Below, one piece after another: positions 1-64,000 of a stretch of 64,000 nucleotides of DNA. The translations under genes were made by a program, and so were the position numbers. How positions within the stretch are numbered: position 1 is the stretch's first letter; every line of letters starts with the position of its first letter. The notes beneath the pieces are model-generated. The model was not told where the DNA came from, made no database searches, and saw only the letters and a program-made list of their open reading frames with translations. This stretch comes from Acidovorax carolinensis (GTDB taxonomy: Bacteria > Pseudomonadota > Gammaproteobacteria > Burkholderiales > Burkholderiaceae_C). Where the stretch lies: NCBI RefSeq assembly GCF_002157145.1, contig NZ_CP021361.1, forward strand, positions 1,054,001 through 1,118,000, in the 5' to 3' direction.

Positions 1-208
1 GCAGCAGCACGTTCTTCCACTCCTGCACCTGCACCTTGAACTCGTTGAGCACGCTCGACGCCAGTCTTTCATGCTCGAAGCTCTGGGCCACGGTGGTTTC
101 GTAGGTTTGCAGCGCCTGGTTGAGCCGGCTGATGCCGAACAGGGCCGCTGCGAACAGGAGCAGCAATGACACGGTAAAGGCGAGGGGTAGCTTCAGACTG
201 AGCTTCAC
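1..208 (-). CDS. Methyl-accepting chemotaxis protein, N-terminal part only
   Basis: The reverse strand opens with a GTG at 208-206 and encodes an N-terminal signal-anchor (MKLSLKLPLAF, then a run of Leu/Phe/Ala) followed by a soluble helix containing VQEWKNVLL. That motif is common in the periplasmic helical-bundle sensor of betaproteobacterial chemoreceptors. The rest of the protein, with the HAMP and signalling domains, lies beyond the left edge. It would sit in the inner membrane and signal through CheW/CheA. Ligand unknown. The start is chosen because the hydrophobic segment follows it directly. Confidence 0.75.
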   Translation of the reverse strand, partial: MKLSLKLPLAFTVSLLLLFAAALFGISRLNQALQTYETTVAQSFEHERLASSVLNEFKVQVQEWKNVLL

Positions 209-472
209 GGGGATTCCTTGTTGGGTTCCGCAAACCACTGCAGTGGCAGGGAAAGTGACCGGGCCAGTCGTCTTGATCAGTCGGCCTGCGGTTGCGCTGC
301 GCCGGAGCGACTTGCGTAGTCACTATGGAGGCGAATATGAGTTTTTGTACTCGTCTTCAGCACCGCATCGGTGTGGCGCTCAGTTCGGTACAAAGGGGCG
401 AAATTGTATCAAATTGAACGCCGTTGTCGCGCTTGACGCCAGCGCGGTGGCAGATTGGCTCCGCACCTTCAA
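209..472. other. Intergenic stretch, no gene seen
   Basis: Between the chemoreceptor start and the terminator of the CoA-transferase gene I see no convincing coding sequence on either strand. The part next to 208 must carry the chemoreceptor leader and promoter, but I could not assign boxes confidently. Confidence 0.5.
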
Positions 473-510
473 GCAAAACAGCCTTGCCGACAAGTGGCAA
501 GGCTGTTCAC
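473..510 (-). terminator. Rho-independent terminator of the CoA-transferase gene
   Basis: A perfect 12-bp inverted repeat (477-488 and 496-507, arms AACAGCCTTGCC / GGCAAGGCTGTT) with a 7-nt loop lies about 30 bases past the stop codon of the leftward gene. Read on the minus strand the stem is followed by TTTTGCTT. Form and position fit an intrinsic terminator. Confidence 0.8.
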
Positions 511-538
511 GGAGCGAGGCGTTGGGCTGGCGTTTTGG

Positions 539-1804
539 TTACAACACCCCGCTGGCCCGCAGCGCCGCAATGCGCGCCGCATCCAGCCCCAGTTCGCGCA
601 GCACCTCGTCGGTGTGCTGGCCCAGCGCGGGCGGCGCATTGCGCAGCACGGGCGGATTGGCCGACAGGCGCAGCGGGCTGGCCACGCCGGTGATCTGCGC
701 CACGCCGTCGCCGGCCTCGCCGTCCTTCCAGCGCGGCAGCGTCACGGCCAGGCCGCGGGCCTTCACCTGCGCATCGTCAAATGCCTGGGCGATGTTGTTG
801 ACGGGGCCGCAGGGCACGGCCTTGTCTTCGAGCAACGCGATCCACGCGGCCGTAGTGCGTGTGCGCGTGACGGCCTCCATGGCGGGGATGAGTTCAGTGC
901 GGTTTTGCACGCGCAGCGTGTTGGTGGCAAAGCGGGGGTCCGCGGCCCACTGGGGCTGGTCGGCCGCCGCGCAAAAGCGCTGGAACTGGCCGTCGTTGCC
1001 AATGGCCAGCAGCATGTTGCCATCTTGCGTGGGAAAGTCCTGGTAGGGCGCCAGGCTCGGGTGGCTGTTGCCCATGCGGCCGGGCGCCTCGCCCGTGGCC
1101 AGGAAGCCCGAGGCCTGGTTGGCCAGCACGGCCATGCCCACGTCCAGCAGGGCCATGTCGATGTGCTGGCCCTGGCCCGTGCCGCTCACGGCGTTGTCGC
1201 GCACATGCAGCGCGGCCAGGATGGCGTTGCTGGCATAAATGCCGGTGAACAGGTCGATCACCGCCACGCCCACGCGCAGCGGGCCGCCGCCGGGTTCGCT
1301 GTCGGCCCGGCCGGTGATGCTCATCATGCCGGTCATGGCCTGCACCATGAGGTCGTAGCCCGCGCGCTCGGCATACGGCCCGCTTTGCCCGAAGCCGGTG
1401 ACCGAGCAGTAGATGAGGCGCGGGTTCAGTGCGCGCAGGCTCTCGTGGTCAAGGCCATATTGTTGGAGGCCGCCGACCTTGAAGTTCTCGACCACGATGT
1501 CGGCCTGCAGGGCCATCTGGCGGATGAGCGCCTGGCCCTCGGGTGTGGCCATGTCGATGGTGACTGAGCGCTTGTTGCGGTTGCAGGCCGTGAAGTAGCT
1601 GGCTTGGTTGGTGTTGTTGCCGTCGGAGTCCTTTAGGAAGGGCGGGCCCCACTGGCGCGTGTCGTCACCCAGGCCGGGGCGTTCGACCTTGACCACATCG
1701 GCCCCCAGGTCGGCCAGCATCTGGGTGCACCAGGGGCCGGCGAGCACGCGGGAGAGGTCGAGCACCTTGATGCCTGCAAGGGCGCCTGCGTTGGATGTGG
1801 TCAT
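539..1804 (-). CDS. CaiB/BaiF (family III) CoA-transferase
   Basis: The 421-residue protein begins MTTSNAGALAGIKVLDLSRV and has the family III hallmarks: LDLSRVLAGPW near the N-terminus, GADVVKVE, NRNKRSVTIDM, and GYDLMVQAMTGMMSITG, which carries the Asp expected to form the acyl-enzyme anhydride. The length matches the family. These enzymes move CoA between carboxylic acids in the cytoplasm. It lies downstream of gcdH on the same strand, about 200 bases away, so a role in glutarate activation (as in lysine/tryptophan breakdown) is a reasonable inference. A longer reading frame extends 41 codons upstream, but that part overlaps a typical intergenic repeat and lacks family sequence, so I start at 1804. 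Confidence 0.88.
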   Translation of the reverse strand: MTTSNAGALAGIKVLDLSRVLAGPWCTQMLADLGADVVKVERPGLGDDTRQWGPPFLKDSDGNNTNQASYFTACNRNKRSVTIDMATPEGQALIRQMALQADIVVENFKVGGLQQYGLDHESLRALNPRLIYCSVTGFGQSGPYAERAGYDLMVQAMTGMMSITGRADSEPGGGPLRVGVAVIDLFTGIYASNAILAALHVRDNAVSGTGQGQHIDMALLDVGMAVLANQASGFLATGEAPGRMGNSHPSLAPYQDFPTQDGNMLLAIGNDGQFQRFCAAADQPQWAADPRFATNTLRVQNRTELIPAMEAVTRTRTTAAWIALLEDKAVPCGPVNNIAQAFDDAQVKARGLAVTLPRWKDGEAGDGVAQITGVASPLRLSANPPVLRNAPPALGQHTDEVLRELGLDAARIAALRASGVL

Positions 1805-1810
1805 GGAGTG

Positions 1811-1867
1811 AATGCTATTAATTGAGTAGCTACTCGCGCTTTGCCAGAAAGCGCTAGAGGCCAAAAA
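1811..1867. repeat. Comamonadaceae-type intergenic repeat (upstream of CoA-transferase)
   Basis: The segment contains GAGTAGCTACTC and GCGCTTTGCCAGAAAGCGC, two adjacent palindromes. I recognise this as an element scattered in front of genes in Acidovorax and relatives. It sits directly upstream of the CoA-transferase start. Identification is from memory of the pattern; a genome-wide count would confirm it. Confidence 0.55.
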
Positions 1868-1946
1868 CCTGCGGAATGGGCATGAGGGGTGAGGCGGGCG
1901 TGTCTCCAGGCCAGGGACGCCGAGCAAGGGCCGCCCCGCAGCGAGG

Positions 1947-2008
1947 GCGTCGTCCCCCTTCCCGGCGAAGCCGAGAGAAGGGGGAAGGCGCGCAGCGCCT
2001 CAGGGGGA
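1947..2008. repeat. Palindromic intergenic repeat between gcdH and CoA-transferase gene
   Basis: Two stems lie in tandem: CCCCCTTC...GAAGGGGG around a GGCGAAGCC-type loop, and GGCGCGCAGCGCC. It begins right after the gcdH stop codon on the minus strand. The sequence resembles a common REP-like element of Comamonadaceae and may stabilise or terminate the gcdH transcript. Confidence 0.55.
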
Positions 2009-2010
2009 TG

Positions 2011-3204
2011 TCACGAAAACGCAGCAATGCCCGTCTGTGCGCGGCCCAGAATCAGCGCGTGCACATCGTGCGTGCCTTCGTAGGTGTTGACCACTTCCAG
2101 GTTCACCAGGTGGCGTGCCACGCCGAATTCGTCGCTGATGCCGTTGCCGCCCATCATGTCGCGGGCCATGCGGGCAATGTCCAGCGACTTGCCGCAGTTA
2201 TTGCGCTTGATCAGCGAGGTGATCTCCACCACGTTCTGGTGCTCGTCCTTCATGCGGCCCACGCGCAGCGCGGCTTGCAGGCCCAGGGTGATTTCGGTCT
2301 GCATGTCGGCCAGCTTTTTCTGGATGAGCTGGTTGGCGGCCAGGGGCCGGCCAAACTGCTTGCGGTCCAGCGTGTACTGGCGCGCGGTGTGCCAGCAGAA
2401 CTCGGCCGCACCCAGGGCGCCCCAGGCAATGCCGAAGCGTGCGCTGTTCAGGCAGGTGAAGGGGCCCTTCAAGCCCTGCACTTCAGGGAAGGCGTTTTCT
2501 TCGGGCACGAACACGTCGTCCATGACGATTTCGCCGGTGACCGAGGCACGCAGGCCCACCTTGCCGTGGATGGCGGGGGCGGTGAGGCCCTTCATGCCCT
2601 TGTCCAGAATGAAGCCGCGGATGGGGCCGACGGTGCCGCCTTCGCTCACCTCTTTGGCCCAGACCACGAACACGTCGGCCACGGGGCTGTTGGTGATCCA
2701 CATCTTGCTGCCCTTGAGCTTGTAGCCGCCGGCCGTTTTGTAGGCACGGGTGGCCATACTGCCGGGGTCGGAGCCGTGGTCGGGCTCGGTCAGGCCGAAG
2801 CAGCCGATGAATTCACCCGTGGCCAGCTTGGGCAGGTATTTCTGTTTTTGTGCTTCGGTGCCGAATTCGTTGATGGGCACCATCACCAGCGAGCTTTGCA
2901 CGCTGGCCATGGAACGGTAGCCCGAGTCCACACGCTCGATCTCGCGCGCCACCAGGCCGTAGCTCACATAGTTCAGGCCGGCGCCGCCGTATTGCGTGGG
3001 GATGGTGGGGCCCAGCAGGCCCAGCTCGCCCATCTCGCGGAAGATGGTGGTGTCCATCTTCTCGTGGCGGAAGGCTTCCAGCACGCGGGGGGCCAGCTTG
3101 TCCTGGCAATAGGCGGCGGCCGCGTCGCGGATGGCGCGCTCGTCATCGGTCAGTTGCTGGTCGAGCAGGAAGGGGTCATCCCATTGGAAAGCGGCTTGGG
3201 CCAT
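2011..3204 (-). CDS. gcdH: Glutaryl-CoA dehydrogenase
   Basis: This 397-residue acyl-CoA dehydrogenase carries the GCDH signatures: [15 protein letters not shown] and [18 protein letters not shown] in the central FAD-binding part, and [19 protein letters not shown] at the C-terminus, whose Glu is the catalytic base. The enzyme oxidatively decarboxylates glutaryl-CoA to crotonyl-CoA in lysine, tryptophan and benzoyl-CoA breakdown, passing electrons to ETF. The neighbouring CoA-transferase (same strand) and divergent LysR gene match the arrangement seen around gcdH in other Burkholderiales. The start ATG at 3204-3202 begins [18 protein letters not shown], the usual N-terminus. Confidence 0.95.
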
Positions 3205-3422
3205 GGTGTTGTCTCCGGTCGGTGGGTCAAGGAATCAAGGAAGGGGGCGCCGGACGTCATGCGGGGTGCGCATGGCGTTGTTGCGTGAGGGGTATCGTAG
3301 GCCTGCCGTGCAAGGCCCGCAAGCGACTTCTTTTCATCCAGAAATGCGTTTTAGGAATGTATGGAATACTCGTTGCGTGGGTTCTCCTTGAGTGGAGGGC
3401 CGGTAACGAGTTCGAGTCCAGC

Positions 3423-4360
3423 ATGCGCCGCAATATTCCATCGACCCAGGCCCTGGCCTGCTTTGAAGTCGCCGCCCGGCACGAGAGCTACACGCGCGCC
3501 GCGCAAGAGCTGTCGCTCACGCAAAGCGCGGTGTCGCGCCAGATCCAGGCGCTGGAAGAGTTTCTGGGCGTCCAGCTGTTTCGCCGCACGCGCCACGGCG
3601 TGGTGCTCACGCCGGCGGGCGCGCACTATGGCCGCCAGGTGGCGCGCTGGCTGCAGGGGCTGGAGCGCGACACGCTTGATGTGATGGCCCACCAGGGCGA
3701 GGGCGGCACGCTCACGCTGGCAGCGGTGCCCACCTTTGCCACGCGCTGGCTCATCCCGCGCCTGCCGCAGCTGGCCCAGCAGCACCCCGACATCGTGGTG
3801 CATATCGAAACCCAGACACGGCCCTTTCTGTTTGCCGACACCACGTTTGACGCCGCGCTGTATGCCGGCACGGCCGAGCAGGTGGCCAACTGGCCGGGCG
3901 TGCAGGCGCAGCTCCTCATGCACGAGGAAGTGGTGCCCGTATGCAGCCCGCGCCTGCTCGAATCCAGTGCGCCGCGAGGGCGGGGCGCGCCTACCAGCCC
4001 ATGACGGCCCAGGCGCTGACCGCGCTGCCGCTGCTGCAGCAAAGCACCCGCCCTTATGGCTGGCGGCAGTGGTTTGATGCGATGGGTGTTCATGCCCCAC
4101 ACGCGCTGGACGGCCCGCGTTACGAGCTGTTCTCCATGCTGGCCGTGGCCGCCACGCACGGCATGGGCGTGGCGCTGATCCCGCCCTTGCTCATCGAGGC
4201 CGAGCTGGCCAGTGGCGAACTGGTGGTGGCCTGCGCGCACCCCCTGCGCGGCGAGCGTGCCTACTACCTCGTCAGCCCCGCACAGGCCCAGCCCCCGGTG
4301 CTGGCGGCTTTTGCGCGGTGGCTGCTGGGCATGGCGAAGGGTGATTGGCCCGGGCCCTGA
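3423..4360 (+). pseudogene. LysR-family regulator (GcvA-like), frameshifted
   Basis: The start MRRNIPSTQALACFEVAARH leads into a clear LysR winged helix-turn-helix (YTRAAQELSLTQSAVSRQIQALEEFLGVQLFRR) and the first half of the effector domain. The frame then runs to a stop at 4004. The missing C-terminal half (YQPMTAQALTALPLLQQS through LLGMAKGD) continues in a different frame from about 3985 to 4360. The shift falls in the G/C-rich stretch GAGGGCGGGGCGCGCC near 3975-3990, so one base has probably been gained or lost there; a sequencing error is possible. Divergent from gcdH, it is the likely regulator of that unit, with the shared promoter in 3205-3422. Confidence 0.82.
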
Positions 4361-4508
4361 AACGCGCGGCCCTGGCCCGCAGCGGCCGCAGGCCCGTCAG
4401 TGCAACGGGCAGGGCCAGGTTGTGGGGGGCATGCGCTTGCGTTGCGCAGGCCATCGGTCTAACCTGTTGGCGTCAGTTGCACGCACAACGGCTACTTGGA
4501 GACCGACC

Positions 4509-4727
4509 ATGACGAACAGTTACCACGCAGCGCATTTCGACCCCACGGTGGACGAGATCGATGTTCTCAAACGGCTGGAGATGGGGGAGGTCATCACCCA
4601 GGACGGCGCGCTCAAGGAGCACCTTTCGGGGCGACTGCTGCAGTGGGGGCTCATCAGCAAGAATGCGGGCGGTGTAATGGCCATTACACCCTTGGGGCGC
4701 CAGTTGATCCGTCGCCAAAATAACTGA
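4509..4727 (+). CDS. Small hypothetical protein (72 aa)
   Basis: The ORF starts at ATG 4509, about 10 bases after a GGAGAC-type ribosome binding site, and encodes a soluble acidic-to-neutral protein (MTNSYHAAHFDPTVDEIDVL...GVMAITPLGRQLIRRQNN). The C-terminal part (LLQWGLISKNAGGVMAITPLG) resembles the wing of a small winged-helix domain, but I do not recognise the family. It is monocistronic between the LysR gene and the lipoprotein gene. Confidence 0.6.
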   Translation: MTNSYHAAHFDPTVDEIDVLKRLEMGEVITQDGALKEHLSGRLLQWGLISKNAGGVMAITPLGRQLIRRQNN

Positions 4728-4912
4728 GCTGAGCATCGCTGCCCCGGCCGCTGCAAACGCAGTTGCGCCGTTGGCCAATTCGTCCCCAGGCCTGTGGTGA
4801 TGGCGGCTGCTTGGTGGTAATCCTTTTGCGCTGGTGAGGGTATGAGCGTCCGCATGGCACAGCGCCGGGTGATGCACTTATCCTGTGCTGCCACCTCTCA
4901 CCGCAAACCCTC

Positions 4913-5791
4913 GTGCCCGCCTTGTTTCCTCTTCGCAAAGCGCTGTGTATTGCCATCCTGGCGATGGGTGTTCTGTTGTTGCAAGCCTGCAGCACCGTGC
5001 GGCTGGCCTACAACCAGGCGCCCCACCTGGCCTACTGGCAGTTAAACAGCTACCTCAACTTGTCAGAAACCCAGACTGAACGTGTGCGCGGAGAACTGGG
5101 TGACCTGCACCAATGGCATCGCGACACCATGCTGCCCTGTCATGCCGAGTTGCTGCAAAAGATGCAGCTGCAACTGCCGGCCCTCATCTCGCCAGAGCAA
5201 GCCTGCCGCATTTATGACGATGCGCGCACCCAGTTCGAAAAGGTGCTGGCCCAGGCCGAACCCGGTTTTGTGTGGCTGGCATCGCAACTGTCCGAGGCCC
5301 AGATCCGCAACCTCGAGCGCAAACAGGCCGACAGCAACGCCGACTGGAAGATGGAGTGGCTGGAGCTCACGCCCGCCAAACTGCGCGAGCAGCGCTATAA
5401 AAAGCTGCTGTCGCGTGTGGAGGGTTTCTACGGCACGCTCGAAGACCCGCAAAAGGCCGTGCTGCGCGCCAGCATTGCCCAGTCGTCTTTTGACCCGCGG
5501 CTTGCCTACGGCGAGCGTGTGCGGCGGCAAAAAGACCTGGTGCAGGTGCTTCGCAGCATCAGCGCAGACCGGGGCAACACTGCGCAATCCCGGGCGCTGC
5601 TGCAGGCCTTTGTGGCCCGCATGATGGCGTCACCCGACCCTGCTTACCAGCGTTATGCCCAGACACTGGTGGACGAAGGTTGCGAAGGCTTTGCGCGCTT
5701 GCACAACGCCATGACCCCCGGGCAGCGCCAGCGCGCGGCGCAATCGCTCAAAGGCTATGAGCAGGATTTCTTGAAACTGGCCGCGCGGTGA
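4913..5791 (+). CDS. DUF6279 family lipoprotein
   Basis: A GTG start at 4913 gives a 292-residue protein with a lipoprotein signal peptide (ILAMGVLLLQAC, lipobox LLQAC with Cys near residue 26) followed by STVRLAYNQAPHLAYWQL. That sequence and the helical, Trp- and Glu-rich remainder (SETQTERVRGELGDLHQWHR) match DUF6279 lipoproteins of Burkholderiales as I know them. It is expected to be anchored in the outer membrane. Function unknown. No partner genes adjoin it. Confidence 0.8.
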   Translation: MPALFPLRKALCIAILAMGVLLLQACSTVRLAYNQAPHLAYWQLNSYLNLSETQTERVRGELGDLHQWHRDTMLPCHAELLQKMQLQLPALISPEQACRIYDDARTQFEKVLAQAEPGFVWLASQLSEAQIRNLERKQADSNADWKMEWLELTPAKLREQRYKKLLSRVEGFYGTLEDPQKAVLRASIAQSSFDPRLAYGERVRRQKDLVQVLRSISADRGNTAQSRALLQAFVARMMASPDPAYQRYAQTLVDEGCEGFARLHNAMTPGQRQRAAQSLKGYEQDFLKLAAR

Positions 5792-5851
5792 TGGGCCGCT
5801 GCCAGCGCCGTCCTTCCGCGCTCTGCACTGCGCTGCGGGCGCATCCAACCA

Positions 5852-5965
5852 TCAGCAGAACATCAATGCCAGCAGGGCCGCGTCTTCCGTCATGTTCTGC
5901 AGGGCGTACCCCGCCAGCCGATAGGCCAGCATCGTGGCGTGGGCGATCAGGTCGTGGGCGGTCAT
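5852..5965 (-). CDS. Possible 37-aa small protein
   Basis: On the reverse strand an ATG at 5965-5963 opens a 37-codon frame (MTAHDLIAHATMLAYRLAGY, then an acidic and aliphatic tail ending MFC). The composition is plausible for a real small protein, and it sits alone between the lipoprotein gene and the tRNA remnant. I know no family for it. Confidence 0.3.
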   Translation of the reverse strand: MTAHDLIAHATMLAYRLAGYALQNMTEDAALLALMFC

Positions 5966-6014
5966 GGTGATGGTGCGGTGTGGCGCGTGCGGAAGTCACA
6001 TCGTCCCGCCCAGC

Positions 6015-6050
6015 AAAAAGGCCGATAGCTTGTGGAAGCTACCGGCCTTA
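6015..6050 (-). terminator. Terminator downstream of the tRNA-Leu 3' end
   Basis: A near-perfect stem (AAGGCCG-A-TAGCTT paired with AAGCTA-C-CGGCCTT) lies just past the CCA end of the tRNA fragment. On the minus strand it is followed by TTTTTGCTG. It is the native terminator of the tRNA gene and marks the DNA to its left as original chromosome. Confidence 0.8.
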
Positions 6051-6054
6051 TCTG

Positions 6055-6107
6055 TGGTGCCCGGGGCCGGAATCGAACCGGCACGCCTTGCGGCGGGGGA
6101 TTTTGAG
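6055..6107 (-). tRNA. 3' half of tRNA-Leu (CAA), island attachment site (partial)
   Basis: On the minus strand this 53-base segment runs from the anticodon loop (CTCAAAATC) through the variable arm, the T arm (GGTTCGATTCC) and the acceptor strand to the encoded CCA. Beyond 6107 the sequence no longer matches a tRNA: the 5' half is absent. This is what an integrated element leaves at the end distal to the reconstructed tRNA. Crossover in the anticodon loop is typical of P4-type integrases, and such an integrase starts 180 bases away. An intact copy should exist at the other end of the island, outside the window. Confidence 0.85.
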
Positions 6108-6285
6108 CGCTGACTTTTCCTATACGCTGACATCAGTCAGGGCACGATGCAGTGCTCTCAGCTCGGTTCCCTCGAAGGGGCGGTAGCGCTGATCATACCT
6201 TGGCCTAGTACCGCATTCGACCTGCTTGACTTTTGCCCGGCTCCTAGCTGGCTCCTGCGTTCAGGTCGCAACCCAAGGAGATCAG

Positions 6286-7644
6286 ATGGCCAAAATTAAG
6301 CTTACCAAGACTATCGTAGACGCTGCCAAGGCTGGCGCGCAAGATATTGAACTGCGTGACACGCTGGTGCCCGGCTTTCTTTGCAAGGTGACGCCGACCG
6401 GGCGTAAGGTGTTCATGGTCCAGTACCGGACGAATGCTGGCGAACGTCGTAAGCCGGCAATCGGGCAGTTCGGAGAACTGACCGTCGAGCAGGCACGATC
6501 ACTTGCACAGGACCTGCTTGCGGAGGTGCGGCATGGAAAAGACCCGAGTTCGCTCAAAGCGGCAGCGCGGCAAGCCCCCACCGTGAAAGAGCTGTGTACC
6601 CGTTTCATCGAGGACTACTCGAAAGCACACAACAAGCCAAGCACGGTTGAGGGCAACCTCAAATACATCTCGCTGCATATTGCGCCTGCCTTGGGCGGCA
6701 TAAAGGTGCCGGATGTTACCCGTCAAGACATTGTTGCGCTGATGAAAAAACGGGAAAAGGCGCCCACTGGTGCCAATCGCGTGCTCGCCTGCCTGCGCAA
6801 GATGTTCAATATGGCCGAGATATGGGGGTATCGGCCAGATGGCTCTAACCCATGCAAACATGTTCAGAAGTATCCGGAGAAGGGCAAAACCAGGCTTATC
6901 ACCGACGTGCAGTTGTCTAAGTTGTACGCATACCTGGATCAAGCCGACGCGGAAGGCCTGGAGCATCCGACTCTGACCCTTGCGATCCGGTTGCAGTTTG
7001 AGTGTGCCGCGCGCATGTCCGAAATACTGACGCTTCGCTGGGAGTGGGTCGATTTCCAGAATCGACGGATTGTCTGGCCTGACAGCAAGACCGGGGGCAT
7101 CTCCAAGCCTATGAGCGAGGAGGCTGTGCGCCTGCTGACGAACGCACCGCGCTTCGGAGAGTCCCCGTTTGTCTGCCCGGCGATCTTCAAGCCTTCGCGC
7201 CCGCTGCCGAAGCACACCTACTACCAAGGCTGGAAGCGCATTCTCGACCGTGCCGGTGTTCCGCACATCGGAACCCACGGTATCCGGCATCGGGCGGCAA
7301 CCGATATCGCCAATTCCGGGGTGCCGGTAAAGGTCGGGATGGCGCTAACCGCGCACAAGACGGTCACGATGTTCATGCGCTATGTGCATACGGAAGACGA
7401 CCCGGTGCGTAACGCCGCCGATCTGGTTGCGGCCAGACGCAAAGGTTTGGTGGAGGAGGGGCGAACTGCCGCGACAGTGTCCGCACCGTCTTCCGGCGTT
7501 ATTGAGGTTCAGGCAGCAGCTGGCGTTGGATCGAAAACGTCAGCGGGGGCCTATCGTCCGTTTCGCCATCGGCTCACTGGGGAGCGGGCAGTGCCGCCTG
7601 GGACGAAGCGCACAGAGGCCCAGGCAGGCACAGGGGGAGCTTGA
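6286..7644 (+). CDS. Tyrosine-type site-specific integrase (P4-like, DUF4102)
   Basis: The 452-residue protein starts at ATG 6286 behind AAGGAG. Residues 1-90 form the DUF4102 arm-binding domain (DTLVPGFLCKVTPTGRKVF), 100-190 the SAM-like core-binding domain, and 205-390 the catalytic domain. The visible catalytic residues are Arg243 (AARMSEIL), His331-x-x-Arg334 (HGIRH), His357 and Tyr366 (FMRYVH). It would recombine the tRNA-Leu site at 6055-6107. The C-terminal 70 residues past the domain are low-complexity and longer than usual. A start at 6226 is possible but lacks a ribosome binding site. Confidence 0.93.
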   Translation: MAKIKLTKTIVDAAKAGAQDIELRDTLVPGFLCKVTPTGRKVFMVQYRTNAGERRKPAIGQFGELTVEQARSLAQDLLAEVRHGKDPSSLKAAARQAPTVKELCTRFIEDYSKAHNKPSTVEGNLKYISLHIAPALGGIKVPDVTRQDIVALMKKREKAPTGANRVLACLRKMFNMAEIWGYRPDGSNPCKHVQKYPEKGKTRLITDVQLSKLYAYLDQADAEGLEHPTLTLAIRLQFECAARMSEILTLRWEWVDFQNRRIVWPDSKTGGISKPMSEEAVRLLTNAPRFGESPFVCPAIFKPSRPLPKHTYYQGWKRILDRAGVPHIGTHGIRHRAATDIANSGVPVKVGMALTAHKTVTMFMRYVHTEDDPVRNAADLVAARRKGLVEEGRTAATVSAPSSGVIEVQAAAGVGSKTSAGAYRPFRHRLTGERAVPPGTKRTEAQAGTGGA

Positions 7645-7710
7645 AATGCTTTGCCCAATCACGCAAGGTGCCTGGCAAGGTGTCTCCATTCGCGGGCGGA
7701 CACATTCAGG

Positions 7711-7740
7711 TTGCCCGATCTATTCCCGAACGGATATAAT
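7711..7740 (+). promoter_or_regulatory. Sigma-70-like promoter of higBA
   Basis: TTGCCC (7711-7716), an 18-base spacer and a consensus TATAAT (7735-7740) lie directly before the toxin start at 7743. Transcription would begin at or just inside the start codon, so the message would be leaderless or nearly so, or a later start is used. Confidence 0.5.
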
Positions 7741-7742
7741 TT

Positions 7743-8102
7743 ATGACTGAAAAGAGGCGACCATTGTTCTGGGAAGGCTCCTCGAAGAAGGATTTTAAAG
7801 AGTTCCCCATTCCAGCCCAGAAGGATATGGGTGTTGCGTTATTTGTGGTGCAGTTGGGTCGCATGCCAGATTCCTCAAAGCCCTGGAAAGGGCTGGGGTC
7901 AGGTGTGTACGAACTGGTGGAAGACCATCGGGGCGATACTTTTCGTGCGGTCTACACTGTGCGGGTAGGGGATGCGGTTCATGTGCTGCATGCGTTTCAG
8001 AAGAAGTCCAAATCCGGTATTGCGACGCCGCAGCCGGATGTGGACCTGGTTGAAAAACGGTTGAAGGCAGTTCTTGCCCGGTACGGGCTCAGTGGGAGAT
8101 GA
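7743..8102 (+). CDS. higB: HigB-like toxin (Gp49/RelE superfamily)
   Basis: The 119-residue protein has the Gp49 (DUF891) HigB pattern: FWEGSSKKDFKEFP at the N-terminus, LGSGVYELVEDHRGDTFRAVYTV in the centre, and HAFQKKSKSGIATPQPDVDLVEKRLK at the C-terminus. Members are ribosome-dependent mRNA interferases. It overlaps or abuts the antitoxin gene at its stop codon, the usual higBA order with the toxin first. A type II module next to an integrase fits island maintenance. Confidence 0.9.
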   Translation: MTEKRRPLFWEGSSKKDFKEFPIPAQKDMGVALFVVQLGRMPDSSKPWKGLGSGVYELVEDHRGDTFRAVYTVRVGDAVHVLHAFQKKSKSGIATPQPDVDLVEKRLKAVLARYGLSGR

Positions 8103-8104
8103 CG

Positions 8105-8425
8105 ATGCGAACCAAAGACAGCCACAAGGGCACGGACAACGTTTTAACTGATCTCGGGTTTGACGACGCGGAGGAGTTGTCGGCGAAGGCCGTACTTGCC
8201 GTGAAGCTCAATGAAATCATCGAAAAACGGGGCTTGAGCCAGACCCAGGCGGCGGGCATCACCGGCATGACGCAGCCCAAGGTGTCACAAGTGCGTCAGT
8301 ACAAACTCCAGAATATCTCGCTCGAACGCCTGATGCAGGCGCTCGTGTCGCTTGATCAGCAGGTGGAGATCGTCGTTCGTCCTGCTCGCCGCGCACATGG
8401 CGCAGGCATAACGGTGGCGGCTTGA
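8105..8425 (+). CDS. higA: HigA-like antitoxin (XRE family)
   Basis: The 106-residue protein has a helix-turn-helix of the XRE/Cro type (EKRGLSQTQAAGITGMTQPKVSQVRQYKLQNISLERLMQAL, residues about 40-80). It would bind and neutralise the toxin and autoregulate the operon. I prefer ATG 8105 because GGGAG at 8094-8098 is correctly spaced; ATG 8099, which overlaps the toxin stop, is the alternative. Confidence 0.88.
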   Translation: MRTKDSHKGTDNVLTDLGFDDAEELSAKAVLAVKLNEIIEKRGLSQTQAAGITGMTQPKVSQVRQYKLQNISLERLMQALVSLDQQVEIVVRPARRAHGAGITVAA

Positions 8426-8691
8426 TGTTCAGGCGTAAAAAAACGCCAGGCGTGGCGGTGCGATGAAGTTCGCTTACGAAGACTTGAGCGACGACCAGTT
8501 TGAGAAGCTGGTCGTATTCTTGTGCCAGCGCCTGCTTGGCATCTCTGTGCAGGGGTTCGCCAAGGGGCCGGATGGCGGACGCGATGCTAAGTTCGTCGGC
8601 ACGGCTGAACTCCATCCGAGCAAGGCGGCCCCCTGGGTTGGTACGATCATTGTTCAGGCCAAGCACACCAACGGCTACAACCGGAATTTTT

Positions 8692-10058
8692 GGCTCTCTT
8701 TCATTTCGGGTGGAACGCCACATTCCCCACCACAGCCATGGTCAGGCCCTTGCTTTTTGCAAAGGACTGCCTGGCAGGTGAGTGAGCTTGCCAGCAATCA
8801 AGAACGCCATGGCGATGAAGTGATCAGTGGTGCCATAGCCACGCGCCTTGGCCTTGGCTGCTTGCAGCAGTGAGTTCACCGCCTCCACATAGCCGGTGTG
8901 CAGGTGAGAGGCATCAAACGCCTTGAGTATTCCCGCCCAGTGCTGCTGGATGGTCTTGGCCAGATCAGTGAAGGGCCGCAAGCGGCTGCGCTGTGCCCAT
9001 CGCAGCCATTTCTTGAGTGCCTGTGCACTGCTGGCGGCATCCGCGTCTGAGTTCCTGTAGACATCGCGCAGCGCCTCCTTCATCCGCCACGCCCTGGCGG
9101 TCTTCAGTCGGGTGTGGGGCAACCAATCCATCTTGGCCTGCTCTTTGTCCGTCCACTTGGCTTTGTCCTTGAGCCAGCACCAGCGGGTCTTCTTGAGCCA
9201 GCGCTCGCCCCGGGCCTCTTCCCTCCGCACAGCGTCCACTGCCCGGTTGGCCATCTGCACCACATGGAATCCATCAAAGGCGATGGCCGCCTGGGGCAAG
9301 TGCTGGCCTGCTCCTGCGATAAAGGCCTTGGACATGTCCATGCACACCACCTGGATGGCTTCGGGCCTGCCTTGGTGACTCTTGAAGTCCTCGGTAAATC
9401 TCTGAACCGTGCTGGCATCCTTGCCGGGTGTGGCGTAGATCAGTCGCGCCCGCTCAAGATCGTGCACCAGGGTGATGTAGCTGTGGCCTTTGGCGCAGCT
9501 GGTCTCATCGATACCGATGACCGCCACACCCGCGTAGCTCTCCTTGGCGCGCGCCAAGCTGACATGGGCATCGATCTGGCGCCACAAGGCGTTGTCCGCA
9601 CAGCGCAGGATGCGTGCACACGCGGCCACCGGCATCTCCCGGGCCAGCGTCAGAGCCAAAGCCTCGAACATGAGCGTGAAGCGGCTGCCCTCTCGCGCCC
9701 AGGGAACACTCAGCTGGGTCGTACAGCCGCAGACGCTGCATGACACGCGAGGCAGCGCGCAGTGCACGTAGGCTTCAAACTGAAAGAAATCAAGATGCCG
9801 CCAGCTGCGCTGGCGGTGGTCATGCAGTTTCTGGTCAGCTGCGGCGCAAACGGGGCAGGCGGCATTGCCCGATTGCCAGACCACGTACAGGTCGATGCGG
9901 CTGCGCTCGACATCCAGTGCAACACGCTCCACAGCCCAGGGTGCGGCCAGCCCCAACGCTTGGCAGAACAACGCTTCTTGCATCGGGAGGGCTCCTGTTC
10001 AGGGGGTGTCAATGGATTTATTTGAACTGTAGTGTTCCACCCGAAATGAAAGAGAGCC
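8692..10058. mobile_element. ISL3-family insertion sequence, complete
   Basis: The element is 1367 bp, with matching ends beginning GGCTCTCTTTCATTTCGGG on both sides. An 8-bp target duplication GAATTTTT lies at 8684-8691 and 10059-10066. The 8-bp duplication and single transposase gene are typical of ISL3. It interrupts the effector gene, and removing it restores the reading frame exactly (NRNF-SESDFF). Confidence 0.95.
8742..9983 (-). CDS. ISL3-family transposase
   Basis: The 413-residue protein has an N-terminal zinc-finger region (CPVCAAADQKLHDHRQRSWRHLDFF and CSVCGC), then the DDE catalytic core with VAVIGIDETSCAKGHSYITLVHDLE, VCMDMSKAFIAGAGQHLPQA and a C-terminal TGYVEAVNSLLQAAKAKARGYG carrying the last acidic residue. 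Full length and undisrupted, so the element may still be active. Confidence 0.93.
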   Translation of the reverse strand: MQEALFCQALGLAAPWAVERVALDVERSRIDLYVVWQSGNAACPVCAAADQKLHDHRQRSWRHLDFFQFEAYVHCALPRVSCSVCGCTTQLSVPWAREGSRFTLMFEALALTLAREMPVAACARILRCADNALWRQIDAHVSLARAKESYAGVAVIGIDETSCAKGHSYITLVHDLERARLIYATPGKDASTVQRFTEDFKSHQGRPEAIQVVCMDMSKAFIAGAGQHLPQAAIAFDGFHVVQMANRAVDAVRREEARGERWLKKTRWCWLKDKAKWTDKEQAKMDWLPHTRLKTARAWRMKEALRDVYRNSDADAASSAQALKKWLRWAQRSRLRPFTDLAKTIQQHWAGILKAFDASHLHTGYVEAVNSLLQAAKAKARGYGTTDHFIAMAFLIAGKLTHLPGSPLQKARA

Positions 10059-10784
10059 GAATTTTTCGGAGTCCGATTTCTTCAGTACTACGGCGCAGAA
10101 CACGGTACTCGGCAAGGAAATTCCGCGCATCAAGAAGTTGCGTGACGGCAAGCAGCTCGACCACTACATGCTGTTTGCCAACAGGCGCTTGGCTGGCAAC
10201 GCCCAAAGCGAGATATGTGAGTACCTCGCAGCGCAGTGCGGCATTCCCTCGTCGTCGATCTACTTGTGTGGCCTGGAGCAGTTGGAAGTCTGGTTGAAGA
10301 CCTTCCCCGATGTGGCGGGTAAGGCCGACCTTGATCCAGTCGATTCACCGTTGATTGTCAGTCCCGATGACCTTGCTGAAGTCGTGCAGGCTTTGGCGCG
10401 GCAGAAAGAAGGAGTGTCGGCACTGCTTGACGATCCGCCGACCACGCGGGTGACATATGAGCAGAAAAACCTGCTTAATAATATGAGCGCCGAGTATGCA
10501 AAGGCGCAGCGCAAAAAGTACCTGAAAGAGACGGCTCAGATTCGTGCATTTCTGTCCGCCCCGGAAAACCTTGAACTGCTGCACGTATACGAATCGGTGG
10601 TCGATGAGTTTGAACTCAAAATTATTGCTAAACGCAAGGACTATCAGACTTTTGACGAAGTGATGGAGTATCTGGTGGACCTGCTGTTCAACCGTGATCC
10701 CATCTTGCGGCAGCATGCCCACAAGCGCCTGACACGCGCTGTGCTGTTCTACATGTACTGGAATTGCGATATCGGGGAGGTGGG

Positions 10785-12173
10785 GGGCGTGTCCGAATTT
10801 CCGTGTGTGAGGCTCATTGAACCTTCACCGATTTCGTGAAGCTGGCTGGATATCTTACGTGCTCGGTTTCATAAATCGTTCTTCGTAGAGGATTGCAAAC
10901 TGGTTCATCGCTGATTTCCAATGGTTGGCTGCTCGCCCCCAGTCCTCGGTGATGTTGCGCAGGGCCAGCCAGATCAGCTTGGTGGCCGCATCGTCGCTGG
11001 GGAAGTGTCCTCTGGTCTTGATGATCTTGCGCAGCCGCGCATTCACGCTTTCAATCGCATTGGTCGTGTAGATCACGCGTCGCACCTCGGGCGGGAAGGC
11101 GAAGAATGGGATCACCTTGTCCCAGGCCCTGCGCCAGGCGCCCACGACCGTGGGAAATTTCTGGCCCCAGGGCCCCGTTTCAAACGCATCGAGCTCAGTC
11201 TGGGCCGCTTCGGCGCTCACTGCTGTGTAGATGGGTTTGATGGCCGCCGCCAGGCTCTTGCGGTCCTTCCAGCTTGCGAAGTCCAGGCTATTGCGGATCA
11301 GGTGCACGATGCAGGTCTGCAGCGTTGTGGCTGGGAACACCGCGCCCAGCGCCTCTGGCATACCCTTGAGCCCGTCGGTGACGGCGATCAGGATGTCATG
11401 GACACCGCGCGTCTTCAGATCGTTGAAGACTTTCATCCAGAACTTGGCACCCTCGGTGTTCTCGATCCAGATGCCCAGGATGTCGCGGCTGCCATCGGGC
11501 AGCACACCCAGCGCCAGGTACACGGCCTTGGCGCGCACCACGCCATCCTCGCGGATCTTGACCCGCAGCGCGTCAAAGAACACCACCGGGTACATCGCCT
11601 CCAGCGGGCGCGTCTGCCAGGCCGTGACCTCGCTCATCACGGCGTCGGTGACACTGCTGATGAGGTCGGGCGAGACGTCCACCGAGTACATCTCGGCGAG
11701 AAAACCCTGGATCTCGCGCACCGTCATGCCCCGGGCGTACATGGCGATGATCTTGTCATCGAAGCCGGTGAAGCGCCGTTCGTGCTTGCCGATGAGTTGT
11801 GGCTCGAAAGTGCCCTCGCGGTCGCGGGGAACGTCGATGCGCAGCGCTCCCGCATCGGTCAGCACCGTCTTGGCGCTTTTGCCGTTGCGGTGATTGGCGC
11901 CAGCCCCTTCGGGCTTGGCCTGGCCGCTCGCGTAGCCCAGATGATGGCTCATCTCGGCGCCCAGGGCGCGCTCAAGAACCAACCTCTTGAACTGCTGGAA
12001 GATGCCTTCGAGCTCGGCCGGCGTTACCGGTCCGGGGATGAGTTGCTCCAGCAGCTTGGCTGAGAATTGCGGCTGCGCCGCCTTGTCCGCTGCTGCGGTG
12101 GTCTTCGTCTTGCGTGGCATTCATGCTCCTTGTTGACATGCTATGCCTCACACACAAAGTTTCTGACAGGCTC
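10785..12173. mobile_element. IS256-family insertion sequence, complete
   Basis: The ends are imperfect inverted repeats (left GGGCGTGTCCGAA, right end read inward GAGCCTGTCAGAA, both continuing to GTGTGTGAGGC). An 8-bp duplication GAGGTGGG lies at 10777-10784 and 12174-12181. It is inserted 16 bases before the stop codon of the ABC-3C effector gene, and removal restores ...EVGDAASD-stop. Confidence 0.93.
10855..12120 (-). CDS. IS256-family transposase
   Basis: The 421-residue Mutator-type transposase contains HRNGKSAKTVLTDAGALRIDVPRDR, FDDKIIAMYARGMTVREIQGFL, VVFFDALRVKIRED (first catalytic Asp), LIAVTDGLKGMPEAL (second Asp), and TTNAIESVNARLRKIIKTRG near the catalytic Glu. It is complete, with the start at 12120-12118. 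Confidence 0.95.
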   Translation of the reverse strand: MPRKTKTTAAADKAAQPQFSAKLLEQLIPGPVTPAELEGIFQQFKRLVLERALGAEMSHHLGYASGQAKPEGAGANHRNGKSAKTVLTDAGALRIDVPRDREGTFEPQLIGKHERRFTGFDDKIIAMYARGMTVREIQGFLAEMYSVDVSPDLISSVTDAVMSEVTAWQTRPLEAMYPVVFFDALRVKIREDGVVRAKAVYLALGVLPDGSRDILGIWIENTEGAKFWMKVFNDLKTRGVHDILIAVTDGLKGMPEALGAVFPATTLQTCIVHLIRNSLDFASWKDRKSLAAAIKPIYTAVSAEAAQTELDAFETGPWGQKFPTVVGAWRRAWDKVIPFFAFPPEVRRVIYTTNAIESVNARLRKIIKTRGHFPSDDAATKLIWLALRNITEDWGRAANHWKSAMNQFAILYEERFMKPST

Positions 12174-12183
12174 GAGGTGGGCG

Positions 12184-12432
12184 ATGCTGCGTCCGACTAA
12201 GCACTCTCACCCGGACCGAACGGTCATCAATGTGTCGCTGCTGTTGCTGGCGCGCCTTAAGTCGCGCCGGCTGGACGACTACGACAGCTTGCGCAAATAC
12301 GCCAAGAAGTCTGTAGGAGGCGGCGATGTGCTGTTCCTGCCGGCGCTGAATTTTCTTTATCTAATGGGATTGATCGACTATCGTCCCAAAACTGACGCCG
12401 TGGAATACGTGGGGCCCAATGAAGCTCTCTAA
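12184..12432 (+). CDS. ABC-3C middle component (small winged-helix-like protein)
   Basis: The 82-residue protein (MLRPTKHSHPDRTVINVSLL...FLPALNFLYLMGLIDYRPKTDAVEY) has the size and the terminal FLYLMGLIDY-type motif of the middle component of ABC three-component systems. It overlaps the effector gene by 17 bases and the ATPase gene by 14, showing tight translational coupling. The predicted role is a connector between the ATPase and the effector. The frame is intact, but both partners are broken and the IS256 insertion separates it from its promoter. The family call rests on gene order and on the ATPase downstream. Confidence 0.65.
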   Translation: MLRPTKHSHPDRTVINVSLLLLARLKSRRLDDYDSLRKYAKKSVGGGDVLFLPALNFLYLMGLIDYRPKTDAVEYVGPNEAL

Positions 12433-12929
12433 ACTTTATTCGAACAAGCCGGAACTGTTCGAACCCGTGGACTTCGTCGCGGGCTTGAACGTCGTCATGG
12501 CGGAGATACGCCTGCCGGAGAACCGCGACAAGGACACTCACAATCTAGGCAAGACCACGCTGGGGCGGCTGCTCGACTTTGGTTTTCTCGTGGGCCGCGA
12601 CCCAAAGTTTTTTCTCTTTAAGCATCTCGACCTTTTCAAAGACTTCGTTTTCTTTCTCGAAATCGAGTTGCAGGATGCCTCGTACGTGACCGTGCGCCGC
12701 AGTGTGGAAGAGGCTAGCAAGATCAGCTTCAAGAAGCACCAGGCTGGCCATCAGGACTTCTCAGCCCTACCGATGTCAGAATGGGATCATCAGGACGTGC
12801 CGTTTGACCGCGCACGCGATCTGCTCGATGGCCTGCTGGATTTGCGCGCGCTCAAGCCCTGGTCTTTCCGCAAGGGGCTGGGTTACCTGTTGCGATCACA
12901 AGACGATTTCCGCGATGTGTTCCATCTGC
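12419..12929 (+). pseudogene. DUF2326 ABC-type ATPase, 3' truncated by IS21
   Basis: The first 170 residues are preserved: MKLSKLYSNKPELFEPVDF, then VVMAEIRLPENRDKDTHNLGKTTLGRLLDFG, a Walker A of the SMC/Rad50-like type (NLGKTT), then FFLFKHLDLFKDFVFFLEIEL. This is the N-terminal lobe of DUF2326 ATPases, which are normally around 550-600 residues. At 12930 the IS21 end begins; the frame runs 7 more codons into it and stops at 12952. The coiled coil and Walker B/signature half are gone, and no 3' remnant lies on the far side of the IS. Confidence 0.8.
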
Positions 12930-13125
12930 TGTCGGCGCCGATCCAAATCTGAGCCACCGTGCCGACTGAATATTGAGCCAGGGGTGGAAGCCGACGTTTC
13001 AAGGGTCGGCTGTGGATAAGTGTAGGTGCTATCCTGGTTTGCTGATCTCCTTGCTGATGTGTTGAAGGCGCTGGGCAAGCCGCGAAGGGCGTAGCCCGTA
13101 GCGGCTTGCCCTGCGCGGTGCCTGC

Positions 13126-13947
13126 TCAGAATGGGTCGGGCTCAGCCTGCGTTGAGGCACTCTTTCGGTCCTGTTCCCGGGCCTTGATCCGCTTCTTCGC
13201 AGCGGCCGTGCTGCGGCTGAACCGGATCGACTCGTTGCCCGTCTCCACGATGTGGCAGTGGTGCGTGAGACGGTCCAGCAGCGCGGTGGTCATCTTCGCG
13301 TCGCCGAACACGCTGGACCATTCGGCGAAGTCCAGGTTGGTCGTGATCATCACGCTGGTGTGTTCGTACAGCTTGCTCAGCAGGTGGAACAGCAGCGCCC
13401 CGCCGGCCTGGCTGAACGGCAGATAACCCAGCTCGTCCAGGATGATCAGGTCCATGCGCAGCAAGCTGGTGGCGATGCGACCGGCCTTGCCCTGCGCCTT
13501 CTCCTGCTCCAGTGCGTTAACCAGATCGACCGTGGAGTAGAACCGCACCCGCTTGCCATGGCGGGTGATGCCCGAGACGCCGATGGCAGTGGCCAGATGG
13601 GTCTTGCCCGTGCCCGGGCCGCCCACCAGCACCACGTTGTGCGCCTCGTCGGTAAAGGCAGTGCCGGCCAGCGTGGTGACGAGCTTTCGGTCCACCGGCG
13701 AGACCGAGAAGTCAAAGCCCGCCATGTCCCGGTGCACCGGGAACTTCGCCGCGTGCATCTGGTGGCTGATCGAGCGCATCGCCCGGTCCGTGCCCTCGGC
13801 CTGCAGCAGGTGCTCGATCAGCCAGCGCGAGGTCTCGATGCCCAGGCCGCCGCCATCGCCACCGCCTTGCTCGACCAGATCAGCCCAGGCACCGGCCATG
13901 CCGTGCAGGCGCAGCGCCTTGAGTTCGACCAGCACATCAGTCTTCAT
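13126..13947 (-). CDS. istB: IS21 helper ATPase IstB
   Basis: The 273-residue DnaA/AAA-type ATPase contains Walker [17 protein letters not shown] and Walker [19 protein letters not shown], followed by [23 protein letters not shown]. IstB loads and activates the IstA transposase on target DNA. I start at [19 protein letters not shown] (13947), 11 bases inside istA, the usual overlap. Confidence 0.93.
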
Positions 13948-15481
13948 GGCGGGCTCCTTCGGTGGTGGCGCCCACGGCACTGTCCGCGGTGTCGGCCCGA
14001 AGGCTGTCGTAGCGGGCCGTGTTTGCCAGCGGTGGCGTTGTCACCTTCAGCCGTGTGGCCGCCGTGGGAGGTGCCGGCTGCGCGTTGAGCCGGCTCAGCA
14101 CGTTGACCACATGCTCCACGCTCACCTTGCCTGGCGCACCGCTCTCCAGCGCCAGCTCGATGGCCACCAGCACCGCGTCCAGACCGGCGCCAAGCACAAT
14201 CGCCAGCACTTGCGCCATCACCCGGTCGCCTCCCGGGTTACGCAATAGCCCGCGGCGCAGCCGCTGCAGTGGCTCGGGCATGTCCGCAAAGGGCGCTCCG
14301 TTTCTCAGCGCCCCGGGCTTTCTCTGCAGCAGCGGGATGTAGTGCTGCCAGTCGTACCGGGTCTCGCCCGCGTTGCTCAGACGTTCGTGGCGGGCGATGA
14401 CCTCATCATCGGCCACGATGACCACGCGGCCCGGGTACAGCCGCGTGCTCACCATCTGGCCCACGCGTTCGCACGGCACCGAATACCGGTTGCGCGCCAC
14501 AGACACCAGGCAGGTGCTGGAAACCCGCGCGGGTTTCTCGACGTAGCCGTCGAAGGGCAGCGGCATGGGCATGAGGTGCGCCCGCTCGTGTTCGAGCATC
14601 TCCGACACGCTGAACTGCTTGTGCTCGGGGTGGCGTACCTCGTCCCACAACGCGCGGCAGCGCTGGCCCAGCCAGGCGTTGAGTTCGGTGAAGCTGCCGA
14701 ACTTGATCTGCGCCGCGTCGATCCAGATGCGTCGGCGGCTGTCCTGCACGTTCTTCTCCACCACCCCTTTCTCCCAGCCGCTGGCCACGTTGCAGAAGTC
14801 CGGGTCATAGAGGTAGTGCGCGCACATGGTGGCAAAGCGCTCGTTGACGATGCGTCCCTTGCCCTTCTTGACCTTGTCTACAGCGGTCTTCATGTTGTCG
14901 TAGATGCCCCGGCGTGCCACGCCGCCCAGCGCGGCGAACGATCGGGTGTGGGCATCGAACAGCATCTCGTGACCCTGGCTGGGGTACGCCACCAGCCAGA
15001 AGGCCCGCGAAGCACACAGCTTCATATGCGAGACCTGCACCCGGTAGTAGATGCCGCCGATCACCATGCCTTCCTCGCTCCAGTCGAACTGGAAAGCCTC
15101 TCCCAGCTCGAAGGCCAGCGGCACGAAGGCATTGACGGCCGCCCCCTGACCCTCGCTCTGGCGCCACGCCCGGATGAAGTCGGTCACCCGCGTGTAACCC
15201 CCTTCGTAGCCCGCTTGCCTGATCTCGGCGTACAGCGCCTTGGCCGTGCGCCGCTCGTGTTTGGGCCGCCGTGCATCGGCCTTCAAGGCCAGCATGAGCG
15301 CGTCATGAAACGCCGTCAGTTTGTTGGGCTGTTCGCTGCGGCGGTACCTCGGTGGGCCGTCCACCTCGCCGTGCAGCCACTTCGCCACCGTGTTGCGCGA
15401 TAGCCCTGTCATGCGCGATATCTCGCGCTCCGATTTGTTCTTGCGGGCATACAAATGCCGGATCCTGCCAATCATGTCCAT
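13937..15481 (-). CDS. istA: IS21 transposase IstA
   Basis: The 514-residue transposase has an N-terminal HTH ([21 protein letters not shown]), an RNase-H-fold core beginning FQFDWSEEG and including [19 protein letters not shown], and a C-terminal domain with the [14 protein letters not shown] motif. The start [16 protein letters not shown] at 15481 is preceded by a good ribosome binding site (AAGGAGTGATCACC on the minus strand). The frame is intact. Confidence 0.93.
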
Positions 15482-15598
15482 GGTGATCACTCCTTGTCCT
15501 CTGCTGCACAAAAAAGCAGCAGATTAAGTTGTTCACCTGGCTCAGTTTTGGGTCGGCACTACCCTCAAAAGTGGCTCAGTTTTCGGTCGGCGCCAACA

Positions 15599-16036
15599 TC
15601 CTTGCACCAGGAAGCGCCGCAAATCGCCTTGCAGGCGGATTTCGTGGTGATTGATGGACCACCTCGGGTCGCGGCACTCGCGCGCTCCGCGCTGCTGGCC
15701 GCGGACCTGGTGCTGATTCCAGTCCAACCCAGTGCATATGACGTGTGGGCCAGCCATGAGATGGTGCAGCTGATCACCGAGGCGCGGGTGTTTCGGCCGC
15801 AACTGCGCGCGGCCTTTGTGATCAACCGGCGCGTGGTGGGTACGGTTATCGGGCGCGAGGCGCGTGCCGCGCTGGCCGACCAACCGTTTCCCGCATTGGT
15901 GGTGGAAGTCTCCCAGCGCATTGTGTTTGCCGACAGTGTGGCTGCTGGTCGGCTGGCGTTTGAAGTGGCACCAAATTGCGCAGCCGCGCGCGAGATCGCG
16001 GCGCTGACGCAGGCGGTGCGGGAGGTGTTGGGATGA
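15599..16036 (+). pseudogene. parA: ParA-family partition ATPase, 5' truncated by IS21
   Basis: The frame has no start of its own. It enters from the IS21 end and reads QEAPQIALQADFVVIDGPPRVAALARSALLAADLVLIPVQPSAYDVW (deviant Walker B region and following motif) to ALTQAVREVLG. This is the C-terminal two thirds of a ParA/Soj ATPase; the Walker A part is lost. It overlaps the next gene by 4 bases, heading a tightly packed operon like the parA-to-rlxS block of Tn4371-type elements. Confidence 0.82.
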
Positions 16037-16296
16037 CCAAACCACAGCCGTCCAATTCGCAGCGGCGGGCACCAATTGGCCGCAGGCCCGGTGCCGATCC
16101 AGCATCTGCCTGGGTGCAGCAGGTCGATGCAGTGATTGCAACCGCAAAGGCATCGATCTACACCGCACGGCTCACCATCGATGTCACACCGGTGATGCGC
16201 GGACGCATCAAGGTCGTCGCGTTTCAGCGCGGCGTTACGGCCGTCGAGATGTTGCGTGAACTGCTGGAGCGCGAGTTTCAGGAGGGCACGTCATGA
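16033..16296 (+). CDS. Small ParG/RHH-like protein following parA
   Basis: The 87-residue protein has a basic, disordered N-terminus (PSNSQRRAPIGRRPGADP) and a C-terminal segment (ARLTIDVTPVMRGRIKVVAFQRGVTAVEMLRELLEREF) with the strand-helix-helix form of ribbon-helix-helix DNA-binding proteins. It overlaps both parA (ATGA) and the next gene by 4 bases, so it is probably the centromere-binding partner of ParA. The family assignment is by pattern only. Confidence 0.65.
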   Translation: MTKPQPSNSQRRAPIGRRPGADPASAWVQQVDAVIATAKASIYTARLTIDVTPVMRGRIKVVAFQRGVTAVEMLRELLEREFQEGTS

Positions 16297-16814
16297 TGCA
16301 ACCAAACATGCAGGCAGTGGTACAGACGATGCGTCCTGAATTGCCGGCGCATAGACCCGTACCTATGCAGGTTTCCCTTGCCTTCGTCGAGCTGCGGGTG
16401 AATGTGTGGCTGCGCTTCGGCAAGCCGGTGCGCGAGACCGTACTGAACCGCTGGCGGCGCGTCGCGGTGTTCGAACCTGGCGCGGTTTGCTGCCGCGTGA
16501 AGTGGATTGCTAATGATTACGGCACAGCACTTTGGCAGTTGATGGTGCTGCAGGCACCCATGCCACTCGACGGCGGACAGCGCGTCGCGGGTGTTGTGCC
16601 AGGCGCGCGCATCCTGCTGCTTGCCGAAGGTGAACTGCAGGTCAAGGCCGTGCTTGCAGTGACTGACGCTATTGAGCAGTTGGGTATCGATCCGTGTACC
16701 GTGGCGGTGACGTACTGGCGCACGGTTGGCAACCGGCTGGCTGCACGCGAGCCGCTGCCAGAATACACCTTCGAGCGACATGCGGCGCGCATGGCGCGCG
16801 GAGCGCTGCAATGA
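16293..16814 (+). CDS. DUF2840 domain protein
   Basis: The 173-residue protein (VPMQVSLAFVELRVNVWLRFGKPVRETVLNRWRRVAVFEPGAV...VKWIANDYGT) matches the DUF2840 proteins that sit between parA and traF in Tn4371-like integrative elements. Function unknown. It is translationally coupled on both sides by 4-base overlaps. Confidence 0.75.
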   Translation: MMQPNMQAVVQTMRPELPAHRPVPMQVSLAFVELRVNVWLRFGKPVRETVLNRWRRVAVFEPGAVCCRVKWIANDYGTALWQLMVLQAPMPLDGGQRVAGVVPGARILLLAEGELQVKAVLAVTDAIEQLGIDPCTVAVTYWRTVGNRLAAREPLPEYTFERHAARMARGALQ

Positions 16815-17323
16815 AGCGGGCTGCGGTGATTCTCTGCATGGACATCGGCCTGGTGGCACTGCTGATGCCGCTTGCGATCCCCAACCGCGTGCGCCTGGTC
16901 TACAACCCCAGCGACAGCGTGCCGCGCGGCTGGTACCGCATCGGGCCTGCAGACTCGCTGCACGTTGGCAGCATCGTGCTGGCCCGACTTCCGGCACCGG
17001 TTGCAGCGCTGGCGGCGCAGCGCGGTTACCTGCCAGCTGGCATCCCATTGCTCAAGCGCATTGGTGCTGTGGCACCACAACGGGTGTGCGTTGATGGCGC
17101 ATCGGTACGCATCGACGACTTGACGGTAGCCGTCATGATGCATGTTGATGGACGCGGCCGTTCGCTACCGGCCTGGCAGCAGTGCCGACGCCTGGCGCAC
17201 GGTGAACTCTTTCTCTTGAGCAATACCAATCCGGCATCGTTCGACAGTCGTTACGTCGGCCCCATCCGTGCATCGGATGTGATTGGCGTTGCGCGGCCGA
17301 TTTGGACGTGGAGCACGCCATGA
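16811..17323 (+). CDS. traF: TraF-type S26 signal peptidase (conjugative transfer)
   Basis: The 170-residue protein has one N-terminal membrane helix (AAVILCMDIGLVALLMPLAI) and the S26 peptidase boxes: NPSDSVPRGWYR with the catalytic Ser, and GIPLLKRIGAVAPQRVCV with the catalytic Lys. LFLLSNTNPASFDSRYVGPI matches the late box. In RP4 and related systems TraF cyclises or processes the pilin. Start ATG 16811 overlaps the upstream stop. It implies that the ancestral element was conjugative, although the mating-pair genes are not in view. Confidence 0.85.
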   Translation: MKRAAVILCMDIGLVALLMPLAIPNRVRLVYNPSDSVPRGWYRIGPADSLHVGSIVLARLPAPVAALAAQRGYLPAGIPLLKRIGAVAPQRVCVDGASVRIDDLTVAVMMHVDGRGRSLPAWQQCRRLAHGELFLLSNTNPASFDSRYVGPIRASDVIGVARPIWTWSTP

Positions 17324-17650
17324 ACATATCTTCTGTCGTGCAGATGCTTTGCCGCCAGCGTGCAGCTCGGGCTGCAGCGCTGCCTGTTTGGCAGCGCTGC
17401 AAGCATCGCATGCGGCTGGCGTGGATTCGGAACCGGGCAGGAAGTCGAAGGCGTCAGGGACCGGTGAAGACAGAGGGCAAGATAAAAGGGCCGGCACGCA
17501 CCCGGCCGCAACACCAGTCTGCACGTGGGGTTGACGCGGCACGGCGGCTTGCAGCCGGTGTGCCGCGAAGGAGCGCAAACCCGCAGGGCATCAGGGTTGG
17601 CCGCGTGCCGTCTTGGATGCGATTCGCTGCATTGCGCGGGAGCTTGTGCC
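17324..17650. other. Gap between traF and the relaxase gene
   Basis: No convincing gene. An open frame at 17302-17664 encodes an Arg/Ala-rich sequence of no recognisable family and overlaps the starts of its neighbours. The equivalent position in related elements often carries a transglycosylase gene, which is absent here. Confidence 0.5.
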
Positions 17651-19606
17651 ATGGTCTCACGTGACGATGACCGTTTCAGAGTCAAGTCGGGAGCGCCCAA
17701 GGGCGATTCCGGCGCAGGCAATGGACAACGTGCGCAGCGCTTCGTCTCGCAGGTGTTGAAGCAGGTCTCGAAGTCCGGTGCGAAGGCTTCTGGCTTGGGT
17801 GGTGCCCGGCCTGCATCGACGTTCGGTCGGGGGCGCGTTGCAGCCGGAAGGGCGGGGCAAACGCTGGCGGTTACCGCCCGACGCGTGGTCATCAAGTCCC
17901 GCTATGTGGTGTTGAAGAAGGCTGGGGCTAAATCTGCTTCAACGCACTTGCGTTACATCGAGCGTGACGGCGTAACCCGCGACGGGCAACGCGGCCAGGC
18001 CTACGGGCTGGAGACGGACACCGCTGACCTTAAGGCATTCGAGGAACGCGGTAAAGGGGACCGCCATCAGTTCCGCTTCATTGTCTCGGTGGAGGATGCC
18101 GGGGAGCTGGAAGACCTGCGCGGTTACACGCGAGAGTTCATGCAGCGCATGGCCACCGACCTGGAAACTCAGCTGGATTGGGTGGCCGTCGATCACTGGG
18201 ATACGGACAACCCGCACACGCACATTGTGCTGCGCGGGCGCGCTGGGGAGGGCCGGGGAAAGGGCCAGGACCTGGTAATTGCGCCGGACTACATGGCGCA
18301 CGGCATGCGCATGCGGGCCAGCGAGCTGGCGACCGAATGGCTGGGGCCGCGTACCGAGCTGGATATCCGGCAGGGTTTGTTGCGGGAGGTTGAGCAGGAG
18401 CGGCTGACGAGTCTGGACCGGGCGCTACAGAGACAGGCCACCGTGGATATTGTGGACCTGACCCAGCAACCCAATGATCGACAGCGCCAGACCCTTCTTC
18501 GTGCTCGGTTGCAGCGGTTGGAGGCGATGGAACTGGCCGGGCGCATCGACGCGAACCAATGGCGACTATCCTCAAACATGGAACAGACACTGACCACCAT
18601 GGGCGAGCGCGGCGATATCCTGCGCACGATGCACAAGGCGCTGAAGGGGCAGCAACGGGACTTTGTACTGGAAACTGAGCCAGCAACACCCATCATCGGT
18701 CGCATCACCGCCAAGGGCCTGGCCGATAAGCTCAATGACCGGGGCTATCTGGTGGTGGATGGCATTGATGGCCGCGCGCATTATGTTCGCCTGCCGGTTG
18801 GTGTTGACCTGGCCGAACTGCCGGTGGGTGGCATTGTGGAAGTGAAAGTCACTGGAGGAGAACGAGCGGTGGACCGCAACATCGCGGGTATCGTGCGTGA
18901 GGGTCTTTACCGTACCGTTGATCACCTTGCACTGTTCCGGCAGGAAGGCGCAACAGACCCACAAACTTCGGTAGATGTTCACGTGCGTCGGCTCGAAGCA
19001 CTGCGCCGATCCAGGGTCGTGGAGCGTATGGCTGATGGTGTGTGGCGCGTACCAGCTGACTTTTCGTCGCGCGCTCAGGCCCATGATGTACAGCGGGCTG
19101 CGAGGATTACCGTCGAACTGCGTTCGCACCTATCCATCGAGCATCAAGTGCGCGTTCAGGGCGCGACATGGTTGGACCAAAAAATGGCGGGCGATGCCAT
19201 GGAGCTGTCGCCGCTGGGCTTTGGTGCCCAGGTGCGTGATGCCTTGCAGGACAGGATGGGTTTCCTCATGGAGCAAGGTTTGGCCGAGCGGCGCGGCTCG
19301 CGTGTGGTTTTAGCGCGCAACCTGTTGTCCACTTTGCGGGATCGGGAACTGACCGAGGTGGGCAAAGCGATTCAAAATGAGACTGGGTTAATTCACCGTC
19401 CGCTACGTGATGGTGGGCGCGCAGACGGCGTCTACCGCCGCTCAGTCCAACTCGCCAGCGGCCGTTTCGCGATGCTGGACGACGGCATAGGTTTCAGCCT
19501 TGTGCCATGGCGGCCGGTAGTTGAGCAGTGGCTGGGGAGGCAAGTGGCTGCTGTGGTGCGTGGGTCATCGGTTAGTTGGGATATGGGGCGGCAGCGTGGA
19601 CGGTAG
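17651..19606 (+). CDS. rlxS: Relaxase/mobilization nuclease (DUF3363, RlxS-like)
   Basis: The 651-residue protein begins MVSRDDDRFRVKSGAPKG, the usual start of the DUF3363 relaxases of Tn4371-family elements. The relaxase core includes KSASTHLRYIERDGVTRDG and DHWDTDNPHTHIVLRGR (metal-binding His cluster). The long C-terminal DUF3363 region follows (residues about 250-640). It would nick the transfer origin and lead DNA transfer. The gene appears complete, so the remnant might still be mobilised in trans. Confidence 0.88.
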   Translation: MVSRDDDRFRVKSGAPKGDSGAGNGQRAQRFVSQVLKQVSKSGAKASGLGGARPASTFGRGRVAAGRAGQTLAVTARRVVIKSRYVVLKKAGAKSASTHLRYIERDGVTRDGQRGQAYGLETDTADLKAFEERGKGDRHQFRFIVSVEDAGELEDLRGYTREFMQRMATDLETQLDWVAVDHWDTDNPHTHIVLRGRAGEGRGKGQDLVIAPDYMAHGMRMRASELATEWLGPRTELDIRQGLLREVEQERLTSLDRALQRQATVDIVDLTQQPNDRQRQTLLRARLQRLEAMELAGRIDANQWRLSSNMEQTLTTMGERGDILRTMHKALKGQQRDFVLETEPATPIIGRITAKGLADKLNDRGYLVVDGIDGRAHYVRLPVGVDLAELPVGGIVEVKVTGGERAVDRNIAGIVREGLYRTVDHLALFRQEGATDPQTSVDVHVRRLEALRRSRVVERMADGVWRVPADFSSRAQAHDVQRAARITVELRSHLSIEHQVRVQGATWLDQKMAGDAMELSPLGFGAQVRDALQDRMGFLMEQGLAERRGSRVVLARNLLSTLRDRELTEVGKAIQNETGLIHRPLRDGGRADGVYRRSVQLASGRFAMLDDGIGFSLVPWRPVVEQWLGRQVAAVVRGSSVSWDMGRQRGR

Positions 19607-19793
19607 GCGCAGGGCCATACGCTGCCGTTACCAGCAACGCATGCGCAATTAAGGTCGACCGGTTTGAAAATGCCAAAGCTCCCTTTGCGGAAACTGCACT
19701 GCCTGACTCGCGCGTCGTCTCCAAATTTACGGAAGGAGCCCGAGCGTTTCAATAGCATTTCGACATCTGGCTTCATGAATTTACTGTGTAGGG

Positions 19794-20100
19794 TTGGAGG
19801 AACACCGTGATGCCGACACCTGGGCCATCCATCTGCTGTACGCCCGTGATCAAGGCTTCAATCCCGACTATACGGTGGCTGACCAGTGTACTGGACTGCG
19901 CGCCGGACAGAAGATTGTTTGGGAGGACAAGCCTTGTCATGGCGACGTGTTTCACATCTTGCAGCAGTGCGAGAGTCTGGCCAATGTACTGGCCAGCGGT
20001 GCCACTTCCAGGCGGCAAGTGCCTATTCCAGCGATCGTGACCGGTTGCGCAGCGTGCAAGAGTTGCGCTGCGCAAATTGTAGGGCGGGCGTTGCGCACGG
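19794..20100 (+). pseudogene. Transposase remnant (unassigned family)
   Basis: The frame reads DADTWAIHLLYARDQGFNPDYTVADQ, GLRAGQKIVWEDKPCHGDVFHILQQCESLANVLA: the first catalytic Asp region and downstream part of a DDE transposase. It has no N-terminus and runs straight into an unrelated CoA-transferase fragment. I recognise the transposase style but not the IS family. Confidence 0.5.
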
Positions 20101-20109
20101 CTCCAAACG

Positions 20110-20340
20110 GTGGCCGATATTGCCCCGCTGGCATGTACGCTTACAGCAGGATCCTCTCGGCCCTGCTGTTGCGCGCCAAGACCGGGCGGGGCAGCCATAT
20201 TGACGTGTCGATGCTCGAAGCCCTGGCGGAGTGGATGAGTTAGCCGATGTATTACGCCTTTGATGGTGCCGCCCCGCCGCCGCGTACCGCCGCTGCGCAC
20301 GCCAGCATCTACCCTACGGGCCGTTCCAGGCCGGTGACCC
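20110..20340 (+). pseudogene. CaiB-type CoA-transferase fragment
   Basis: AYSRILSALLLRAKTGRGSHIDVSMLEALAEWM is a conserved family III CoA-transferase segment. After WM the frame has an in-frame TAG where Tyr is normal (PMYYAFDGAAPPPR follows), then a one-base shift near 20315 before YGPFQAGD. Both flanks are lost, so only about 75 residues of an approximately 390-residue protein remain. Confidence 0.7.
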
Positions 20341-20586
20341 CAACCGGAGCGAGCGCTTTGCCAAAGCACTGGTTTCTGGTGCCGATGCGGTCATCATCGA
20401 CCTGGAAGATGCGGTGGGGCTCGATGCCAAGGAAGATGCACAGGCGCAACTGGTGCAAGCATCTTCAAAGATGACGCCGGCCCAGCGCGCCCGGGTAGTG
20501 GTTCGCATCAGTGCCGCCAGCACCGTCTGGCATGCCGACGATCTGGCACTCCTGCAACCCCTTGTGGCGCAAGGCTTAAGCGGAAT
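20335..20586 (+). pseudogene. HpcH/HpaI-CitE type aldolase/lyase fragment
   Basis: Fused to the CoA-transferase fragment without a gap is PNRSERFAKALVSGADAVII, then DLEDAVGLDAKEDAQ, the N-terminal (beta-alpha) part of CitE-like lyases with the DLEDAV metal-binding motif. It is cut at 20586 by the IS4 element. A deletion evidently removed the end of the CoA-transferase gene and the start of this one. The original pair may have formed a CoA-dependent lyase pathway. Confidence 0.7.
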
Positions 20587-22110
20587 GGCACTTACTTTGG
20601 ATCCCAGTCGTGACCATGCATCTTGATTTTCCGGCGAGCATGGGCACGCGGGACCTTTAACCATGAGTAGGGTTTGGGTCGTCGCTTTCGCATTCGCGGC
20701 TCGATACGTCCGGATCGATTGCCCACTCTGCACTGGGCGATCAATGTGAACAGCCGCCCGCCATCCTTCGCTGCCGACAGACCGCGCGAGACCCACTCGG
20801 TCCACAATTGCACCGTGTGCTTGAAGCTCAGCTCGCGCGGGTCGACACCGGCATTGCAGGCGGCCTGCGCCATGAGCAGCCGGATCACGTTGTAGGCCAG
20901 TAGATGGACCCACAGCTGTTTCTCGTTCATCTGCGGCGTCTGGCAGCTCAGCACATCCATGCCCGTGGTGGTCTTGAGGTTGCGCAGGTCAAGCTCGACG
21001 TTCCAGCGACGCGCATACAGCGCCGAGAGATCGTCCTTGCTGACCTTGCGATGATCGAGCATCGTGGTGACCAGCACCTGGTGGGCGACTTTGACTTCAC
21101 GGACCATGAGTTCGTCGGGGAAGTGAGCGTACTGCTCGGGCGTCATCCACTCTGGGCGCGCCGCAGGCTTGGGCCAGTGCACCAAGTGATCGCGCGTGCC
21201 CAGCGACTGGCCACGGCGAAAGTCGGTGATACGCGAGCCGTTTTGCTCGAACAACACATCCACGCCTGTGGCCATCAGAGTGGCGATCAAGAAATAATTG
21301 CAGTACAGGGCATCGGCCAGCATCACATCGCCTGGGGAGAAGCCTTCGAGCAGGCCGCGCACCAGTCCGAGTTCGCCGCTGCCCTTGCCGCTGTGGGGTC
21401 CTACCGCCATATCAAGCGCCGCGCCGCTGGCCAGGCAAATCACCATGACAAGTCGCGCCAGAGGAAAACCCACTCCGGGCGCCTGGGTGTTGGGCTGGGG
21501 ATACAAGGCTTGGTTCTCCGGAGTATCGGGCATCGAGATCCCGGTGCCATCGACCAGTTTGACCGAACGCCCGCGCCACAGCCATGGCGCCAGCGCCTTC
21601 TGGCTGAGCAAGCGCCCTGTTTCGCGCGTGAGCGTACTGACCATCTCCAGCGGCAGGCGCTGGCGCGCCCGGCAGTATCCGCCGGTGCGAACGCTGCACG
21701 GGCTCAGACCATCGGCTGCGCGTTGCGCTGCCCAGCCGTTGACCGCCTTCTGGCACGAGCCATCGGCCTCCAGCACCTGACGCATGAACATGGACAGCGC
21801 AACCGTGGGCGGATAGAGCCGCTCGCGATGCTCAGGCAGCAGCGCTTCGGTTGTCGCCAGCAATTCCGGGCTGGTCAGCACGTTGAAGAACTCCACCGCC
21901 GGGGTTGCCCGTGCCCGGCGTCCGATCCTGCTTCGACGTTGATGCAAAGCGCTTCGTGCATTACGATTCATGGTGGCTGGCCTTTCGAAAGATGGTTTGG
22001 AAGCTTCGTAACAACCATCCTATCAATCCCTTGGTCAGCCACCTCCTTTTTTCTTCAAATTCAAATGCTTACGCCCGTGACTTCAAGGTTGTGAGGCTTA
22101 AGTAAGTGCC
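20587..22110. mobile_element. IS4-family insertion sequence
   Basis: The ends are inverted repeats GGCACTTACTT (left) and AAGTAAGTGCC (right), extendable outward through CnGAAT. No clear target duplication flanks the element, so one side has probably recombined since insertion. Length about 1524 bp with one intact transposase gene. Confidence 0.85.
20592..21971 (-). CDS. IS4-family transposase
   Basis: The 459-residue protein contains the IS4 DDE core: KLVDGTGISMPDTPENQALYPQP (first Asp), VMLADALYCNYFLIATLM (second Asp), and a YARRWNVELDLRNLKTTTGMD motif, the Y-(2)-R-(3)-E-(6)-K signature of IS4. It is intact; the stop falls only 5 bases inside the left terminus. Confidence 0.93.
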   Translation of the reverse strand: MNRNARSALHQRRSRIGRRARATPAVEFFNVLTSPELLATTEALLPEHRERLYPPTVALSMFMRQVLEADGSCQKAVNGWAAQRAADGLSPCSVRTGGYCRARQRLPLEMVSTLTRETGRLLSQKALAPWLWRGRSVKLVDGTGISMPDTPENQALYPQPNTQAPGVGFPLARLVMVICLASGAALDMAVGPHSGKGSGELGLVRGLLEGFSPGDVMLADALYCNYFLIATLMATGVDVLFEQNGSRITDFRRGQSLGTRDHLVHWPKPAARPEWMTPEQYAHFPDELMVREVKVAHQVLVTTMLDHRKVSKDDLSALYARRWNVELDLRNLKTTTGMDVLSCQTPQMNEKQLWVHLLAYNVIRLLMAQAACNAGVDPRELSFKHTVQLWTEWVSRGLSAAKDGGRLFTLIAQCRVGNRSGRIEPRMRKRRPKPYSWLKVPRAHARRKIKMHGHDWDPK

Positions 22111-22129
22111 ATTCGGATTAACGTGAAAG

Positions 22130-23038
22130 TTAGCACTTGAACACTTGCTCTACCGTGCGCTGCAGCAGCGCCAGCGTGGCCTGCTGTGTCAGTGTGCTGG
22201 GCCGCAGGGCGCTGGTGGCCATGCAAATTTTGGTGCGCAGCACCGGGGCTGTGATGGTGCGCACGCAAAACGCCGACGGCCGGATCGAGCTGGCCACGGC
22301 GTTACGTGACAACACGGCGCTGCCGGCCCCGTCCGCCACCAGATCCAGAATGGCCGAAACCCCATCAATTTCCAGTGCCATGTTCAGGCGGCAACCCAGG
22401 TTGGCCAGTTCAGACTCCACCTGCATGCGGATGGCGTTGGGCCGGGTCGGGATCACCAGTGGCAATTTGGCCAGTTCGCGCAGGGTGATGGGGCCTGGAG
22501 CCGGGTCTTCGGCCAAGCCGGGCGGTCGCCGTTGCACCAGCAGCAGGTCTTCTTCCAGCAGCGGGGTGATGTCGATGTCGGCGCTGGGTTGGGCGTTGTA
22601 GAGCACCGCAATGTCGAGCCGCCCGGCGATCAGCGACTCCTGCATGGGCACCGACAAACCTTCGCTGATGGCCAGGCTGGCATCGGGCAACTCGGACTGA
22701 TGGGCACGGATCAAGGGCACGGTCAGCACCCGCGCCAGGCTGGTGGGCAGGCCCACGGCGACTCTGCCCGCCAGCGAACCGCGCACCCGGCCCAGCTCTT
22801 CACGTGCTCGCGCCACCTGGTGCAGGATGCCGCGGCCGTGCGCCAGCAACAGTTTGCCGGCCTCGGTGGGTAGGGCGCCGCGGCCGTTGCGCGTCAGCAG
22901 GGTTTGCCGCAGCTCCACTTCCAGCAGGCGCACCTGGCGGCTGAGCGCGGGTTGCGCGATGTCGAGGGCGATGGCGGCCCGGGTAAAACTGCCGAGCTCG
23001 GCCACGCACACAAAGTATTCGAGTTGTTTCAGGTCCAT
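22130..23038 (-). CDS. pmdR: LysR-family regulator of the protocatechuate operon
   Basis: The 302-residue LysR protein has an N-terminal HTH (GSFTRAAIALDIAQPALSRQVRLLEVELRQTLLTRNGRG) and a periplasmic-binding-fold effector domain from about residue 90. It is divergent from the pmd operon with 136 bases between the starts, which contain an inverted repeat (23085-23116). It therefore probably activates the operon in response to a pathway intermediate. The symbol is assigned by position and family only. Confidence 0.85.
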   Translation of the reverse strand: MDLKQLEYFVCVAELGSFTRAAIALDIAQPALSRQVRLLEVELRQTLLTRNGRGALPTEAGKLLLAHGRGILHQVARAREELGRVRGSLAGRVAVGLPTSLARVLTVPLIRAHQSELPDASLAISEGLSVPMQESLIAGRLDIAVLYNAQPSADIDITPLLEEDLLLVQRRPPGLAEDPAPGPITLRELAKLPLVIPTRPNAIRMQVESELANLGCRLNMALEIDGVSAILDLVADGAGSAVLSRNAVASSIRPSAFCVRTITAPVLRTKICMATSALRPSTLTQQATLALLQRTVEQVFKC

Positions 23039-23084
23039 GGCTGCAGGTGGTGAATTGTCTGTATTGCGGGTCTAAGGGTTAACC

Positions 23085-23116
23085 ATAACAAGCTGCCAAT
23101 TATGCCAAGTTGTTAT
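23085..23116. promoter_or_regulatory. Inverted repeat operator between pmdR and pmdU
   Basis: ATAACAA (23085-23091) and TTGTTAT (23110-23116) form perfect 7-bp arms around an 18-base centre that also contains the weaker pair TGCC/TGGC. Size and position in the divergent intergenic space suit a LysR recognition site. Confidence 0.6.
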
Positions 23117-23174
23117 ATCTGCTAGTGGCCTTTTTGGCTTTTGAAGACCGGTGGATGCGGCCAAAATCCGGCCC

Positions 23175-24299
23175 ATGCAAATTCCCATTCCCTGTTATTT
23201 CATGCGCGGCGGAACCTCACGCGGGCCATTCTTTCTGGCCTCGGATTTGCCCGCTGACGTGGCCACGCGGGACCGGGTGTTGCTGGCGGTGATGGGCTCG
23301 CCCGATCGGCGCCAGATCGACGGGCTCGGTGGCGCGCATCCGCTGACCAGCAAGGTCGGCATCGTCAGCCCCAGCCAGACGCCCGGCGTCGCGGTGGATT
23401 TCTTGTTTGCCCAGTTGCAGCCCGAGCGCAACACGGTGGACACCACGCCCAACTGCGGCAACATGCTGGCGGCGGTGCTGCCCTTTGCCATCGAGCGCGG
23501 CCTCGTACCCGTGCAGGGTGACACCACGACAGCACGCGTGCTCACACTTAACACCGGCATGCAGTGCGACATCACGGTGGTCACGCAGGGCGGCCGCGTG
23601 AATTACGGTGGCGACGCCCGCATTGACGGCGTGCCCGGCACCGCTGCGCCGGTGACCATCAATTTTCTGGATACGGCCGGCTCGGTGTGCTCCGGCTTGC
23701 TGCCCACCGGGCAGGTGCGTGACCGTATCACGGTCACCGGTGACGGTTTTGTGCCGTTCACGATCGATGTGACCTGTATTGACAACGGCATGCCGCTGGT
23801 GCTCATCGAAGCCACTGACCTGGGCCGTACCGGCTACGAGACGGTGGCCGAGCTCAATGCCGACGACGACTTGAAGCGCCGCCTGGAAGCGCTGCGGCTG
23901 CAGATTTCGCTCAGGATGGGCCTGGGCGATGTGTCACAAAAAAACTACCCAAAAATGACGCTGATCGCAGCGCCGCGCGCCGGTGGCAGCATCAGCACCC
24001 GCAGTTTTATTCCCCATGTGTGCCATGACGCCATTGGTGTGCTGGCCGCGGTCACGGTGGGCACCGCGTGTGTGCTCAAGGGCTCGGTCTGCGACGGCGT
24101 GGCCGTGATGCCGCCGGGCAATGCGCCGACCGTCTCGGTCGAGCACCCCACCGGCGAATTCAGTGTGGCCTTGGGGCTGGACCCGAAAGACCCGCAAAAA
24201 GTGACCCGGGCGGCCCTGCTGCGCACCGCGCGCCTGATCATGCGTGGCGAGGTCATGGTGCCTGCCAGGATCTGGCCAGGACAGGCATCGGCGAGTTGA
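23175..24299 (+). CDS. pmdU: 4-Oxalomesaconate tautomerase (PrpF family)
   Basis: The 374-residue PrpF-fold isomerase has CYFMRGGTSRGPFF at the N-terminus, DTTPNCGNMLAAVLPFAIE with the active-site Cys, and a second conserved half (SVCSGLLPTGQ, KMTLIAAPRAGGSISTRSFIP). GalD/PmdU proteins interconvert the keto and enol forms of 4-oxalomesaconate in protocatechuate 4,5- and gallate catabolism. It is the first gene of the operon. I start at ATG 23175 (MQIPIPCYFMRGG); a GTG eight codons earlier is possible. Confidence 0.88.
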   Translation: MQIPIPCYFMRGGTSRGPFFLASDLPADVATRDRVLLAVMGSPDRRQIDGLGGAHPLTSKVGIVSPSQTPGVAVDFLFAQLQPERNTVDTTPNCGNMLAAVLPFAIERGLVPVQGDTTTARVLTLNTGMQCDITVVTQGGRVNYGGDARIDGVPGTAAPVTINFLDTAGSVCSGLLPTGQVRDRITVTGDGFVPFTIDVTCIDNGMPLVLIEATDLGRTGYETVAELNADDDLKRRLEALRLQISLRMGLGDVSQKNYPKMTLIAAPRAGGSISTRSFIPHVCHDAIGVLAAVTVGTACVLKGSVCDGVAVMPPGNAPTVSVEHPTGEFSVALGLDPKDPQKVTRAALLRTARLIMRGEVMVPARIWPGQASAS

Positions 24300-24369
24300 A
24301 AGACCCGCTACCACTCGACTTCGCCGACCCCCGGGCTTGATTCACCCCTGATTTTTAGAAAGCATTACC

Positions 24370-25401
24370 ATGATAATCGACTGCCACGGCCACTACACCA
24401 CCGCGCCCAAGGCGCTGGAAACCTGGCGCAACCAGCAAATTGCTGGCATCAAGGATCCTGCCCTGATGCCCAAAGCCTCTGACCTGCACATCAGCGACGA
24501 TGAACTGCGCGAGTCGATCGAGAGCAACCAGTTGCGCCTCATGCGCGAGCGCGGTTCCGACCTCACGCTGTTCAGCCCGCGCGCCAGCTTCATGGCGCAC
24601 CACATCGGCGATTTCCAAGTATCGAGCACCTGGGCGGCCATCTGCAATGAACTCTGTTACCGCGTCAGCCAGCTTTTCCCCGATCACTTTGTGCCGGTGG
24701 CGATGCTGCCGCAAAGCCCGGGTGTTGACCCGGCCACCTGCATCCCCGAACTGGAAAAGTGCGTGCGTGAATACGGCAACGTCGGCATCAACCTCAACCC
24801 CGATCCCAGCGGCGGCCACTGGACCTCGCCGCCTTTGAGCGACAAGGCCTGGTACCCGATCTACGAGAAGATGGTGGAGTACGACATTCCCGCCATGATT
24901 CACGTCAGCACCAGCTGCAACGCCTGCTTCCACACCACCGGCGCGCATTACCTGAATGCCGACACCACGGCTTTCATGCAGTGCCTGACCAGCGATTTGT
25001 TCAAGGATTTTCCGACGCTCAAGTTTTTGATCCCGCATGGCGGCGGCGCCGTGCCCTACCACTGGGGCCGTTTCCGTGGCCTGGCGCAGGAGCTGAAAAA
25101 ACCACTGTTGTCAGAGCATCTGCTCAACAACATCTTCTTCGACACCTGCGTCTACCACCAGCCGGGCATCGATCTGCTCAACACCGTGATTCCCGTCAAG
25201 AACGTGCTGTTCGCCAGTGAAATGATCGGTGCGGTGCGCGGTATCGACCCCGAGACCGGTCACTACTACGACGACACCAAGCGCTACATCGAAGCCAGCA
25301 ATATCCTGAGTGCTGCCGACCGCCAGCAGATTTATGAGGGCAACGCCCGGCGGGTTTTCCCGCGTCTCGACACTCTTTTGAAAGGAACGGAAGCGAAATG
25401 A
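24370..25401 (+). CDS. pmdE: 4-Oxalomesaconate hydratase (amidohydrolase family)
   Basis: The 343-residue protein starts [20 protein letters not shown], the HxH metal motif of the ACMSD-like amidohydrolases. It contains [25 protein letters not shown] and [21 protein letters not shown], typical of LigJ. LigJ hydrates 4-oxalomesaconate to 4-carboxy-4-hydroxy-2-oxoadipate. It is followed by pmdF with a 4-base overlap (ATGA), so the two are translated together. Confidence 0.92.
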
Positions 25402-26081
25402 ATAATCTAGGCATTGTTAAACGCACAATCACCCGCGCCGACAAAGCAACGGTAGAAAAGCTCTCGCGCTTTGGCGTTGCCACCATCCACGAGGCCATGG
25501 GCCGTGTCGGCCTCATGAAACCCTACCTGCGTCCGATTTACAACGAGGCCAAAATTTGCGGTACCGCCGTCACTGTGCTGCTGCAGCCGGGGGACAACTG
25601 GATGATGCACGTGGCCGCCGAGCAATTGCAGCCCGGCGACGTGGTGGTTGCGGCCTGCACCACCGACAATGCCGACGGCTTTTTTGGTGACCTGCTGGCG
25701 ACGTCGTTCAAGGCGCGTGGCGCGGTCGGCCTGGTCATTGACGGCGGCGTGCGCGATGTGAAAGATCTGACCGAGATGGACTTTCCCGTGTTCAGCAAGG
25801 CCATCCACGCAAAAGGAACCATCAAGGCCACGCTGGGCTCGGTCAACGTGCCCGTGGTGTGCGCGGGCGCCCAGGTCAACCCGGGTGATGTGGTGATTGC
25901 CGACATCGACGGTGTGGTGGTGGTGCCCGCCGCGTTCGCGCAACAGGTCGCCGATGCGGCCGAGGCGCGTGAGGCCAACGAAGGTGCCAAGCGTGCCATC
26001 TTTGCCTCAGGCGTGCTCGGGCTGGACTACTACAAGATGCGTGAAGGCCTGGAAAAAGCTGGTCTGAAATACATTGACTAA
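25398..26081 (+). CDS. pmdF: 4-Carboxy-4-hydroxy-2-oxoadipate aldolase (RraA-like)
   Basis: The 227-residue protein is a class II, RraA-like aldolase: [60 protein letters not shown] and [17 protein letters not shown] are the conserved blocks that place the metal and substrate carboxylates. It splits CHA to pyruvate and oxaloacetate, the last step of the branch. Confidence 0.93.
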
Positions 26082-26094
26082 TTTGAAGTTCGCC

Positions 26095-26170
26095 GTCATT
26101 GCGAGGCGCTTGGTGCCGTGGCAATCCATGGTTGCCTGAGTCCTGGATTGCCGCGCTGCGCTCGCAATGA
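26095..26170. repeat. Palindromic intercistronic repeat (two facing units)
   Basis: GTCATTGCGAGG...CCGTGGCAATCCATGG is followed by the mirror unit ...CTGGATTGCC...GCTCGCAATGA. The pair forms a long hairpin between pmdF and the next gene. A single unit of the same element recurs at 28072-28101 in the same operon. Confidence 0.75.
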
Positions 26171-26199
26171 AACCATGCTTCATGTTGACAGAAAAAACG

Positions 26200-27126
26200 A
26201 TGAAAACAAACCCCAAACAATGGCGCGTCGGACTGGTCGGTTATGGCGAGGTGGGCCGCATCCTGGCCGAAGACCTGCGCGCCCAGGGCATGGCCGTCAG
26301 TGCCTATGACCTCAAGTTGGTCAACGCGTCCACCGCCGGGCCCCTGCAGACCCACGCGGCACAGCATGGTGTGGGTTTTCTCGGCTCCAGCGGTGAACTG
26401 GCTGCGGGCGCTGACCTGATCATCAGCGCGGTCACGGCCAGCCAGACCGTGCGGGTGGCAGAGGCCTGCGCCGGTTCGGTTCAGCCAGGCAGCTTCTTCC
26501 TTGACTTCAACTCGGCGTCTCCCGGCGCCAAGCAGCGTGCTGCCGCCTTGATCGACGCAGCTGGTGGCCGTTATGTGGAAGGCGCCGTCATGACCAGCAT
26601 CCCGCCGTACCGCATCAAGGTGCCGCTGCTGCTGGGGGGAGCGCACGCCAATGCCTTATGCACGCTGCTCAACACGCTGGGCTTCGCCAGCAAGGTGGCC
26701 AGCGACACACTCGGCGTGGCCAGTGCCACCAAGATGTGCCGCAGCGTCATGATCAAGGGATTGGAAGCCATGGTGATCGAGAGCTTCACCACAGCCCGCC
26801 ACTACGGCGTGGAAGACGCGGTGGTGGCGTCCCTGTACGAGACCTTCCCCGGCATCGGCTGGGAAAAACAGGCGGCCTATTTCTTTCAACGCGTCATCGA
26901 GCACGGCCGACGCCGCAGCGAGGAAGTGCGCGAAGTTGCCGAGACCGTGCGTGATGCCGGTCTGACGCCCTGGTCGGCGTCGGGAACCGCCGAGCGCCAG
27001 GCCTGGGTGGCCGATCTGGCCGACAGCGGTGTGTTCGGAACCAAAGGCACGCCTGAATTCGCCCGCAGCACCGACTGGCGCGTGGAAGCGGACCGTATGT
27101 TGGCGCAGGTCAATCAAAAGAAATAA
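26200..27126 (+). CDS. NAD(P)-dependent oxidoreductase with DUF1932 domain
   Basis: The 308-residue protein has an N-terminal Rossmann fold (RVGLVGYGEVGRILAEDLRAQGM) of the 6-phosphogluconate/beta-hydroxyacid dehydrogenase superfamily and a C-terminal DUF1932 domain (GFASKVASDTLGVASATKMCRSVMIKGLEA). It has no assigned step in the protocatechuate 4,5 pathway, yet it sits in the operon between pmdF and pmdD. A housekeeping reduction of an off-pathway 2-oxo acid is a guess. I choose ATG 26200 because the upstream codons fall in the end of the repeat. Confidence 0.85.
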   Translation: MKTNPKQWRVGLVGYGEVGRILAEDLRAQGMAVSAYDLKLVNASTAGPLQTHAAQHGVGFLGSSGELAAGADLIISAVTASQTVRVAEACAGSVQPGSFFLDFNSASPGAKQRAAALIDAAGGRYVEGAVMTSIPPYRIKVPLLLGGAHANALCTLLNTLGFASKVASDTLGVASATKMCRSVMIKGLEAMVIESFTTARHYGVEDAVVASLYETFPGIGWEKQAAYFFQRVIEHGRRRSEEVREVAETVRDAGLTPWSASGTAERQAWVADLADSGVFGTKGTPEFARSTDWRVEADRMLAQVNQKK

Positions 27127-27129
27127 ACC

Positions 27130-28068
27130 ATGAACCAAAGCACTCCCGGTGATTTCACCAAAACCCCCGGCTGGCTGGACTGGTACGCCGGTCCTGCCAA
27201 ACCCACGTTCAAATTGCCCGCCGGCGCGGTCGATGCGCATTGCCATGTGTTCGGTCCGGGCGCCGAGTTTCCCTACGCGCCTGAGCGCAAGTACACACCC
27301 TGCGACGCCTCCAAGGCCCAGTTGTTTGCGCTGCGCGACCACCTGGGGTTTGACAAAAACGTGATCGTGCAAGCCACCTGCCACGGAGCCGACAACCGCG
27401 CCCTGGTCGACGCGCTGCTGCACGCCAACGGCAGGGCGCGCGGCGTGGCCACGGTCAAGCGCAACGTGAGTGACGCCGAATTGCAGGCCATGCACGAGGC
27501 CGGTGTGCGTGGCGTGCGTTTCAACTTCGTCAAGCGCCTGGTGGACTTCACGCCCAAGGACGAGTTGCTGGAAATTGCAGCGCGCATCAAAGCCTGGGGC
27601 TGGCATGTGGTGATCTATTTCGAAGCGGTGGACCTGCCCGAACTGTGGGACTTTTTTACCGCCTTGCCCACCACCGTGGTGGTCGATCACATGGGCCGCC
27701 CCGATGTGTCACTGCCCGTCAACGGACCGCAGTTTGAATTGTTCCGACGCTTCATGCGCGAGCACCCCAACGTCTGGAGCAAGGTGAGCTGCCCGGAGCG
27801 CTTGAGCCTGACCGGTCCGAAGGCCCTGAACGGCGAGCAAAACGCCTACCGCGACGTGGTGCCATTTGCCAAAACCATCGTTGAAGAGTTCCCGGACCGC
27901 GTGCTCTGGGGCACCGACTGGCCACATCCCAACCTGAAAGACCACATGCCCGACGACGGCCTGCTGGTGGACTTTATTCCACACATCGCCACCACCGCAG
28001 CGCTGCAGCACAAGCTGCTGGTGGACAACCCGATGCGCTTGTACTGGCCAGAACTGTCTCCGCCTTGA
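27130..28068 (+). CDS. pmdD: 2-Pyrone-4,6-dicarboxylate hydrolase
   Basis: The 312-residue amidohydrolase has VDAHCHVFGPGAEFPYAPERKY, the LigI N-terminal signature, VVVDHMGRPDVSLPVNGPQFELF, and RVLWGTDWPHPNLKDHMPDDGLLVD near the C-terminus with the conserved Asp. LigI opens 2-pyrone-4,6-dicarboxylate to 4-oxalomesaconate in the cytoplasm. It follows the DUF1932 gene by 3 bases. Confidence 0.94.
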   Translation: MNQSTPGDFTKTPGWLDWYAGPAKPTFKLPAGAVDAHCHVFGPGAEFPYAPERKYTPCDASKAQLFALRDHLGFDKNVIVQATCHGADNRALVDALLHANGRARGVATVKRNVSDAELQAMHEAGVRGVRFNFVKRLVDFTPKDELLEIAARIKAWGWHVVIYFEAVDLPELWDFFTALPTTVVVDHMGRPDVSLPVNGPQFELFRRFMREHPNVWSKVSCPERLSLTGPKALNGEQNAYRDVVPFAKTIVEEFPDRVLWGTDWPHPNLKDHMPDDGLLVDFIPHIATTAALQHKLLVDNPMRLYWPELSPP

Positions 28069-28071
28069 TGT

Positions 28072-28101
28072 GTCATTGCGAGCGTAGCGTGGCAATCCAG
28101 G
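28072..28101. repeat. Single unit of the palindromic intercistronic repeat
   Basis: GTCATTGCGAGCGTAGCGTG followed by GCAATCCAGG matches one arm of the 26095-26170 repeat. It lies just after the pmdD stop codon and may affect the stability of the downstream pmdABC message. Confidence 0.7.
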
Positions 28102-28131
28102 TTTTTATTTGATTCGATCTGAAGGAAATTT

Positions 28132-29443
<1,312 letters not shown>

Positions 29444-30400
29444 ATGACAAAACCTATCAAAGTCGCCCTGGCGGGCGCAGGTGCCTTCGGCATCAAACAC
29501 CTCGACGGCATCAAGAACATTGAAGGCGTTGAAGTGGTCTCACTGGTCAGCCGTGAGCTGGAAAAAACCCGAGAGATCGCGGCCAAATACGGCATTGGCC
29601 ATGTCACCACCGAGCTGGCCGAGAGCCTGGCGCTGAAAGCGGTGGACGCCGTCATTTTGTGTACCCCCACGCAGATGCACGCCGCGCAAACACTGGCCTG
29701 TCTGCGCGCCGGCAAACATGTGCAGGTGGAGATTCCGCTGTGCGACGTGCTCAACGACGGCGAAGAGGTGGCGCAGCTGGCGGCGCAATCGGGCCTGGTC
29801 GCCATGTGCGGCCACACCCGGCGCTTTAACCCCAGCCACCAGTACGTGCACAAGGAGGTTACGGCGGGCCGCTTCAACATCCAGCAAATGGACGTGCAGA
29901 CCTACTTTTTCCGGCGCAGCAACATGAACGCGCTGGGCCAGCCGCGCAGCTGGACCGACCATTTGCTGTGGCACCACGCGGCCCACACGGTGGACTTGTT
30001 TGCTTATCAGTGCGGCAGCCCCATCGTCAAGGCCAATGCGATCCAGGGGCCGATTCACCCCACGTTGGGCATTGCCATGGACATGAGCCTCCAGCTCAAA
30101 AGTGCCAATGGCGCCATTTGCACGCTGAGCCTGAGCTTCAACAACGACGGCCCGTTGGGCACTTTCTTTCGCTACATCGGCGACACCGCCACCTACATCG
30201 CCCGCTACGACGACCTGTTCAATGGCAAGGAAGAAAAGATCGACGTGTCCCAGGTGGCCGTCAGCATGAATGGCATTGAGTTGCAAGACCGTGAGTTCTT
30301 TGCCGCCATCCGCGAGGGTCGCCAGCCCGACTCCAGCGTCGCCAGCGTGTTGCCGTGTTACCGGGTGCTGCATGCGCTGGAGCAGCAGTTGGGTGGGTGA
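29444..30400 (+). CDS. pmdC: 4-Carboxy-2-hydroxymuconate-6-semialdehyde dehydrogenase
   Basis: The 318-residue Gfo/Idh/MocA protein has the NADP Rossmann motif VALAGAGAFGIKHLDGIKNI, then the LigC-like AMCGHTRRFNPSHQYVHKE and FFRRSNMNALGQPRSWTDHLLWHHAAHTVDLF. It oxidises the hemiacetal of the ring-cleavage product to 2-pyrone-4,6-dicarboxylate. It directly abuts pmdB (TAA-ATG) and is the last operon gene. Confidence 0.94.
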   Translation: MTKPIKVALAGAGAFGIKHLDGIKNIEGVEVVSLVSRELEKTREIAAKYGIGHVTTELAESLALKAVDAVILCTPTQMHAAQTLACLRAGKHVQVEIPLCDVLNDGEEVAQLAAQSGLVAMCGHTRRFNPSHQYVHKEVTAGRFNIQQMDVQTYFFRRSNMNALGQPRSWTDHLLWHHAAHTVDLFAYQCGSPIVKANAIQGPIHPTLGIAMDMSLQLKSANGAICTLSLSFNNDGPLGTFFRYIGDTATYIARYDDLFNGKEEKIDVSQVAVSMNGIELQDREFFAAIREGRQPDSSVASVLPCYRVLHALEQQLGG

Positions 30401-30787
30401 GGTAACTCATGTCGGACTGCGGTCAAGTCAAATATACGTCCAGACGCTGGGCGCGCAGGGTATCCGGATGGTGCTCATGTCTCCCGGCCCGGGCTTGCGC
30501 CCAGGCCTCCTCCTATAATGAGTTCGCAAGCTCTTTGTCGCTACGCTCGATGATTAATAAATATCGAGATAACGCTGATAATAAGTTTTTTACACTCTGC
30601 ATTGACCCCATTAACCTCATTCATTATTTGGTTACAAAGGTGTTCAACGGCTATTCTCGAAGCCTTCAGCTTCGGGCTTCGCCCTAAGCAGCTTTCCCCG
30701 TTGAAGATCAATTCAAGAATTCCAATTCAAAGAGGGAGGAAACGCAGACTACCCGCTATAGTTAGTCGGCCCTGCAAAATTCATTTT
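30401..30787. other. Gap after pmdC with a long-armed hairpin, no gene seen
   Basis: No coding sequence is evident. The stretch is AT-richer than its neighbours. It contains an 8-bp inverted repeat, TTCAACGG (30643-30650) and CCGTTGAA (30698-30705), enclosing a smaller GAAGC/GCTTC stem. There is no T-run after it, so it is not a standard terminator. The gap ends at the IS5-like transposase. Confidence 0.5.
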
Positions 30788-31309
30788 TCAAAATCCAGCC
30801 CATGCGGTCTGGCCAAAATTCGGTTTTTCGACCGCCCCGGCGCCGTTGCTCAAACACCAAGTCCCAACGCAAGCATGAGAGCGCTGTAATGTTCCCTTCG
30901 TCCATGGCGGTGACAACGCAGCCTGCAACAGGCGCAAAAAAACCGCCCCTATGCCCCGACGGGCAATGGCGCGCAGCAACCAGCGCAGGTTGTAGCCAGC
31001 AGCACAACTGATGGAGTGCAAAGCGTCGCCCAGCGCGCCTTGCAGCCAGCAGCGATCCATGCGGTGATCAGACTTCAAGTGGCCTATGGCTGGCTCGATG
31101 GCCGGGCGCCGTCTGAGCCAGCCCTTTTGCTTGGTGCTCAGGCGCTTGTACTTGCCCCGGTGAATGATCTCTTTGTCCGGGTTGTCGGCGTCCACGCCGC
31201 GAAAGCCCAGATCGACCACGATGTGCTTGAGCTTGACAGGCAAGTCTTGCATCAAGTTCGTTGCCTGTTCCAGGACTGCGCTCAGGATGTGGCCGTCGTA
31301 GGGTGCGAT

Positions 31310-32777
31310 TCAAACTGATGTGGTGAGTTGATCATGCTGGTTGTTTGAAATTCGCTGCCAATAGCTGTCCCACTGACGGTTTGCGCGATTGAGCCGCAAT
31401 GCCAGCATGTGCTCGGCATTGTGCGCACGCCACCAAGCGCCCGGGCGTTTCATGCGCTGTTGAACAATGCATGCCTATCCGGTTGGCACCCAAGGACACT
31501 ATAGGTGGTAGCTTGACCCGGCGCCAGACGCTACCTGTAGTGGCCGCACCGAGCTTTTGGGCGTTAACCGGATAGGCATGGAACAATGTAGCGGTGGGCG
31601 CTTTCAATTTCCCCCGAACCAATGGGTAAATCGCGCTTGATTGCGTCTTGGTAATTGAGTTGGTCTGGTCTGTTGAACAGGTAGCGGTGGCACTGCCTTA
31701 CCGGGGCCTCGCTGTCCTGAACCTGTGGCGATTCAAGATGCGTTTGCAGCTCGTGCAATACGTCGTTTGCCTGGTTTGTTTTGAGTCGCGTTTTTTGCTT
31801 GTCCATCCACGTTTTGTGTTCCTGCCCTGAGCTGATGATGGCCTTGCCGGCTGCACTGAGGTAGTCACACGCATGAAAGAAATCAACCAGGTAGCGGCCC
31901 TGTGCACCAAATTTCTTTTCAACCTGATCGGCTATCCATGGCGCTCCATCGCCTACGCCATGAATTGGCGTGCCGGTACCAAAGCCGGCCTGAACAGCAC
32001 ACTCAAAGAGGCATTGCCCGGCTGTGTCAACGTCTCCCAGCAGCGTGCCGGCGAAGGCCAGTGTCTTGCTCCCCTGCGGGTGTGCAAGGCATATTTTTGC
32101 CTCTCTCCACTGAAGCTTCTTTCCTTTGCGCTTGTCTGCACTGTTGACATCAGGCTCCATGATGGGCACCATGCCCCCGTCTGTCTGCACAATGACTGCG
32201 GTGCTGGTGCCCGGTTGTGTGGGCCAGCCTTGGGGTGGCGGGGCCGACTCAAATATCTTTTTGGCATGGCCCTCGGTGATGCGGGCAATGGTGCTTTCAC
32301 TCAACACGACGCCATAGTGCTCAACGAGTTTGTCCATGGCTTGGGCAAAGGGTTGGTCAGCACCGAAGTCGGTGACTACGCGCTGTAGCGGGCGTGAGCA
32401 GCCGCGGTTGCTGACTTGGGCGCTTTGCGCAAACGGGCGGACTCTTTTGGTGGCGTTGCGGTATTGAGGCTCGTCAATGCAGATGTCACCAAAGGTGGTG
32501 TGCCAGCAGAGTTTTTTTTACCCTCGCTCCATACGCCAGCGGTTTGCTTGAGCTCTTGCGAGGTCTGCATTACCTGGCGTGTCGCCCATGATTGAAGCGC
32601 AACTTGGCCGGTGCGTCGCATTTCCTCGATTACCCGCATTTCAGCCGCATCGGCAGTCTTGAGCTCTCCCGTCTCATCTTCGACGGCCAGCAGCAGGGAC
32701 TCCATTCGGCTTCGCAGATCAGGATGCGCCCCTAATCTTCTTACCAACTCCGCGTCACTCATTAATGGCTCAGTCAT
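31310..32777 (-). pseudogene. ISKra4-family transposase (two frames, MITE-interrupted)
   Basis: The first part (32777 to about 32512) begins MTEPLMSDAELVRRLG and contains GQVALQSWATRQVMQTSQELK. At the run of eight A (minus strand, 32513-32520) the sequence A-AAA-AAC allows a -1 slip into the second frame: CWHTTFGDICIDEPQYR, FGADQPFAQAMDKLVEHYGV, VIVQTDGGMVPIMEPD, LPIGSGEIESAHRYIV. There the MITE interrupts; after it QQRMKRPGAWWRAHNAEHML continues to a stop at 31310. The slip looks programmed, as described for some ISKra4-group elements; the MITE insertion inactivates the protein. Confidence 0.82.
31470..31580. mobile_element. 111-bp MITE inserted in the ISKra4 transposase gene
   Basis: The terminal inverted repeats CATGCCTATCCGGTT (31470-31484) and AACCGGATAGGCATG (31566-31580) are perfect over 15 bp. 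An 8-bp target duplication GAACAATG flanks them (31462-31469 and 31581-31588). Further inside, GGTGGTAGC and GCTACC extend the pairing, so the whole element can fold into one hairpin. It has no coding capacity. Removing it restores the host frame exactly (RYIV-QQRMKR). Confidence 0.88.
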
Positions 32778-33689
32778 GTCGTCGCCCCTTGGTTGGATGG
32801 ATAGATGGCCGAGAATAACGCCACATCAGTTTGAATCGCACCCGCCGTCGTAGGGGTTGCCGGGGAAGGTGCGTGCACCCAGCATCAGGCCATGCTGGTG
32901 TGAGACCACCACCGCACTCTTGACACCGAACTCGTAGGGCTTGCGTGCCTTGCCCTTGCCAATGCACTCGACCTCCGGCGCGTGCAGCGCGTAGAGCTTG
33001 TTCTTGCTGTGACGCTGTTGCGTGCGGATGCGTTCAGCTCGCGCAAGCCACATCGACAAGTCACTTGCGGCCTTGGGGTGCTCAGGTGCGAAGCCCTCGC
33101 CTTGCATTTTGCGTTGCACCTCGCGAATGACGATGCCAAGAATCGTGCGCTGGCGTTTGAGTACGCGTCTGAGACGCCGGAACTGCTTGGCGTGGGCGTA
33201 GCCGCCGGCCTTCCAGCGCAAGGCCTTGCCTTCCTTGGCAAAGGTCTGTTTGAGCCCGATGCCTGCGCGCTTGGCGGCACTGACCACCTTATGGCGAGCG
33301 ATCTCCAGCAAGCGGCTGTCCACCGGATGGGCGATGGCCTTCTCCTGCACAGTGGTGTCAACAATCACGCGCTCCAGGTCTTGAGGTTTGACGGCCTCCA
33401 TGGCAACGGCCGTGTCGATGGTGGCCTTGAGCAGCAGCTCCAAGCCCTCCTCGCCCAGGTCGCGGCGAAAGCGTCCAATCTGCGTGGCGTCGCAGGGCAG
33501 GCGATGCTCGTAGTAATCCATGCCGCTGAAGAACTGCCACAGGATGTTCTCGCTCCAGCGCACAACGAGTTCTTCGTCGCTGAGGTTGAAGCTGTGCTTG
33601 AGGTACAGCAGGCTGGCCATCAGGCGAATGGGCAGCTTGGGGCGTCCGGCATTGCTGCGGCGACACGCAGATGGCTGTTGCATCGTTGG

Positions 33690-33975
33690 CATCATTTTTT
33701 CCGCGTTTGCCAGACATCCGATACGGCGCCACGAATTTGGGGGCCATCAGGCGAACTATGTGCCCGTGCTTCTCGAACTCGCGCGCCCAGTGATGGGCAC
33801 CAGAACACGTTTCCATTCCGATCAGGCATGGCGGCAAGGACGCCACAAGCTCCAGCAGCTTGCTGCGGCGAACTTCAGGGCGGACAAATTCAGGTTTCCC
33901 TGAGGGTCCAACGCCGTGGACCGCAAAGACGTTCTTTGCCAAATCAATACAAATAGTCCGTATGTAAGGTTGCAA
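33690..33975 (-). pseudogene. IS110-family transposase N-terminal fragment
   Basis: On the minus strand the frame starts MQPYIRTICIDLAKNVFAVH and continues KPEFVRPEVRRSKLLELV, CLIGMETCSGAHHWAREFEK and SGKRGKNDANDATAIC: the DEDD (RuvC-like) domain of IS110 transposases with the D, E and DxxD motifs. After about residue 100 it switches to IS5-like sequence, so the C-terminal two thirds is lost. Confidence 0.85.
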
Positions 33976-34107
33976 CCCCTTGAATTTTCACACCGCTGAC
34001 TCTTGCATTCCTAGAGATGTCCATGTAATGCGCGATTAGGTGTGCGGTCGGAACTCGCCGATCAGGGTTTGTACTATGTAGCCATTCTGGCTCTAGCCAT
34101 ACACTAC

Positions 34108-34119
34108 ATAGGTTCCTAT
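34108..34119. promoter_or_regulatory. TAGG-TT-CCTA inverted repeat (copy 1)
   Basis: ATAGG-TT-CCTAT is a perfect 12-base inverted repeat, 49 bases before the TTG start of the truncated flavoprotein gene. The core TAGGTTCCTA is the same as at 38289-38298 and the complement of 49367-49376, the control regions of the phn genes. Confidence 0.6.
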
Positions 34120-34167
34120 ACATATTCGCCTTGTAATGGGCGCTCATTCGCCCGCAGGAGAGCACCG

Positions 34168-34386
34168 TTGAAGTCGATCGCCGTAGATGTATTCGTCGTT
34201 GGCGCCGGGCCCACAGGTCTGGCCTGTGCTGCGTTGCTGGCCCGCCAGGGCGTTGACATCCTGGTCATTAAAGGCTTTGGGGGAACTCGGATGACGTGCC
34301 CGTTGGGCAAAATCGTCCGACGCTCTCAGATCAGACAAGTCCTGCAAAAGATACTTTATAAATTCAAAATATCGAGATTATCATGA
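34168..34386 (+). pseudogene. N-terminal stub of an FAD-dependent aromatic monooxygenase
   Basis: A TTG at 34168 behind GCAGGAG starts MKSIAVDVFVVGAGPTGLAC, then AALLARQGVDILVIKGFG. This is the GxGPxGL FAD-binding fold of flavoprotein hydroxylases of the phenol/salicylate hydroxylase kind. After about 45 residues the sequence stops resembling the family and ends at 34386. With the shared operator upstream, it is probably the vestige of a gene once belonging to the PAH regulon. Confidence 0.65.
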
Positions 34387-34526
34387 TAAATGATGATACA
34401 AATTAACAAGTTACAGGCGATTTTCTACCTTGGCTCACTAAAGCTCGGTGCATTGGACTGACATCTCAGCTAACTCATATTTCTTACGCATGTAAACGAT
34501 AACGACACGAATAGATAAGGAACACG

Positions 34527-35546
34527 ATGTACTCACATATCTTAGTACCCGTAGATGAATCAATGCTGTCCGCTGCAAACGTAAGCTCGGCTGTGCGTTT
34601 GGCATCTCAACTCGGCGCAAAAATTACATTTTTCCATGCAACTCCAGATCTTTCTGCAACTGGTGAGGGTGCATTGCTAAGAACCATGGCACCCAGCGAG
34701 TTCCTTGATGCGGCGATCGGGGATACCAACGCGGTATTGTCAAAGGCCAAGATCATTGCACTGGTCGCAGGGGTTTCGTGTGAAACTGAGCACAAGGTAT
34801 GTGACCATCCAGCAGAAGCCATTTTGGAAGCAGTCAAACTGCACGGCTGCGATCTAATTGTCATGGCTTCGCGCGGTGTACGCGGGCTTGCGAGTTGGTT
34901 GCACAGCTCACAAACAGAACGCGTGCTGAAGAAATCTCCAGTGGCGTTACTGATTACACGTGTAGCTGCCAGTGATCCGATCAAAGCAAGTGAGCGAGCA
35001 CTTTCTGTCATACAGGATGAACATCGTTCAATTGCTGTGGTGGTGCGGGGCATGCTAGATTTGGTCCAACAAGCCTATGAGCCCGAAGGCAGTTTGGATA
35101 TTCGCAGCCTTGAAGCCATGTTGGCCTACCTGCAGGCATTTCCGCTACAGAAGCACCATCCCAAGGAAGAGCTCTTTATTCACCGCCGTCTGCGTCAACG
35201 TGCACCTGAGAGCGAGAAATTGTTGCTTGAGCTTGAAGCCCAGCATGTCCGTGAACATTCCTTGGTCAACGAGGTCGTTCGTTTGGCGAATGATGTTAAG
35301 TCAGGAGACTCTGCGTCTGATCAAGTACTGAAGGATCAAATCCGCACACTGGGAGATGCAGTGTGGGCGCACATGCAGCTTGAGGAGACTGTAGTATTGC
35401 CATTGGCGAAAGATCGTTTCCAAGAGTCTGATTGGGATGAGATCGCAGTTGCTTTCGAAGGCAATAACGATCCAAGTTTTGGTGACTTACCCTCTGCGGA
35501 GTTCAGTCGATTGTTTACGCGGATAGCGAATTTGTTACCAGCGTAG
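34527..35546 (+). CDS. UspA - hemerythrin (HHE) fusion protein
   Basis: Residues 1-147 form a universal stress protein domain (MYSHILVPVDESMLSAANVS, CDLIVMASRGVRGLASWLHS). Residues about 155-330 form a hemerythrin-like four-helix domain. The likely di-iron ligands are His166 (QDEHRSI), His211/Glu215 (HHPKEELFIH), His240 or His244 (QHVREH) and His282/Glu286 (HMQLEE). The combination suggests a cytoplasmic sensor or scavenger of oxygen or nitric oxide coupled to stress. It stands alone between IS remnants, with AT-richer sequence than the core genome. Intact, start ATG 34527 after AAGGAAC. Confidence 0.85.
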   Translation: MYSHILVPVDESMLSAANVSSAVRLASQLGAKITFFHATPDLSATGEGALLRTMAPSEFLDAAIGDTNAVLSKAKIIALVAGVSCETEHKVCDHPAEAILEAVKLHGCDLIVMASRGVRGLASWLHSSQTERVLKKSPVALLITRVAASDPIKASERALSVIQDEHRSIAVVVRGMLDLVQQAYEPEGSLDIRSLEAMLAYLQAFPLQKHHPKEELFIHRRLRQRAPESEKLLLELEAQHVREHSLVNEVVRLANDVKSGDSASDQVLKDQIRTLGDAVWAHMQLEETVVLPLAKDRFQESDWDEIAVAFEGNNDPSFGDLPSAEFSRLFTRIANLLPA

Positions 35547-35559
35547 TAATAATAACTGA

Positions 35560-35751
35560 TACTGGATCGAGAACCAGATTCGCCCGATTGCCATCGGCCG
35601 CAATAATGTGCATTCCCGTTTTATGCGAATTCGAGTCCAAACGTTCTGCAAGCAGCAAATCCTCCAGCAACTCAGCCACCGCCACCACCTGCTCGGTGCT
35701 CCAGTCATCGTCAATCACCATCGGCAGACCCGATTGCAGACCTGAAGGCAA
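35560..35751 (-). other. Possible remnant of a small IS-associated protein
   Basis: On the minus strand a short frame reads VIDDDWSTEQVVAVAELLEDLL, reminiscent of small hypothetical proteins (DDWxxEQAxAVxELLDDL) found beside transposable elements. The remainder does not look conserved and the frame runs into the end of the UspA-HHE gene. Probably debris. Confidence 0.25.
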
Positions 35752-35904
35752 TTGCTAATGGCGTGCTTCATGATTTGACCCGTTTGCGTGTTGCCGCCGA
35801 CCGAAAACTGAGCCACTTTTTAGAGGTTGTGCCGACCCAAAACTGAGCCAGGTGTTTTACTCGCTCTGCCTACTTTTTGGGCAGGAGCAAACAAGGTGAT
35901 CACC

Positions 35905-37435
35905 ATGGAAATGTTTGGAAAAGTCAGACGGATGTACAAGCGCGACAAGAGGTCGCTGCGTGAGATAGCCAAAGGCACGGGGCTATCGAGAAACACGATC
36001 CGTAAATGGGTGCGCGATGCAAAAGAGGGCGATGAGCCCGAGTACCGGCGCAAGGCGGCACCAGGCAAGCTCACGGCGTTTCACGCGGCGCTGGAGATGG
36101 CACTCAAGGCTGATGCATTGCGCACCAAGCAATACCGTCGCACAGCCCGGGCATTGTTTGTCGAAATCAAAAAGCAGGGCTACAGCGGCGGTTACAGCCG
36201 CGTCACCGACTTTGTGCGAGAGTGGCGAGGCAACGCTGGCAAAGCACCCCGCGCCTTCGTGCCTTTGAGCTTTGCGTTGGGTGAAGCGTTCCAGTTTGAC
36301 TGGAGCACCGAGGGTCTGCTGGTGGGAGGCATCTACTACAACAAGGTCCAACTCTCGCACATGAAACTGTGCGCCAGCAGGGGCTTCTGGCTGGTGGCCT
36401 ACCCCAGCCAGGGCCATGAAATGCTGTTTGATGCCCACACCCGCTCGTTTGCGGCGCTGGGAGGCATCCCTGGGCGGGGCATCTACGACAACATGAAGAC
36501 GGCTGTCGATAAAGTCCAAAAGGGCAAGCAGCGTGTGGTCAATGCCCGCTTCACGGCCATGTGTGCGCACTACCTGTTTGATGCCGACTTCTGCAATGTT
36601 GCCAGTGGTTGGGAGAAAGGCGTGGTCGAGAAGAACGTCCAAGACAGCCGCAGGCGCATCTGGCTGGATGCCCAAAAGCGCAAGTGGAGCTCTTTCGATG
36701 AACTCAATGCCTGGTTGGGCCAGCGCTGTCGCGATTGTTGGAGCGAACTGCGCCACCCTGAGTTTGGCCATTTCAGCGTGCTGGAAATGCTGGAACAGGA
36801 ACGCCTGGCGATGATGCTCATGCCCACCCCCTTTGACGGCTATGTGGAGAAGTCTGCCAAGGTCTCAAGCACCTGCCTGGTCAGTGTGGATCGCAACCGT
36901 TACTCGGTACCCTGTGAATGGGCCAACCACAGGGTCAGCACCCGGCTCTATCCCAGCCGAGTCTACGTCGTCGCTGGTGACTTGGTGGTGGCCAGCCACG
37001 AGCGGGCCTCAGACCGGGGTCATACCTGCTACGACTGGCAGCACTACATCGCGCTGGTGCAGCGTAAACCGGGAGCGCTGAGAAACGGTGCGCCGTGCCG
37101 ACATGCCTGAATCTCTGCAACGACTGCGCCTTGGGCTGATGAAACACGCCGGAGGTGACCGGAGCATGGCGCAGGTATTGGCCGCTGTGCCTACAGCCGG
37201 ATTGGAGGCCGTGTTGGTGGCAGTGGACTTGGTTGTTGAATCTGGCGCACTCAGTGCCGAGCATGTTCTCAACGTGTTGGCCCGCCTCAATGCCAAGCCT
37301 GTGCCAGATTCTGTTGAAACCACCCTGGCGCTTAAGGCACCACCGCTGGCCAATACCCAACGCTACGACAGTCTCAGAGAACTGGGCGCTGATGTACAGG
37401 TCGTACAGACCCAGGAGATCAGCCATGCGTTGTGA
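35905..37435 (+). pseudogene. istA: IstA transposase, frameshifted
   Basis: It starts MEMFGKVRRMYKRDKRSLRE and runs colinear with the other IstA in this window ([49 protein letters not shown]) up to [11 protein letters not shown], where the frame ends at 37110. The continuation (DMPESLQRLRLGLMKHAGGDR to EISHAL) is in another frame from about 37090. A single indel in GTGCGCCGTGCCG is the simplest explanation. The stop at 37435 overlaps istB by 11 bases. Confidence 0.85.
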
Positions 37436-37500
37436 TGTCAGCACTGAACTCAAAGAGCTGCGCCTGCACGGCATGGCGCATGCGTGGGATGAATTGACAA
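37425..37500 (+). pseudogene. istB: istB fragment (N-terminus only)
   Basis: MRCDVSTELKELRLHGMAHA then WDEL is the conserved IstB N-terminus; after about 37496 the sequence no longer matches. The ATPase domain is lost. Confidence 0.75.
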
Positions 37501-38050
37501 CACACGAGGGCAAACCAAATGATGTGGGCATAGGGGGTTTTGCCCACCGCAACGACCACACGCTTTTCTACCGGATAAGGATTCGCAGGCAAGGCCAGCA
37601 GGCATGGCTTCTCTTGTTCAAAGGCCTGTCCCACCGTCAGGGTTTTGTCTTCCGGGCAAGGTCGCTCATCGGCGGGGCCAGCGAGAAGCGCAAGAAGATG
37701 TGCCGTGACCAGGACAAGACGGCCACGAACGCCATCAGGGGGCGTTTGGCTTTACCGATTTGCAGGTGACCAAAGTGGCCCAAGTCAATTTGGCCTTGTT
37801 CACCGGTGAGGGTGACCAGTCGCAGATACGCCTCAGGGATGGGGCGGGGTCGATGGTGGGCGATGAGGTGGCGAAAGTGGTCAGGTCCGCCTTGGTAGCC
37901 GCGCACTTTGACCATGGCGTACAAGCGGCTGGCCCTGAGGTCAGGGAACTTCTTCAAGGTCTCCAGAATGAACGGCAGGTACCTGTCTATAACGTTTGAC
38001 TCCTGTCGCGGTTGGCAAATTCTGCGAATAAATCTGCGTTTCCCTAGCAC
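37500..38050 (-). pseudogene. IS21-family (IS1326-like) transposase remnant
   Basis: On the minus strand two parts of another IstA-like protein remain. The first is [20 protein letters not shown] through [35 protein letters not shown]. The second, in a different frame after a deletion, is TVGQAFEQEKPCLLALPANP, then YPVEKRVVVAVGKTPY. Neither the true N-terminus nor the C-terminus is present. Confidence 0.7.
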
Positions 38051-38169
38051 CCACGGGCGATGGCGAGCCGGGCGTGAAAACCATCTGGCTGGGCATGCAG
38101 CGCATCCTGGACTTCGCCGCTGGCCTCAGGTTCTCACGTGAGCTTCAGGCGGCACGGCGTTGTGTATAA
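38047..38169 (+). pseudogene. IS4-like transposase C-terminal scrap
   Basis: [20 protein letters not shown], then [21 protein letters not shown], is a typical IS4-family C-terminus ([12 protein letters not shown]). Only about 40 codons survive. It marks the left boundary of the PAH cluster. Confidence 0.65.
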
Positions 38170-38264
38170 CGAAATGAGTTGAGCCTCCTCAAAACCCGGG
38201 GCCGTTCAAAATGACTATCTAGTGCATCTTTAGCCTTATTGGGGTATTCCCTATGGAAATATTC

Positions 38265-38316
38265 TTGTGCTTCGGGTTAACATCTGTATAGGTTCCTAAC
38301 CACTAATGATGTTAGG
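38265..38316 (+). promoter_or_regulatory. Putative phn promoter with TAGG-TT-CCTA operator (copy 2)
   Basis: TTGTGC (38265-38270), a 16-base spacer and TATAGG (38287-38292) form a plausible sigma-70 promoter about 105 bases before the ferredoxin gene. The inverted repeat TAGGTTCCTA (38289-38298) overlaps the -10 box. A second pair, CCTAAC (38295-38300) and GTTAGG (38311-38316), follows. A regulator bound here would block RNA polymerase. The overlapping layout recurs at 49367-49388. Confidence 0.55.
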
Positions 38317-38402
38317 TGGATGAGATGAAGATATGCAACTGCGAATGCGGTGATTGCCAAGCATCAGTTCTAGAGATGCTAATTGAAAGGAAATAAGTGA
38401 AC

Positions 38403-38744
38403 ATGACTAAGAGCAACGCCACAGCAGGTGATATACAGACCCTGGTACCAATTTGCGCGGCAGATTCGTTGGCGCCCGGCCAGATGAGGGCGTGTGACGT
38501 TGCCAATCTTCCGCCGCTGGCGATATATAACCTTGACGGCGAATACCTGGCGACCAGCAATATTTGCACGCACGAGGTCGCACTGCTGACCGATGGTTAC
38601 TTCGAGGGTGAACTTGTTGAGTGCGCGATGCATGGTGGCAGCTTCAATGTGCGCACTGGCGAGGCGAAAAGCCTCCCATGCAAAGAGCGTCTGCAGGTTT
38701 TTTCTGTGGTCGTCAAAGATGGCCAGGTGTTTGTCAAAATATGA
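38403..38744 (+). CDS. phnAb: Rieske-type ferredoxin of the aromatic-ring dioxygenase
   Basis: The 113-residue protein has the Rieske cluster motif with Cys55-x-His57 (NICTHEVALL) and Cys74-x2-His77 (ECAMHGGSF), matching the electron-transfer ferredoxins of naphthalene and biphenyl dioxygenases. It hands electrons from the reductase to the terminal oxygenase. Start ATG 38403; an in-frame GTG two codons upstream (38397) is closer to AAAGG and cannot be excluded. The reductase gene overlaps by 4 bases. The symbol follows the phn nomenclature of phenanthrene degraders, by homology of role. Confidence 0.9.
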   Translation: MTKSNATAGDIQTLVPICAADSLAPGQMRACDVANLPPLAIYNLDGEYLATSNICTHEVALLTDGYFEGELVECAMHGGSFNVRTGEAKSLPCKERLQVFSVVVKDGQVFVKI

Positions 38745-39796
38745 TGCGCCCTCAAGCAAAGACGGCTATGAGTCCACAAAGCTTTCAAGTCAGAATTGGC
38801 GCCGGTGACACGCCCGTCTTTCAGTGTTCCACTGATGAAACGCTACTCGCTGCGGCGCTCAAGGCTGGGCTTGGATTTCCCTATGAATGTCAATCCGGAT
38901 CGTGCAGCAGTTGCCGCTTTCAGTTGCTGGAGGGCGATGTCAAGGATTTGTGGTCGAATGCGCCGGGTTTGAATGCCGAAGCTCGTGAATGCGGCATGCA
39001 CCTCGGCTGCCAGAGCACACCAGGTAGTGACTGTCGAATCAAGCTGCGCTTGAAGCCGGGCTATGTCCCGCAGGTGATTCCGACGCGTCAGCATGCGGCG
39101 TTGGTCGATGTCGTGCCACTGACGCAAGACATGTTCGAGTTCCAGTTTCGTACGGAGGCTCCAGCTGAGTTTTTGCCTGGCCAGTATGCGCTGCTTCGCT
39201 TGCCTGGCGTGGTCGGCACAAGGGCGTACTCGATGAGCAACCTGCCCAATGGCATTGGCGAATGGCATTTCATCGTCAAACGCAAACCGGGTGGTTGTGG
39301 AACCGCGGTGCTGTTCGATGTGCTGAAGCGAGGTGATGCTATTGAGTTGGAGGGTCCTTACGGGACGGCTTATCTGCGTACCGAAACCGGTAGAGATGTC
39401 GTCTGCATTGGTGGCGGCTCCGGACTTTCTCCGATGTTGTCAATCCTGCGCGGCGCAGTGTGCAATCCGGCAATGACCGAACGGCGCCTGCTGATGTTCT
39501 ATGGTGGCCGAACGCCGCTGGATCATTGCGTTGCAGACGTGTTTGCGGGTGAGCCTGAGTTGAAGCGACGTGTCGAATTATTTAGCGCGATCTCCGATGT
39601 AAACGCTGAGAGTGCCAATTGGGATGGTGAGCGCGGATTGATCCATGAGGTGCTAGCGAAGCACATCGGCCCGAACCCAGGGCAATACGACTTTTATTTC
39701 TGCGGCCCGCCACCTATGACGGATGCGGTGCACAAGCTGTTGGTTCTAAATTACCGTGTGCCATCTGAACAACTACATTTCGATCGCTTTGTTTGA
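38741..39796 (+). CDS. phnAa: Dioxygenase ferredoxin reductase (plant-type 2Fe-2S + FNR)
   Basis: The 351-residue protein has an N-terminal plant-type [2Fe-2S] domain (CQSGSCSSC, Cys50/55/58), an FAD domain with RAYSMSNLPNGIGEWHFIVK, and an NAD(P) domain with GGGSGLSPMLSILRG and YFCGPPPMTDAVHK near the C-terminus. This is the architecture of the naphthalene dioxygenase reductase. ATG 38741 overlaps the ferredoxin stop. A second ATG at 38768 (MSPQSFQVRIG) is the alternative start. Confidence 0.92.
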   Translation: MMRPQAKTAMSPQSFQVRIGAGDTPVFQCSTDETLLAAALKAGLGFPYECQSGSCSSCRFQLLEGDVKDLWSNAPGLNAEARECGMHLGCQSTPGSDCRIKLRLKPGYVPQVIPTRQHAALVDVVPLTQDMFEFQFRTEAPAEFLPGQYALLRLPGVVGTRAYSMSNLPNGIGEWHFIVKRKPGGCGTAVLFDVLKRGDAIELEGPYGTAYLRTETGRDVVCIGGGSGLSPMLSILRGAVCNPAMTERRLLMFYGGRTPLDHCVADVFAGEPELKRRVELFSAISDVNAESANWDGERGLIHEVLAKHIGPNPGQYDFYFCGPPPMTDAVHKLLVLNYRVPSEQLHFDRFV

Positions 39797-39894
39797 GTCG
39801 TATGTTTTTCGCCGAAATAAATCTAGTAGGTAATCCCCCGGTTTTGCCGGGGAGGCAAACCGCAATTTAATTTTTAACTAAAGGATAAGTGAAC

Positions 39895-40728
39895 ATGGCA
39901 TGGCTTGAAGGACAAAGCGTTTTTTTGACGGGTGGTGTTGCAGGTCTCGGTCGAGCGCTCGTAAAAAGACTTGTAGAAGAAGGTGCCAACGTCACTGTGT
40001 TGGATCGAAATGCACGGGGGCTTGATGAGCTCGTTGAAAGTTTTAAGGGACGGGTCGCGGGCTCGCCCGGCGATGTGCGCAACTTGGCCGATAACCGCAA
40101 GGCCGTCGAACTGGCTGTGGAGCGTTTCGGCAAGCTGGATACTTTCATCGGCAACGCCGGCATCTGGGATTATTGTGTCCCCCTTGTCGACCTGCCGGAC
40201 GATGCCATCAGCGAAGCCTTTGATGAGGTCATTGGAATCAATCTAATGGGCTACGTGATGGGCATCAAAGCCGCAGCGCCGGCGTTGGTGCGCTCCCGAG
40301 GGTCAGTTATCTTGACCCTGTCAAGCTCCGCTTTCTATGCAGGTGGCGGCGGCGTGCTCTATACCGTAGCCAAGCACGCGGCAGTGGGACTGATTAAGCA
40401 GGCGGCGCATGAGTTGGCCCCCTATGTGCGCGTCAACGGTGTGGCACCTGGCGGGATTGCTTCTGATCTGCGTGGACCGAAGTCGCTTGGGATGGGTGAG
40501 CAGTCGATAACCTCTGTACCCTTGGCCGACCTCGTCAAAGACATTGCCCCGATCGGCAGGCTGTCTGACACAGAGGAGTACACCGGTAGCTATGTCTACC
40601 TGGCTTCTGCCCGCAACTCAGCACCAGCAACCGGCGTGATCATCAACTGCGATGGTGGCATGGGTGTGCGAAGCGTCCTTGGCCCTGCCAGCGGTGGCAA
40701 GGGCTTACTAGAAAAATTCGGCGGCTGA
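39895..40728 (+). CDS. phnB: cis-Dihydrodiol dehydrogenase (SDR, BphB/NahB-like)
   Basis: The 277-residue short-chain dehydrogenase has TGGVAGLGRALVKRLVEEGA (residues 12-31), NAGIWDY, and the catalytic Ser144-Tyr156-Lys160 set (TLSSSAFYAGGGGVLYTVAK). The sequence NAGIWDY with the long C-terminus is characteristic of BphB-type dehydrogenases that rearomatise cis-dihydrodiols to catechols. The leader (39797-39894) contains a 6-bp GC hairpin (39836-39852). AAAGGATAAGTGAACATG repeats the start context of the ferredoxin gene. Confidence 0.93.
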   Translation: MAWLEGQSVFLTGGVAGLGRALVKRLVEEGANVTVLDRNARGLDELVESFKGRVAGSPGDVRNLADNRKAVELAVERFGKLDTFIGNAGIWDYCVPLVDLPDDAISEAFDEVIGINLMGYVMGIKAAAPALVRSRGSVILTLSSSAFYAGGGGVLYTVAKHAAVGLIKQAAHELAPYVRVNGVAPGGIASDLRGPKSLGMGEQSITSVPLADLVKDIAPIGRLSDTEEYTGSYVYLASARNSAPATGVIINCDGGMGVRSVLGPASGGKGLLEKFGG

Positions 40729-40784
40729 GGGACAACTTCTCGGCATGCCAGTGTTAAGTGGTTGACTTATTACAGGAGAAGCAG

Positions 40785-42143
40785 ATGAGTACCAATCGTA
40801 CCCAGGTCGACGTGGAATCTCTCGTTGACGTTAAAAACGGCATACAAGCCAAGAGAATTTTTTGGGATCAACAGATCTACGATCTTGAAATTGAACAGAT
40901 TTTTGGAAAGTGCTGGCAATTCCTCACGCATGACAGCTTGATTCCGAATCCTGGCGATTTCACCACTGGCTACATGGCCGAAGATGAAGTGATAGTCACG
41001 CGGCAAGACGATGGATCCGTAAAGGCCTTTCTGAATGTTTGCACTCACCGTGGCGCTCGGCTTGTCGCGGCGGAAGCCGGCAATGCGCGTGCGTTCAGTT
41101 GCACCTATCACGGCTGGTCTTTCGGCATGGATGGCGCCTTGAAGGTGGTGCCGATGGAAGAAGAGCTCTATCGTGGGTCTTTGGATAAATCGAAATTCGG
41201 CCTTCGGGAAATCCGCGTTGAAAGCTACAGAGGTCTTTATTACGGCAACTTCGACGCTCAAGCGCCCAGCTTGAATGACTATCTTGGTGACGTGAAGTTC
41301 TACCTGGATATTTGGATGGATATCAATGGCGGCATTGAGTTGGTCGGGCCGCCAAGTCGATCATTATTGAACTGCAACTGGAAGACTCCCGCCGAAAATT
41401 TCGTAGGCGATGCCTACCACGTGGGGTGGACTCACCTCGCATCCCTGATGGCGCTTGGCGGCGAACTTGCGGCAATTGGTGGAAATGAGGCCCCGCCCAA
41501 CGAAGGTCTTGGTATGCAGGTGACATCGCGATTTGGGCATGGCTTTGGCGTCCTTTGGGATGCTGCCCCAGCGGTACATGCTATTAATTCCAAGGCGGGC
41601 ACTCTCTACCGGGAGTGGTTTGCCAGCAGGAAGCCCAAGATGGTGGAGAAGCTTGGAGCGAAAGTCGGTCGCATTTATGGCTCGCATCTCAATGGCACGG
41701 TTTTTCCGAATAATTCCTACCTTTTAGGTACCAACACGTTCAAGTTGTGGGTGCCACGTGGTCCTCACCAAATTGAGGTCTTCACGTGGGCGATAGTGGA
41801 AAAAGAGATGCCAGCCGAACTGAAAAATGCCGTGGTATCAGGCATGAATTCGACGTTCGGAAGTGCTGGCATGCTTGAAGCCGACGACAGTGACAACATG
41901 GAAACCATGACGCAAAACAACCGGGGGCGAATGACCCGTGAAGGGAAGTTGAACTCACAACTGGGGCTCGGTTTCGACAAGTTGGATCCTGACTTTCCTG
42001 GGGTGATCGGGCAATCTGCCATTGGTGAAACCTCTTACAGAGGGTTTTACCGGGCCTATAAGGAAATTATGGGCGCCGACAACTGGAAGGCGATCTTGAA
42101 ATTAGATCCGGATGCCTGGAAGCATGAACTCATAGGTCAATAA
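40785..42143 (+). CDS. phnAc: PAH ring-hydroxylating dioxygenase, alpha (large) subunit
   Basis: The 452-residue protein has the Rieske site Cys86-x-His88 / Cys106-x2-His109 (NVCTHRG, CTYHGWSFG) and the mononuclear iron site in NFVGDAYHVGWTH (His212, His217, bridging Asp209). The C-terminal half has SHLNGTVFPNNSYL, DSDNMETMTQNNRG and GVIGQSAIGETSYRGFYRAY, blocks shared with naphthalene/phenanthrene dioxygenases of the NahAc/PhnAc group. It inserts O2 as a cis-dihydrodiol into an aromatic ring. Start ATG 40785 follows AGGAGAAGCAG. Confidence 0.94.
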   Translation: MSTNRTQVDVESLVDVKNGIQAKRIFWDQQIYDLEIEQIFGKCWQFLTHDSLIPNPGDFTTGYMAEDEVIVTRQDDGSVKAFLNVCTHRGARLVAAEAGNARAFSCTYHGWSFGMDGALKVVPMEEELYRGSLDKSKFGLREIRVESYRGLYYGNFDAQAPSLNDYLGDVKFYLDIWMDINGGIELVGPPSRSLLNCNWKTPAENFVGDAYHVGWTHLASLMALGGELAAIGGNEAPPNEGLGMQVTSRFGHGFGVLWDAAPAVHAINSKAGTLYREWFASRKPKMVEKLGAKVGRIYGSHLNGTVFPNNSYLLGTNTFKLWVPRGPHQIEVFTWAIVEKEMPAELKNAVVSGMNSTFGSAGMLEADDSDNMETMTQNNRGRMTREGKLNSQLGLGFDKLDPDFPGVIGQSAIGETSYRGFYRAYKEIMGADNWKAILKLDPDAWKHELIGQ

Positions 42144-42166
42144 CAGGTAAATCAGCAATCTAGGAG

Positions 42167-42691
42167 ATGAATATGAACGAACTCATACCAGTGCGTGGAT
42201 CTGAAAGCGAAGAAGTCGTCAGCACGCTGTATCGAGAAGCTCGGCTGCTCGACCATGAAGAATATCGAGAGTGGATGAAAATGGTTCATCCAGATATCCA
42301 ATACCAAGCGTACTTTCAACAACTTCGGTACCGAAAGGACAAAAGATACAAGCTTCCTGACAAAGTTTATACGATTGATGAGCGCCATGATTTTTTGGAT
42401 GCGCGCATCAGGCAATTTGAAACGGGCATGCAATGGTCCGTTGACCCACCGGAGCGGTTTCGGAGGTCCTTGTCAAACATCGAGGTTTTCAAGGCCTCAA
42501 GTACTGGCAACTATCAGGTTTTCCTCAATGTCTTCGTTGTGCGTAACCGCCGTGTTCATGATGAAACCACCTATTCCTATGGTCGTGAGGAAGAATGGGT
42601 CAGAGGCGAAGCAGGATTGCAGTTACTCAAGAGAGTCGTGAGTCTCGATGAGCGGTTTCTTCTTGGTAAGAATGTGAACTTCTTCTTGTGA
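42167..42691 (+). CDS. phnAd: PAH ring-hydroxylating dioxygenase, beta (small) subunit
   Basis: The 174-residue protein is a cone-fold beta subunit: EVVSTLYREARLLDHEEYREWMKMVHPDIQY, FRRSLSNIEVFKASSTGNYQVFLNVFVVRNR and LLKRVVSLDERFLLGKNVNFFL are the conserved segments. It forms the alpha3-beta3 oxygenase with the upstream product. ATG 42167 follows AGGAG; ATG 42173 is an alternative. The 158-base gap after it contains an imperfect hairpin (AGCGGA...TCCGCT, 42741-42770). Confidence 0.92.
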   Translation: MNMNELIPVRGSESEEVVSTLYREARLLDHEEYREWMKMVHPDIQYQAYFQQLRYRKDKRYKLPDKVYTIDERHDFLDARIRQFETGMQWSVDPPERFRRSLSNIEVFKASSTGNYQVFLNVFVVRNRRVHDETTYSYGREEEWVRGEAGLQLLKRVVSLDERFLLGKNVNFFL

Positions 42692-42849
42692 TCAATTGAA
42701 GACACTGAAAGCATGAACAGCTTTTTAACTTCGTAAGAAAAGCGGATGGTCTACCGTCAACCTCCGCTGGTTCCTGGCTGACCTTCATTTACTCAAAATG
42801 CATTATGGCAGCTTGTGGCATGGCCGTTTTACTTCCAGGAAATGCTTCT

Positions 42850-43440
42850 ATGCTTTCCTTCTATTTTGACTTTGTGAGTCCGTTCTCCTATCTCGCCAGC
42901 ATTCGGTTGCCTGAGATTGTGCAACGCTATGGCATTTCGGTTTCTTACAAGCCGATTGATATTGCATGTGCCAAGCGTGCGATTGGCAACGTGGGGCCGT
43001 CTAACCGGGATATGCCGGTCAAGCTCACCCACCTTTCCAGGGATCTGCAACGCTGGGCACAACGATATGGCACACCGCTGAAGTTCCCCCCAAGCTTCGA
43101 CTCCCGACGTTTGAATACAGGTTTCTTCTATGCTGCAGGGGAAGGTCGCGAGGCCGAGTATGTACGCCGCGCTTTTCACCTGACCTGGGGTATGGGGCAA
43201 GCGTTTAGCGATGAAACGGTATTGCGAGGGATTGCCTCAGAGATGGGTTGGAATGTCGATGACTTTATGCAGTTCACGGATTCCGTGAATGGCGCAAATG
43301 AATACAAGCAGTCGATCGACGAAGGGATTGCACGCAGCGTCTTCGGCGTCCCAATGGTGGTGATCGGAGACGAAATGTGGTGGGGAAATGACCGCCTCGA
43401 TTTCGTCGACGAATACTTGCAATCGCGCGCCTCGAATTGA
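42850..43440 (+). CDS. phnD: 2-Hydroxychromene-2-carboxylate isomerase (DsbA-like)
   Basis: The 196-residue protein has a kappa-class GST/DsbA fold: MLSFYFDFVSPFSYLASIRL with the catalytic Ser, and a late SVFGVPMVVIGDEMWWGNDRL. NahD/PhnD enzymes isomerise the chromene carboxylate formed after meta-cleavage of the upper-pathway diol to the open benzalpyruvate. Start ATG 42850 lies behind AGGAAATGC; an upstream ATG (42805) gives a hydrophobic extension without family support. Confidence 0.9.
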   Translation: MLSFYFDFVSPFSYLASIRLPEIVQRYGISVSYKPIDIACAKRAIGNVGPSNRDMPVKLTHLSRDLQRWAQRYGTPLKFPPSFDSRRLNTGFFYAAGEGREAEYVRRAFHLTWGMGQAFSDETVLRGIASEMGWNVDDFMQFTDSVNGANEYKQSIDEGIARSVFGVPMVVIGDEMWWGNDRLDFVDEYLQSRASN

Positions 43441-43628
43441 GATGCGTATCACACCCTCGATCCAACTGTGGCGAGAATCTGGCATTCTTTCTACAAGCGA
43501 TAACGATGCACCAAAATCTATTTCAGGCGATGGCGAGATCATGCGGTGCAATGCGTCAGCGGCAAAGTCGGCTACGACGAGGATTGATTTTTTTTTGCTA
43601 TCAAGTCACATATGAATCACATCCAGTC

Positions 43629-44324
43629 ATGACATCCTCCTGTTTAACGCTTTCCATCCCGATGAAAATGCGCAAGTCTCTCACTCGCAAGGCCTTAGTG
43701 GGAGCTGCTATACGGATGATTTCTGATGGCCGCATGGATAGCGCGACGATCGACGACATCGTCGGCGAAGCGGATGTTGCAAAGGGAAGTTTTTACAAGC
43801 ATTTTCCGAATCGCGATGCACTCAAGGCGCATGCTCATGAGGCCGTTCGGGCCGAATTGTTTGCGATCATCAGTGCGATAAGCGCCGAGGTCGAGGATCC
43901 CGCAACATATCTCACGCTGGGTTTGCTGGCTGCGTTTCGTTTTGGGCTGGAGAACAAGATCACGGCACGGGTGCTGCTGCACATGCCCGCAGATGTTGTT
44001 AATCCGGCGCGGGCAGACAACGCGCCTATCTTGGCCATGTTTCACCGAGGGATTCAACAGGGCATTTTCAAGCTATCCAACCTGGACGCCGGTCTGGTTT
44101 TGCTGATGGGTTTGACTGATCTTGGTCTTGCTCGTTTGCTGGAAGTGCAAAACGAATACCTACAACTGCGCGAGGTGATGCAAGGCATCTGCATGGCATT
44201 GCTGCGTGGTTTGGGGGTGAACAATCGGCGTGCCGAACGAATCGTCAAGGACGCGATGAAAAAGGTGATCGATTCGCAAGCTATCGTCGCAACGATTCAA
44301 AATCAGCACCGTAACGCGCTCTAG
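43629..44324 (+). CDS. TetR-family regulator within the PAH cluster
   Basis: The protein (231 residues from ATG 43629) has an N-terminal TetR helix-turn-helix (SATIDDIVGEADVAKGSFYKHFPNRDAL) and a helical ligand-binding domain. It is transcribed with the isomerase and GST genes, so it probably controls part of the cluster, responding to a pathway metabolite. MKMRKSLTRKALVGAA (43662) is an equally plausible start. A candidate palindrome for a TetR protein lies at 58874-58890. Confidence 0.85.
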   Translation: MTSSCLTLSIPMKMRKSLTRKALVGAAIRMISDGRMDSATIDDIVGEADVAKGSFYKHFPNRDALKAHAHEAVRAELFAIISAISAEVEDPATYLTLGLLAAFRFGLENKITARVLLHMPADVVNPARADNAPILAMFHRGIQQGIFKLSNLDAGLVLLMGLTDLGLARLLEVQNEYLQLREVMQGICMALLRGLGVNNRRAERIVKDAMKKVIDSQAIVATIQNQHRNAL

Positions 44325-44402
44325 AACCGATTGTCCCATGTCCCAATTTTTCAAACCATCTGGTTTTAACAGCAGACTTATAAACTCACATAGGAGACTC
44401 AA

Positions 44403-45017
44403 ATGATTAAGAAACTCTACGGTGCCCCTGGCGCCTGCTCACTGGCCGCACATATCGCGTTGCATGAGGCTGGTTTGACTTTCAATTACGTCCCTGTCGA
44501 CCTTCGAACCCGCCAGGCCTCGGACGGCCGTAACCTGGCTGACTTGAACAGCAAGGGATACGTGCCAGTGCTTGAGTTGGAGGACGGGCAGATTCTGACT
44601 GAAGTGCCGGTTGTTCTGCAGTACATTGCTGACCTCGCGCCGGAAAAAGGACTGGCACCACCAGCGGGCGTGCTGCCGCGCTATCGACTGCAGGAGTGGC
44701 TCTCTTTCATTAACAGCGAACTTCACAAGGCATTCGGTCCGTTGTTCATGCCGGGGGCCAGCGAAGAAGTCAAGGCACAAAGTCGTGCGAGAGTGCTACA
44801 GCGGCTGACTTGGGTCGATGCGCAACTTGCCGGGCGGACCTATCTTGTTGGCGAGCAGTTCACGGTTGCTGATGTCTATCTGTTCGTCGTTGCTGGCTGG
44901 ACGAAGTTCACCGGCATCGATGTTCAGGAACTGACGCGGCTGGGTTCTTACCTTGGGCGCATTGCACAACGGCCAGCCGTTGAAGCAGCCATGCGTGCAG
45001 AAGGGCTGGTCAAGTAG
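44403..45017 (+). CDS. Glutathione S-transferase (BphK-like)
   Basis: The 204-residue protein has the N-terminal thioredoxin-like domain (MIKKLYGAPGACSLAAHIAL, LNSKGYVPVLELEDGQILTE, PVVLQYIADLAP) and a helical C-terminal domain (GRTYLVGEQFTVADVYLFVVAG). The GACS active-site motif, with Cys12 and Ser13, is that of beta-class GSTs found in biphenyl and PAH operons. The role may be detoxification of reactive or halogenated intermediates; it is not an obligatory pathway step. Confidence 0.9.
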   Translation: MIKKLYGAPGACSLAAHIALHEAGLTFNYVPVDLRTRQASDGRNLADLNSKGYVPVLELEDGQILTEVPVVLQYIADLAPEKGLAPPAGVLPRYRLQEWLSFINSELHKAFGPLFMPGASEEVKAQSRARVLQRLTWVDAQLAGRTYLVGEQFTVADVYLFVVAGWTKFTGIDVQELTRLGSYLGRIAQRPAVEAAMRAEGLVK

Positions 45018-45094
45018 CGCAAATTGCCTTGCACTTTGGATGCAACCCACGCATGAAGCATTTTATAACTCAACTAACTCAACTACAGAACCCG

Positions 45095-46057
45095 ATGAAA
45101 ATTACCCCCGCTGATTTCCGCGGTGTCTTCGGCATCATGCCGACGCCCGCTACCGAGGATGCCAGTAGGTGGCAAACGCAGCAATCCGTGAACCTCTCGG
45201 AAACCGAAAAGATGGTTCGGTTTTTGAACACGGCCAAGATTGACATCTTGGCGACAACCGGTACGTTCGGTGAAGGTGCCACGCTGACTTGGCCTGAAAC
45301 GCAGCTCTTTGTAGACTGTGTCGTACAAACCAACAAACGTTCGCGTCCCTTGTTTGCCGGTGTGACGACCCTGAATACGCGCGACACGATTGAGCGTGCT
45401 CGTGTGTTGGTGGACATCGGTGTCGATGGCCTGTTCGTTGGACGCCCGATGTGGTTGGCTATGGATGACAAGTCTATCGTCCGCTATTACCAAGACATTG
45501 CTGCTGCGCTACCTGGCGTACCGATGGTGGCCTACGACAACCCGGTGGCGTTCAAAGGCAAGATTTCCACCGAGGCCTACCTGGAACTGGCAAAGATCCC
45601 AGAGGTGGTTGCTTCCAAGCACACCGGTGGGCCTGCACTGGCCAAAGACATGCGTGCTGTGGGTGAGAAGATGCGGATATTGCCCTTGGCTACTGCGTGG
45701 CTGGCTGCAGCCCAAGAATTGCCAGAACTTGCCCTCGCTGCTTGGTCTGGCAGCGTGGCCTGCGCACCTACTGTGAACATGGCGCTGTCGCAAGCCATAC
45801 TGGCAGGTGACTGGCAGCGCGCCAAGGAGCTTTCAGAAAAGTGCAACTGGGCGGAGTCGGCCATGTTTGTGGGCGGAGATTTGGCGGCCTTTATGGACTA
45901 CAGCATCCAGATCGCTCATTTGCGTTTTGCAGCAGCCGGCCTTGTAAATCCGGGTCCTCCGCGACCGCCTTACCTTGAGTTGCCGGACAACTACCGCGAC
46001 GGTGCCATCGAGTGCGGTCGCCGATGGAAGCAGCTTGAGAGCGAATTCTCGGCCTGA
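45095..46057 (+). CDS. phnH: Hydratase-aldolase, trans-2'-carboxybenzalpyruvate type
   Basis: The 320-residue DHDPS-superfamily enzyme has TTGTFGEGATLTWPE, TTLNTRDTIERARVLVDIGVDG, VAYDNPVAF and the Schiff-base Lys175 in VVASKHTGG. It lies directly before the gentisate-type dioxygenase and an aldehyde dehydrogenase. That matches the phdIJK-like set converting 1-hydroxy-2-naphthoate to phthalate, so I assign cleavage of trans-2'-carboxybenzalpyruvate to 2-carboxybenzaldehyde plus pyruvate. The ribosome binding site for ATG 45095 is weak; ATG 45053 is an alternative. Confidence 0.82.
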   Translation: MKITPADFRGVFGIMPTPATEDASRWQTQQSVNLSETEKMVRFLNTAKIDILATTGTFGEGATLTWPETQLFVDCVVQTNKRSRPLFAGVTTLNTRDTIERARVLVDIGVDGLFVGRPMWLAMDDKSIVRYYQDIAAALPGVPMVAYDNPVAFKGKISTEAYLELAKIPEVVASKHTGGPALAKDMRAVGEKMRILPLATAWLAAAQELPELALAAWSGSVACAPTVNMALSQAILAGDWQRAKELSEKCNWAESAMFVGGDLAAFMDYSIQIAHLRFAAAGLVNPGPPRPPYLELPDNYRDGAIECGRRWKQLESEFSA

Positions 46058-46096
46058 TCTCAACCCCCTATCTCTTTCAATCCAACAGAAAGGTTT

Positions 46097-47146
46097 ATGA
46101 CCATGAGTGACCATTCGAAACCAGTGACAGAAGACGTCGTTCCGCCGGAACTCCGTCAGTCCTACAAAGACAACAGTATTGTTCCCCTTTGGGAGAGTGT
46201 TCCGGCGACAAGCTTTGGAAAGCAGATCGAGGAGGCGCAGATCTGGCGCTGGTCTACCATGTTACCGATCATCCAAGAGACCGCCAAGATGCGCGCCACA
46301 CACGTACTGGATCGACGCGTGTTGCTGATGACGAATCCGAAGCGACTCCATGTTTGGGATGAGGCAGGCACAGGCCCGCTCATGTTCGACTTTCAGTGTG
46401 TGATGCCTGGTGAGCGGGCTGGTGCCCATCGTCATCCGATGAACGCCTTGCGCTTTGTCGTGCAATGCACCGGGGGCGTCAAGTCCATCGTGGATGGCAA
46501 GGACTGCGTAATGGAGCCCGGTGATCTCATTCTTACACCTGGTTGGTGCTGGCATGAACATGTCAACGAAGGAAAGGATCCCATCATCTGGCTTGATGTT
46601 TTGGATGTGATGCTGCATCACTTTCTGGGCACCACGGGCTTCCAGCCTGGCCCTGCACGCGATGTGCGACCCCAGTTGGCGGACTCGGCATTCACGGCAG
46701 CAGGCATCGTGCCTAAGCTCGATGGCAGCGACCATGCAAGCCGTAGCTATTCACCCATCTTCCGCTATCCGTGGGTAGATGCGGTGCGTGCGCTCGTTGC
46801 CTCACCTGCGGCACCAGATGGTTCCCGGGAGGTGCGCTACGGCAACCCGCTAACTGGCGGTCCCTCCATGGACCTGATCGACAGCACCTTGCTTCAGTTG
46901 GAATCCGGGAAATCGACGCGCAAGTACAAGAGCTCCGCAGCGGCAATGTGCTTCGTCGTCGAAGGCCATGGGGTCAGCCAAATCGGTGAAAAAACTATCG
47001 AGTGGTCGCCTCATGATGTCTTCACGATGCCGGCCAACCTGTGGGCCAGCCATCAGGCCAAGGGCGGCACAGCACGCATTTTCCAGGTTTCAACCCGCGA
47101 GATTTACCGTCGCCTGGGCCTTTTCACAGAAGCGTTTGGGGAGTGA
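46097..47146 (+). CDS. phnG: Gentisate-type ring-cleavage dioxygenase, probably 1-hydroxy-2-naphthoate dioxygenase
   Basis: The 349-residue bicupin carries the iron-binding AHRHPMNALRFV (His111, His113) and WCWHEHVNEG (His153 and neighbours). These positions correspond to the HxH...H triad of gentisate 1,2-dioxygenase. The second cupin is at residues 230-330. Between the hydratase-aldolase and aldehyde dehydrogenase genes, and with no fumarylpyruvate hydrolase or maleylpyruvate isomerase nearby, the substrate is more likely 1-hydroxy-2-naphthoate than gentisate. ATG 46103 is a possible alternative start. Confidence 0.83.
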   Translation: MTMSDHSKPVTEDVVPPELRQSYKDNSIVPLWESVPATSFGKQIEEAQIWRWSTMLPIIQETAKMRATHVLDRRVLLMTNPKRLHVWDEAGTGPLMFDFQCVMPGERAGAHRHPMNALRFVVQCTGGVKSIVDGKDCVMEPGDLILTPGWCWHEHVNEGKDPIIWLDVLDVMLHHFLGTTGFQPGPARDVRPQLADSAFTAAGIVPKLDGSDHASRSYSPIFRYPWVDAVRALVASPAAPDGSREVRYGNPLTGGPSMDLIDSTLLQLESGKSTRKYKSSAAAMCFVVEGHGVSQIGEKTIEWSPHDVFTMPANLWASHQAKGGTARIFQVSTREIYRRLGLFTEAFGE

Positions 47147-47150
47147 ACCG

Positions 47151-48611
47151 ATGCACACTGAACACGCCTACGCGTTGCCGGAGTGCCGCAATCTGTTCTA
47201 CGGCGGACGCTTTCATGTGCCGCAAGGAGGCTACGGTCGAACTCTGAACCCCGCGACCCAGGAGGATCTGGGGCCCGTCTCCAACGCCAACGCAGCAGAT
47301 GTGGATGCCGCTGTACAGGCGGCTCATTTGGCATTTCAGTCATGGCGCCATACGAAGCCAGCGGTTCGTGCTGCGGCGCTGCGGGAGTTCGGTAACAGGC
47401 TGCGGACCCACGCTGAGGAGCTGGGTTTTCTGGATGCCATCAACTGCGGCAACCCCGTGCGCGAGATGGCAGCGGACGTGCATTTTGCCGCAACGCAGGT
47501 CGACTACTTCGCGGGCTTGGTTCATGAAGCCAAAGGCGACACCCTTCCAATGGGGGATGGCGTGCTCAATTACTCGGTGCGCGAGCCCTACGGTGTGGTC
47601 GCGCGTATCGTGGCTTACAACCATCCGCTCATGTTTCTCGCGGCCAAGTTGGCAGCGGCCGTCGCGGCAGGTAACACCGTCATCCTGAAGGCTGCGACGC
47701 AAGCCCCCTTGTCCGCTTACCGCCTGGCTACATTGTTGCAGGATGTCTTTCCTCCCGGCGTAGTCAATGTGCTTAGTGGCGACACACCGTGCGGACAAGC
47801 GCTCGTCGACCATCCTTTGGTCAAGAAGGTGTCGTTGATTGGCTCCACCGCCACGGGCAAATCAATTTTGCGCTCAGCAGCCGAGAAGGTGATGCCCGTA
47901 AGCCTGGAGCTGGGTGGAAAAAATCCTCTGATCATCTGTCCAGAGGCGGACATGGACAAAGCCATTGAGGGTGCGGTCAAAGGGATGAACTTCACTTGGG
48001 CGGGGCAGAGTTGCGGCTCGACATCTCGCTGCTTCGTTCATCGATCAGTATACGACCGAGTCATTAAAGAGATGGTGCAGAAAATTTCACAACTTTATCG
48101 TTGTGGACTGCCAACGGATCCCGCGACCACGATGGGCTGCCTGGTGTCCAAGGCGCAGTACGAAAAGGTCATGTCCTTCATTGATTCCGCTCATAAAGAG
48201 GGCGCTCGTCTTGTGTGCGGTGGCGTTCGTCCGAGCGACAAAGCGTTGGACAACGGCTGGTTTGTAACGGCTACCGTGTTTGCTGATGTCACCCCTGCCA
48301 TGCGTTTGTTCCGCGAAGAGGTGTTCGGCCCGGTCTTGGCTGTGATTCCATGGGACGAAGAGGAAGATCTGCTGCGCATGGTCAATGGGCTGGATTTCGG
48401 CTTGACCGCTTCAATATGGACAAAGGATCTGGCCCGCGCCCATCGCCTGGCATCTCGCGTTGAGTCCGGCTATGTATGGATCAATCACGTCAGTGCCCAC
48501 TTTATCGGGGCAGACTTTGGTGGCTACAAGCAATCAGGTCTTGGGCGTGAGGAGGGTGTATCTGAATTGCTTGCATGGACCCAGACCAAGAATGTTCATG
48601 TGGTGTTGTGA
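47151..48611 (+). CDS. phnI: Aldehyde dehydrogenase, probably 2-carboxybenzaldehyde dehydrogenase
   Basis: The 486-residue NAD-dependent ALDH has VARIVAYNHPLMFLAAKLAAAVAAGNTVILK, VSLIGSTATGKSI, the general base Glu in SLELGGKNP and the nucleophile Cys in WAGQSCGSTSR, with EEVFGPVLAVIPW near the end. Its gene follows the ring-cleavage dioxygenase by 4 bases. Oxidation of 2-carboxybenzaldehyde to phthalate is inferred from that position. Start ATG 47151; the open frame upstream overlaps the dioxygenase gene and is not used. Confidence 0.83.
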   Translation: MHTEHAYALPECRNLFYGGRFHVPQGGYGRTLNPATQEDLGPVSNANAADVDAAVQAAHLAFQSWRHTKPAVRAAALREFGNRLRTHAEELGFLDAINCGNPVREMAADVHFAATQVDYFAGLVHEAKGDTLPMGDGVLNYSVREPYGVVARIVAYNHPLMFLAAKLAAAVAAGNTVILKAATQAPLSAYRLATLLQDVFPPGVVNVLSGDTPCGQALVDHPLVKKVSLIGSTATGKSILRSAAEKVMPVSLELGGKNPLIICPEADMDKAIEGAVKGMNFTWAGQSCGSTSRCFVHRSVYDRVIKEMVQKISQLYRCGLPTDPATTMGCLVSKAQYEKVMSFIDSAHKEGARLVCGGVRPSDKALDNGWFVTATVFADVTPAMRLFREEVFGPVLAVIPWDEEEDLLRMVNGLDFGLTASIWTKDLARAHRLASRVESGYVWINHVSAHFIGADFGGYKQSGLGREEGVSELLAWTQTKNVHVVL

Positions 48612-48641
48612 AGCGACAACTAGCTTGACATTCACCGCGTG

Positions 48642-49232
48642 TCAGGCTTTGCGCTTTCTGATCGATGAGGCTATTTGTTGCGCTTCTATGCGAGGTCCTC
48701 TACCGTCGACGGCAGTCCGTTTGGTTTCCGTGGCCTGCCTTTCTTCCTCCCGAAGATGGAGCTTGGTCGGAGATTCTTTGACTGCAGATTGCAACTCAAA
48801 CTGCGCGATTGCATCGGCGGCGGCGCTGCGCACTGTGCCCAACATAGTCTTCAGCAATATCTCCTGCGCTTGCGTGAGTCCGCCCAGCAGGATCGAGTTG
48901 GCCTCGCCTGCGGCACGCAACAGAGGCGTTTTCAACTTGAGTGCTTTATCGGTGAGGTAGATGCGCAGCTTGCGTCGGTCAAGCGTATCCCTCTGGAAGT
49001 GGACAAGGCCCTCTTTCTCCATAGAACGCAGCATTTCAAGCGTCGAAGGCTGCGTTGTGCCAAGTCGGTTCGCCAGTTCTCTCTGTGTCACGCCGTCCGC
49101 CTCAAAGAGTGCACGCAGCACGTACCAGCTACCACCACGAATACCGAGTTGGGCAATGCCAGGGTAGAGCAGCCGCTTGACGTGGCGAGCCGTGTCAGAG
49201 ATAAGAAAACCGAGGCTGCTGTCCAAGTTCAT
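48642..49232 (-). CDS. MarR-family regulator
   Basis: The 196-residue protein has the MarR winged HTH (LGIRGGSWYVLRALFEADGVTQRELANRLGTTQPSTLEMLRSMEKEGLVHFQRDTLDRRKLRIYLT). It is convergent with the upstream ALDH gene and divergent from the extradiol dioxygenase gene; the 260-base space between holds the TAGG-AA-CCTA repeat. MarR proteins bind short inverted repeats and release them on binding aromatic ligands, so this is the leading candidate for the shared operator. The last 30 residues are basic and unusual. Confidence 0.88.
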   Translation of the reverse strand: MNLDSSLGFLISDTARHVKRLLYPGIAQLGIRGGSWYVLRALFEADGVTQRELANRLGTTQPSTLEMLRSMEKEGLVHFQRDTLDRRKLRIYLTDKALKLKTPLLRAAGEANSILLGGLTQAQEILLKTMLGTVRSAAADAIAQFELQSAVKESPTKLHLREEERQATETKRTAVDGRGPRIEAQQIASSIRKRKA

Positions 49233-49366
49233 TGGAAAAACTCGTTCTGCGGGGGGGGCAACTTTGAGGGGATGCGTTTATTTGTCACTTGAGGGGCGTG
49301 CTAGTGAAGTAAGAAGCAGGATCATATGACGATTCTTTGCTCTCTAATCGCTAGGGAAAATACCAA

Positions 49367-49388
49367 TAGGAACCTAACTAATTTTAGG
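49367..49388. promoter_or_regulatory. TAGG-AA-CCTA operator (copy 3) upstream of the extradiol gene
   Basis: TAGGAACCTA (49367-49376) is the complement of the repeat at 38289-38298. As there, it is extended by a further pair, CCTAA (49373-49377) and TTAGG (49384-49388). It lies 117 bases before phnC and 135 bases before the divergent marR start, suited to control both. Confidence 0.6.
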
Positions 49389-49492
49389 CTCTAATAACAG
49401 AAATCATATTCGTAGCCGTGGCTGAGTTGCACATAAGTGTTCATATCTATGCTGCTGGGTCTGTATCTTTAATCTTTGTAAAAGGAGTTTTT

Positions 49493-50401
49493 ATGGCAAG
49501 CGTAACTGAACTGGGTTACTTGGGGATTTCCGTGAGCGATGCTGCTGCATGGAAGAACTACGCGACCGAGGTGATGGGTATGCAACTGGTCGACGAAGGT
49601 GAGGCTGATCGTTTCTATCTGCGCATGGACCTCTGGCATCACCGCATTGTGGTGCATACCGGTGGTGACGATGACCTTGCCTATGTCGGCTGGCGAGTAG
49701 CGGGTGCTCAAGAACTGGAGCAGATGGCTGCCAAATTGACGGCTGCAGGTATTGAGGTTCGTCGCGGCACCGAGGCAGAAGCTGCAGAGCGCCGTGTTCT
49801 GGGTCTGCTGAAGTTGCAGGATCCTGCTGGCAATGCGCACGAAATTTTTTACTCGCCACTGGTGGATGGGCACAAGCCATTCCACCCAGGACGTCCGATG
49901 TTTGGGGGCTTCAAAACGGGTGATCAGGGTGTTGGTCACATCATTCTGCGATCCGTAGACCCGGAGGCGACGATGCGCTTCTTTGCGGTGCTTGGGGTTA
50001 CTGGAAGCTCTGACTACCTTTTGAAGTTGACAGATGGCACCCCGGTTCGGATTCCTTTCTTGAAATGCAATAACCGTGAGCATTCCGTGGCCTTGATGTT
50101 CGGTCCGATGCCCAAGCGTGCGAATCACCTGATGGTTGAATACCAGGACATGCGGGACTTGGGGCAGACGTTGGACAAGGTGCATAAGCATGGTATCGAC
50201 ATTGCTGTGCAATTGGGCGTGCATAGCAATGACGGAGCGCTGAGTTTCTATGCGGCCAATCCGTCTGGTTGGTTGTGGGAGCCCGGTTGGAGTGGGGTAT
50301 GCGCACCGGCTCAGCAGGAGCACTTTCGCTGTGACGTTTTTGGGCATGACCTCGATAAAGCGCAATACGTCGGTGGCGTTAATTTTCGCAGCGAAGATTG
50401 A
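49493..50401 (+). CDS. phnC: VOC-family extradiol dioxygenase for polycyclic diols
   Basis: The 302-residue two-domain vicinal-oxygen-chelate protein has the type I extradiol iron ligands His149 (GVGHIIL), His212 (RANHLMVEY) and Glu263 (WLWEPGW), at almost the BphC/NahC spacing, plus catalytic His197 or His244 candidates. It would meta-cleave 3,4-dihydroxyphenanthrene or 1,2-dihydroxynaphthalene. ATG 49493 is behind AAAGGAGTTTTT. Confidence 0.93.
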   Translation: MASVTELGYLGISVSDAAAWKNYATEVMGMQLVDEGEADRFYLRMDLWHHRIVVHTGGDDDLAYVGWRVAGAQELEQMAAKLTAAGIEVRRGTEAEAAERRVLGLLKLQDPAGNAHEIFYSPLVDGHKPFHPGRPMFGGFKTGDQGVGHIILRSVDPEATMRFFAVLGVTGSSDYLLKLTDGTPVRIPFLKCNNREHSVALMFGPMPKRANHLMVEYQDMRDLGQTLDKVHKHGIDIAVQLGVHSNDGALSFYAANPSGWLWEPGWSGVCAPAQQEHFRCDVFGHDLDKAQYVGGVNFRSED

Positions 50402-50476
50402 CACGAATTTACTCACTTCCAGCGGGAGTGAGTTTCAGGGAATAAGGTCATTAAGGATCGAAGTAAGGAGATTGCT

Positions 50477-52012
50477 ATGGGTGAAGAAATGAAGACTGAA
50501 TCGAAAAAACCGGATTCTGCTCGCAGTGAGCTTGCTATGAAGTACTTCCAGGCGGAGTATGGCCATTTCATCAATGGTGAATGGGTCGGTGGATCCAGCA
50601 GCGAAAAAATCGCGATGATTAACCCTGCCAATCTGGAGGTGCTGTCCTATATCCAGTCAGGCAACGCTGAGGATGTAAACCGTGCCGTGGAGGCCGCCAC
50701 ACAGGCTTTCCCGAAATGGTCTCGCAGCACACCCAGTGAGCGTCAGGCTGCGCTCTATGAAATGGCGCGTCGCCTGCGCGCACGGGCCAATGATTACGCC
50801 GCGATGTTGTCGCTCGACAATGGCAAGCCTATCATGGAGGCGCTGCATATCGATATCCCAGCCACGATTGGGCAGTTTGAGTTGTTTGCTGGTGCTGCAT
50901 TTGGTTTGCATGGGCAGACCATAGACGCGACACAAGGTGTGGCGATTATTCACCGCGAGCCGCTTGGTGTCGTGGCACAGATCATTCCCTGGAACGTGCC
51001 CCTTGTCATGATGGCGACAAAGATTGCGCCTGCTCTCGCTGCGGGCAATACCATTGTGCTGAAGCCGGCCGAGTCGGTCTGTTTGGCGGTCATGGAGTTC
51101 ATCCGTGAGATGGCTGACCTGCTGCCGCCAGGCGTGCTGAACGTCATTACCGGCTACGGGCCAAATGTCGGTGAAGCGCTTGTGACCCACCCGAATGTCC
51201 GCAAGGTAGCGTTCACCGGCTCACGCCCGACCGCGCAAAAACTGATGCAATATGCCTCCGTCAATGTGATTCCTCAAACGCTGGAGTTGGGTGGAAAATC
51301 GGCCAACATTATTTGCGCGGACGCTGACATGGATGCAGCGGCAGAGTCCGCAGCCATGAGCATCGTGGTGAACAAGGGCGAAATTTGCTTTGCCGCGACA
51401 CGCCACTTCGTCCATGAGTCAGTGATGGATGCATTTGTGGAGAAGGTTCAAAACATTCTTCGCAAGATTCGTGTTGGCGACCCTATGATCCCTTCGACGC
51501 AAATGGGGCCTCAGGCCTCCAGGATGCAGTTCGACAAGGTTCTTGGTTACCTCGATATCGGGCGCAATGAGGGTGCGACAACGGCGATGGGGGGTAAGCG
51601 CGCAACGGTGAGCGGATTTGAGCAAGGCTACTTTATTGAGCCGACCTTGTTTACTGATGTGCGCAACAAAATGCGCATCGCTCAAGAGGAGATTTTTGGG
51701 CCGGTCGGTGTGGTCATTCCATGGAAAGACGAGGCTCAAGTCATACGCGAGGCTAACGACACTGAATTTGGTTTGGCGGCTGGTCTCTGGACCAAAAACA
51801 TCACGCAAGCCCATCGCATGGCGCGCGAGATCGAAGCGGGGACCGTGTGGGTCAACCGCTACTTCAACACGATCCCCAATGTACCGTTCGGTGGCTACAA
51901 GCAAAGTGGTTTCGGTCGCGAATTTTCACTCGACGTTCTGAGCCACTACACCCAACTCAAGAGTGTGATCGTTTCCCTGCAAGAAGGACCCATTGGGCTG
52001 TTTGACCATTAA
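50477..52012 (+). CDS. phnF: Aldehyde dehydrogenase, probably for hydroxynaphthaldehyde/salicylaldehyde
   Basis: The 511-residue ALDH has IIPWNVPLVMMATKIAPALAAGNTIVLKPAE, VAFTGSRPTAQKLM, the Glu base in LELGGKSAN, the Cys nucleophile in KGEICFAATR, and EEIFGPVGVVIPW. It follows phnC by 75 bases with AAGGAG before the ATG. By elimination it should oxidise the aldehyde released by the upper-pathway hydratase-aldolase (1-hydroxy-2-naphthaldehyde from phenanthrene). Confidence 0.85.
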   Translation: MGEEMKTESKKPDSARSELAMKYFQAEYGHFINGEWVGGSSSEKIAMINPANLEVLSYIQSGNAEDVNRAVEAATQAFPKWSRSTPSERQAALYEMARRLRARANDYAAMLSLDNGKPIMEALHIDIPATIGQFELFAGAAFGLHGQTIDATQGVAIIHREPLGVVAQIIPWNVPLVMMATKIAPALAAGNTIVLKPAESVCLAVMEFIREMADLLPPGVLNVITGYGPNVGEALVTHPNVRKVAFTGSRPTAQKLMQYASVNVIPQTLELGGKSANIICADADMDAAAESAAMSIVVNKGEICFAATRHFVHESVMDAFVEKVQNILRKIRVGDPMIPSTQMGPQASRMQFDKVLGYLDIGRNEGATTAMGGKRATVSGFEQGYFIEPTLFTDVRNKMRIAQEEIFGPVGVVIPWKDEAQVIREANDTEFGLAAGLWTKNITQAHRMAREIEAGTVWVNRYFNTIPNVPFGGYKQSGFGREFSLDVLSHYTQLKSVIVSLQEGPIGLFDH

Positions 52013-52114
52013 AACCTTGGTTATTTTCATTTAGTAGGAAAAAGAATCGCTGCGTTACCGCTGTTTACAAGCAATGTGGCGATCATTCATAACCAAAGAA
52101 AGAGAGACGGCAAT

Positions 52115-53788
52115 ATGAAGTTCCTAAAATCACGGCGAAAGTACTTGATGCCGTCGGCCCACATTCGTGGCATTGCCGCATTGTGTGGTGGACTCTCCAT
52201 CGGAGCGACACCTGCCTTGGCTGTTGTGCTTGACACAGGAAATCCTGACTTGAATCTCCGCTGGGACAATACCATCAAGTACAGCGCTGCGCGGCGTCTT
52301 GACGAGCCATCATCTGTTCTGATCTCGAATCCAAACAACGACGACGGCGACCGAAATTTTGGCAAAGGACTCATTTCCAGTCGCTTTGACTTGCTGTCGG
52401 AATTGGACTTCGTCTATAAGAAGAACATGGGTTTTCGCATCAGTGCGGCTGCTTGGAACGATTCTGTTTATGGCCGTTCCAACGCCAACCCGGGTTTTCC
52501 CGGTGGCGCGTTCCCGAGCCAGACCTCGGTTCCCTACAACCAATTCACTGCCGGCACGCGAGATGTTCATGGCAGTGGCAGTGAGGTACTGGATGCTTTC
52601 GTCTTTGGTAAATTTGACCTGTTCGAGCGGAGCGCCTCGGTTCGTGCCGGTCGGCACTCGCTGCTTTGGGGCGAAAGCCTGTTTTTTGGTGCCAATGCCA
52701 TTGCCGGTGCCCAAATGCCGGTGGATGTGGTCAAGCTTGTTTCCGTACCCGGTACGCCTTTTAAGGAAGCGATTCGTCCCGTCCCTATGGTTTCGGGGCA
52801 AGTACAGATCACCCCAGATGTCTCGGTTGGGGCCTACATACAGGTAGCTTCATCCAGAAGTCGTCTGCCCGCTGCAGGTAGCTATTTCTCCAACACGGAT
52901 TACGCTGTCGATGGCGCTGAAAACATCTTTTTTGGGCCTGGTGCACCCAGCCCACGATTTTCCGATATGAAGGCCAAGGATTCTGGACAGGGGGGGGTGC
53001 AGCTGAAGGTGAAAGGTGGTGATATCGACTATGGTTTCTATCTGATTCAGTTTCACAACAAATTGCCACAAGTCGTGCCGAAGCTTGGAATGACTCCGGT
53101 CGGGCCGGCTCCGGTGGGCCATTACATCGCGTATCAAGAAAAAATTAAGGCTTTTGGTGCCAGTGCCAGCAAGACCTTTGGCGATTACAACGTTGCAGCT
53201 GAGCTGTCTTTTCGCGATAACCAAGACTTGGCGAGTACGCAGGGTTTCGACACGAGCGCGCTCGCGCCGGTCGCAAACAATAACTCAAGCAATCCAGCCT
53301 ATGCAGTCGGCCGCACGGCCCACTTGAATATCTCGGTGTTAGGCTCCGTGCCGCGTACTCCTCTCTGGGGAGAAGCTACGATTGCTGGCGAAATTGCTTG
53401 GAACCGTGTGCTGAAAATCACCAAAAACGCGACCGCCGCGGATCCAAATGCAACACGCGATGGTGTCGCGATGCGAGTCGTCTTTGAGCCGAAGTACCGG
53501 CAAGTCCTGCCAGGATTGGATCTAGGTGTGCCTATCGGCATCGGCTACGCGCCAAAAGGCTCCCGACCAATGGCAATGACACCCAACGCCTGGATCCCTG
53601 AAGGGGGAGGGGATATCAGCATAGGACTAAATGGGACTTACCTGGATTCTTGGAACTTCGGTTTGAACTACACCCACTATTACGGTACAGCCCGCACGTT
53701 TAACACGGGAGCTAACCAGGCGTTCGGCTGGGGTCAAACCCTTCGGGATCGAGATTTCATCTCGTTCACCGCTCGTTACACATTCTGA
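52115..53788 (+). CDS. DUF1302 outer-membrane protein
   Basis: The 557-residue protein has a signal peptide ending ATPALA, then VVLDTGNPDLNLRWDNTIKYSAARR, the DUF1302 start. Many amphipathic strands follow, with a final FISFTARYTF whose terminal Phe is the BAM-recognition residue of outer-membrane barrels. DUF1302 proteins commonly pair with DUF1329 proteins in clusters for hydrophobic substrates such as steroids. Here it probably helps PAHs cross the outer membrane. I start at MKFLKSRRKYLMPS (52115). Confidence 0.85.
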   Translation: MKFLKSRRKYLMPSAHIRGIAALCGGLSIGATPALAVVLDTGNPDLNLRWDNTIKYSAARRLDEPSSVLISNPNNDDGDRNFGKGLISSRFDLLSELDFVYKKNMGFRISAAAWNDSVYGRSNANPGFPGGAFPSQTSVPYNQFTAGTRDVHGSGSEVLDAFVFGKFDLFERSASVRAGRHSLLWGESLFFGANAIAGAQMPVDVVKLVSVPGTPFKEAIRPVPMVSGQVQITPDVSVGAYIQVASSRSRLPAAGSYFSNTDYAVDGAENIFFGPGAPSPRFSDMKAKDSGQGGVQLKVKGGDIDYGFYLIQFHNKLPQVVPKLGMTPVGPAPVGHYIAYQEKIKAFGASASKTFGDYNVAAELSFRDNQDLASTQGFDTSALAPVANNNSSNPAYAVGRTAHLNISVLGSVPRTPLWGEATIAGEIAWNRVLKITKNATAADPNATRDGVAMRVVFEPKYRQVLPGLDLGVPIGIGYAPKGSRPMAMTPNAWIPEGGGDISIGLNGTYLDSWNFGLNYTHYYGTARTFNTGANQAFGWGQTLRDRDFISFTARYTF

Positions 53789-53798
53789 TTGGAAAAAA

Positions 53799-55160
53799 AT
53801 GAAATTTATGATCAAACCCATTTCCACGATCATTGCTTACGCTTTTTTGGCTGGAGTAGCTCTTGCTGAGGTTTCAGCCGATGAAGCCGCTGCGCTGAAA
53901 TCCACTTTGACACCCATGGGTGCTGAAAAAGCTGGCAATAAAGACGGTTCGATTCCCGCATGGACTGGTGGCTACACCACACCGACGCCCGGCTACAAAA
54001 AAGGTGGCCGCCGTCCAGACCCTTTCGCTTCCGACAAGCCTTTGTACAGTATCACTGTAAAGAATATGGCGCAATATGCAGACAAATTGACGGATGGCAC
54101 AAAGGCGATGCTGCAGAAATACCCGGACACTTTCAGGGTTGATGTATATCCTTCAAAGCGCACTTATGTCGCGCCGCAATGGTTTTATGACAAGACGTTT
54201 GAAAACGCCACAAAGGTAAAGCTGTCGGGTCTCGATAATCCCTATGCTGTGGGGGCCTTGGGTGGCATTCCGTTCCCCATTCCGAAGAATGGTGCTGAGG
54301 TGATGGTGAACCATCAGCTTTCCTATAAGCTCGAACAAGTTTACGAAAGGGCGAAGAACTTCACTGTGAACAGCAGCGGTCAGGCTGTCTTGGTTTCACA
54401 TTATGAAAATTACTTTACTTTTCCTTACAACACCAAGGGTGTAAATGTTGAGGATGGTCAGTGGTGGTACAAAGTCCGTTCGACCAATATCGGTCCGGCC
54501 ATCCGAGCCGGTGAAGCGGTCATGCAGCACTTCAATGTCAATGAAGATAAAACACTGGGGTGGATTTACCTCACAGGGCAACGTCGCGTGCGCAAGCTGC
54601 CGAACGTCTGCTGTGATACGCAGCTCTCGTTTTCAGCTGGTATCCTCACTTTTGATGAGCTAACCGTGTTTGAAGGCGACATGAGCCGCTTTGACTGGAA
54701 ACTGGTCGGCAAGAAAGAAATACTGGTGCCTTACAACAGCAACCGCACAATGGTGCCAAGCAAGACTGCGGATGTGATCACGGGAGCCCACCTCAACCCT
54801 GATCATGTGCGTTGGGAATTGCATAGGGTTTGGGTTGTAGACGCCACATTGAAGCCAGGTAAGCGTCATGTGTCACCTAAAAGTCGTTACTACATTGATG
54901 AAGACAGTTGGTATGCCTTGCTTGGAGATCGCTGGGATGCGCAAGGAAAATTGGCGCGCACAACGTATCTCTTGCCCATTGTGGCGCCGGATGTACCCGC
55001 TTTCATACGCAGCAGTTTCGGTCTCAATGATCTGATAGGTGGCAACTCTTACTTGGGTAGCCTGTACAACGATGAGTCGGTGCAGATTCGCGTTGAGGAG
55101 AAACCATTCCCCGCATCAACCTATTCGCCAGATTCGATGGCTAGTGAAGGTATTCGGTAA
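53799..55160 (+). CDS. DUF1329 periplasmic/outer-membrane-associated protein
   Basis: The 453-residue protein has a signal peptide (MKFMIKPISTIIAYAFLAGV ending ALA) and the DUF1329 core: TLTPMGAEKAGNKDGSIPAWTGG, LGGIPFPIPKNGAEVMVNHQL, GQRRVRKLPNVCCDT. It follows the DUF1302 gene by 10 bases. The family is thought to adopt a lipoprotein-carrier-like (LolB-type) half barrel; a shuttle for hydrophobic molecules is a reasonable inference. Confidence 0.85.
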   Translation: MKFMIKPISTIIAYAFLAGVALAEVSADEAAALKSTLTPMGAEKAGNKDGSIPAWTGGYTTPTPGYKKGGRRPDPFASDKPLYSITVKNMAQYADKLTDGTKAMLQKYPDTFRVDVYPSKRTYVAPQWFYDKTFENATKVKLSGLDNPYAVGALGGIPFPIPKNGAEVMVNHQLSYKLEQVYERAKNFTVNSSGQAVLVSHYENYFTFPYNTKGVNVEDGQWWYKVRSTNIGPAIRAGEAVMQHFNVNEDKTLGWIYLTGQRRVRKLPNVCCDTQLSFSAGILTFDELTVFEGDMSRFDWKLVGKKEILVPYNSNRTMVPSKTADVITGAHLNPDHVRWELHRVWVVDATLKPGKRHVSPKSRYYIDEDSWYALLGDRWDAQGKLARTTYLLPIVAPDVPAFIRSSFGLNDLIGGNSYLGSLYNDESVQIRVEEKPFPASTYSPDSMASEGIR

Positions 55161-55295
55161 AGCTAAAAAGCTTAAGGGCGACGTGTTACATCTGGTGGAT
55201 CGACCTTCGGTTGGTCGCTCCACTGTTGGCAATGGTGAGCCCGTGAGGCTGATGGAATCCGGATTTGGTTGAGTTGTTTATGTGGTGGAATTCTG

Positions 55296-56384
55296 ATGAA
55301 AAAATTTAAGAAAGAGCGCTTTGACATCGGGCGACGCCGCGCCCTGTGCTTTGTAGCTACTGTGCCGCTGGTCAGCATGGAGGCGGTCTGGGCTAACCCC
55401 GTGCTTGATGCCTTGCGTCGTCCTGCGTTTGTAGCGCCGCACGTGAGGGGGGGCGTCTTGCTTGATGTTGCCAAGTCTGGCAAACGCATTGTCGCGGTCG
55501 GGGAGCGCGGTGTTGTTTTGTTCTCGGATGATGTTGGTGCCACATGGCAGCAGGCGAGTGTGCCAGTCAGTGTCACGCTGACCGCCGTCAACTTTGTAGA
55601 CGAAAAGTATGGTTGGGTCACAGGTCACTCAGGTGTTGTGCTCGCAACCTCAGACGGCGGTGGAACCTGGCGGCTTCAGCTGGAAGGAAAGAGAGCCGCG
55701 GATCTATGGCGTGCAGAAGCGTCGGCAGGATCAAAGAACGACGATGACAGCGACAAGCGTTTGCAGGAGGCTCAACGCTTGGTGTCGGACGGCCCTGATA
55801 AGCCCTTCCTGGACGTGCACTTTTTCGATCGAAAGCGAGGTTTTGTGATTGGGGCCTATGGGCTTATTTTTGCAACCGCAGACGGTGGTGAAACCTGGTC
55901 GCCCTGGATGGATCGCTTGGACAATCCGAAGGCCCTGCACTTTAACGCGCTTGCGGTGCAGGGACAGCGCATTCTGATAGTCGGCGAGCAAGGGTTGCTG
56001 TTGCAATCCGTCGATGGAGGAAAAACCTTCGTCCGACTGAGCTCCCCTTACCCGGGCAGCTGGTTCGCCGTGGCTGCGTTGCCCGACGGCAAGTGGTTGC
56101 TGGCTGGTCTGAAGGGCAATATCTATACGTATAGCCCTGCCGGTTTCAGCCAGTGCGAGGTGCCCATTCCTGTCACGATTGGCTGTCTCTCGCTGATGCA
56201 TGACGGTAGTGTGCTCGCCCTTAACCAGGCCGGGCAGGCATTGATCAGTCGTGATTCAGGGGGAAGATGGACGTCTGTTTCATGGCCGCCAGGCCCACCG
56301 TTGACTGCCGTTGTCGAACTTGATGGCAGTCGTCTGCTTGCCAGCAGCTTGCGTGGTGTTCGTGAACTTCCTTTTCCTAAGTGA
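55296..56384 (+). CDS. YCF48/BNR-repeat beta-propeller protein, exported
   Basis: The 362-residue protein starts MKKFKKERFDIGRRRALCFV with a hydrophobic stretch ending VWA; the GRRRALC segment may be a Tat or Sec signal. It contains repeated BNR/Asp-box units (VLFSDDVGATWQQ, VVLATSDGGGTWRL, LIFATADGGETWSPW, LLLQSVDGGKTFVRL), a seven-bladed propeller as in the photosystem II factor YCF48. Propellers of this kind neighbour RND permeases in many catabolic clusters. The next gene begins at its stop codon. Confidence 0.82.
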   Translation: MKKFKKERFDIGRRRALCFVATVPLVSMEAVWANPVLDALRRPAFVAPHVRGGVLLDVAKSGKRIVAVGERGVVLFSDDVGATWQQASVPVSVTLTAVNFVDEKYGWVTGHSGVVLATSDGGGTWRLQLEGKRAADLWRAEASAGSKNDDDSDKRLQEAQRLVSDGPDKPFLDVHFFDRKRGFVIGAYGLIFATADGGETWSPWMDRLDNPKALHFNALAVQGQRILIVGEQGLLLQSVDGGKTFVRLSSPYPGSWFAVAALPDGKWLLAGLKGNIYTYSPAGFSQCEVPIPVTIGCLSLMHDGSVLALNQAGQALISRDSGGRWTSVSWPPGPPLTAVVELDGSRLLASSLRGVRELPFPK

Positions 56385-56389
56385 CCCTC

Positions 56390-58783
56390 ATGTCAGTCGT
56401 TAACCAAACAGTCTCAAAGGATGAGCGAACACCTTTGACCGACTTCGATCCACGGTCAGGTTCAGCTATTGAACGGGCTCTTTTCAATCACCGCCAGCTG
56501 ATCCTCCTTTTCTGCGCGGTGCTGACGGTCGTGCTCGGCTGGAGTGCCAGTAATCTGCGTGTCAACGCGAGCTTTGAGAAGATCATCCCCAGGAGCCATC
56601 CCTACATCCAAAACTTCTTCGCTCATCGTCAAGAGCTGGGAGGTCTTGGCAACGCTGTGCGCATCGCCGTCGCCACAACAGGTGAGTCCATCTATGACCC
56701 AAACTATCTAAAGGTACTTCAGCAGTTAAGCGACGAGGCCTTTTTGCTCCCTGGCGTTGACAGGCGCAATATGAAGTCGCTGTGGACTCCGAATACGCGA
56801 TGGGTCGGCGTCACCGAGGAGGGCATGGATGGCGGTCCAGTCATCCCGGATGGCTACGACGGGTCGCCTACAAGCCTTGCCACGGTGCGTTTGAACATCG
56901 AGCGCAGCAACGAGATCGGTCAACTGGTCGCGTTGGATCAACGTTCTTCAATCGTCTATCTGCCCTTGTTGTCAAAAGACGCGAACGGTGTTCCGCTGGA
57001 TTACGCTGATGTTTCTGATGCGCTGGAGACGCTCAGGGTCAAATATCAGAGTGATGGGATCAGTATTCACATCACCGGATTCGCGAAGGTCATGGGTGAC
57101 CTGATTGAGGGTATTTGGCAGATGCTAGGATTCTTCGTCGCTGCCGTGCTCATCACGACGGCCATGCTCTATGCCTACACGCGTTGCGTGCGCAGTGCAG
57201 TGCTGGTTGTCAGTTGTTCGCTGGTTGCCGTGCTGTGGCAACTGGGGTTGATGCCCTTGTTGGGCTACGAGTTGGACCCCTACTCCGTGCTGGTTCCGTT
57301 CCTTGTCTTTGCGATCGGCATGAGTCATGGTGCTCAGAAAATGAATGGCATCATGCAGGATATAGGGCGTGGTGCGAATAGCTTGGTTGCTGCGCGCTAC
57401 ACTTTCAGGCGCCTTTTTCTTGCGGGACTGACTGCGCTGCTGTGCGATGCCGTTGGCTTCGGCGTCTTGATGGTGATCGATATTGAGGCGATCCGAGATC
57501 TGGCTTTCATTGCCAGCCTTGGCGTTGCAGTATTGGTCTTCACCAACCTGATACTGTTGCCGATACTGCTGAGTTATGTGGGCGTAAGTCCAGGAGCTGC
57601 TCAACTCAGTCTGACGGAAGAGTTGGCGAACCAGCGGAGCGGGGCACGACATCCGTTATGGAGACTGTTGGACTTGTTCACCCAGCGACGCTGGGCGGCA
57701 GGCGCCGTTGCGGTCTCACTGCTCGTTGGTACAGGTGGACTCGTGGTTGCGCAGCGCTTGAAGATCGGTGATTTGGAGTCTGGTGCACCTGAGTTGCGTG
57801 CCGACAGTCGCTATAACCGTGACAACACTTACATGACCGCACACTATGGAGCCAGCAGCGATGCCTTTGCAGTGATGGTCAAGACGCCAGACGGCGAGTG
57901 CAGCCAATATGACACCTTGATGAGGGTTGATGCGCTGGAGTGGAAAATGCGTGCTTTGCCGGGGGTGGAGGACACGAACTCTTTGGCATTACTGAGTCGG
58001 CGTGTGTTAGCAGGGTTGAATGAAGGCAGTACCAAGTGGTATGAGTTGATCAACAGCCAGTCGATGCTCAACACGATCACTTCCGGGGCACCCCGCGGCC
58101 TTTACAACGATACCTGCAGCTTGTTGACGCTGACGGCCTACCTGAAGGACCATAAAGCCGACACACTAACTTCCCTCGTCAACGAGGTGGAGGGCTTTGC
58201 CAAAGAAAACAACACTGAGCAAGTCCAGTTTCTTCTCGCCGCCGGCAATTCCGGCATTGATGCGGCGACGAACATTGTCGTCAGGGATGCGAACCGCGAG
58301 ATGCTGTTTTGGGTCTACGGCGCGGTGATCGTTCTGTGTGCTATCACCTTCCGCTCTTGGCGTGCGGTGCTGTGTGCTGTGTTGCCGCTGATTCTGACCT
58401 CGGTGCTGTGCGAGGCTTTGATGGTAGCGCTGAACATTGGTGTGAAAGTGGCTACATTGCCCGTGATCGCATTGGGGGTGGGCATCGGGGTGGACTATGC
58501 GCTCTACGTCATGAGCATTCTTCTGGCGAGATTGAAGGTTGGCGATAGCCTCTCCGAGGCTTACTACCAATCGTTGCTCTTCACGGGAAAGGTTGTACTC
58601 CTGACTGGTGTCACGCTTGCCTTGTGCGTTGTCACCTGGGTGGTTAGTCCCATCAAGTTTCAGGCTGATATGGGACTCTTGCTCGCCTTTATGTTTGTGG
58701 GCAACATGATCGGAGCACTGGTGTTGCTGCCCGCGCTCGCACATTTTTTATTAAAACCAATGGTTTTGAAGCCCATCAATTGA
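56390..58783 (+). CDS. RND/MMPL-family transporter
   Basis: The 797-residue inner-membrane protein has a helix at residues 25-45, a large periplasmic loop, helices 2-6 (FFVAAVLITTAMLYAYTRC to AVLVFTNLILLPILLSYVGV), another helix and loop, and a last set (WVYGAVIVLCAITF, GVGIGVDYALYVMSILLARL, LLAFMFVGNMIGALVLLPALAHFLL). The SMSH-like FAIGMSHGAQ and GIGVDYALY segments correspond to the proton-relay helices. It resembles the HpnN/MmpL exporters of lipids. With the three upstream genes it probably forms an envelope module for hydrophobic substrates. An in-frame GTG at 56381 is an alternative start. Confidence 0.88.
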   Translation: MSVVNQTVSKDERTPLTDFDPRSGSAIERALFNHRQLILLFCAVLTVVLGWSASNLRVNASFEKIIPRSHPYIQNFFAHRQELGGLGNAVRIAVATTGESIYDPNYLKVLQQLSDEAFLLPGVDRRNMKSLWTPNTRWVGVTEEGMDGGPVIPDGYDGSPTSLATVRLNIERSNEIGQLVALDQRSSIVYLPLLSKDANGVPLDYADVSDALETLRVKYQSDGISIHITGFAKVMGDLIEGIWQMLGFFVAAVLITTAMLYAYTRCVRSAVLVVSCSLVAVLWQLGLMPLLGYELDPYSVLVPFLVFAIGMSHGAQKMNGIMQDIGRGANSLVAARYTFRRLFLAGLTALLCDAVGFGVLMVIDIEAIRDLAFIASLGVAVLVFTNLILLPILLSYVGVSPGAAQLSLTEELANQRSGARHPLWRLLDLFTQRRWAAGAVAVSLLVGTGGLVVAQRLKIGDLESGAPELRADSRYNRDNTYMTAHYGASSDAFAVMVKTPDGECSQYDTLMRVDALEWKMRALPGVEDTNSLALLSRRVLAGLNEGSTKWYELINSQSMLNTITSGAPRGLYNDTCSLLTLTAYLKDHKADTLTSLVNEVEGFAKENNTEQVQFLLAAGNSGIDAATNIVVRDANREMLFWVYGAVIVLCAITFRSWRAVLCAVLPLILTSVLCEALMVALNIGVKVATLPVIALGVGIGVDYALYVMSILLARLKVGDSLSEAYYQSLLFTGKVVLLTGVTLALCVVTWVVSPIKFQADMGLLLAFMFVGNMIGALVLLPALAHFLLKPMVLKPIN

Positions 58784-58873
58784 CGTAAGGCGTTGAAGTT
58801 TAACGAGGCGGGCTTGGAAGTGTCCGCCTCACGTCAAGCCAAATCCCGGATGGTTCATTGAGTTGGGGTAAAA

Positions 58874-58890
58874 CGACCGTCAGTCGGTCG
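58874..58890. promoter_or_regulatory. Palindrome CGACCG-N5-CGGTCG upstream of phnE
   Basis: Perfect 6-bp arms around TCAGT lie about 105 bases before the phnE start, in a 212-base gap with no gene. The form resembles TetR-family operators. Whether the TetR protein at 43629 binds it is untested. Confidence 0.4.
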
Positions 58891-58995
58891 GGCAAGATGA
58901 GTATGTGATGATTGATGTCTTTGGGCTTTCGCAAGATGCCTGAGAATATTATTTGTGGCGGTTTTTAGAATTTTCTTAAATACAAAGGATAAGTT

Positions 58996-59994
58996 ATGGG
59001 TAAGTCAGGACTGTTGAATGCATCGGATATTCATGGAGTATGGTCAATTCTTCCGACACCATCCAAACCGGATGCGAGTGACTGGCGTGCGACTAACACC
59101 GTTGATCTGGATGAGACTGCCCGCGCCGTTGAAGGCCTTATCGCGGCTGGCGCGAACGGGATTCTGAGCATGGGTACTTTGGGTGAGTGTGAATCGCTAA
59201 CCTGGGAGGAAAAGAAAGTCTTCATGCAAACCATCGTGGAGACCGCGAGAGGAAGGGTTCCAGTGTTCGTTGGCACCACAACGCTTAATACCCGCGACAC
59301 GATCGAGCAGACAAGGTACGCCCACTCCATTGGGGCCGACGGAACAATGTTGGGAATACCAATGTGGTGCAATCCCTGCGTTGATATGGCTGTTCAGTAC
59401 TACAAAGATGTCGCCGAAGCTGTTCCAGAGATGAATATCGCTATCTACGCGAATACCGAGGCTTTCAAATTTGATTTTCCCCGCGCGTTCTGGGCTCGGG
59501 TTTCAGAGATTCGGCAAGTCGTTGCAGCGAAATATATCGGTATCGAGTTCCTGCTGCAGGATCTACATCTGACCAAGCACCGCATGAAGCTGCTGCCGCT
59601 CGACTACCAATACTATGCTGCGGCACGTATGGATGACTTCGTTGATGCCTTCTGGTCCAGCGGTACCGTGTGCGGGCCATTGGTTTCGACGACGCTTCGC
59701 GACAAGGTCATCGCAGCTCGGCGAACCAAAGACTGGACCGATGCCCACGCATTTCAGGGTCGACTTGTGAAAACAGCTGCGCCATTTCCCGAAGATAGCT
59801 TCAAGACCTTTTCTATTTACAACGTTGCGCTGGAAAAAGGCCGAATCGATGCTGCAGGCTGGATGAACGCCGGCCCCGTTCGCCCACCTTATAACGACAT
59901 CTGCCCAGCCAGCTATCTTGACTCCTGGAAAGCCTCAGGGCAACGGTGGGCCGAATTGCACAAGCAACTTGAAACGGAATCTTCGGGGAAATAG
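58996..59994 (+). CDS. phnE: Upper-pathway hydratase-aldolase (NahE/PhdG-like)
   Basis: The 332-residue DHDPS-superfamily enzyme starts MGKSGLLNASDIHGVWSILP, then TPSKPDASDW, and carries ILSMGTLGECESLTWEE, TTTLNTRDTIEQT, AIYANTEAF (Tyr) and Schiff-base Lys179 in VVAAKYIGI. The C-terminal AAGWMNAGPVRPPYNDICPASYL is as in trans-o-hydroxybenzylidenepyruvate hydratase-aldolase. It would release pyruvate and an aromatic aldehyde. It resembles NahE more closely than the paralogue at 45095, supporting the division of labour. Confidence 0.9.
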   Translation: MGKSGLLNASDIHGVWSILPTPSKPDASDWRATNTVDLDETARAVEGLIAAGANGILSMGTLGECESLTWEEKKVFMQTIVETARGRVPVFVGTTTLNTRDTIEQTRYAHSIGADGTMLGIPMWCNPCVDMAVQYYKDVAEAVPEMNIAIYANTEAFKFDFPRAFWARVSEIRQVVAAKYIGIEFLLQDLHLTKHRMKLLPLDYQYYAAARMDDFVDAFWSSGTVCGPLVSTTLRDKVIAARRTKDWTDAHAFQGRLVKTAAPFPEDSFKTFSIYNVALEKGRIDAAGWMNAGPVRPPYNDICPASYLDSWKASGQRWAELHKQLETESSGK

Positions 59995-60009
59995 TCGAAT
60001 GCTTGAGAG

Positions 60010-60063
60010 AAAGGGCAAAGACGATCGACTTTCACTTCGATTTCATGAGTCCTTTCAGCCACC
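60010..60063 (+). pseudogene. Remnant of a second DsbA-like isomerase gene
   Basis: In one frame the segment reads RAKTIDFHFDFMSPFSHQA, the N-terminal signature of DsbA-family 2-hydroxychromene-2-carboxylate isomerases (compare FYFDFVSPFSYLA in the intact gene at 42850). It then ends without the rest. There is no start codon in place. Confidence 0.5.
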
Positions 60064-60211
60064 AGGCTAACTGTAACGGCGGTTTATGTCTATGTCGGCC
60101 ATGAATCCTTCAGGTTCGAGTGTCTTCGGTCTTTCCGGCTTCGAACAGCACCCGGGTCACCCCTTTTTAATGGGCTGCAGCGGCGAGTCCTACCAAACAC
60201 GTCAACCACAA

Positions 60212-61027
60212 ATGAATCTCGAATCTCTGCTAATCCTTGAACTTGCCGCACTGGGCATCGGTACCGGTTTTCTTGCGGGCTTGCTGGGCATTGGTGGCGG
60301 TATGACGCTGGTGCCGTTCATCACCATCATCTTGTCAAGCCGCGGTGTGTCGCCCGATTTGGCGGTGAAAATGGCCATCGCAACCTCCATGGCCATCATC
60401 ATTTTTACATCCCTTTCGAGCGTTCGGGCCCACAATAAACGGGGTGCCGTGCGCTGGGACATCGTCAAACGGCTGGCTCCCGGCATTGTCGTAGGTAGCC
60501 TCATTGGCAGCTTGGGGGTGTTCGCGCTGCTCAAAGGCGCTTACCTGGCCATTTTCTTCGGCCTGTTCGTGATTTTTTCGGCAACACAGATGTTGCTTGA
60601 CAAAAAAACCAAACCCAGACGCCAAATGCCTGGTACGGCGGGTCAGTTGGCGGCGGGCGGAGCTATTGGCTTTATTTCGGGCTTGGTTGGTGTAGGCGGC
60701 GGCACTATCAGCGTGCCCTTCATGACTCGGTGCAACGTGGCGATTCACAGCGCCGTGGCCACTTCTGCAGCGCTTGGAATTCCGATTGCCGTTACAAACG
60801 TGCTGGGCTACGTGATCGGCGGGCGAAACGTGCAGGACTTGCCGGTGGGCTCGTTCGGCTACATCTGGTTGCCGGCGTTGGGCATAATTGCCGTGTGCAG
60901 CTTCCTCGCCGCGCCGCTGGGCGCCCGGGTGGTACACAGCATTCCCGTAGACAAGCTCAAATTGGTGTTTGCCGGCAGTTTTTACTTACTCGCGGCCTAT
61001 ATGCTCTACAAGGGTCTCAGCACCTGA
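60212..61027 (+). CDS. TauE/SafE-family membrane permease
   Basis: The 271-residue protein has about eight hydrophobic helices and the duplicated GIGGGMTLVPFI and GVGGGTISVPFM motifs that define TauE/SafE (DUF81) anion permeases. It resembles exporters or importers of sulfite and organosulfonates; substrate unknown. I place the start at ATG 60212 (MNLESLLILELAALGIG). The frame extends upstream to 60086, but that part carries no family features. It follows the isomerase remnant and may be native sequence. Confidence 0.85.
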   Translation: MNLESLLILELAALGIGTGFLAGLLGIGGGMTLVPFITIILSSRGVSPDLAVKMAIATSMAIIIFTSLSSVRAHNKRGAVRWDIVKRLAPGIVVGSLIGSLGVFALLKGAYLAIFFGLFVIFSATQMLLDKKTKPRRQMPGTAGQLAAGGAIGFISGLVGVGGGTISVPFMTRCNVAIHSAVATSAALGIPIAVTNVLGYVIGGRNVQDLPVGSFGYIWLPALGIIAVCSFLAAPLGARVVHSIPVDKLKLVFAGSFYLLAAYMLYKGLST

Positions 61028-61045
61028 GTGAGGCTGAGCCTCCTA

Positions 61046-62241
61046 GTACATTGACACGAAAATAACGGCACATGATTACACTACGAATGTCGCCATTCGG
61101 CATAACGAGGAGTGGTCATGCGTCAGACGGAGCTGAACTTGAGCGAGGAGGATCGCTCGACGATCGAAGCCATTCGCAGCAAAGAGGTGCATCAGGCGCG
61201 CGAGGTCAATCGAGCCCATGTGCTGTCATGCCTGGACCGCGACATTCCCGAATCTGAGATCATGGCAGTGCTTGGCATTGGCCGCACCGCCGTGTGGCGT
61301 GCTCGCGCCGCCTACTTGCAAGGCGGGGTGGAGCTGGCGGTGTTCGACGTGCAGCGCTCAGGACGCCCGCGCCAATACGACACCAACGCCGAGGCGAGTG
61401 TGATCGCCTTGGCCTGCTCAGCCCCGCCCAAGGGACGCCAGCGCTGGACCATGGTCGAGCTCGAACGGTGCCGCCCGCCAGGAGCCTGGCATGCAATCCG
61501 TGAGCCGGGAAACCGTTCGACGCATGCTCAAAAAAACTATTTCTCTTGTTCCTGGCACCGGGTAATGTGGTGCATTGGGGCGTTGACCGAGGAGTACCGT
61601 GCTCGGATGTATGTCCCGCTCGAACTGTACGCGCGACCAATATCCAAAGCCGAGCCGGTCATTTGCATCGACGAGAAAAGCCTGCAACTTATCGCCCATA
61701 GCCGACCTCCATTGGCCATGGCGGCGAGCAGCCCAACCAAGCATGGCTACGAGTACGTACGCAACGGTACCACCAATCTGTTCGTGGCTGTCGAGCCCAA
61801 GGCGGGACAGCGAATCGTATCTGTCACCGAGCGTCGAGGAAAGGTTGACTTCGTCGCCTTCATCAAAGAATTGCTCACTGGCGTATACGCCAAGGCACGA
61901 CGAATTCACTTGGTGCTCGATAACCTGAACACGCACTTCAGAAAGTGCTTTGACGACGTGCTGGGCAGTCGTGCGGCCGCCAAGCTCCTGCATCGGGTGG
62001 AGTTTCACTACACCCCAAAGCACGCGAGCTGGCTGAACATGGCAGAAATCGAGATTGGCATTCTCAGTCGCCAATGCCTGGATCGGCGCATTGCCAATCG
62101 TGAATTACTCGAATCCGAGGTTGCTGCCTGGCAGCAAGCCCGCAACGAGAAAGAGCGAACTATCGAGTGGCACTTTACTCGACAGGATGCGGACAAAAAG
62201 ATGGGTCGAAATTATGTTTCTCAACTTTCGTGTTGATGTAC
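61046..62241. mobile_element. IS630-family insertion sequence
   Basis: The ends GTACATTGACACGAAA and, read inward from the right, GTACATCAACACGAAA are near-identical inverted repeats. TA dinucleotides flank both (61044-61045 and 62242-62243), the target duplication of IS630/Tc1-like elements. Confidence 0.9.
61118..62236 (+). pseudogene. IS630-family transposase with an out-of-frame middle
   Basis: The frame begins MRQTELNLSEEDRSTIEAIR and has a HTH (EIMAVLGIGRTAVWRARAAYLQGG). The DDE core follows: VICIDEKSLQLIAHSRPP, HLVLDNLNTHFRKCF, HYTPKHASWLNMAEIEIGIL. The frame is open throughout, but between about 61465 and 61540 it reads nonsense (CRPPGAWHAIREPG). The conserved sequence there (EPGMQSVSRETVRRMLKK) lies in another frame, and a second shift occurs near the A-run at 61530. 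Two compensating indels, or sequencing errors, are implied. Confidence 0.78.
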
Positions 62242-62261
62242 TAGAGCGGCTAATATTTCAA

Positions 62262-62470
62262 TGCAAGACCTGACCCCAACACCCGGATAAGTTCTAAATG
62301 GACCGCAAAACAGGACCCAAGCATTTCGGCATGAAAGCGCCTATTGGCGTGGATAAGGACTCAGGGCTGGTACACGCTTTGACAACGACGGCGGCCAACG
62401 GCAGCGACATCAGCCAGACACCGGAGTTGATGCGCGGACAAGTATGCGCTGTCTGGTCAAATGCGGGCTA
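62262..62470 (+). pseudogene. IS5-family transposase fragment
   Basis: GPKHFGMKAPIGVDKDSGLVHAL, ANGSDISQTPELMRGQ and SNAGYVSRK correspond to the central IS5-family catalytic region (GMKxHIGVDxxSGLVH... DAGY). Neither end is present. It stops where the chemoreceptor reading frame (opposite strand) ends. Confidence 0.7.
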
Positions 62471-64000
62471 CGTTAGCCGGAAGGTGCCACTCAGTGCATT
62501 CATACGCGAGGCCTGTTCCGACAGCAGACCCGCCGCTGCGGCACTCTGCTCCACCAGCGCGACATTTTGCTGAGTCAGTGTTTCCACCTGTTCGAGTGCC
62601 AAACTCACATCGCGGATATCGTCGTTCTGCTGCCGCGTCGCATCGGTGATCTGACTGATCACGACAGCCACACGCTGTACCGAACCGACGATGTCCGCCA
62701 TCGTCGCGCCAGCGCTATTCACTAATTTGCTGCCAGACTCGACCTTCTCGACACTGGCGCCGATCAGTGCATTGATCTCTTTGGCTGCGACGGCCGAACG
62801 GTGCGCCAACGAGCGCACTTCAGCGGCCACTACCGCAAAGCCTCTGCCTTGCTCGCCAGCCCGTGCCGCCTCGACGGCTGCGTTCAATGCCAGCAGGTTG
62901 GTCTGGAAGGCGATGCTGTCGATGACGCCAGTAATGTTGGCGATCTTGCGGCTTGAATCGGCGATGGCCTCCATGTTACCGACCACTTGCTGAATGACTG
63001 CGCCACCACGCTGCGCAGCCTGCGCTGCGGCGCTCGCAAGGTCGTCTGCGGACAAGGCTGCTTGCTCGCTTTGTAACACTGCGCTTGTCAACTGCTGCAT
63101 TGAAGCCGTGGCTTGTTGCAGTCGTGTGGCGGTCAGCTCGGCTCGGTGCGATAGGTCGGAATTGCCTCCTGCCATCTCACTACTAGCCAAGTGGATGCTG
63201 TCGGCCGTCATCTGGATGTCACTGACGATGCTCCGCAGACCCCGCTGCATGTCAGTCAAGGCATCGAGCAAGGCACCAACCTCGTCGCGCCGGGTGGTCA
63301 CCATCGATGCCGATAGGTCGCCTTGTGCTACTGCGCGTGCGAGTACTACCGCCTGGGCCAGTGGTTGGGCAATACTGCGTGAAATGAGTCCCGCTGCCAG
63401 CAAGCCGACTACCAGCGCGGCCCCTACCGCCACAGCCATGACGGTCCGCACCTGCCGAGCCGTGGTCTTCGATTCGAGGGCCGCTTCATGCATCGTGGAA
63501 TTTACGCTTTGCTTGAGCTTGTCGAGCGTGAGGAACCACGCGTCCTGTGACGGACGGAGTTGGTTGATCGTGAACTGGGCCAACTGCTCACGACTGATAC
63601 CGGCCGTGGCTTTCAAGGAGATTTGGTTCATCACTGTCAGGGCCTCGCTGCTTGTCTCATTCAGCGTCTTGATCTGCGTTGCAAGTCCCATAGTCTGGTC
63701 GCCTTCACGGATCGACGCATCGAGTTCCTTGACGCGTTCCTCGTAAATTTTGGATGATTGCTCCAAACGCTTTACTTCGTAGGCAATATCCTCAGGATCG
63801 TCGTTCAGCGACATGGAGGTCACTGACAAGGCCATGTCCGATACTGCCTTCTCCATCGTGCTCACGATTTCCGCACGTCGGTAGTCGAGGTCAACGACAT
63901 TCTGTGTGCGGGCCGCCAGCGCGCCCGTATAGAACCAGCCGAGCATGCCGATGACGGCCAACAGCAACAGCACCAGTGCGAAGCCGATATGGAGGCGCAT
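62468..64000 (-). CDS. Methyl-accepting chemotaxis protein (5' end may lie outside)
   Basis: The 510 visible residues include an N-terminal membrane helix ([20 protein letters not shown]), a four-helix-bundle ligand domain (4HB_MCP type, residues 25-190), a second helix ([20 protein letters not shown]), a HAMP domain ([20 protein letters not shown]) and the signalling hairpin with [40 protein letters not shown]. It may sense aromatic compounds, given the neighbours. Translation from the ATG at 64000-63998 is possible, but such proteins often have a few more residues upstream. The stop lies exactly at the IS5 scrap, so the native C-terminus may have been altered. Confidence 0.9.

Follow-up and report, generated by a model that had tools for sequence, protein, structure and literature searches.

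The crossing of the Gram-negative envelope by neutral, poorly soluble hydrocarbons is still an open question, and it arises for terpenes, Tween 20, benzene, and phenanthrene. Among the closest described systems is AmeABCD of Castellaniella defragrans 65Phen, in whose monoterpene island, a hydrocarbon catabolic island, ameABC lie immediately upstream of ameD, the gene for an HAE3-type RND protein (PMC6394551). According to the cited passages of that report, a ΔameABCD mutant grows poorly on monoterpene hydrocarbons and normally on acetate and perillyl alcohol. On limonene plus acetate, its growth is normal up to 5 mM limonene and reduced above that. Limonene-grown mutant cells accumulate slightly more Nile Red in the presence of CCCP, and their real-time efflux of the dye is nearly identical to that of the wild type (PMC6394551).

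The phenanthrene cluster (phn) of Delftia acidovorans Cs1-4, with a GC content of ∼50%, lies on a genomic island and contains three consecutive genes for a DUF1302 protein (DelCs14_1756), a DUF1329 protein (1757), and the YCF48-type protein PhnL (1758) (PMC3110197, PMC3958437). As the cited passages describe it, disruption of phnL impairs growth on phenanthrene, leaves growth on pyruvate normal, and causes metabolites to build up outside the cells. Extracellular protein falls by 96% and nanopods become sparse and short, with some vesicles and nanopods still formed; the nanopods of Cs1-4 contain the DUF1302 and DUF1329 proteins (PMC3110197, PMC3958437). In Pseudomonas putida, PP_0765/PP_0766 and PP_2018/PP_2019 encode a DUF1302 protein, a DUF1329 protein, a periplasmic protein, and a multidrug-efflux-type transporter (Foldy, PMC10866462). 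These genes share a growth phenotype with Tween 20 as the substrate; predicted contacts are strong between PP_2019 and PP_2018, and weak for PP_0766 with PP_0765 and with PP_2019 (PMC10866462).

The kind of quartet that we describe here is already known from oil-, terpene-, and phenanthrene-degrading bacteria and is not new. Neither AmeABCD nor the Delftia phn cluster with phnL appeared in an earlier note on this DNA, made from the letters alone. Its statement that the function of these families is largely uncharacterised was too strong, given the published mutants of the same cassette types and the P. putida parts.

Gene content and setting of the quartet

The window is the whole stretch of DNA that was analysed, 64,000 nucleotides from Acidovorax carolinensis. 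The earlier note placed four envelope genes on the same strand between phnF and phnE, an aldehyde dehydrogenase gene and a hydratase-aldolase gene, and the reading frames (all four intact, on the + strand), family matches, and gaps bear this out (Table 1). A begins 102 bp after the aldehyde dehydrogenase gene, A and B are 10 bp apart and B and C 135 bp, C and D overlap by 4 bp, and 212 bp separate D from the aldolase gene. The labels phnF for the aldehyde dehydrogenase and phnE for the hydratase-aldolase are putative names from the earlier note, based on family membership.

Table 1. Features of the quartet and its surroundings (positions in the window)
Feature	Position	Strand	Evidence
Block of the PAH island with the same gene order on plasmid NZ_CP012641.2 of Massilia sp. 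WG5 (collinear)	38403..60076	+	blastn
MarR gene	48642-49232	-	MarR domain
Divergent intergenic region, MarR gene/extradiol dioxygenase	49233..49492	.	Blocks conserved with WG5
phnC-like extradiol dioxygenase, probably opening the transcription unit of the quartet	49493..50401	+	BphC/glyoxalase domains
Aldehyde dehydrogenase, upstream neighbour of the quartet	50477..52012	+	PF00171 E 7.1e-168
Gene A: DUF1302 outer-membrane beta-barrel, AmeA type, 557 aa	52115..53788	+	
Gene B: DUF1329, LolA/LolB-type periplasmic carrier, AmeB type, 453 aa	53799..55160	+	
Gene C: YCF48-like exported beta-propeller, AmeC/PhnL type, 362 aa	55296..56384	+	
Gene D: MMPL/RND permease, HAE3-like, AmeD type, 800 aa	56381..58783	+	
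DHDPS-family hydratase-aldolase, downstream neighbour of the quartet	58996..59994	+	PF00701 E 2.2e-21

Gene A matches DUF1302 (Pfam, E 5.4e-119), its sole Pfam match at E up to 0.001, and has a signal-peptide-like N terminus as judged by eye. Structures were modelled for A and D, each singly. The predicted fold of A is an OprD/AlgE-like barrel; the likeness is in fold only, and A does not belong to OprD/Occ by sequence. A sequence search for a solved relative of DUF1302 returned none at a useful E-value (one antibody chain, E 0.84), and a second search returned none. Gene B matches PF07044 (DUF1329; Pfam, E 1.5e-115) and, under the family cut-off, PF17131 LolA_like (E 1.1e-5). Searched as a single sequence, DUF1329 found no solved relative; as a profile it reached three structures, 4z48, 3bk5, and 9tp6, with partial coverage (E 7.4e-5 to 6.4e-4). 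Gene C matches PF14870 (PSII_BNR/YCF48; E 4.5e-28 to 5.2e-28) and the solved Ycf48 chains (best E 7.9e-19, phmmer). Gene D has an MMPL match (PF03176; Pfam, E 9.4e-15), and its best NCBIfam model is HAE3 (TIGR00921; E 4.4e-44), at 150.7 bits, below the curated cut-off of 351.9.

The wider cluster holds ring-hydroxylating dioxygenase subunits, an SDR, a DSBA-like isomerase, the extradiol dioxygenase, a cupin, a second aldolase, and a second aldehyde dehydrogenase. Its GC content is 53.9% in the PAH block compared with 62.3% in window positions 1-30000, and transposase genes flank the island on either side. The WG5 plasmid matches the block in four consecutive collinear pieces at 82.0-86.8% DNA identity (blastn), and the aldolase gene has DNA-level relatives on sphingomonad plasmids. 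Searched for both families, the genome matches DUF1302 only at A and DUF1329 only at B, and no other copy of the 220 bp at the D-aldolase junction was found across it.

The quartet is probably co-transcribed with ring-cleavage genes, in the order extradiol dioxygenase, aldehyde dehydrogenase, A, B, C, D, aldolase, so that the full cassette at this locus would sit within a single phn transcription unit. The extradiol dioxygenase scores 348.9 bits against NCBIfam TIGR03213 (E 2.2e-104; cut-off 366.45), and its start was placed at the ATG following AAAAGGAG, which is conserved with WG5. The divergent region upstream of it is probably the promoter/operator of the unit. We found no sigma-70-like promoter in that region or on the + strand within 50835-62600, and no inverted repeat in 49200-49460. 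A stem-loop in the B-C gap is about as stable as shuffled sequences here (z -0.09) and weakly more stable than shuffles in WG5 (z -1.65).

Linkage and conservation

Identity to the WG5 counterparts is 82% for A, 91% for B, 78% for C, and 89% for D. Beyond this plasmid, 80 close genome loci were compared, the best 80 of at least 580 confirmed matches retrieved by exact peptide patterns such as QKMNGIMQ; at 76 of them all four genes occur together in the order A-B-C-D. Among 14 plasmid loci (14 of 46 non-WG5 records), the quartet is complete in 13 by record annotation and in 11 by profiles made in this analysis. The profiles do not detect A and B in L107, a distant locus, or A in L108, where A lies beyond the stretch taken and was placed through the plasmid DUF1302 search; in L102 they recover no more than D and a short C-like frame. 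Within the same taxonomic order, 18 of 20 loci carry the complete quartet, counting genes inside stretches of 15-18.5 kb. These loci are 20 of the 33 matches outside our own genome, mostly the better-scoring ones, and come from 20 of the 28 other genomes with a match (300 genomes searched).

Gene order is less constant: the 20 order-wide loci comprise 13 ABCD, four BADC, one split, and two with C-D only, and plasmid loci show CD-AB (L101, L107), BA-CD (L104), and BA-DC (L105, L106). The pairwise distances of A, B, C, and D correlate across 78 cassettes (r 0.87-0.93), and for each of the six pairs none of 500 permutations reached as high a value. The quartet is a real unit, whose membership is kept though order varies in some loci. 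Chance neighbourhood is rejected by the counts in genome, plasmid, and order-wide loci; co-location is far beyond chance, as read from counts and not from a formal chance model.

Elsewhere the neighbours are often catabolic genes, LysR regulators, and MFS transporters (25 of 71 families listed, with no control set). This survey covers 38 of the 80 loci with two ORFs per side, ORFs of at least 900 aa being excluded: 149 were picked, two long ones left out, and 147 scanned. A related dioxygenase alpha gene and DUF1302 occur on one plasmid only in WG5, among the matches listed (40 of 75 and 40 of 42). A general requirement for the quartet in PAH catabolism is rejected on this ground; from the plasmid matches listed, it is an accessory there. 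A text search found no literature joining phnAc with DUF1302.

The RND permease

In the model of D (pLDDT 81.9), an S-H-x-x-Q motif in TM4 places H316 within helix 304-329, and a D-Y motif in TM10 (D705, Y706) places D705 within helix 692-719. The predicted fold matches MmpL, HpnN, NPC1, Ptch, and AcrB, and the model and fold matches give two transmembrane halves with two extracytoplasmic domains, as in the lipid RNDs MmpL, HpnN, and NPC1. In MmpL3-type pumps, TM4 and TM10 each contribute an acidic residue to the proton relay. D lacks this acidic pair; with S-H-x-x-Q in TM4 and an acid only in TM10, it may work like MmpL, HpnN, and NPC1 but belongs to a distinct lineage. In a quick tree with long-branch warnings, it clusters with the D proteins of other ABCD cassettes.

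Both motifs are invariant across the D lineage sets compared. Since the retrieval pattern QKMNGIMQ overlaps the TM4 motif, invariance in the 80-locus set is partly built in; all 20 of the 20 loci found without those peptide patterns pass the motif regular expression, and one further motif comparison is likewise independent of them. This conservation suggests a one-acid proton relay. The cited literature passages on the cassette type do not mention the motifs. The invariant His and Asp-Tyr are residues through which a proton drive of the RND could be probed directly.

A classic tripartite efflux pump of the HAE1 (AcrAB-TolC) type was rejected: the neighbours of D are DUF1302, DUF1329, and YCF48 genes, and among the genes scanned (38621-62236) there is no MFP, OMF, AcrA-like, or TolC-like partner.

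Function and comparison with known systems

We give a probability of roughly 0.55 to the reading that the quartet works as a single AmeABCD/PhnL-like cassette, brought along by a phn (PAH) island that moved horizontally, and that its net task is delivery inward. The earlier note proposed a route for PAH uptake or for export of toxic intermediates. Linkage, folds, and published mutants of the same cassette kind give good support to its core, that a hydrophobic substrate is moved across the envelope; PAH cargo and direction are what we infer, import being modestly favoured over export. A would be the outer-membrane channel, and B a carrier that may ferry the hydrophobic molecule across the periplasm. 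The propeller C would dock onto D, a putative proton-driven RND of MmpL/NPC1/HpnN fold that may pass the molecule from carrier to inner membrane or back; D705-Y706 would form its acidic relay, partnered by H316. The cargo that reaches the inner membrane would most likely be the growth substrate, which is poorly soluble, or else a hydrophobic product formed early, much as NPC2 hands over to NPC1. Because A and B are the genome's sole DUF1302 and DUF1329 matches, those parts cannot come from elsewhere in it, and single deletions should answer cleanly.

It is possible, if on the whole doubtful, that the cassette is a four-part efflux system for tolerance, which would pull PAHs or toxic hydrophobic intermediates from the inner membrane and expel them via the barrel; export of this kind has been proposed for AmeABCD. 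D does belong to the RND superfamily, and the ΔameABCD mutant grows less at higher limonene, takes on slightly more Nile Red with CCCP, and is poor on monoterpene hydrocarbons and normal on acetate and perillyl alcohol (PMC6394551). Yet its real-time Nile Red efflux is about that of the wild type in the cited passages, a growth loss on a sole carbon source that acetate relieves would fit an uptake defect too, and the scanned cluster genes include no TolC- or AcrA-like partner. Metabolites pile up outside the phnL mutant (PMC3110197, PMC3958437), which is not as predicted for a lost metabolite exporter.

The same mutant's 96% loss of extracellular protein and its sparse, short nanopods, along with the DUF1302 and DUF1329 proteins in Cs1-4 nanopods, would fit a cassette that mainly drives vesicle or nanopod formation on phenanthrene, with substrate handling as a consequence (PMC3110197, PMC3958437). 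We consider this improbable: The mutant keeps some vesicles and nanopods, homologous cassettes adjoin many different catabolic genes, and the P. putida genes have their phenotype on Tween 20, with no vesicle role reported in the cited passages (PMC10866462). A chance insertion into the operon, expressed separately or not at all, seems very remote. The 212 bp between D and the aldolase gene and the transposase genes on either side of the island would allow it, but the four frames are intact and the WG5 plasmid keeps the arrangement at 82-87% DNA identity with a D-aldolase gap of 3 bp.

Within the inward-delivery reading, a more specific form is a dedicated PAH importer built from an NPC1-like inward RND, a LolA/LolB-type carrier that would collect phenanthrene at an OprD/AlgE-like barrel and supply the RND, and a one-acid relay (TM10 D-Y plus TM4 His) as its energy coupling; we regard this as unlikely and hold it tentatively. 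If true, it would be an unrecognised trans-envelope uptake class for neutral hydrocarbons, common to terpene-, surfactant-, and benzene-degrading bacteria.

For phenanthrene in Sphingobium, another route, TonB-dependent uptake, has been proposed (PMC13273656). NPC1/NCR1, HpnN, and MmpL3 are solved RND lipid transporters, from which D differs by S-H-x-x-Q in TM4. We take the periplasmic protein of the P. putida set, matched by description, to be of the C type; by locus numbers those genes lie at two separate places, whereas the quartet here is one block. In the methanogenic benzene-degrading culture of ORM2a, a co-expressed "nanopod" cluster encodes DUF1329, YCF48-related, MMPL transporter, and porin-like proteins, adds stress-type proteins, and is left open as to direction by its authors (PMC13101534). 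WG5 has its block on a plasmid, with 3 bp between D and the aldolase gene instead of 212 bp. As in Delftia, DUF1302, DUF1329, and YCF48 genes adjoin in a PAH cluster, a comparison by gene content for the first three types. AmeABCD has the same four protein types, compared by description, at 605/451/316/787 aa versus 557/453/362/800 here: DUF1302, DUF1329, COG4447/YCF48, and an HAE3-type RND (D falling under the TIGR00921 cut-off), contiguous on one strand in the order A-B-C-D (gaps 10, 135, and -4 bp). Its substrates are monoterpenes, compared with the PAH setting here, and its authors propose export (PMC6394551).

The four-gene cassette and its island

The four genes that the earlier note had described as an envelope module are intact, at the positions it gave. 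They encode a DUF1302 barrel (A), a DUF1329 protein (B), a YCF48-like propeller (C) and an MMPL/RND permease (D) whose nearest model is HAE3, with a score under that model's cut-off. The N termini of A, B, and C look exported, as judged by eye. Genes for an extradiol dioxygenase and for an aldehyde dehydrogenase lie 5′ of the quartet, and one for a DHDPS-family aldolase lies 3′ of it. The wider cluster (a ferredoxin-reductase-type ORF, an SDR, both ring-hydroxylating dioxygenase subunits, a DSBA-like isomerase, a GST, a second aldolase, a cupin, and a second aldehyde dehydrogenase) is what we take to be a phenanthrene set with a phthalate branch. DUF1302 and DUF1329 have one match each in the Acidovorax carolinensis genome.

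Features in and around the PAH island
Feature	Position	Strand	Remark
Universal stress protein with hemerythrin domain	34527-35546		5′ of island
Mu-transposase-type ORF (Mu-transpos_C_2 type)	35827-37110		one side of island
MarR gene	48642-49232	-	opposite to dioxygenase
A, DUF1302	52115-53788	+
B, DUF1329	53799-55160	+
B-C gap	55161-55295		stem-loop
C, YCF48-like	55296-56384	+
D, MMPL/RND	56381-58783	+
220-bp stretch	58766-58985		between D and aldolase gene
TauE/SafE permease	60086-61027		just beyond WG5-shared block
IS630-type transposase	61112-62236		other side of island
Methyl-accepting chemotaxis protein	62468-64000	-	just past island

The PAH block is a moved island. Positions 38403-60076 are collinear, in four consecutive pieces of 82.0%-86.8% DNA identity, with a plasmid (NZ_CP012641.2) of the phenanthrene degrader Massilia sp. 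WG5, and have a GC content of 53.9%, versus 62.3% in positions 1-30000 of the window. Close relatives of the dioxygenase alpha subunit are rare: within the order, a match at E ≤ 1e-80 occurs in 3 of 399 genomes, and the two outside this genome show 41%-42% identity. The WG5 plasmid carries a TauE gene elsewhere. Universal stress proteins also occur near the cassette in Azoarcus and in the ORM2a benzene-degrader cluster (PMC13101534, in the part available). Chemotaxis protein (MCP) genes lie inside the fetched stretch of four of 14 annotated plasmid cassette loci (L098, L099, L101, and L108), hinting at a link between cassette and chemotaxis.

The + strand genes from the extradiol dioxygenase start through 59994 are probably one transcription unit. 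The dioxygenase start, 260 bp from the MarR gene, follows AAAAGGAG in the window and WG5 alike. Successive gaps from dioxygenase to aldolase are 75, 102, 10, 135, -4, and 212 bp in the window and 63, 93, 11, 121, 5, and 3 bp in WG5; the 212-bp gap is the sole loose joint of the unit in the window. The 220-bp stretch here is missing in WG5 and single copy in the A. carolinensis genome, and is either an insertion in the window or a deletion in WG5. Promoter scans, a weak method, gave no promoter-like site either between the MarR and dioxygenase genes or past 50835 on the + strand. The B-C stem-loop, which could adjust how much B is made relative to C-D, has a left arm identical in WG5 and a right arm altered with pairing kept; in the window its stability is no greater than that of shuffles.

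Linkage and genomic company elsewhere

There is good evidence that A-B-C-D is one unit with joint function, since gene order reshuffles while membership stays. In 76 of 80 genome loci (the best 80 of 580 matches), A, B, and C lie 5′ of D in the same order and strand, or 77 of 81 with WG5 added. Among these 77, gaps are ≤300 bp between A and B and between C and D in all, and between B and C in 72. The four exceptions (L023, L053, L059, and L060) all retain C-D. Among 14 plasmid loci, drawn from 46 non-WG5 records, 13 have all four genes by record annotation. At one (L108), six catabolic genes part A-B from C-D, and A, just beyond the fetched stretch, was placed from a separate listing of DUF1302 plasmid matches; at a Comamonas locus (L102), D is accompanied by a short C-like frame amid transposases. 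A profile recount of the plasmid stretches finds all four in 11 of 14; at the distant L107 the profiles miss A and B, where the record annotates DUF1302 and DUF1329 proteins. Across the order (20 of 33 matches outside this genome), 18 loci have all four (13 ABCD, four BADC, and one in which C-D lies on the other strand from B-A); at the remaining two, the fetched stretch contains C-D alone.

Over 78 cassettes, the inter-cassette distances of A, B, C, and D rise and fall together (r = 0.87-0.93), although common ancestry of the host genomes would push such correlations up as well. In a tree of 68 D proteins, built by a quick method and carrying long-branch warnings on distant rows, the window and WG5 form a pair (support 100). 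That pair sits in a 19-row group (support 95) made up of cassettes from Pseudomonas, Burkholderiales, and others.

The commonest neighbor families listed (147 ORFs at 38 of the 80 genome loci; raw counts without a control set) are LysR regulators (16) and MFS transporters (12), followed by FAD_binding_3 (nine), glyoxalase/extradiol type (eight), FAA hydrolase (seven), Peptidase_S9 (seven), and cupins (five). Plasmid cassettes adjoin homogentisate-dioxygenase, Rieske, FAA-hydrolase, beta-oxidation, and other catabolic genes. None of the best 80 of 580 genome loci has a phn neighborhood, and among listed plasmids with a related dioxygenase, DUF1302 occurs in WG5 only. The varied neighbors and the lack of a phn setting in those 80 loci therefore indicate that PAH clusters are one of several cassette hosts.

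A putative relay motif in D and the probable direction of transport

Residues S315, H316, Q319, D705, and Y706 are invariant in all 82 D sequences, although the search patterns predetermine part of this result. In a set of 16 D sequences with identity down to 26%, they are again invariant in all 16; the D motifs recur at all 20 order-wide loci. The model of D places H316 inside helix 304-329 and D705 inside helix 692-719, by position TM4 and TM10. Because MmpL3-type pumps carry Asp-Tyr in each of these two helices, the D lineage appears to use a single acidic residue with a histidine partner. The available text of PMC6394551, on a related system, makes no remark on this motif.

The earlier note had read the module as a trans-envelope route for PAH uptake or for export of toxic intermediates; its observation is confirmed, and the reading is partly supported. 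The parts imply a path that would link outer membrane, carrier, RND protein, and inner membrane. We rank import, or transfer as far as the inner membrane, first, with a probability of about one half. Cassette genes travel with catabolic genes and, in the excerpts available, growth on hydrophobic carbon sources is impaired in three published systems and soluble substrates are unaffected where reported (phnL and ameABCD), which by analogy would favor import. Disruption of phnL, which encodes the YCF48 protein of the Delftia Cs1-4 phenanthrene cluster, lengthened the lag on phenanthrene to 48 h versus 6 h and slowed growth, left growth on pyruvate normal, and lowered extracellular protein by 96% (PMC3958437, in part); the coloured metabolites that pile up outside the mutant may likewise point to import. 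That the cassette is an export system, as the tolerance and Nile Red data for AmeABCD (PMC6394551, in part) and the outward transport typical of RND pumps suggest, seems to us distinctly less probable, and action in vesicles, consistent with the nanopod phenotype of phnL, improbable. In the sources as available, 14C-phenanthrene uptake, the assay decisive for direction, is published for an S-layer mutant only.

Comparison with published modules

As far as the available parts of these reports go, AmeABCD of a monoterpene degrader is a tetrapartite HAE3 system with a deletion mutant, for which export was proposed (PMC6394551), and an expressed DUF1329-YCF48-MMPL cluster is described in a benzene degrader, its authors leaving direction open (PMC13101534). 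Cassette-type parts with predicted contacts are reported in P. putida (PMC10866462), and DUF1302-DUF1329 within a phenol-hydroxylase cluster in Zoogloea (PMC7012976). Two excerpts on Delftia Cs1-4 disagree: PMC13101534 gives deletion of a DUF1329 gene, DelCs14_1722, with a growth defect, whereas in PMC3958437 (2014) the disrupted gene is phnL, DelCs14_1758. In the same strain, whose phn island is treated in PMC4572682, DUF1302 and DUF1329 proteins occur in nanopods and their genes are adjacent in the phenanthrene cluster (PMC3110197). From these examples, a PAH operon carrying this module is already on record, and the window adds a new, complete example.
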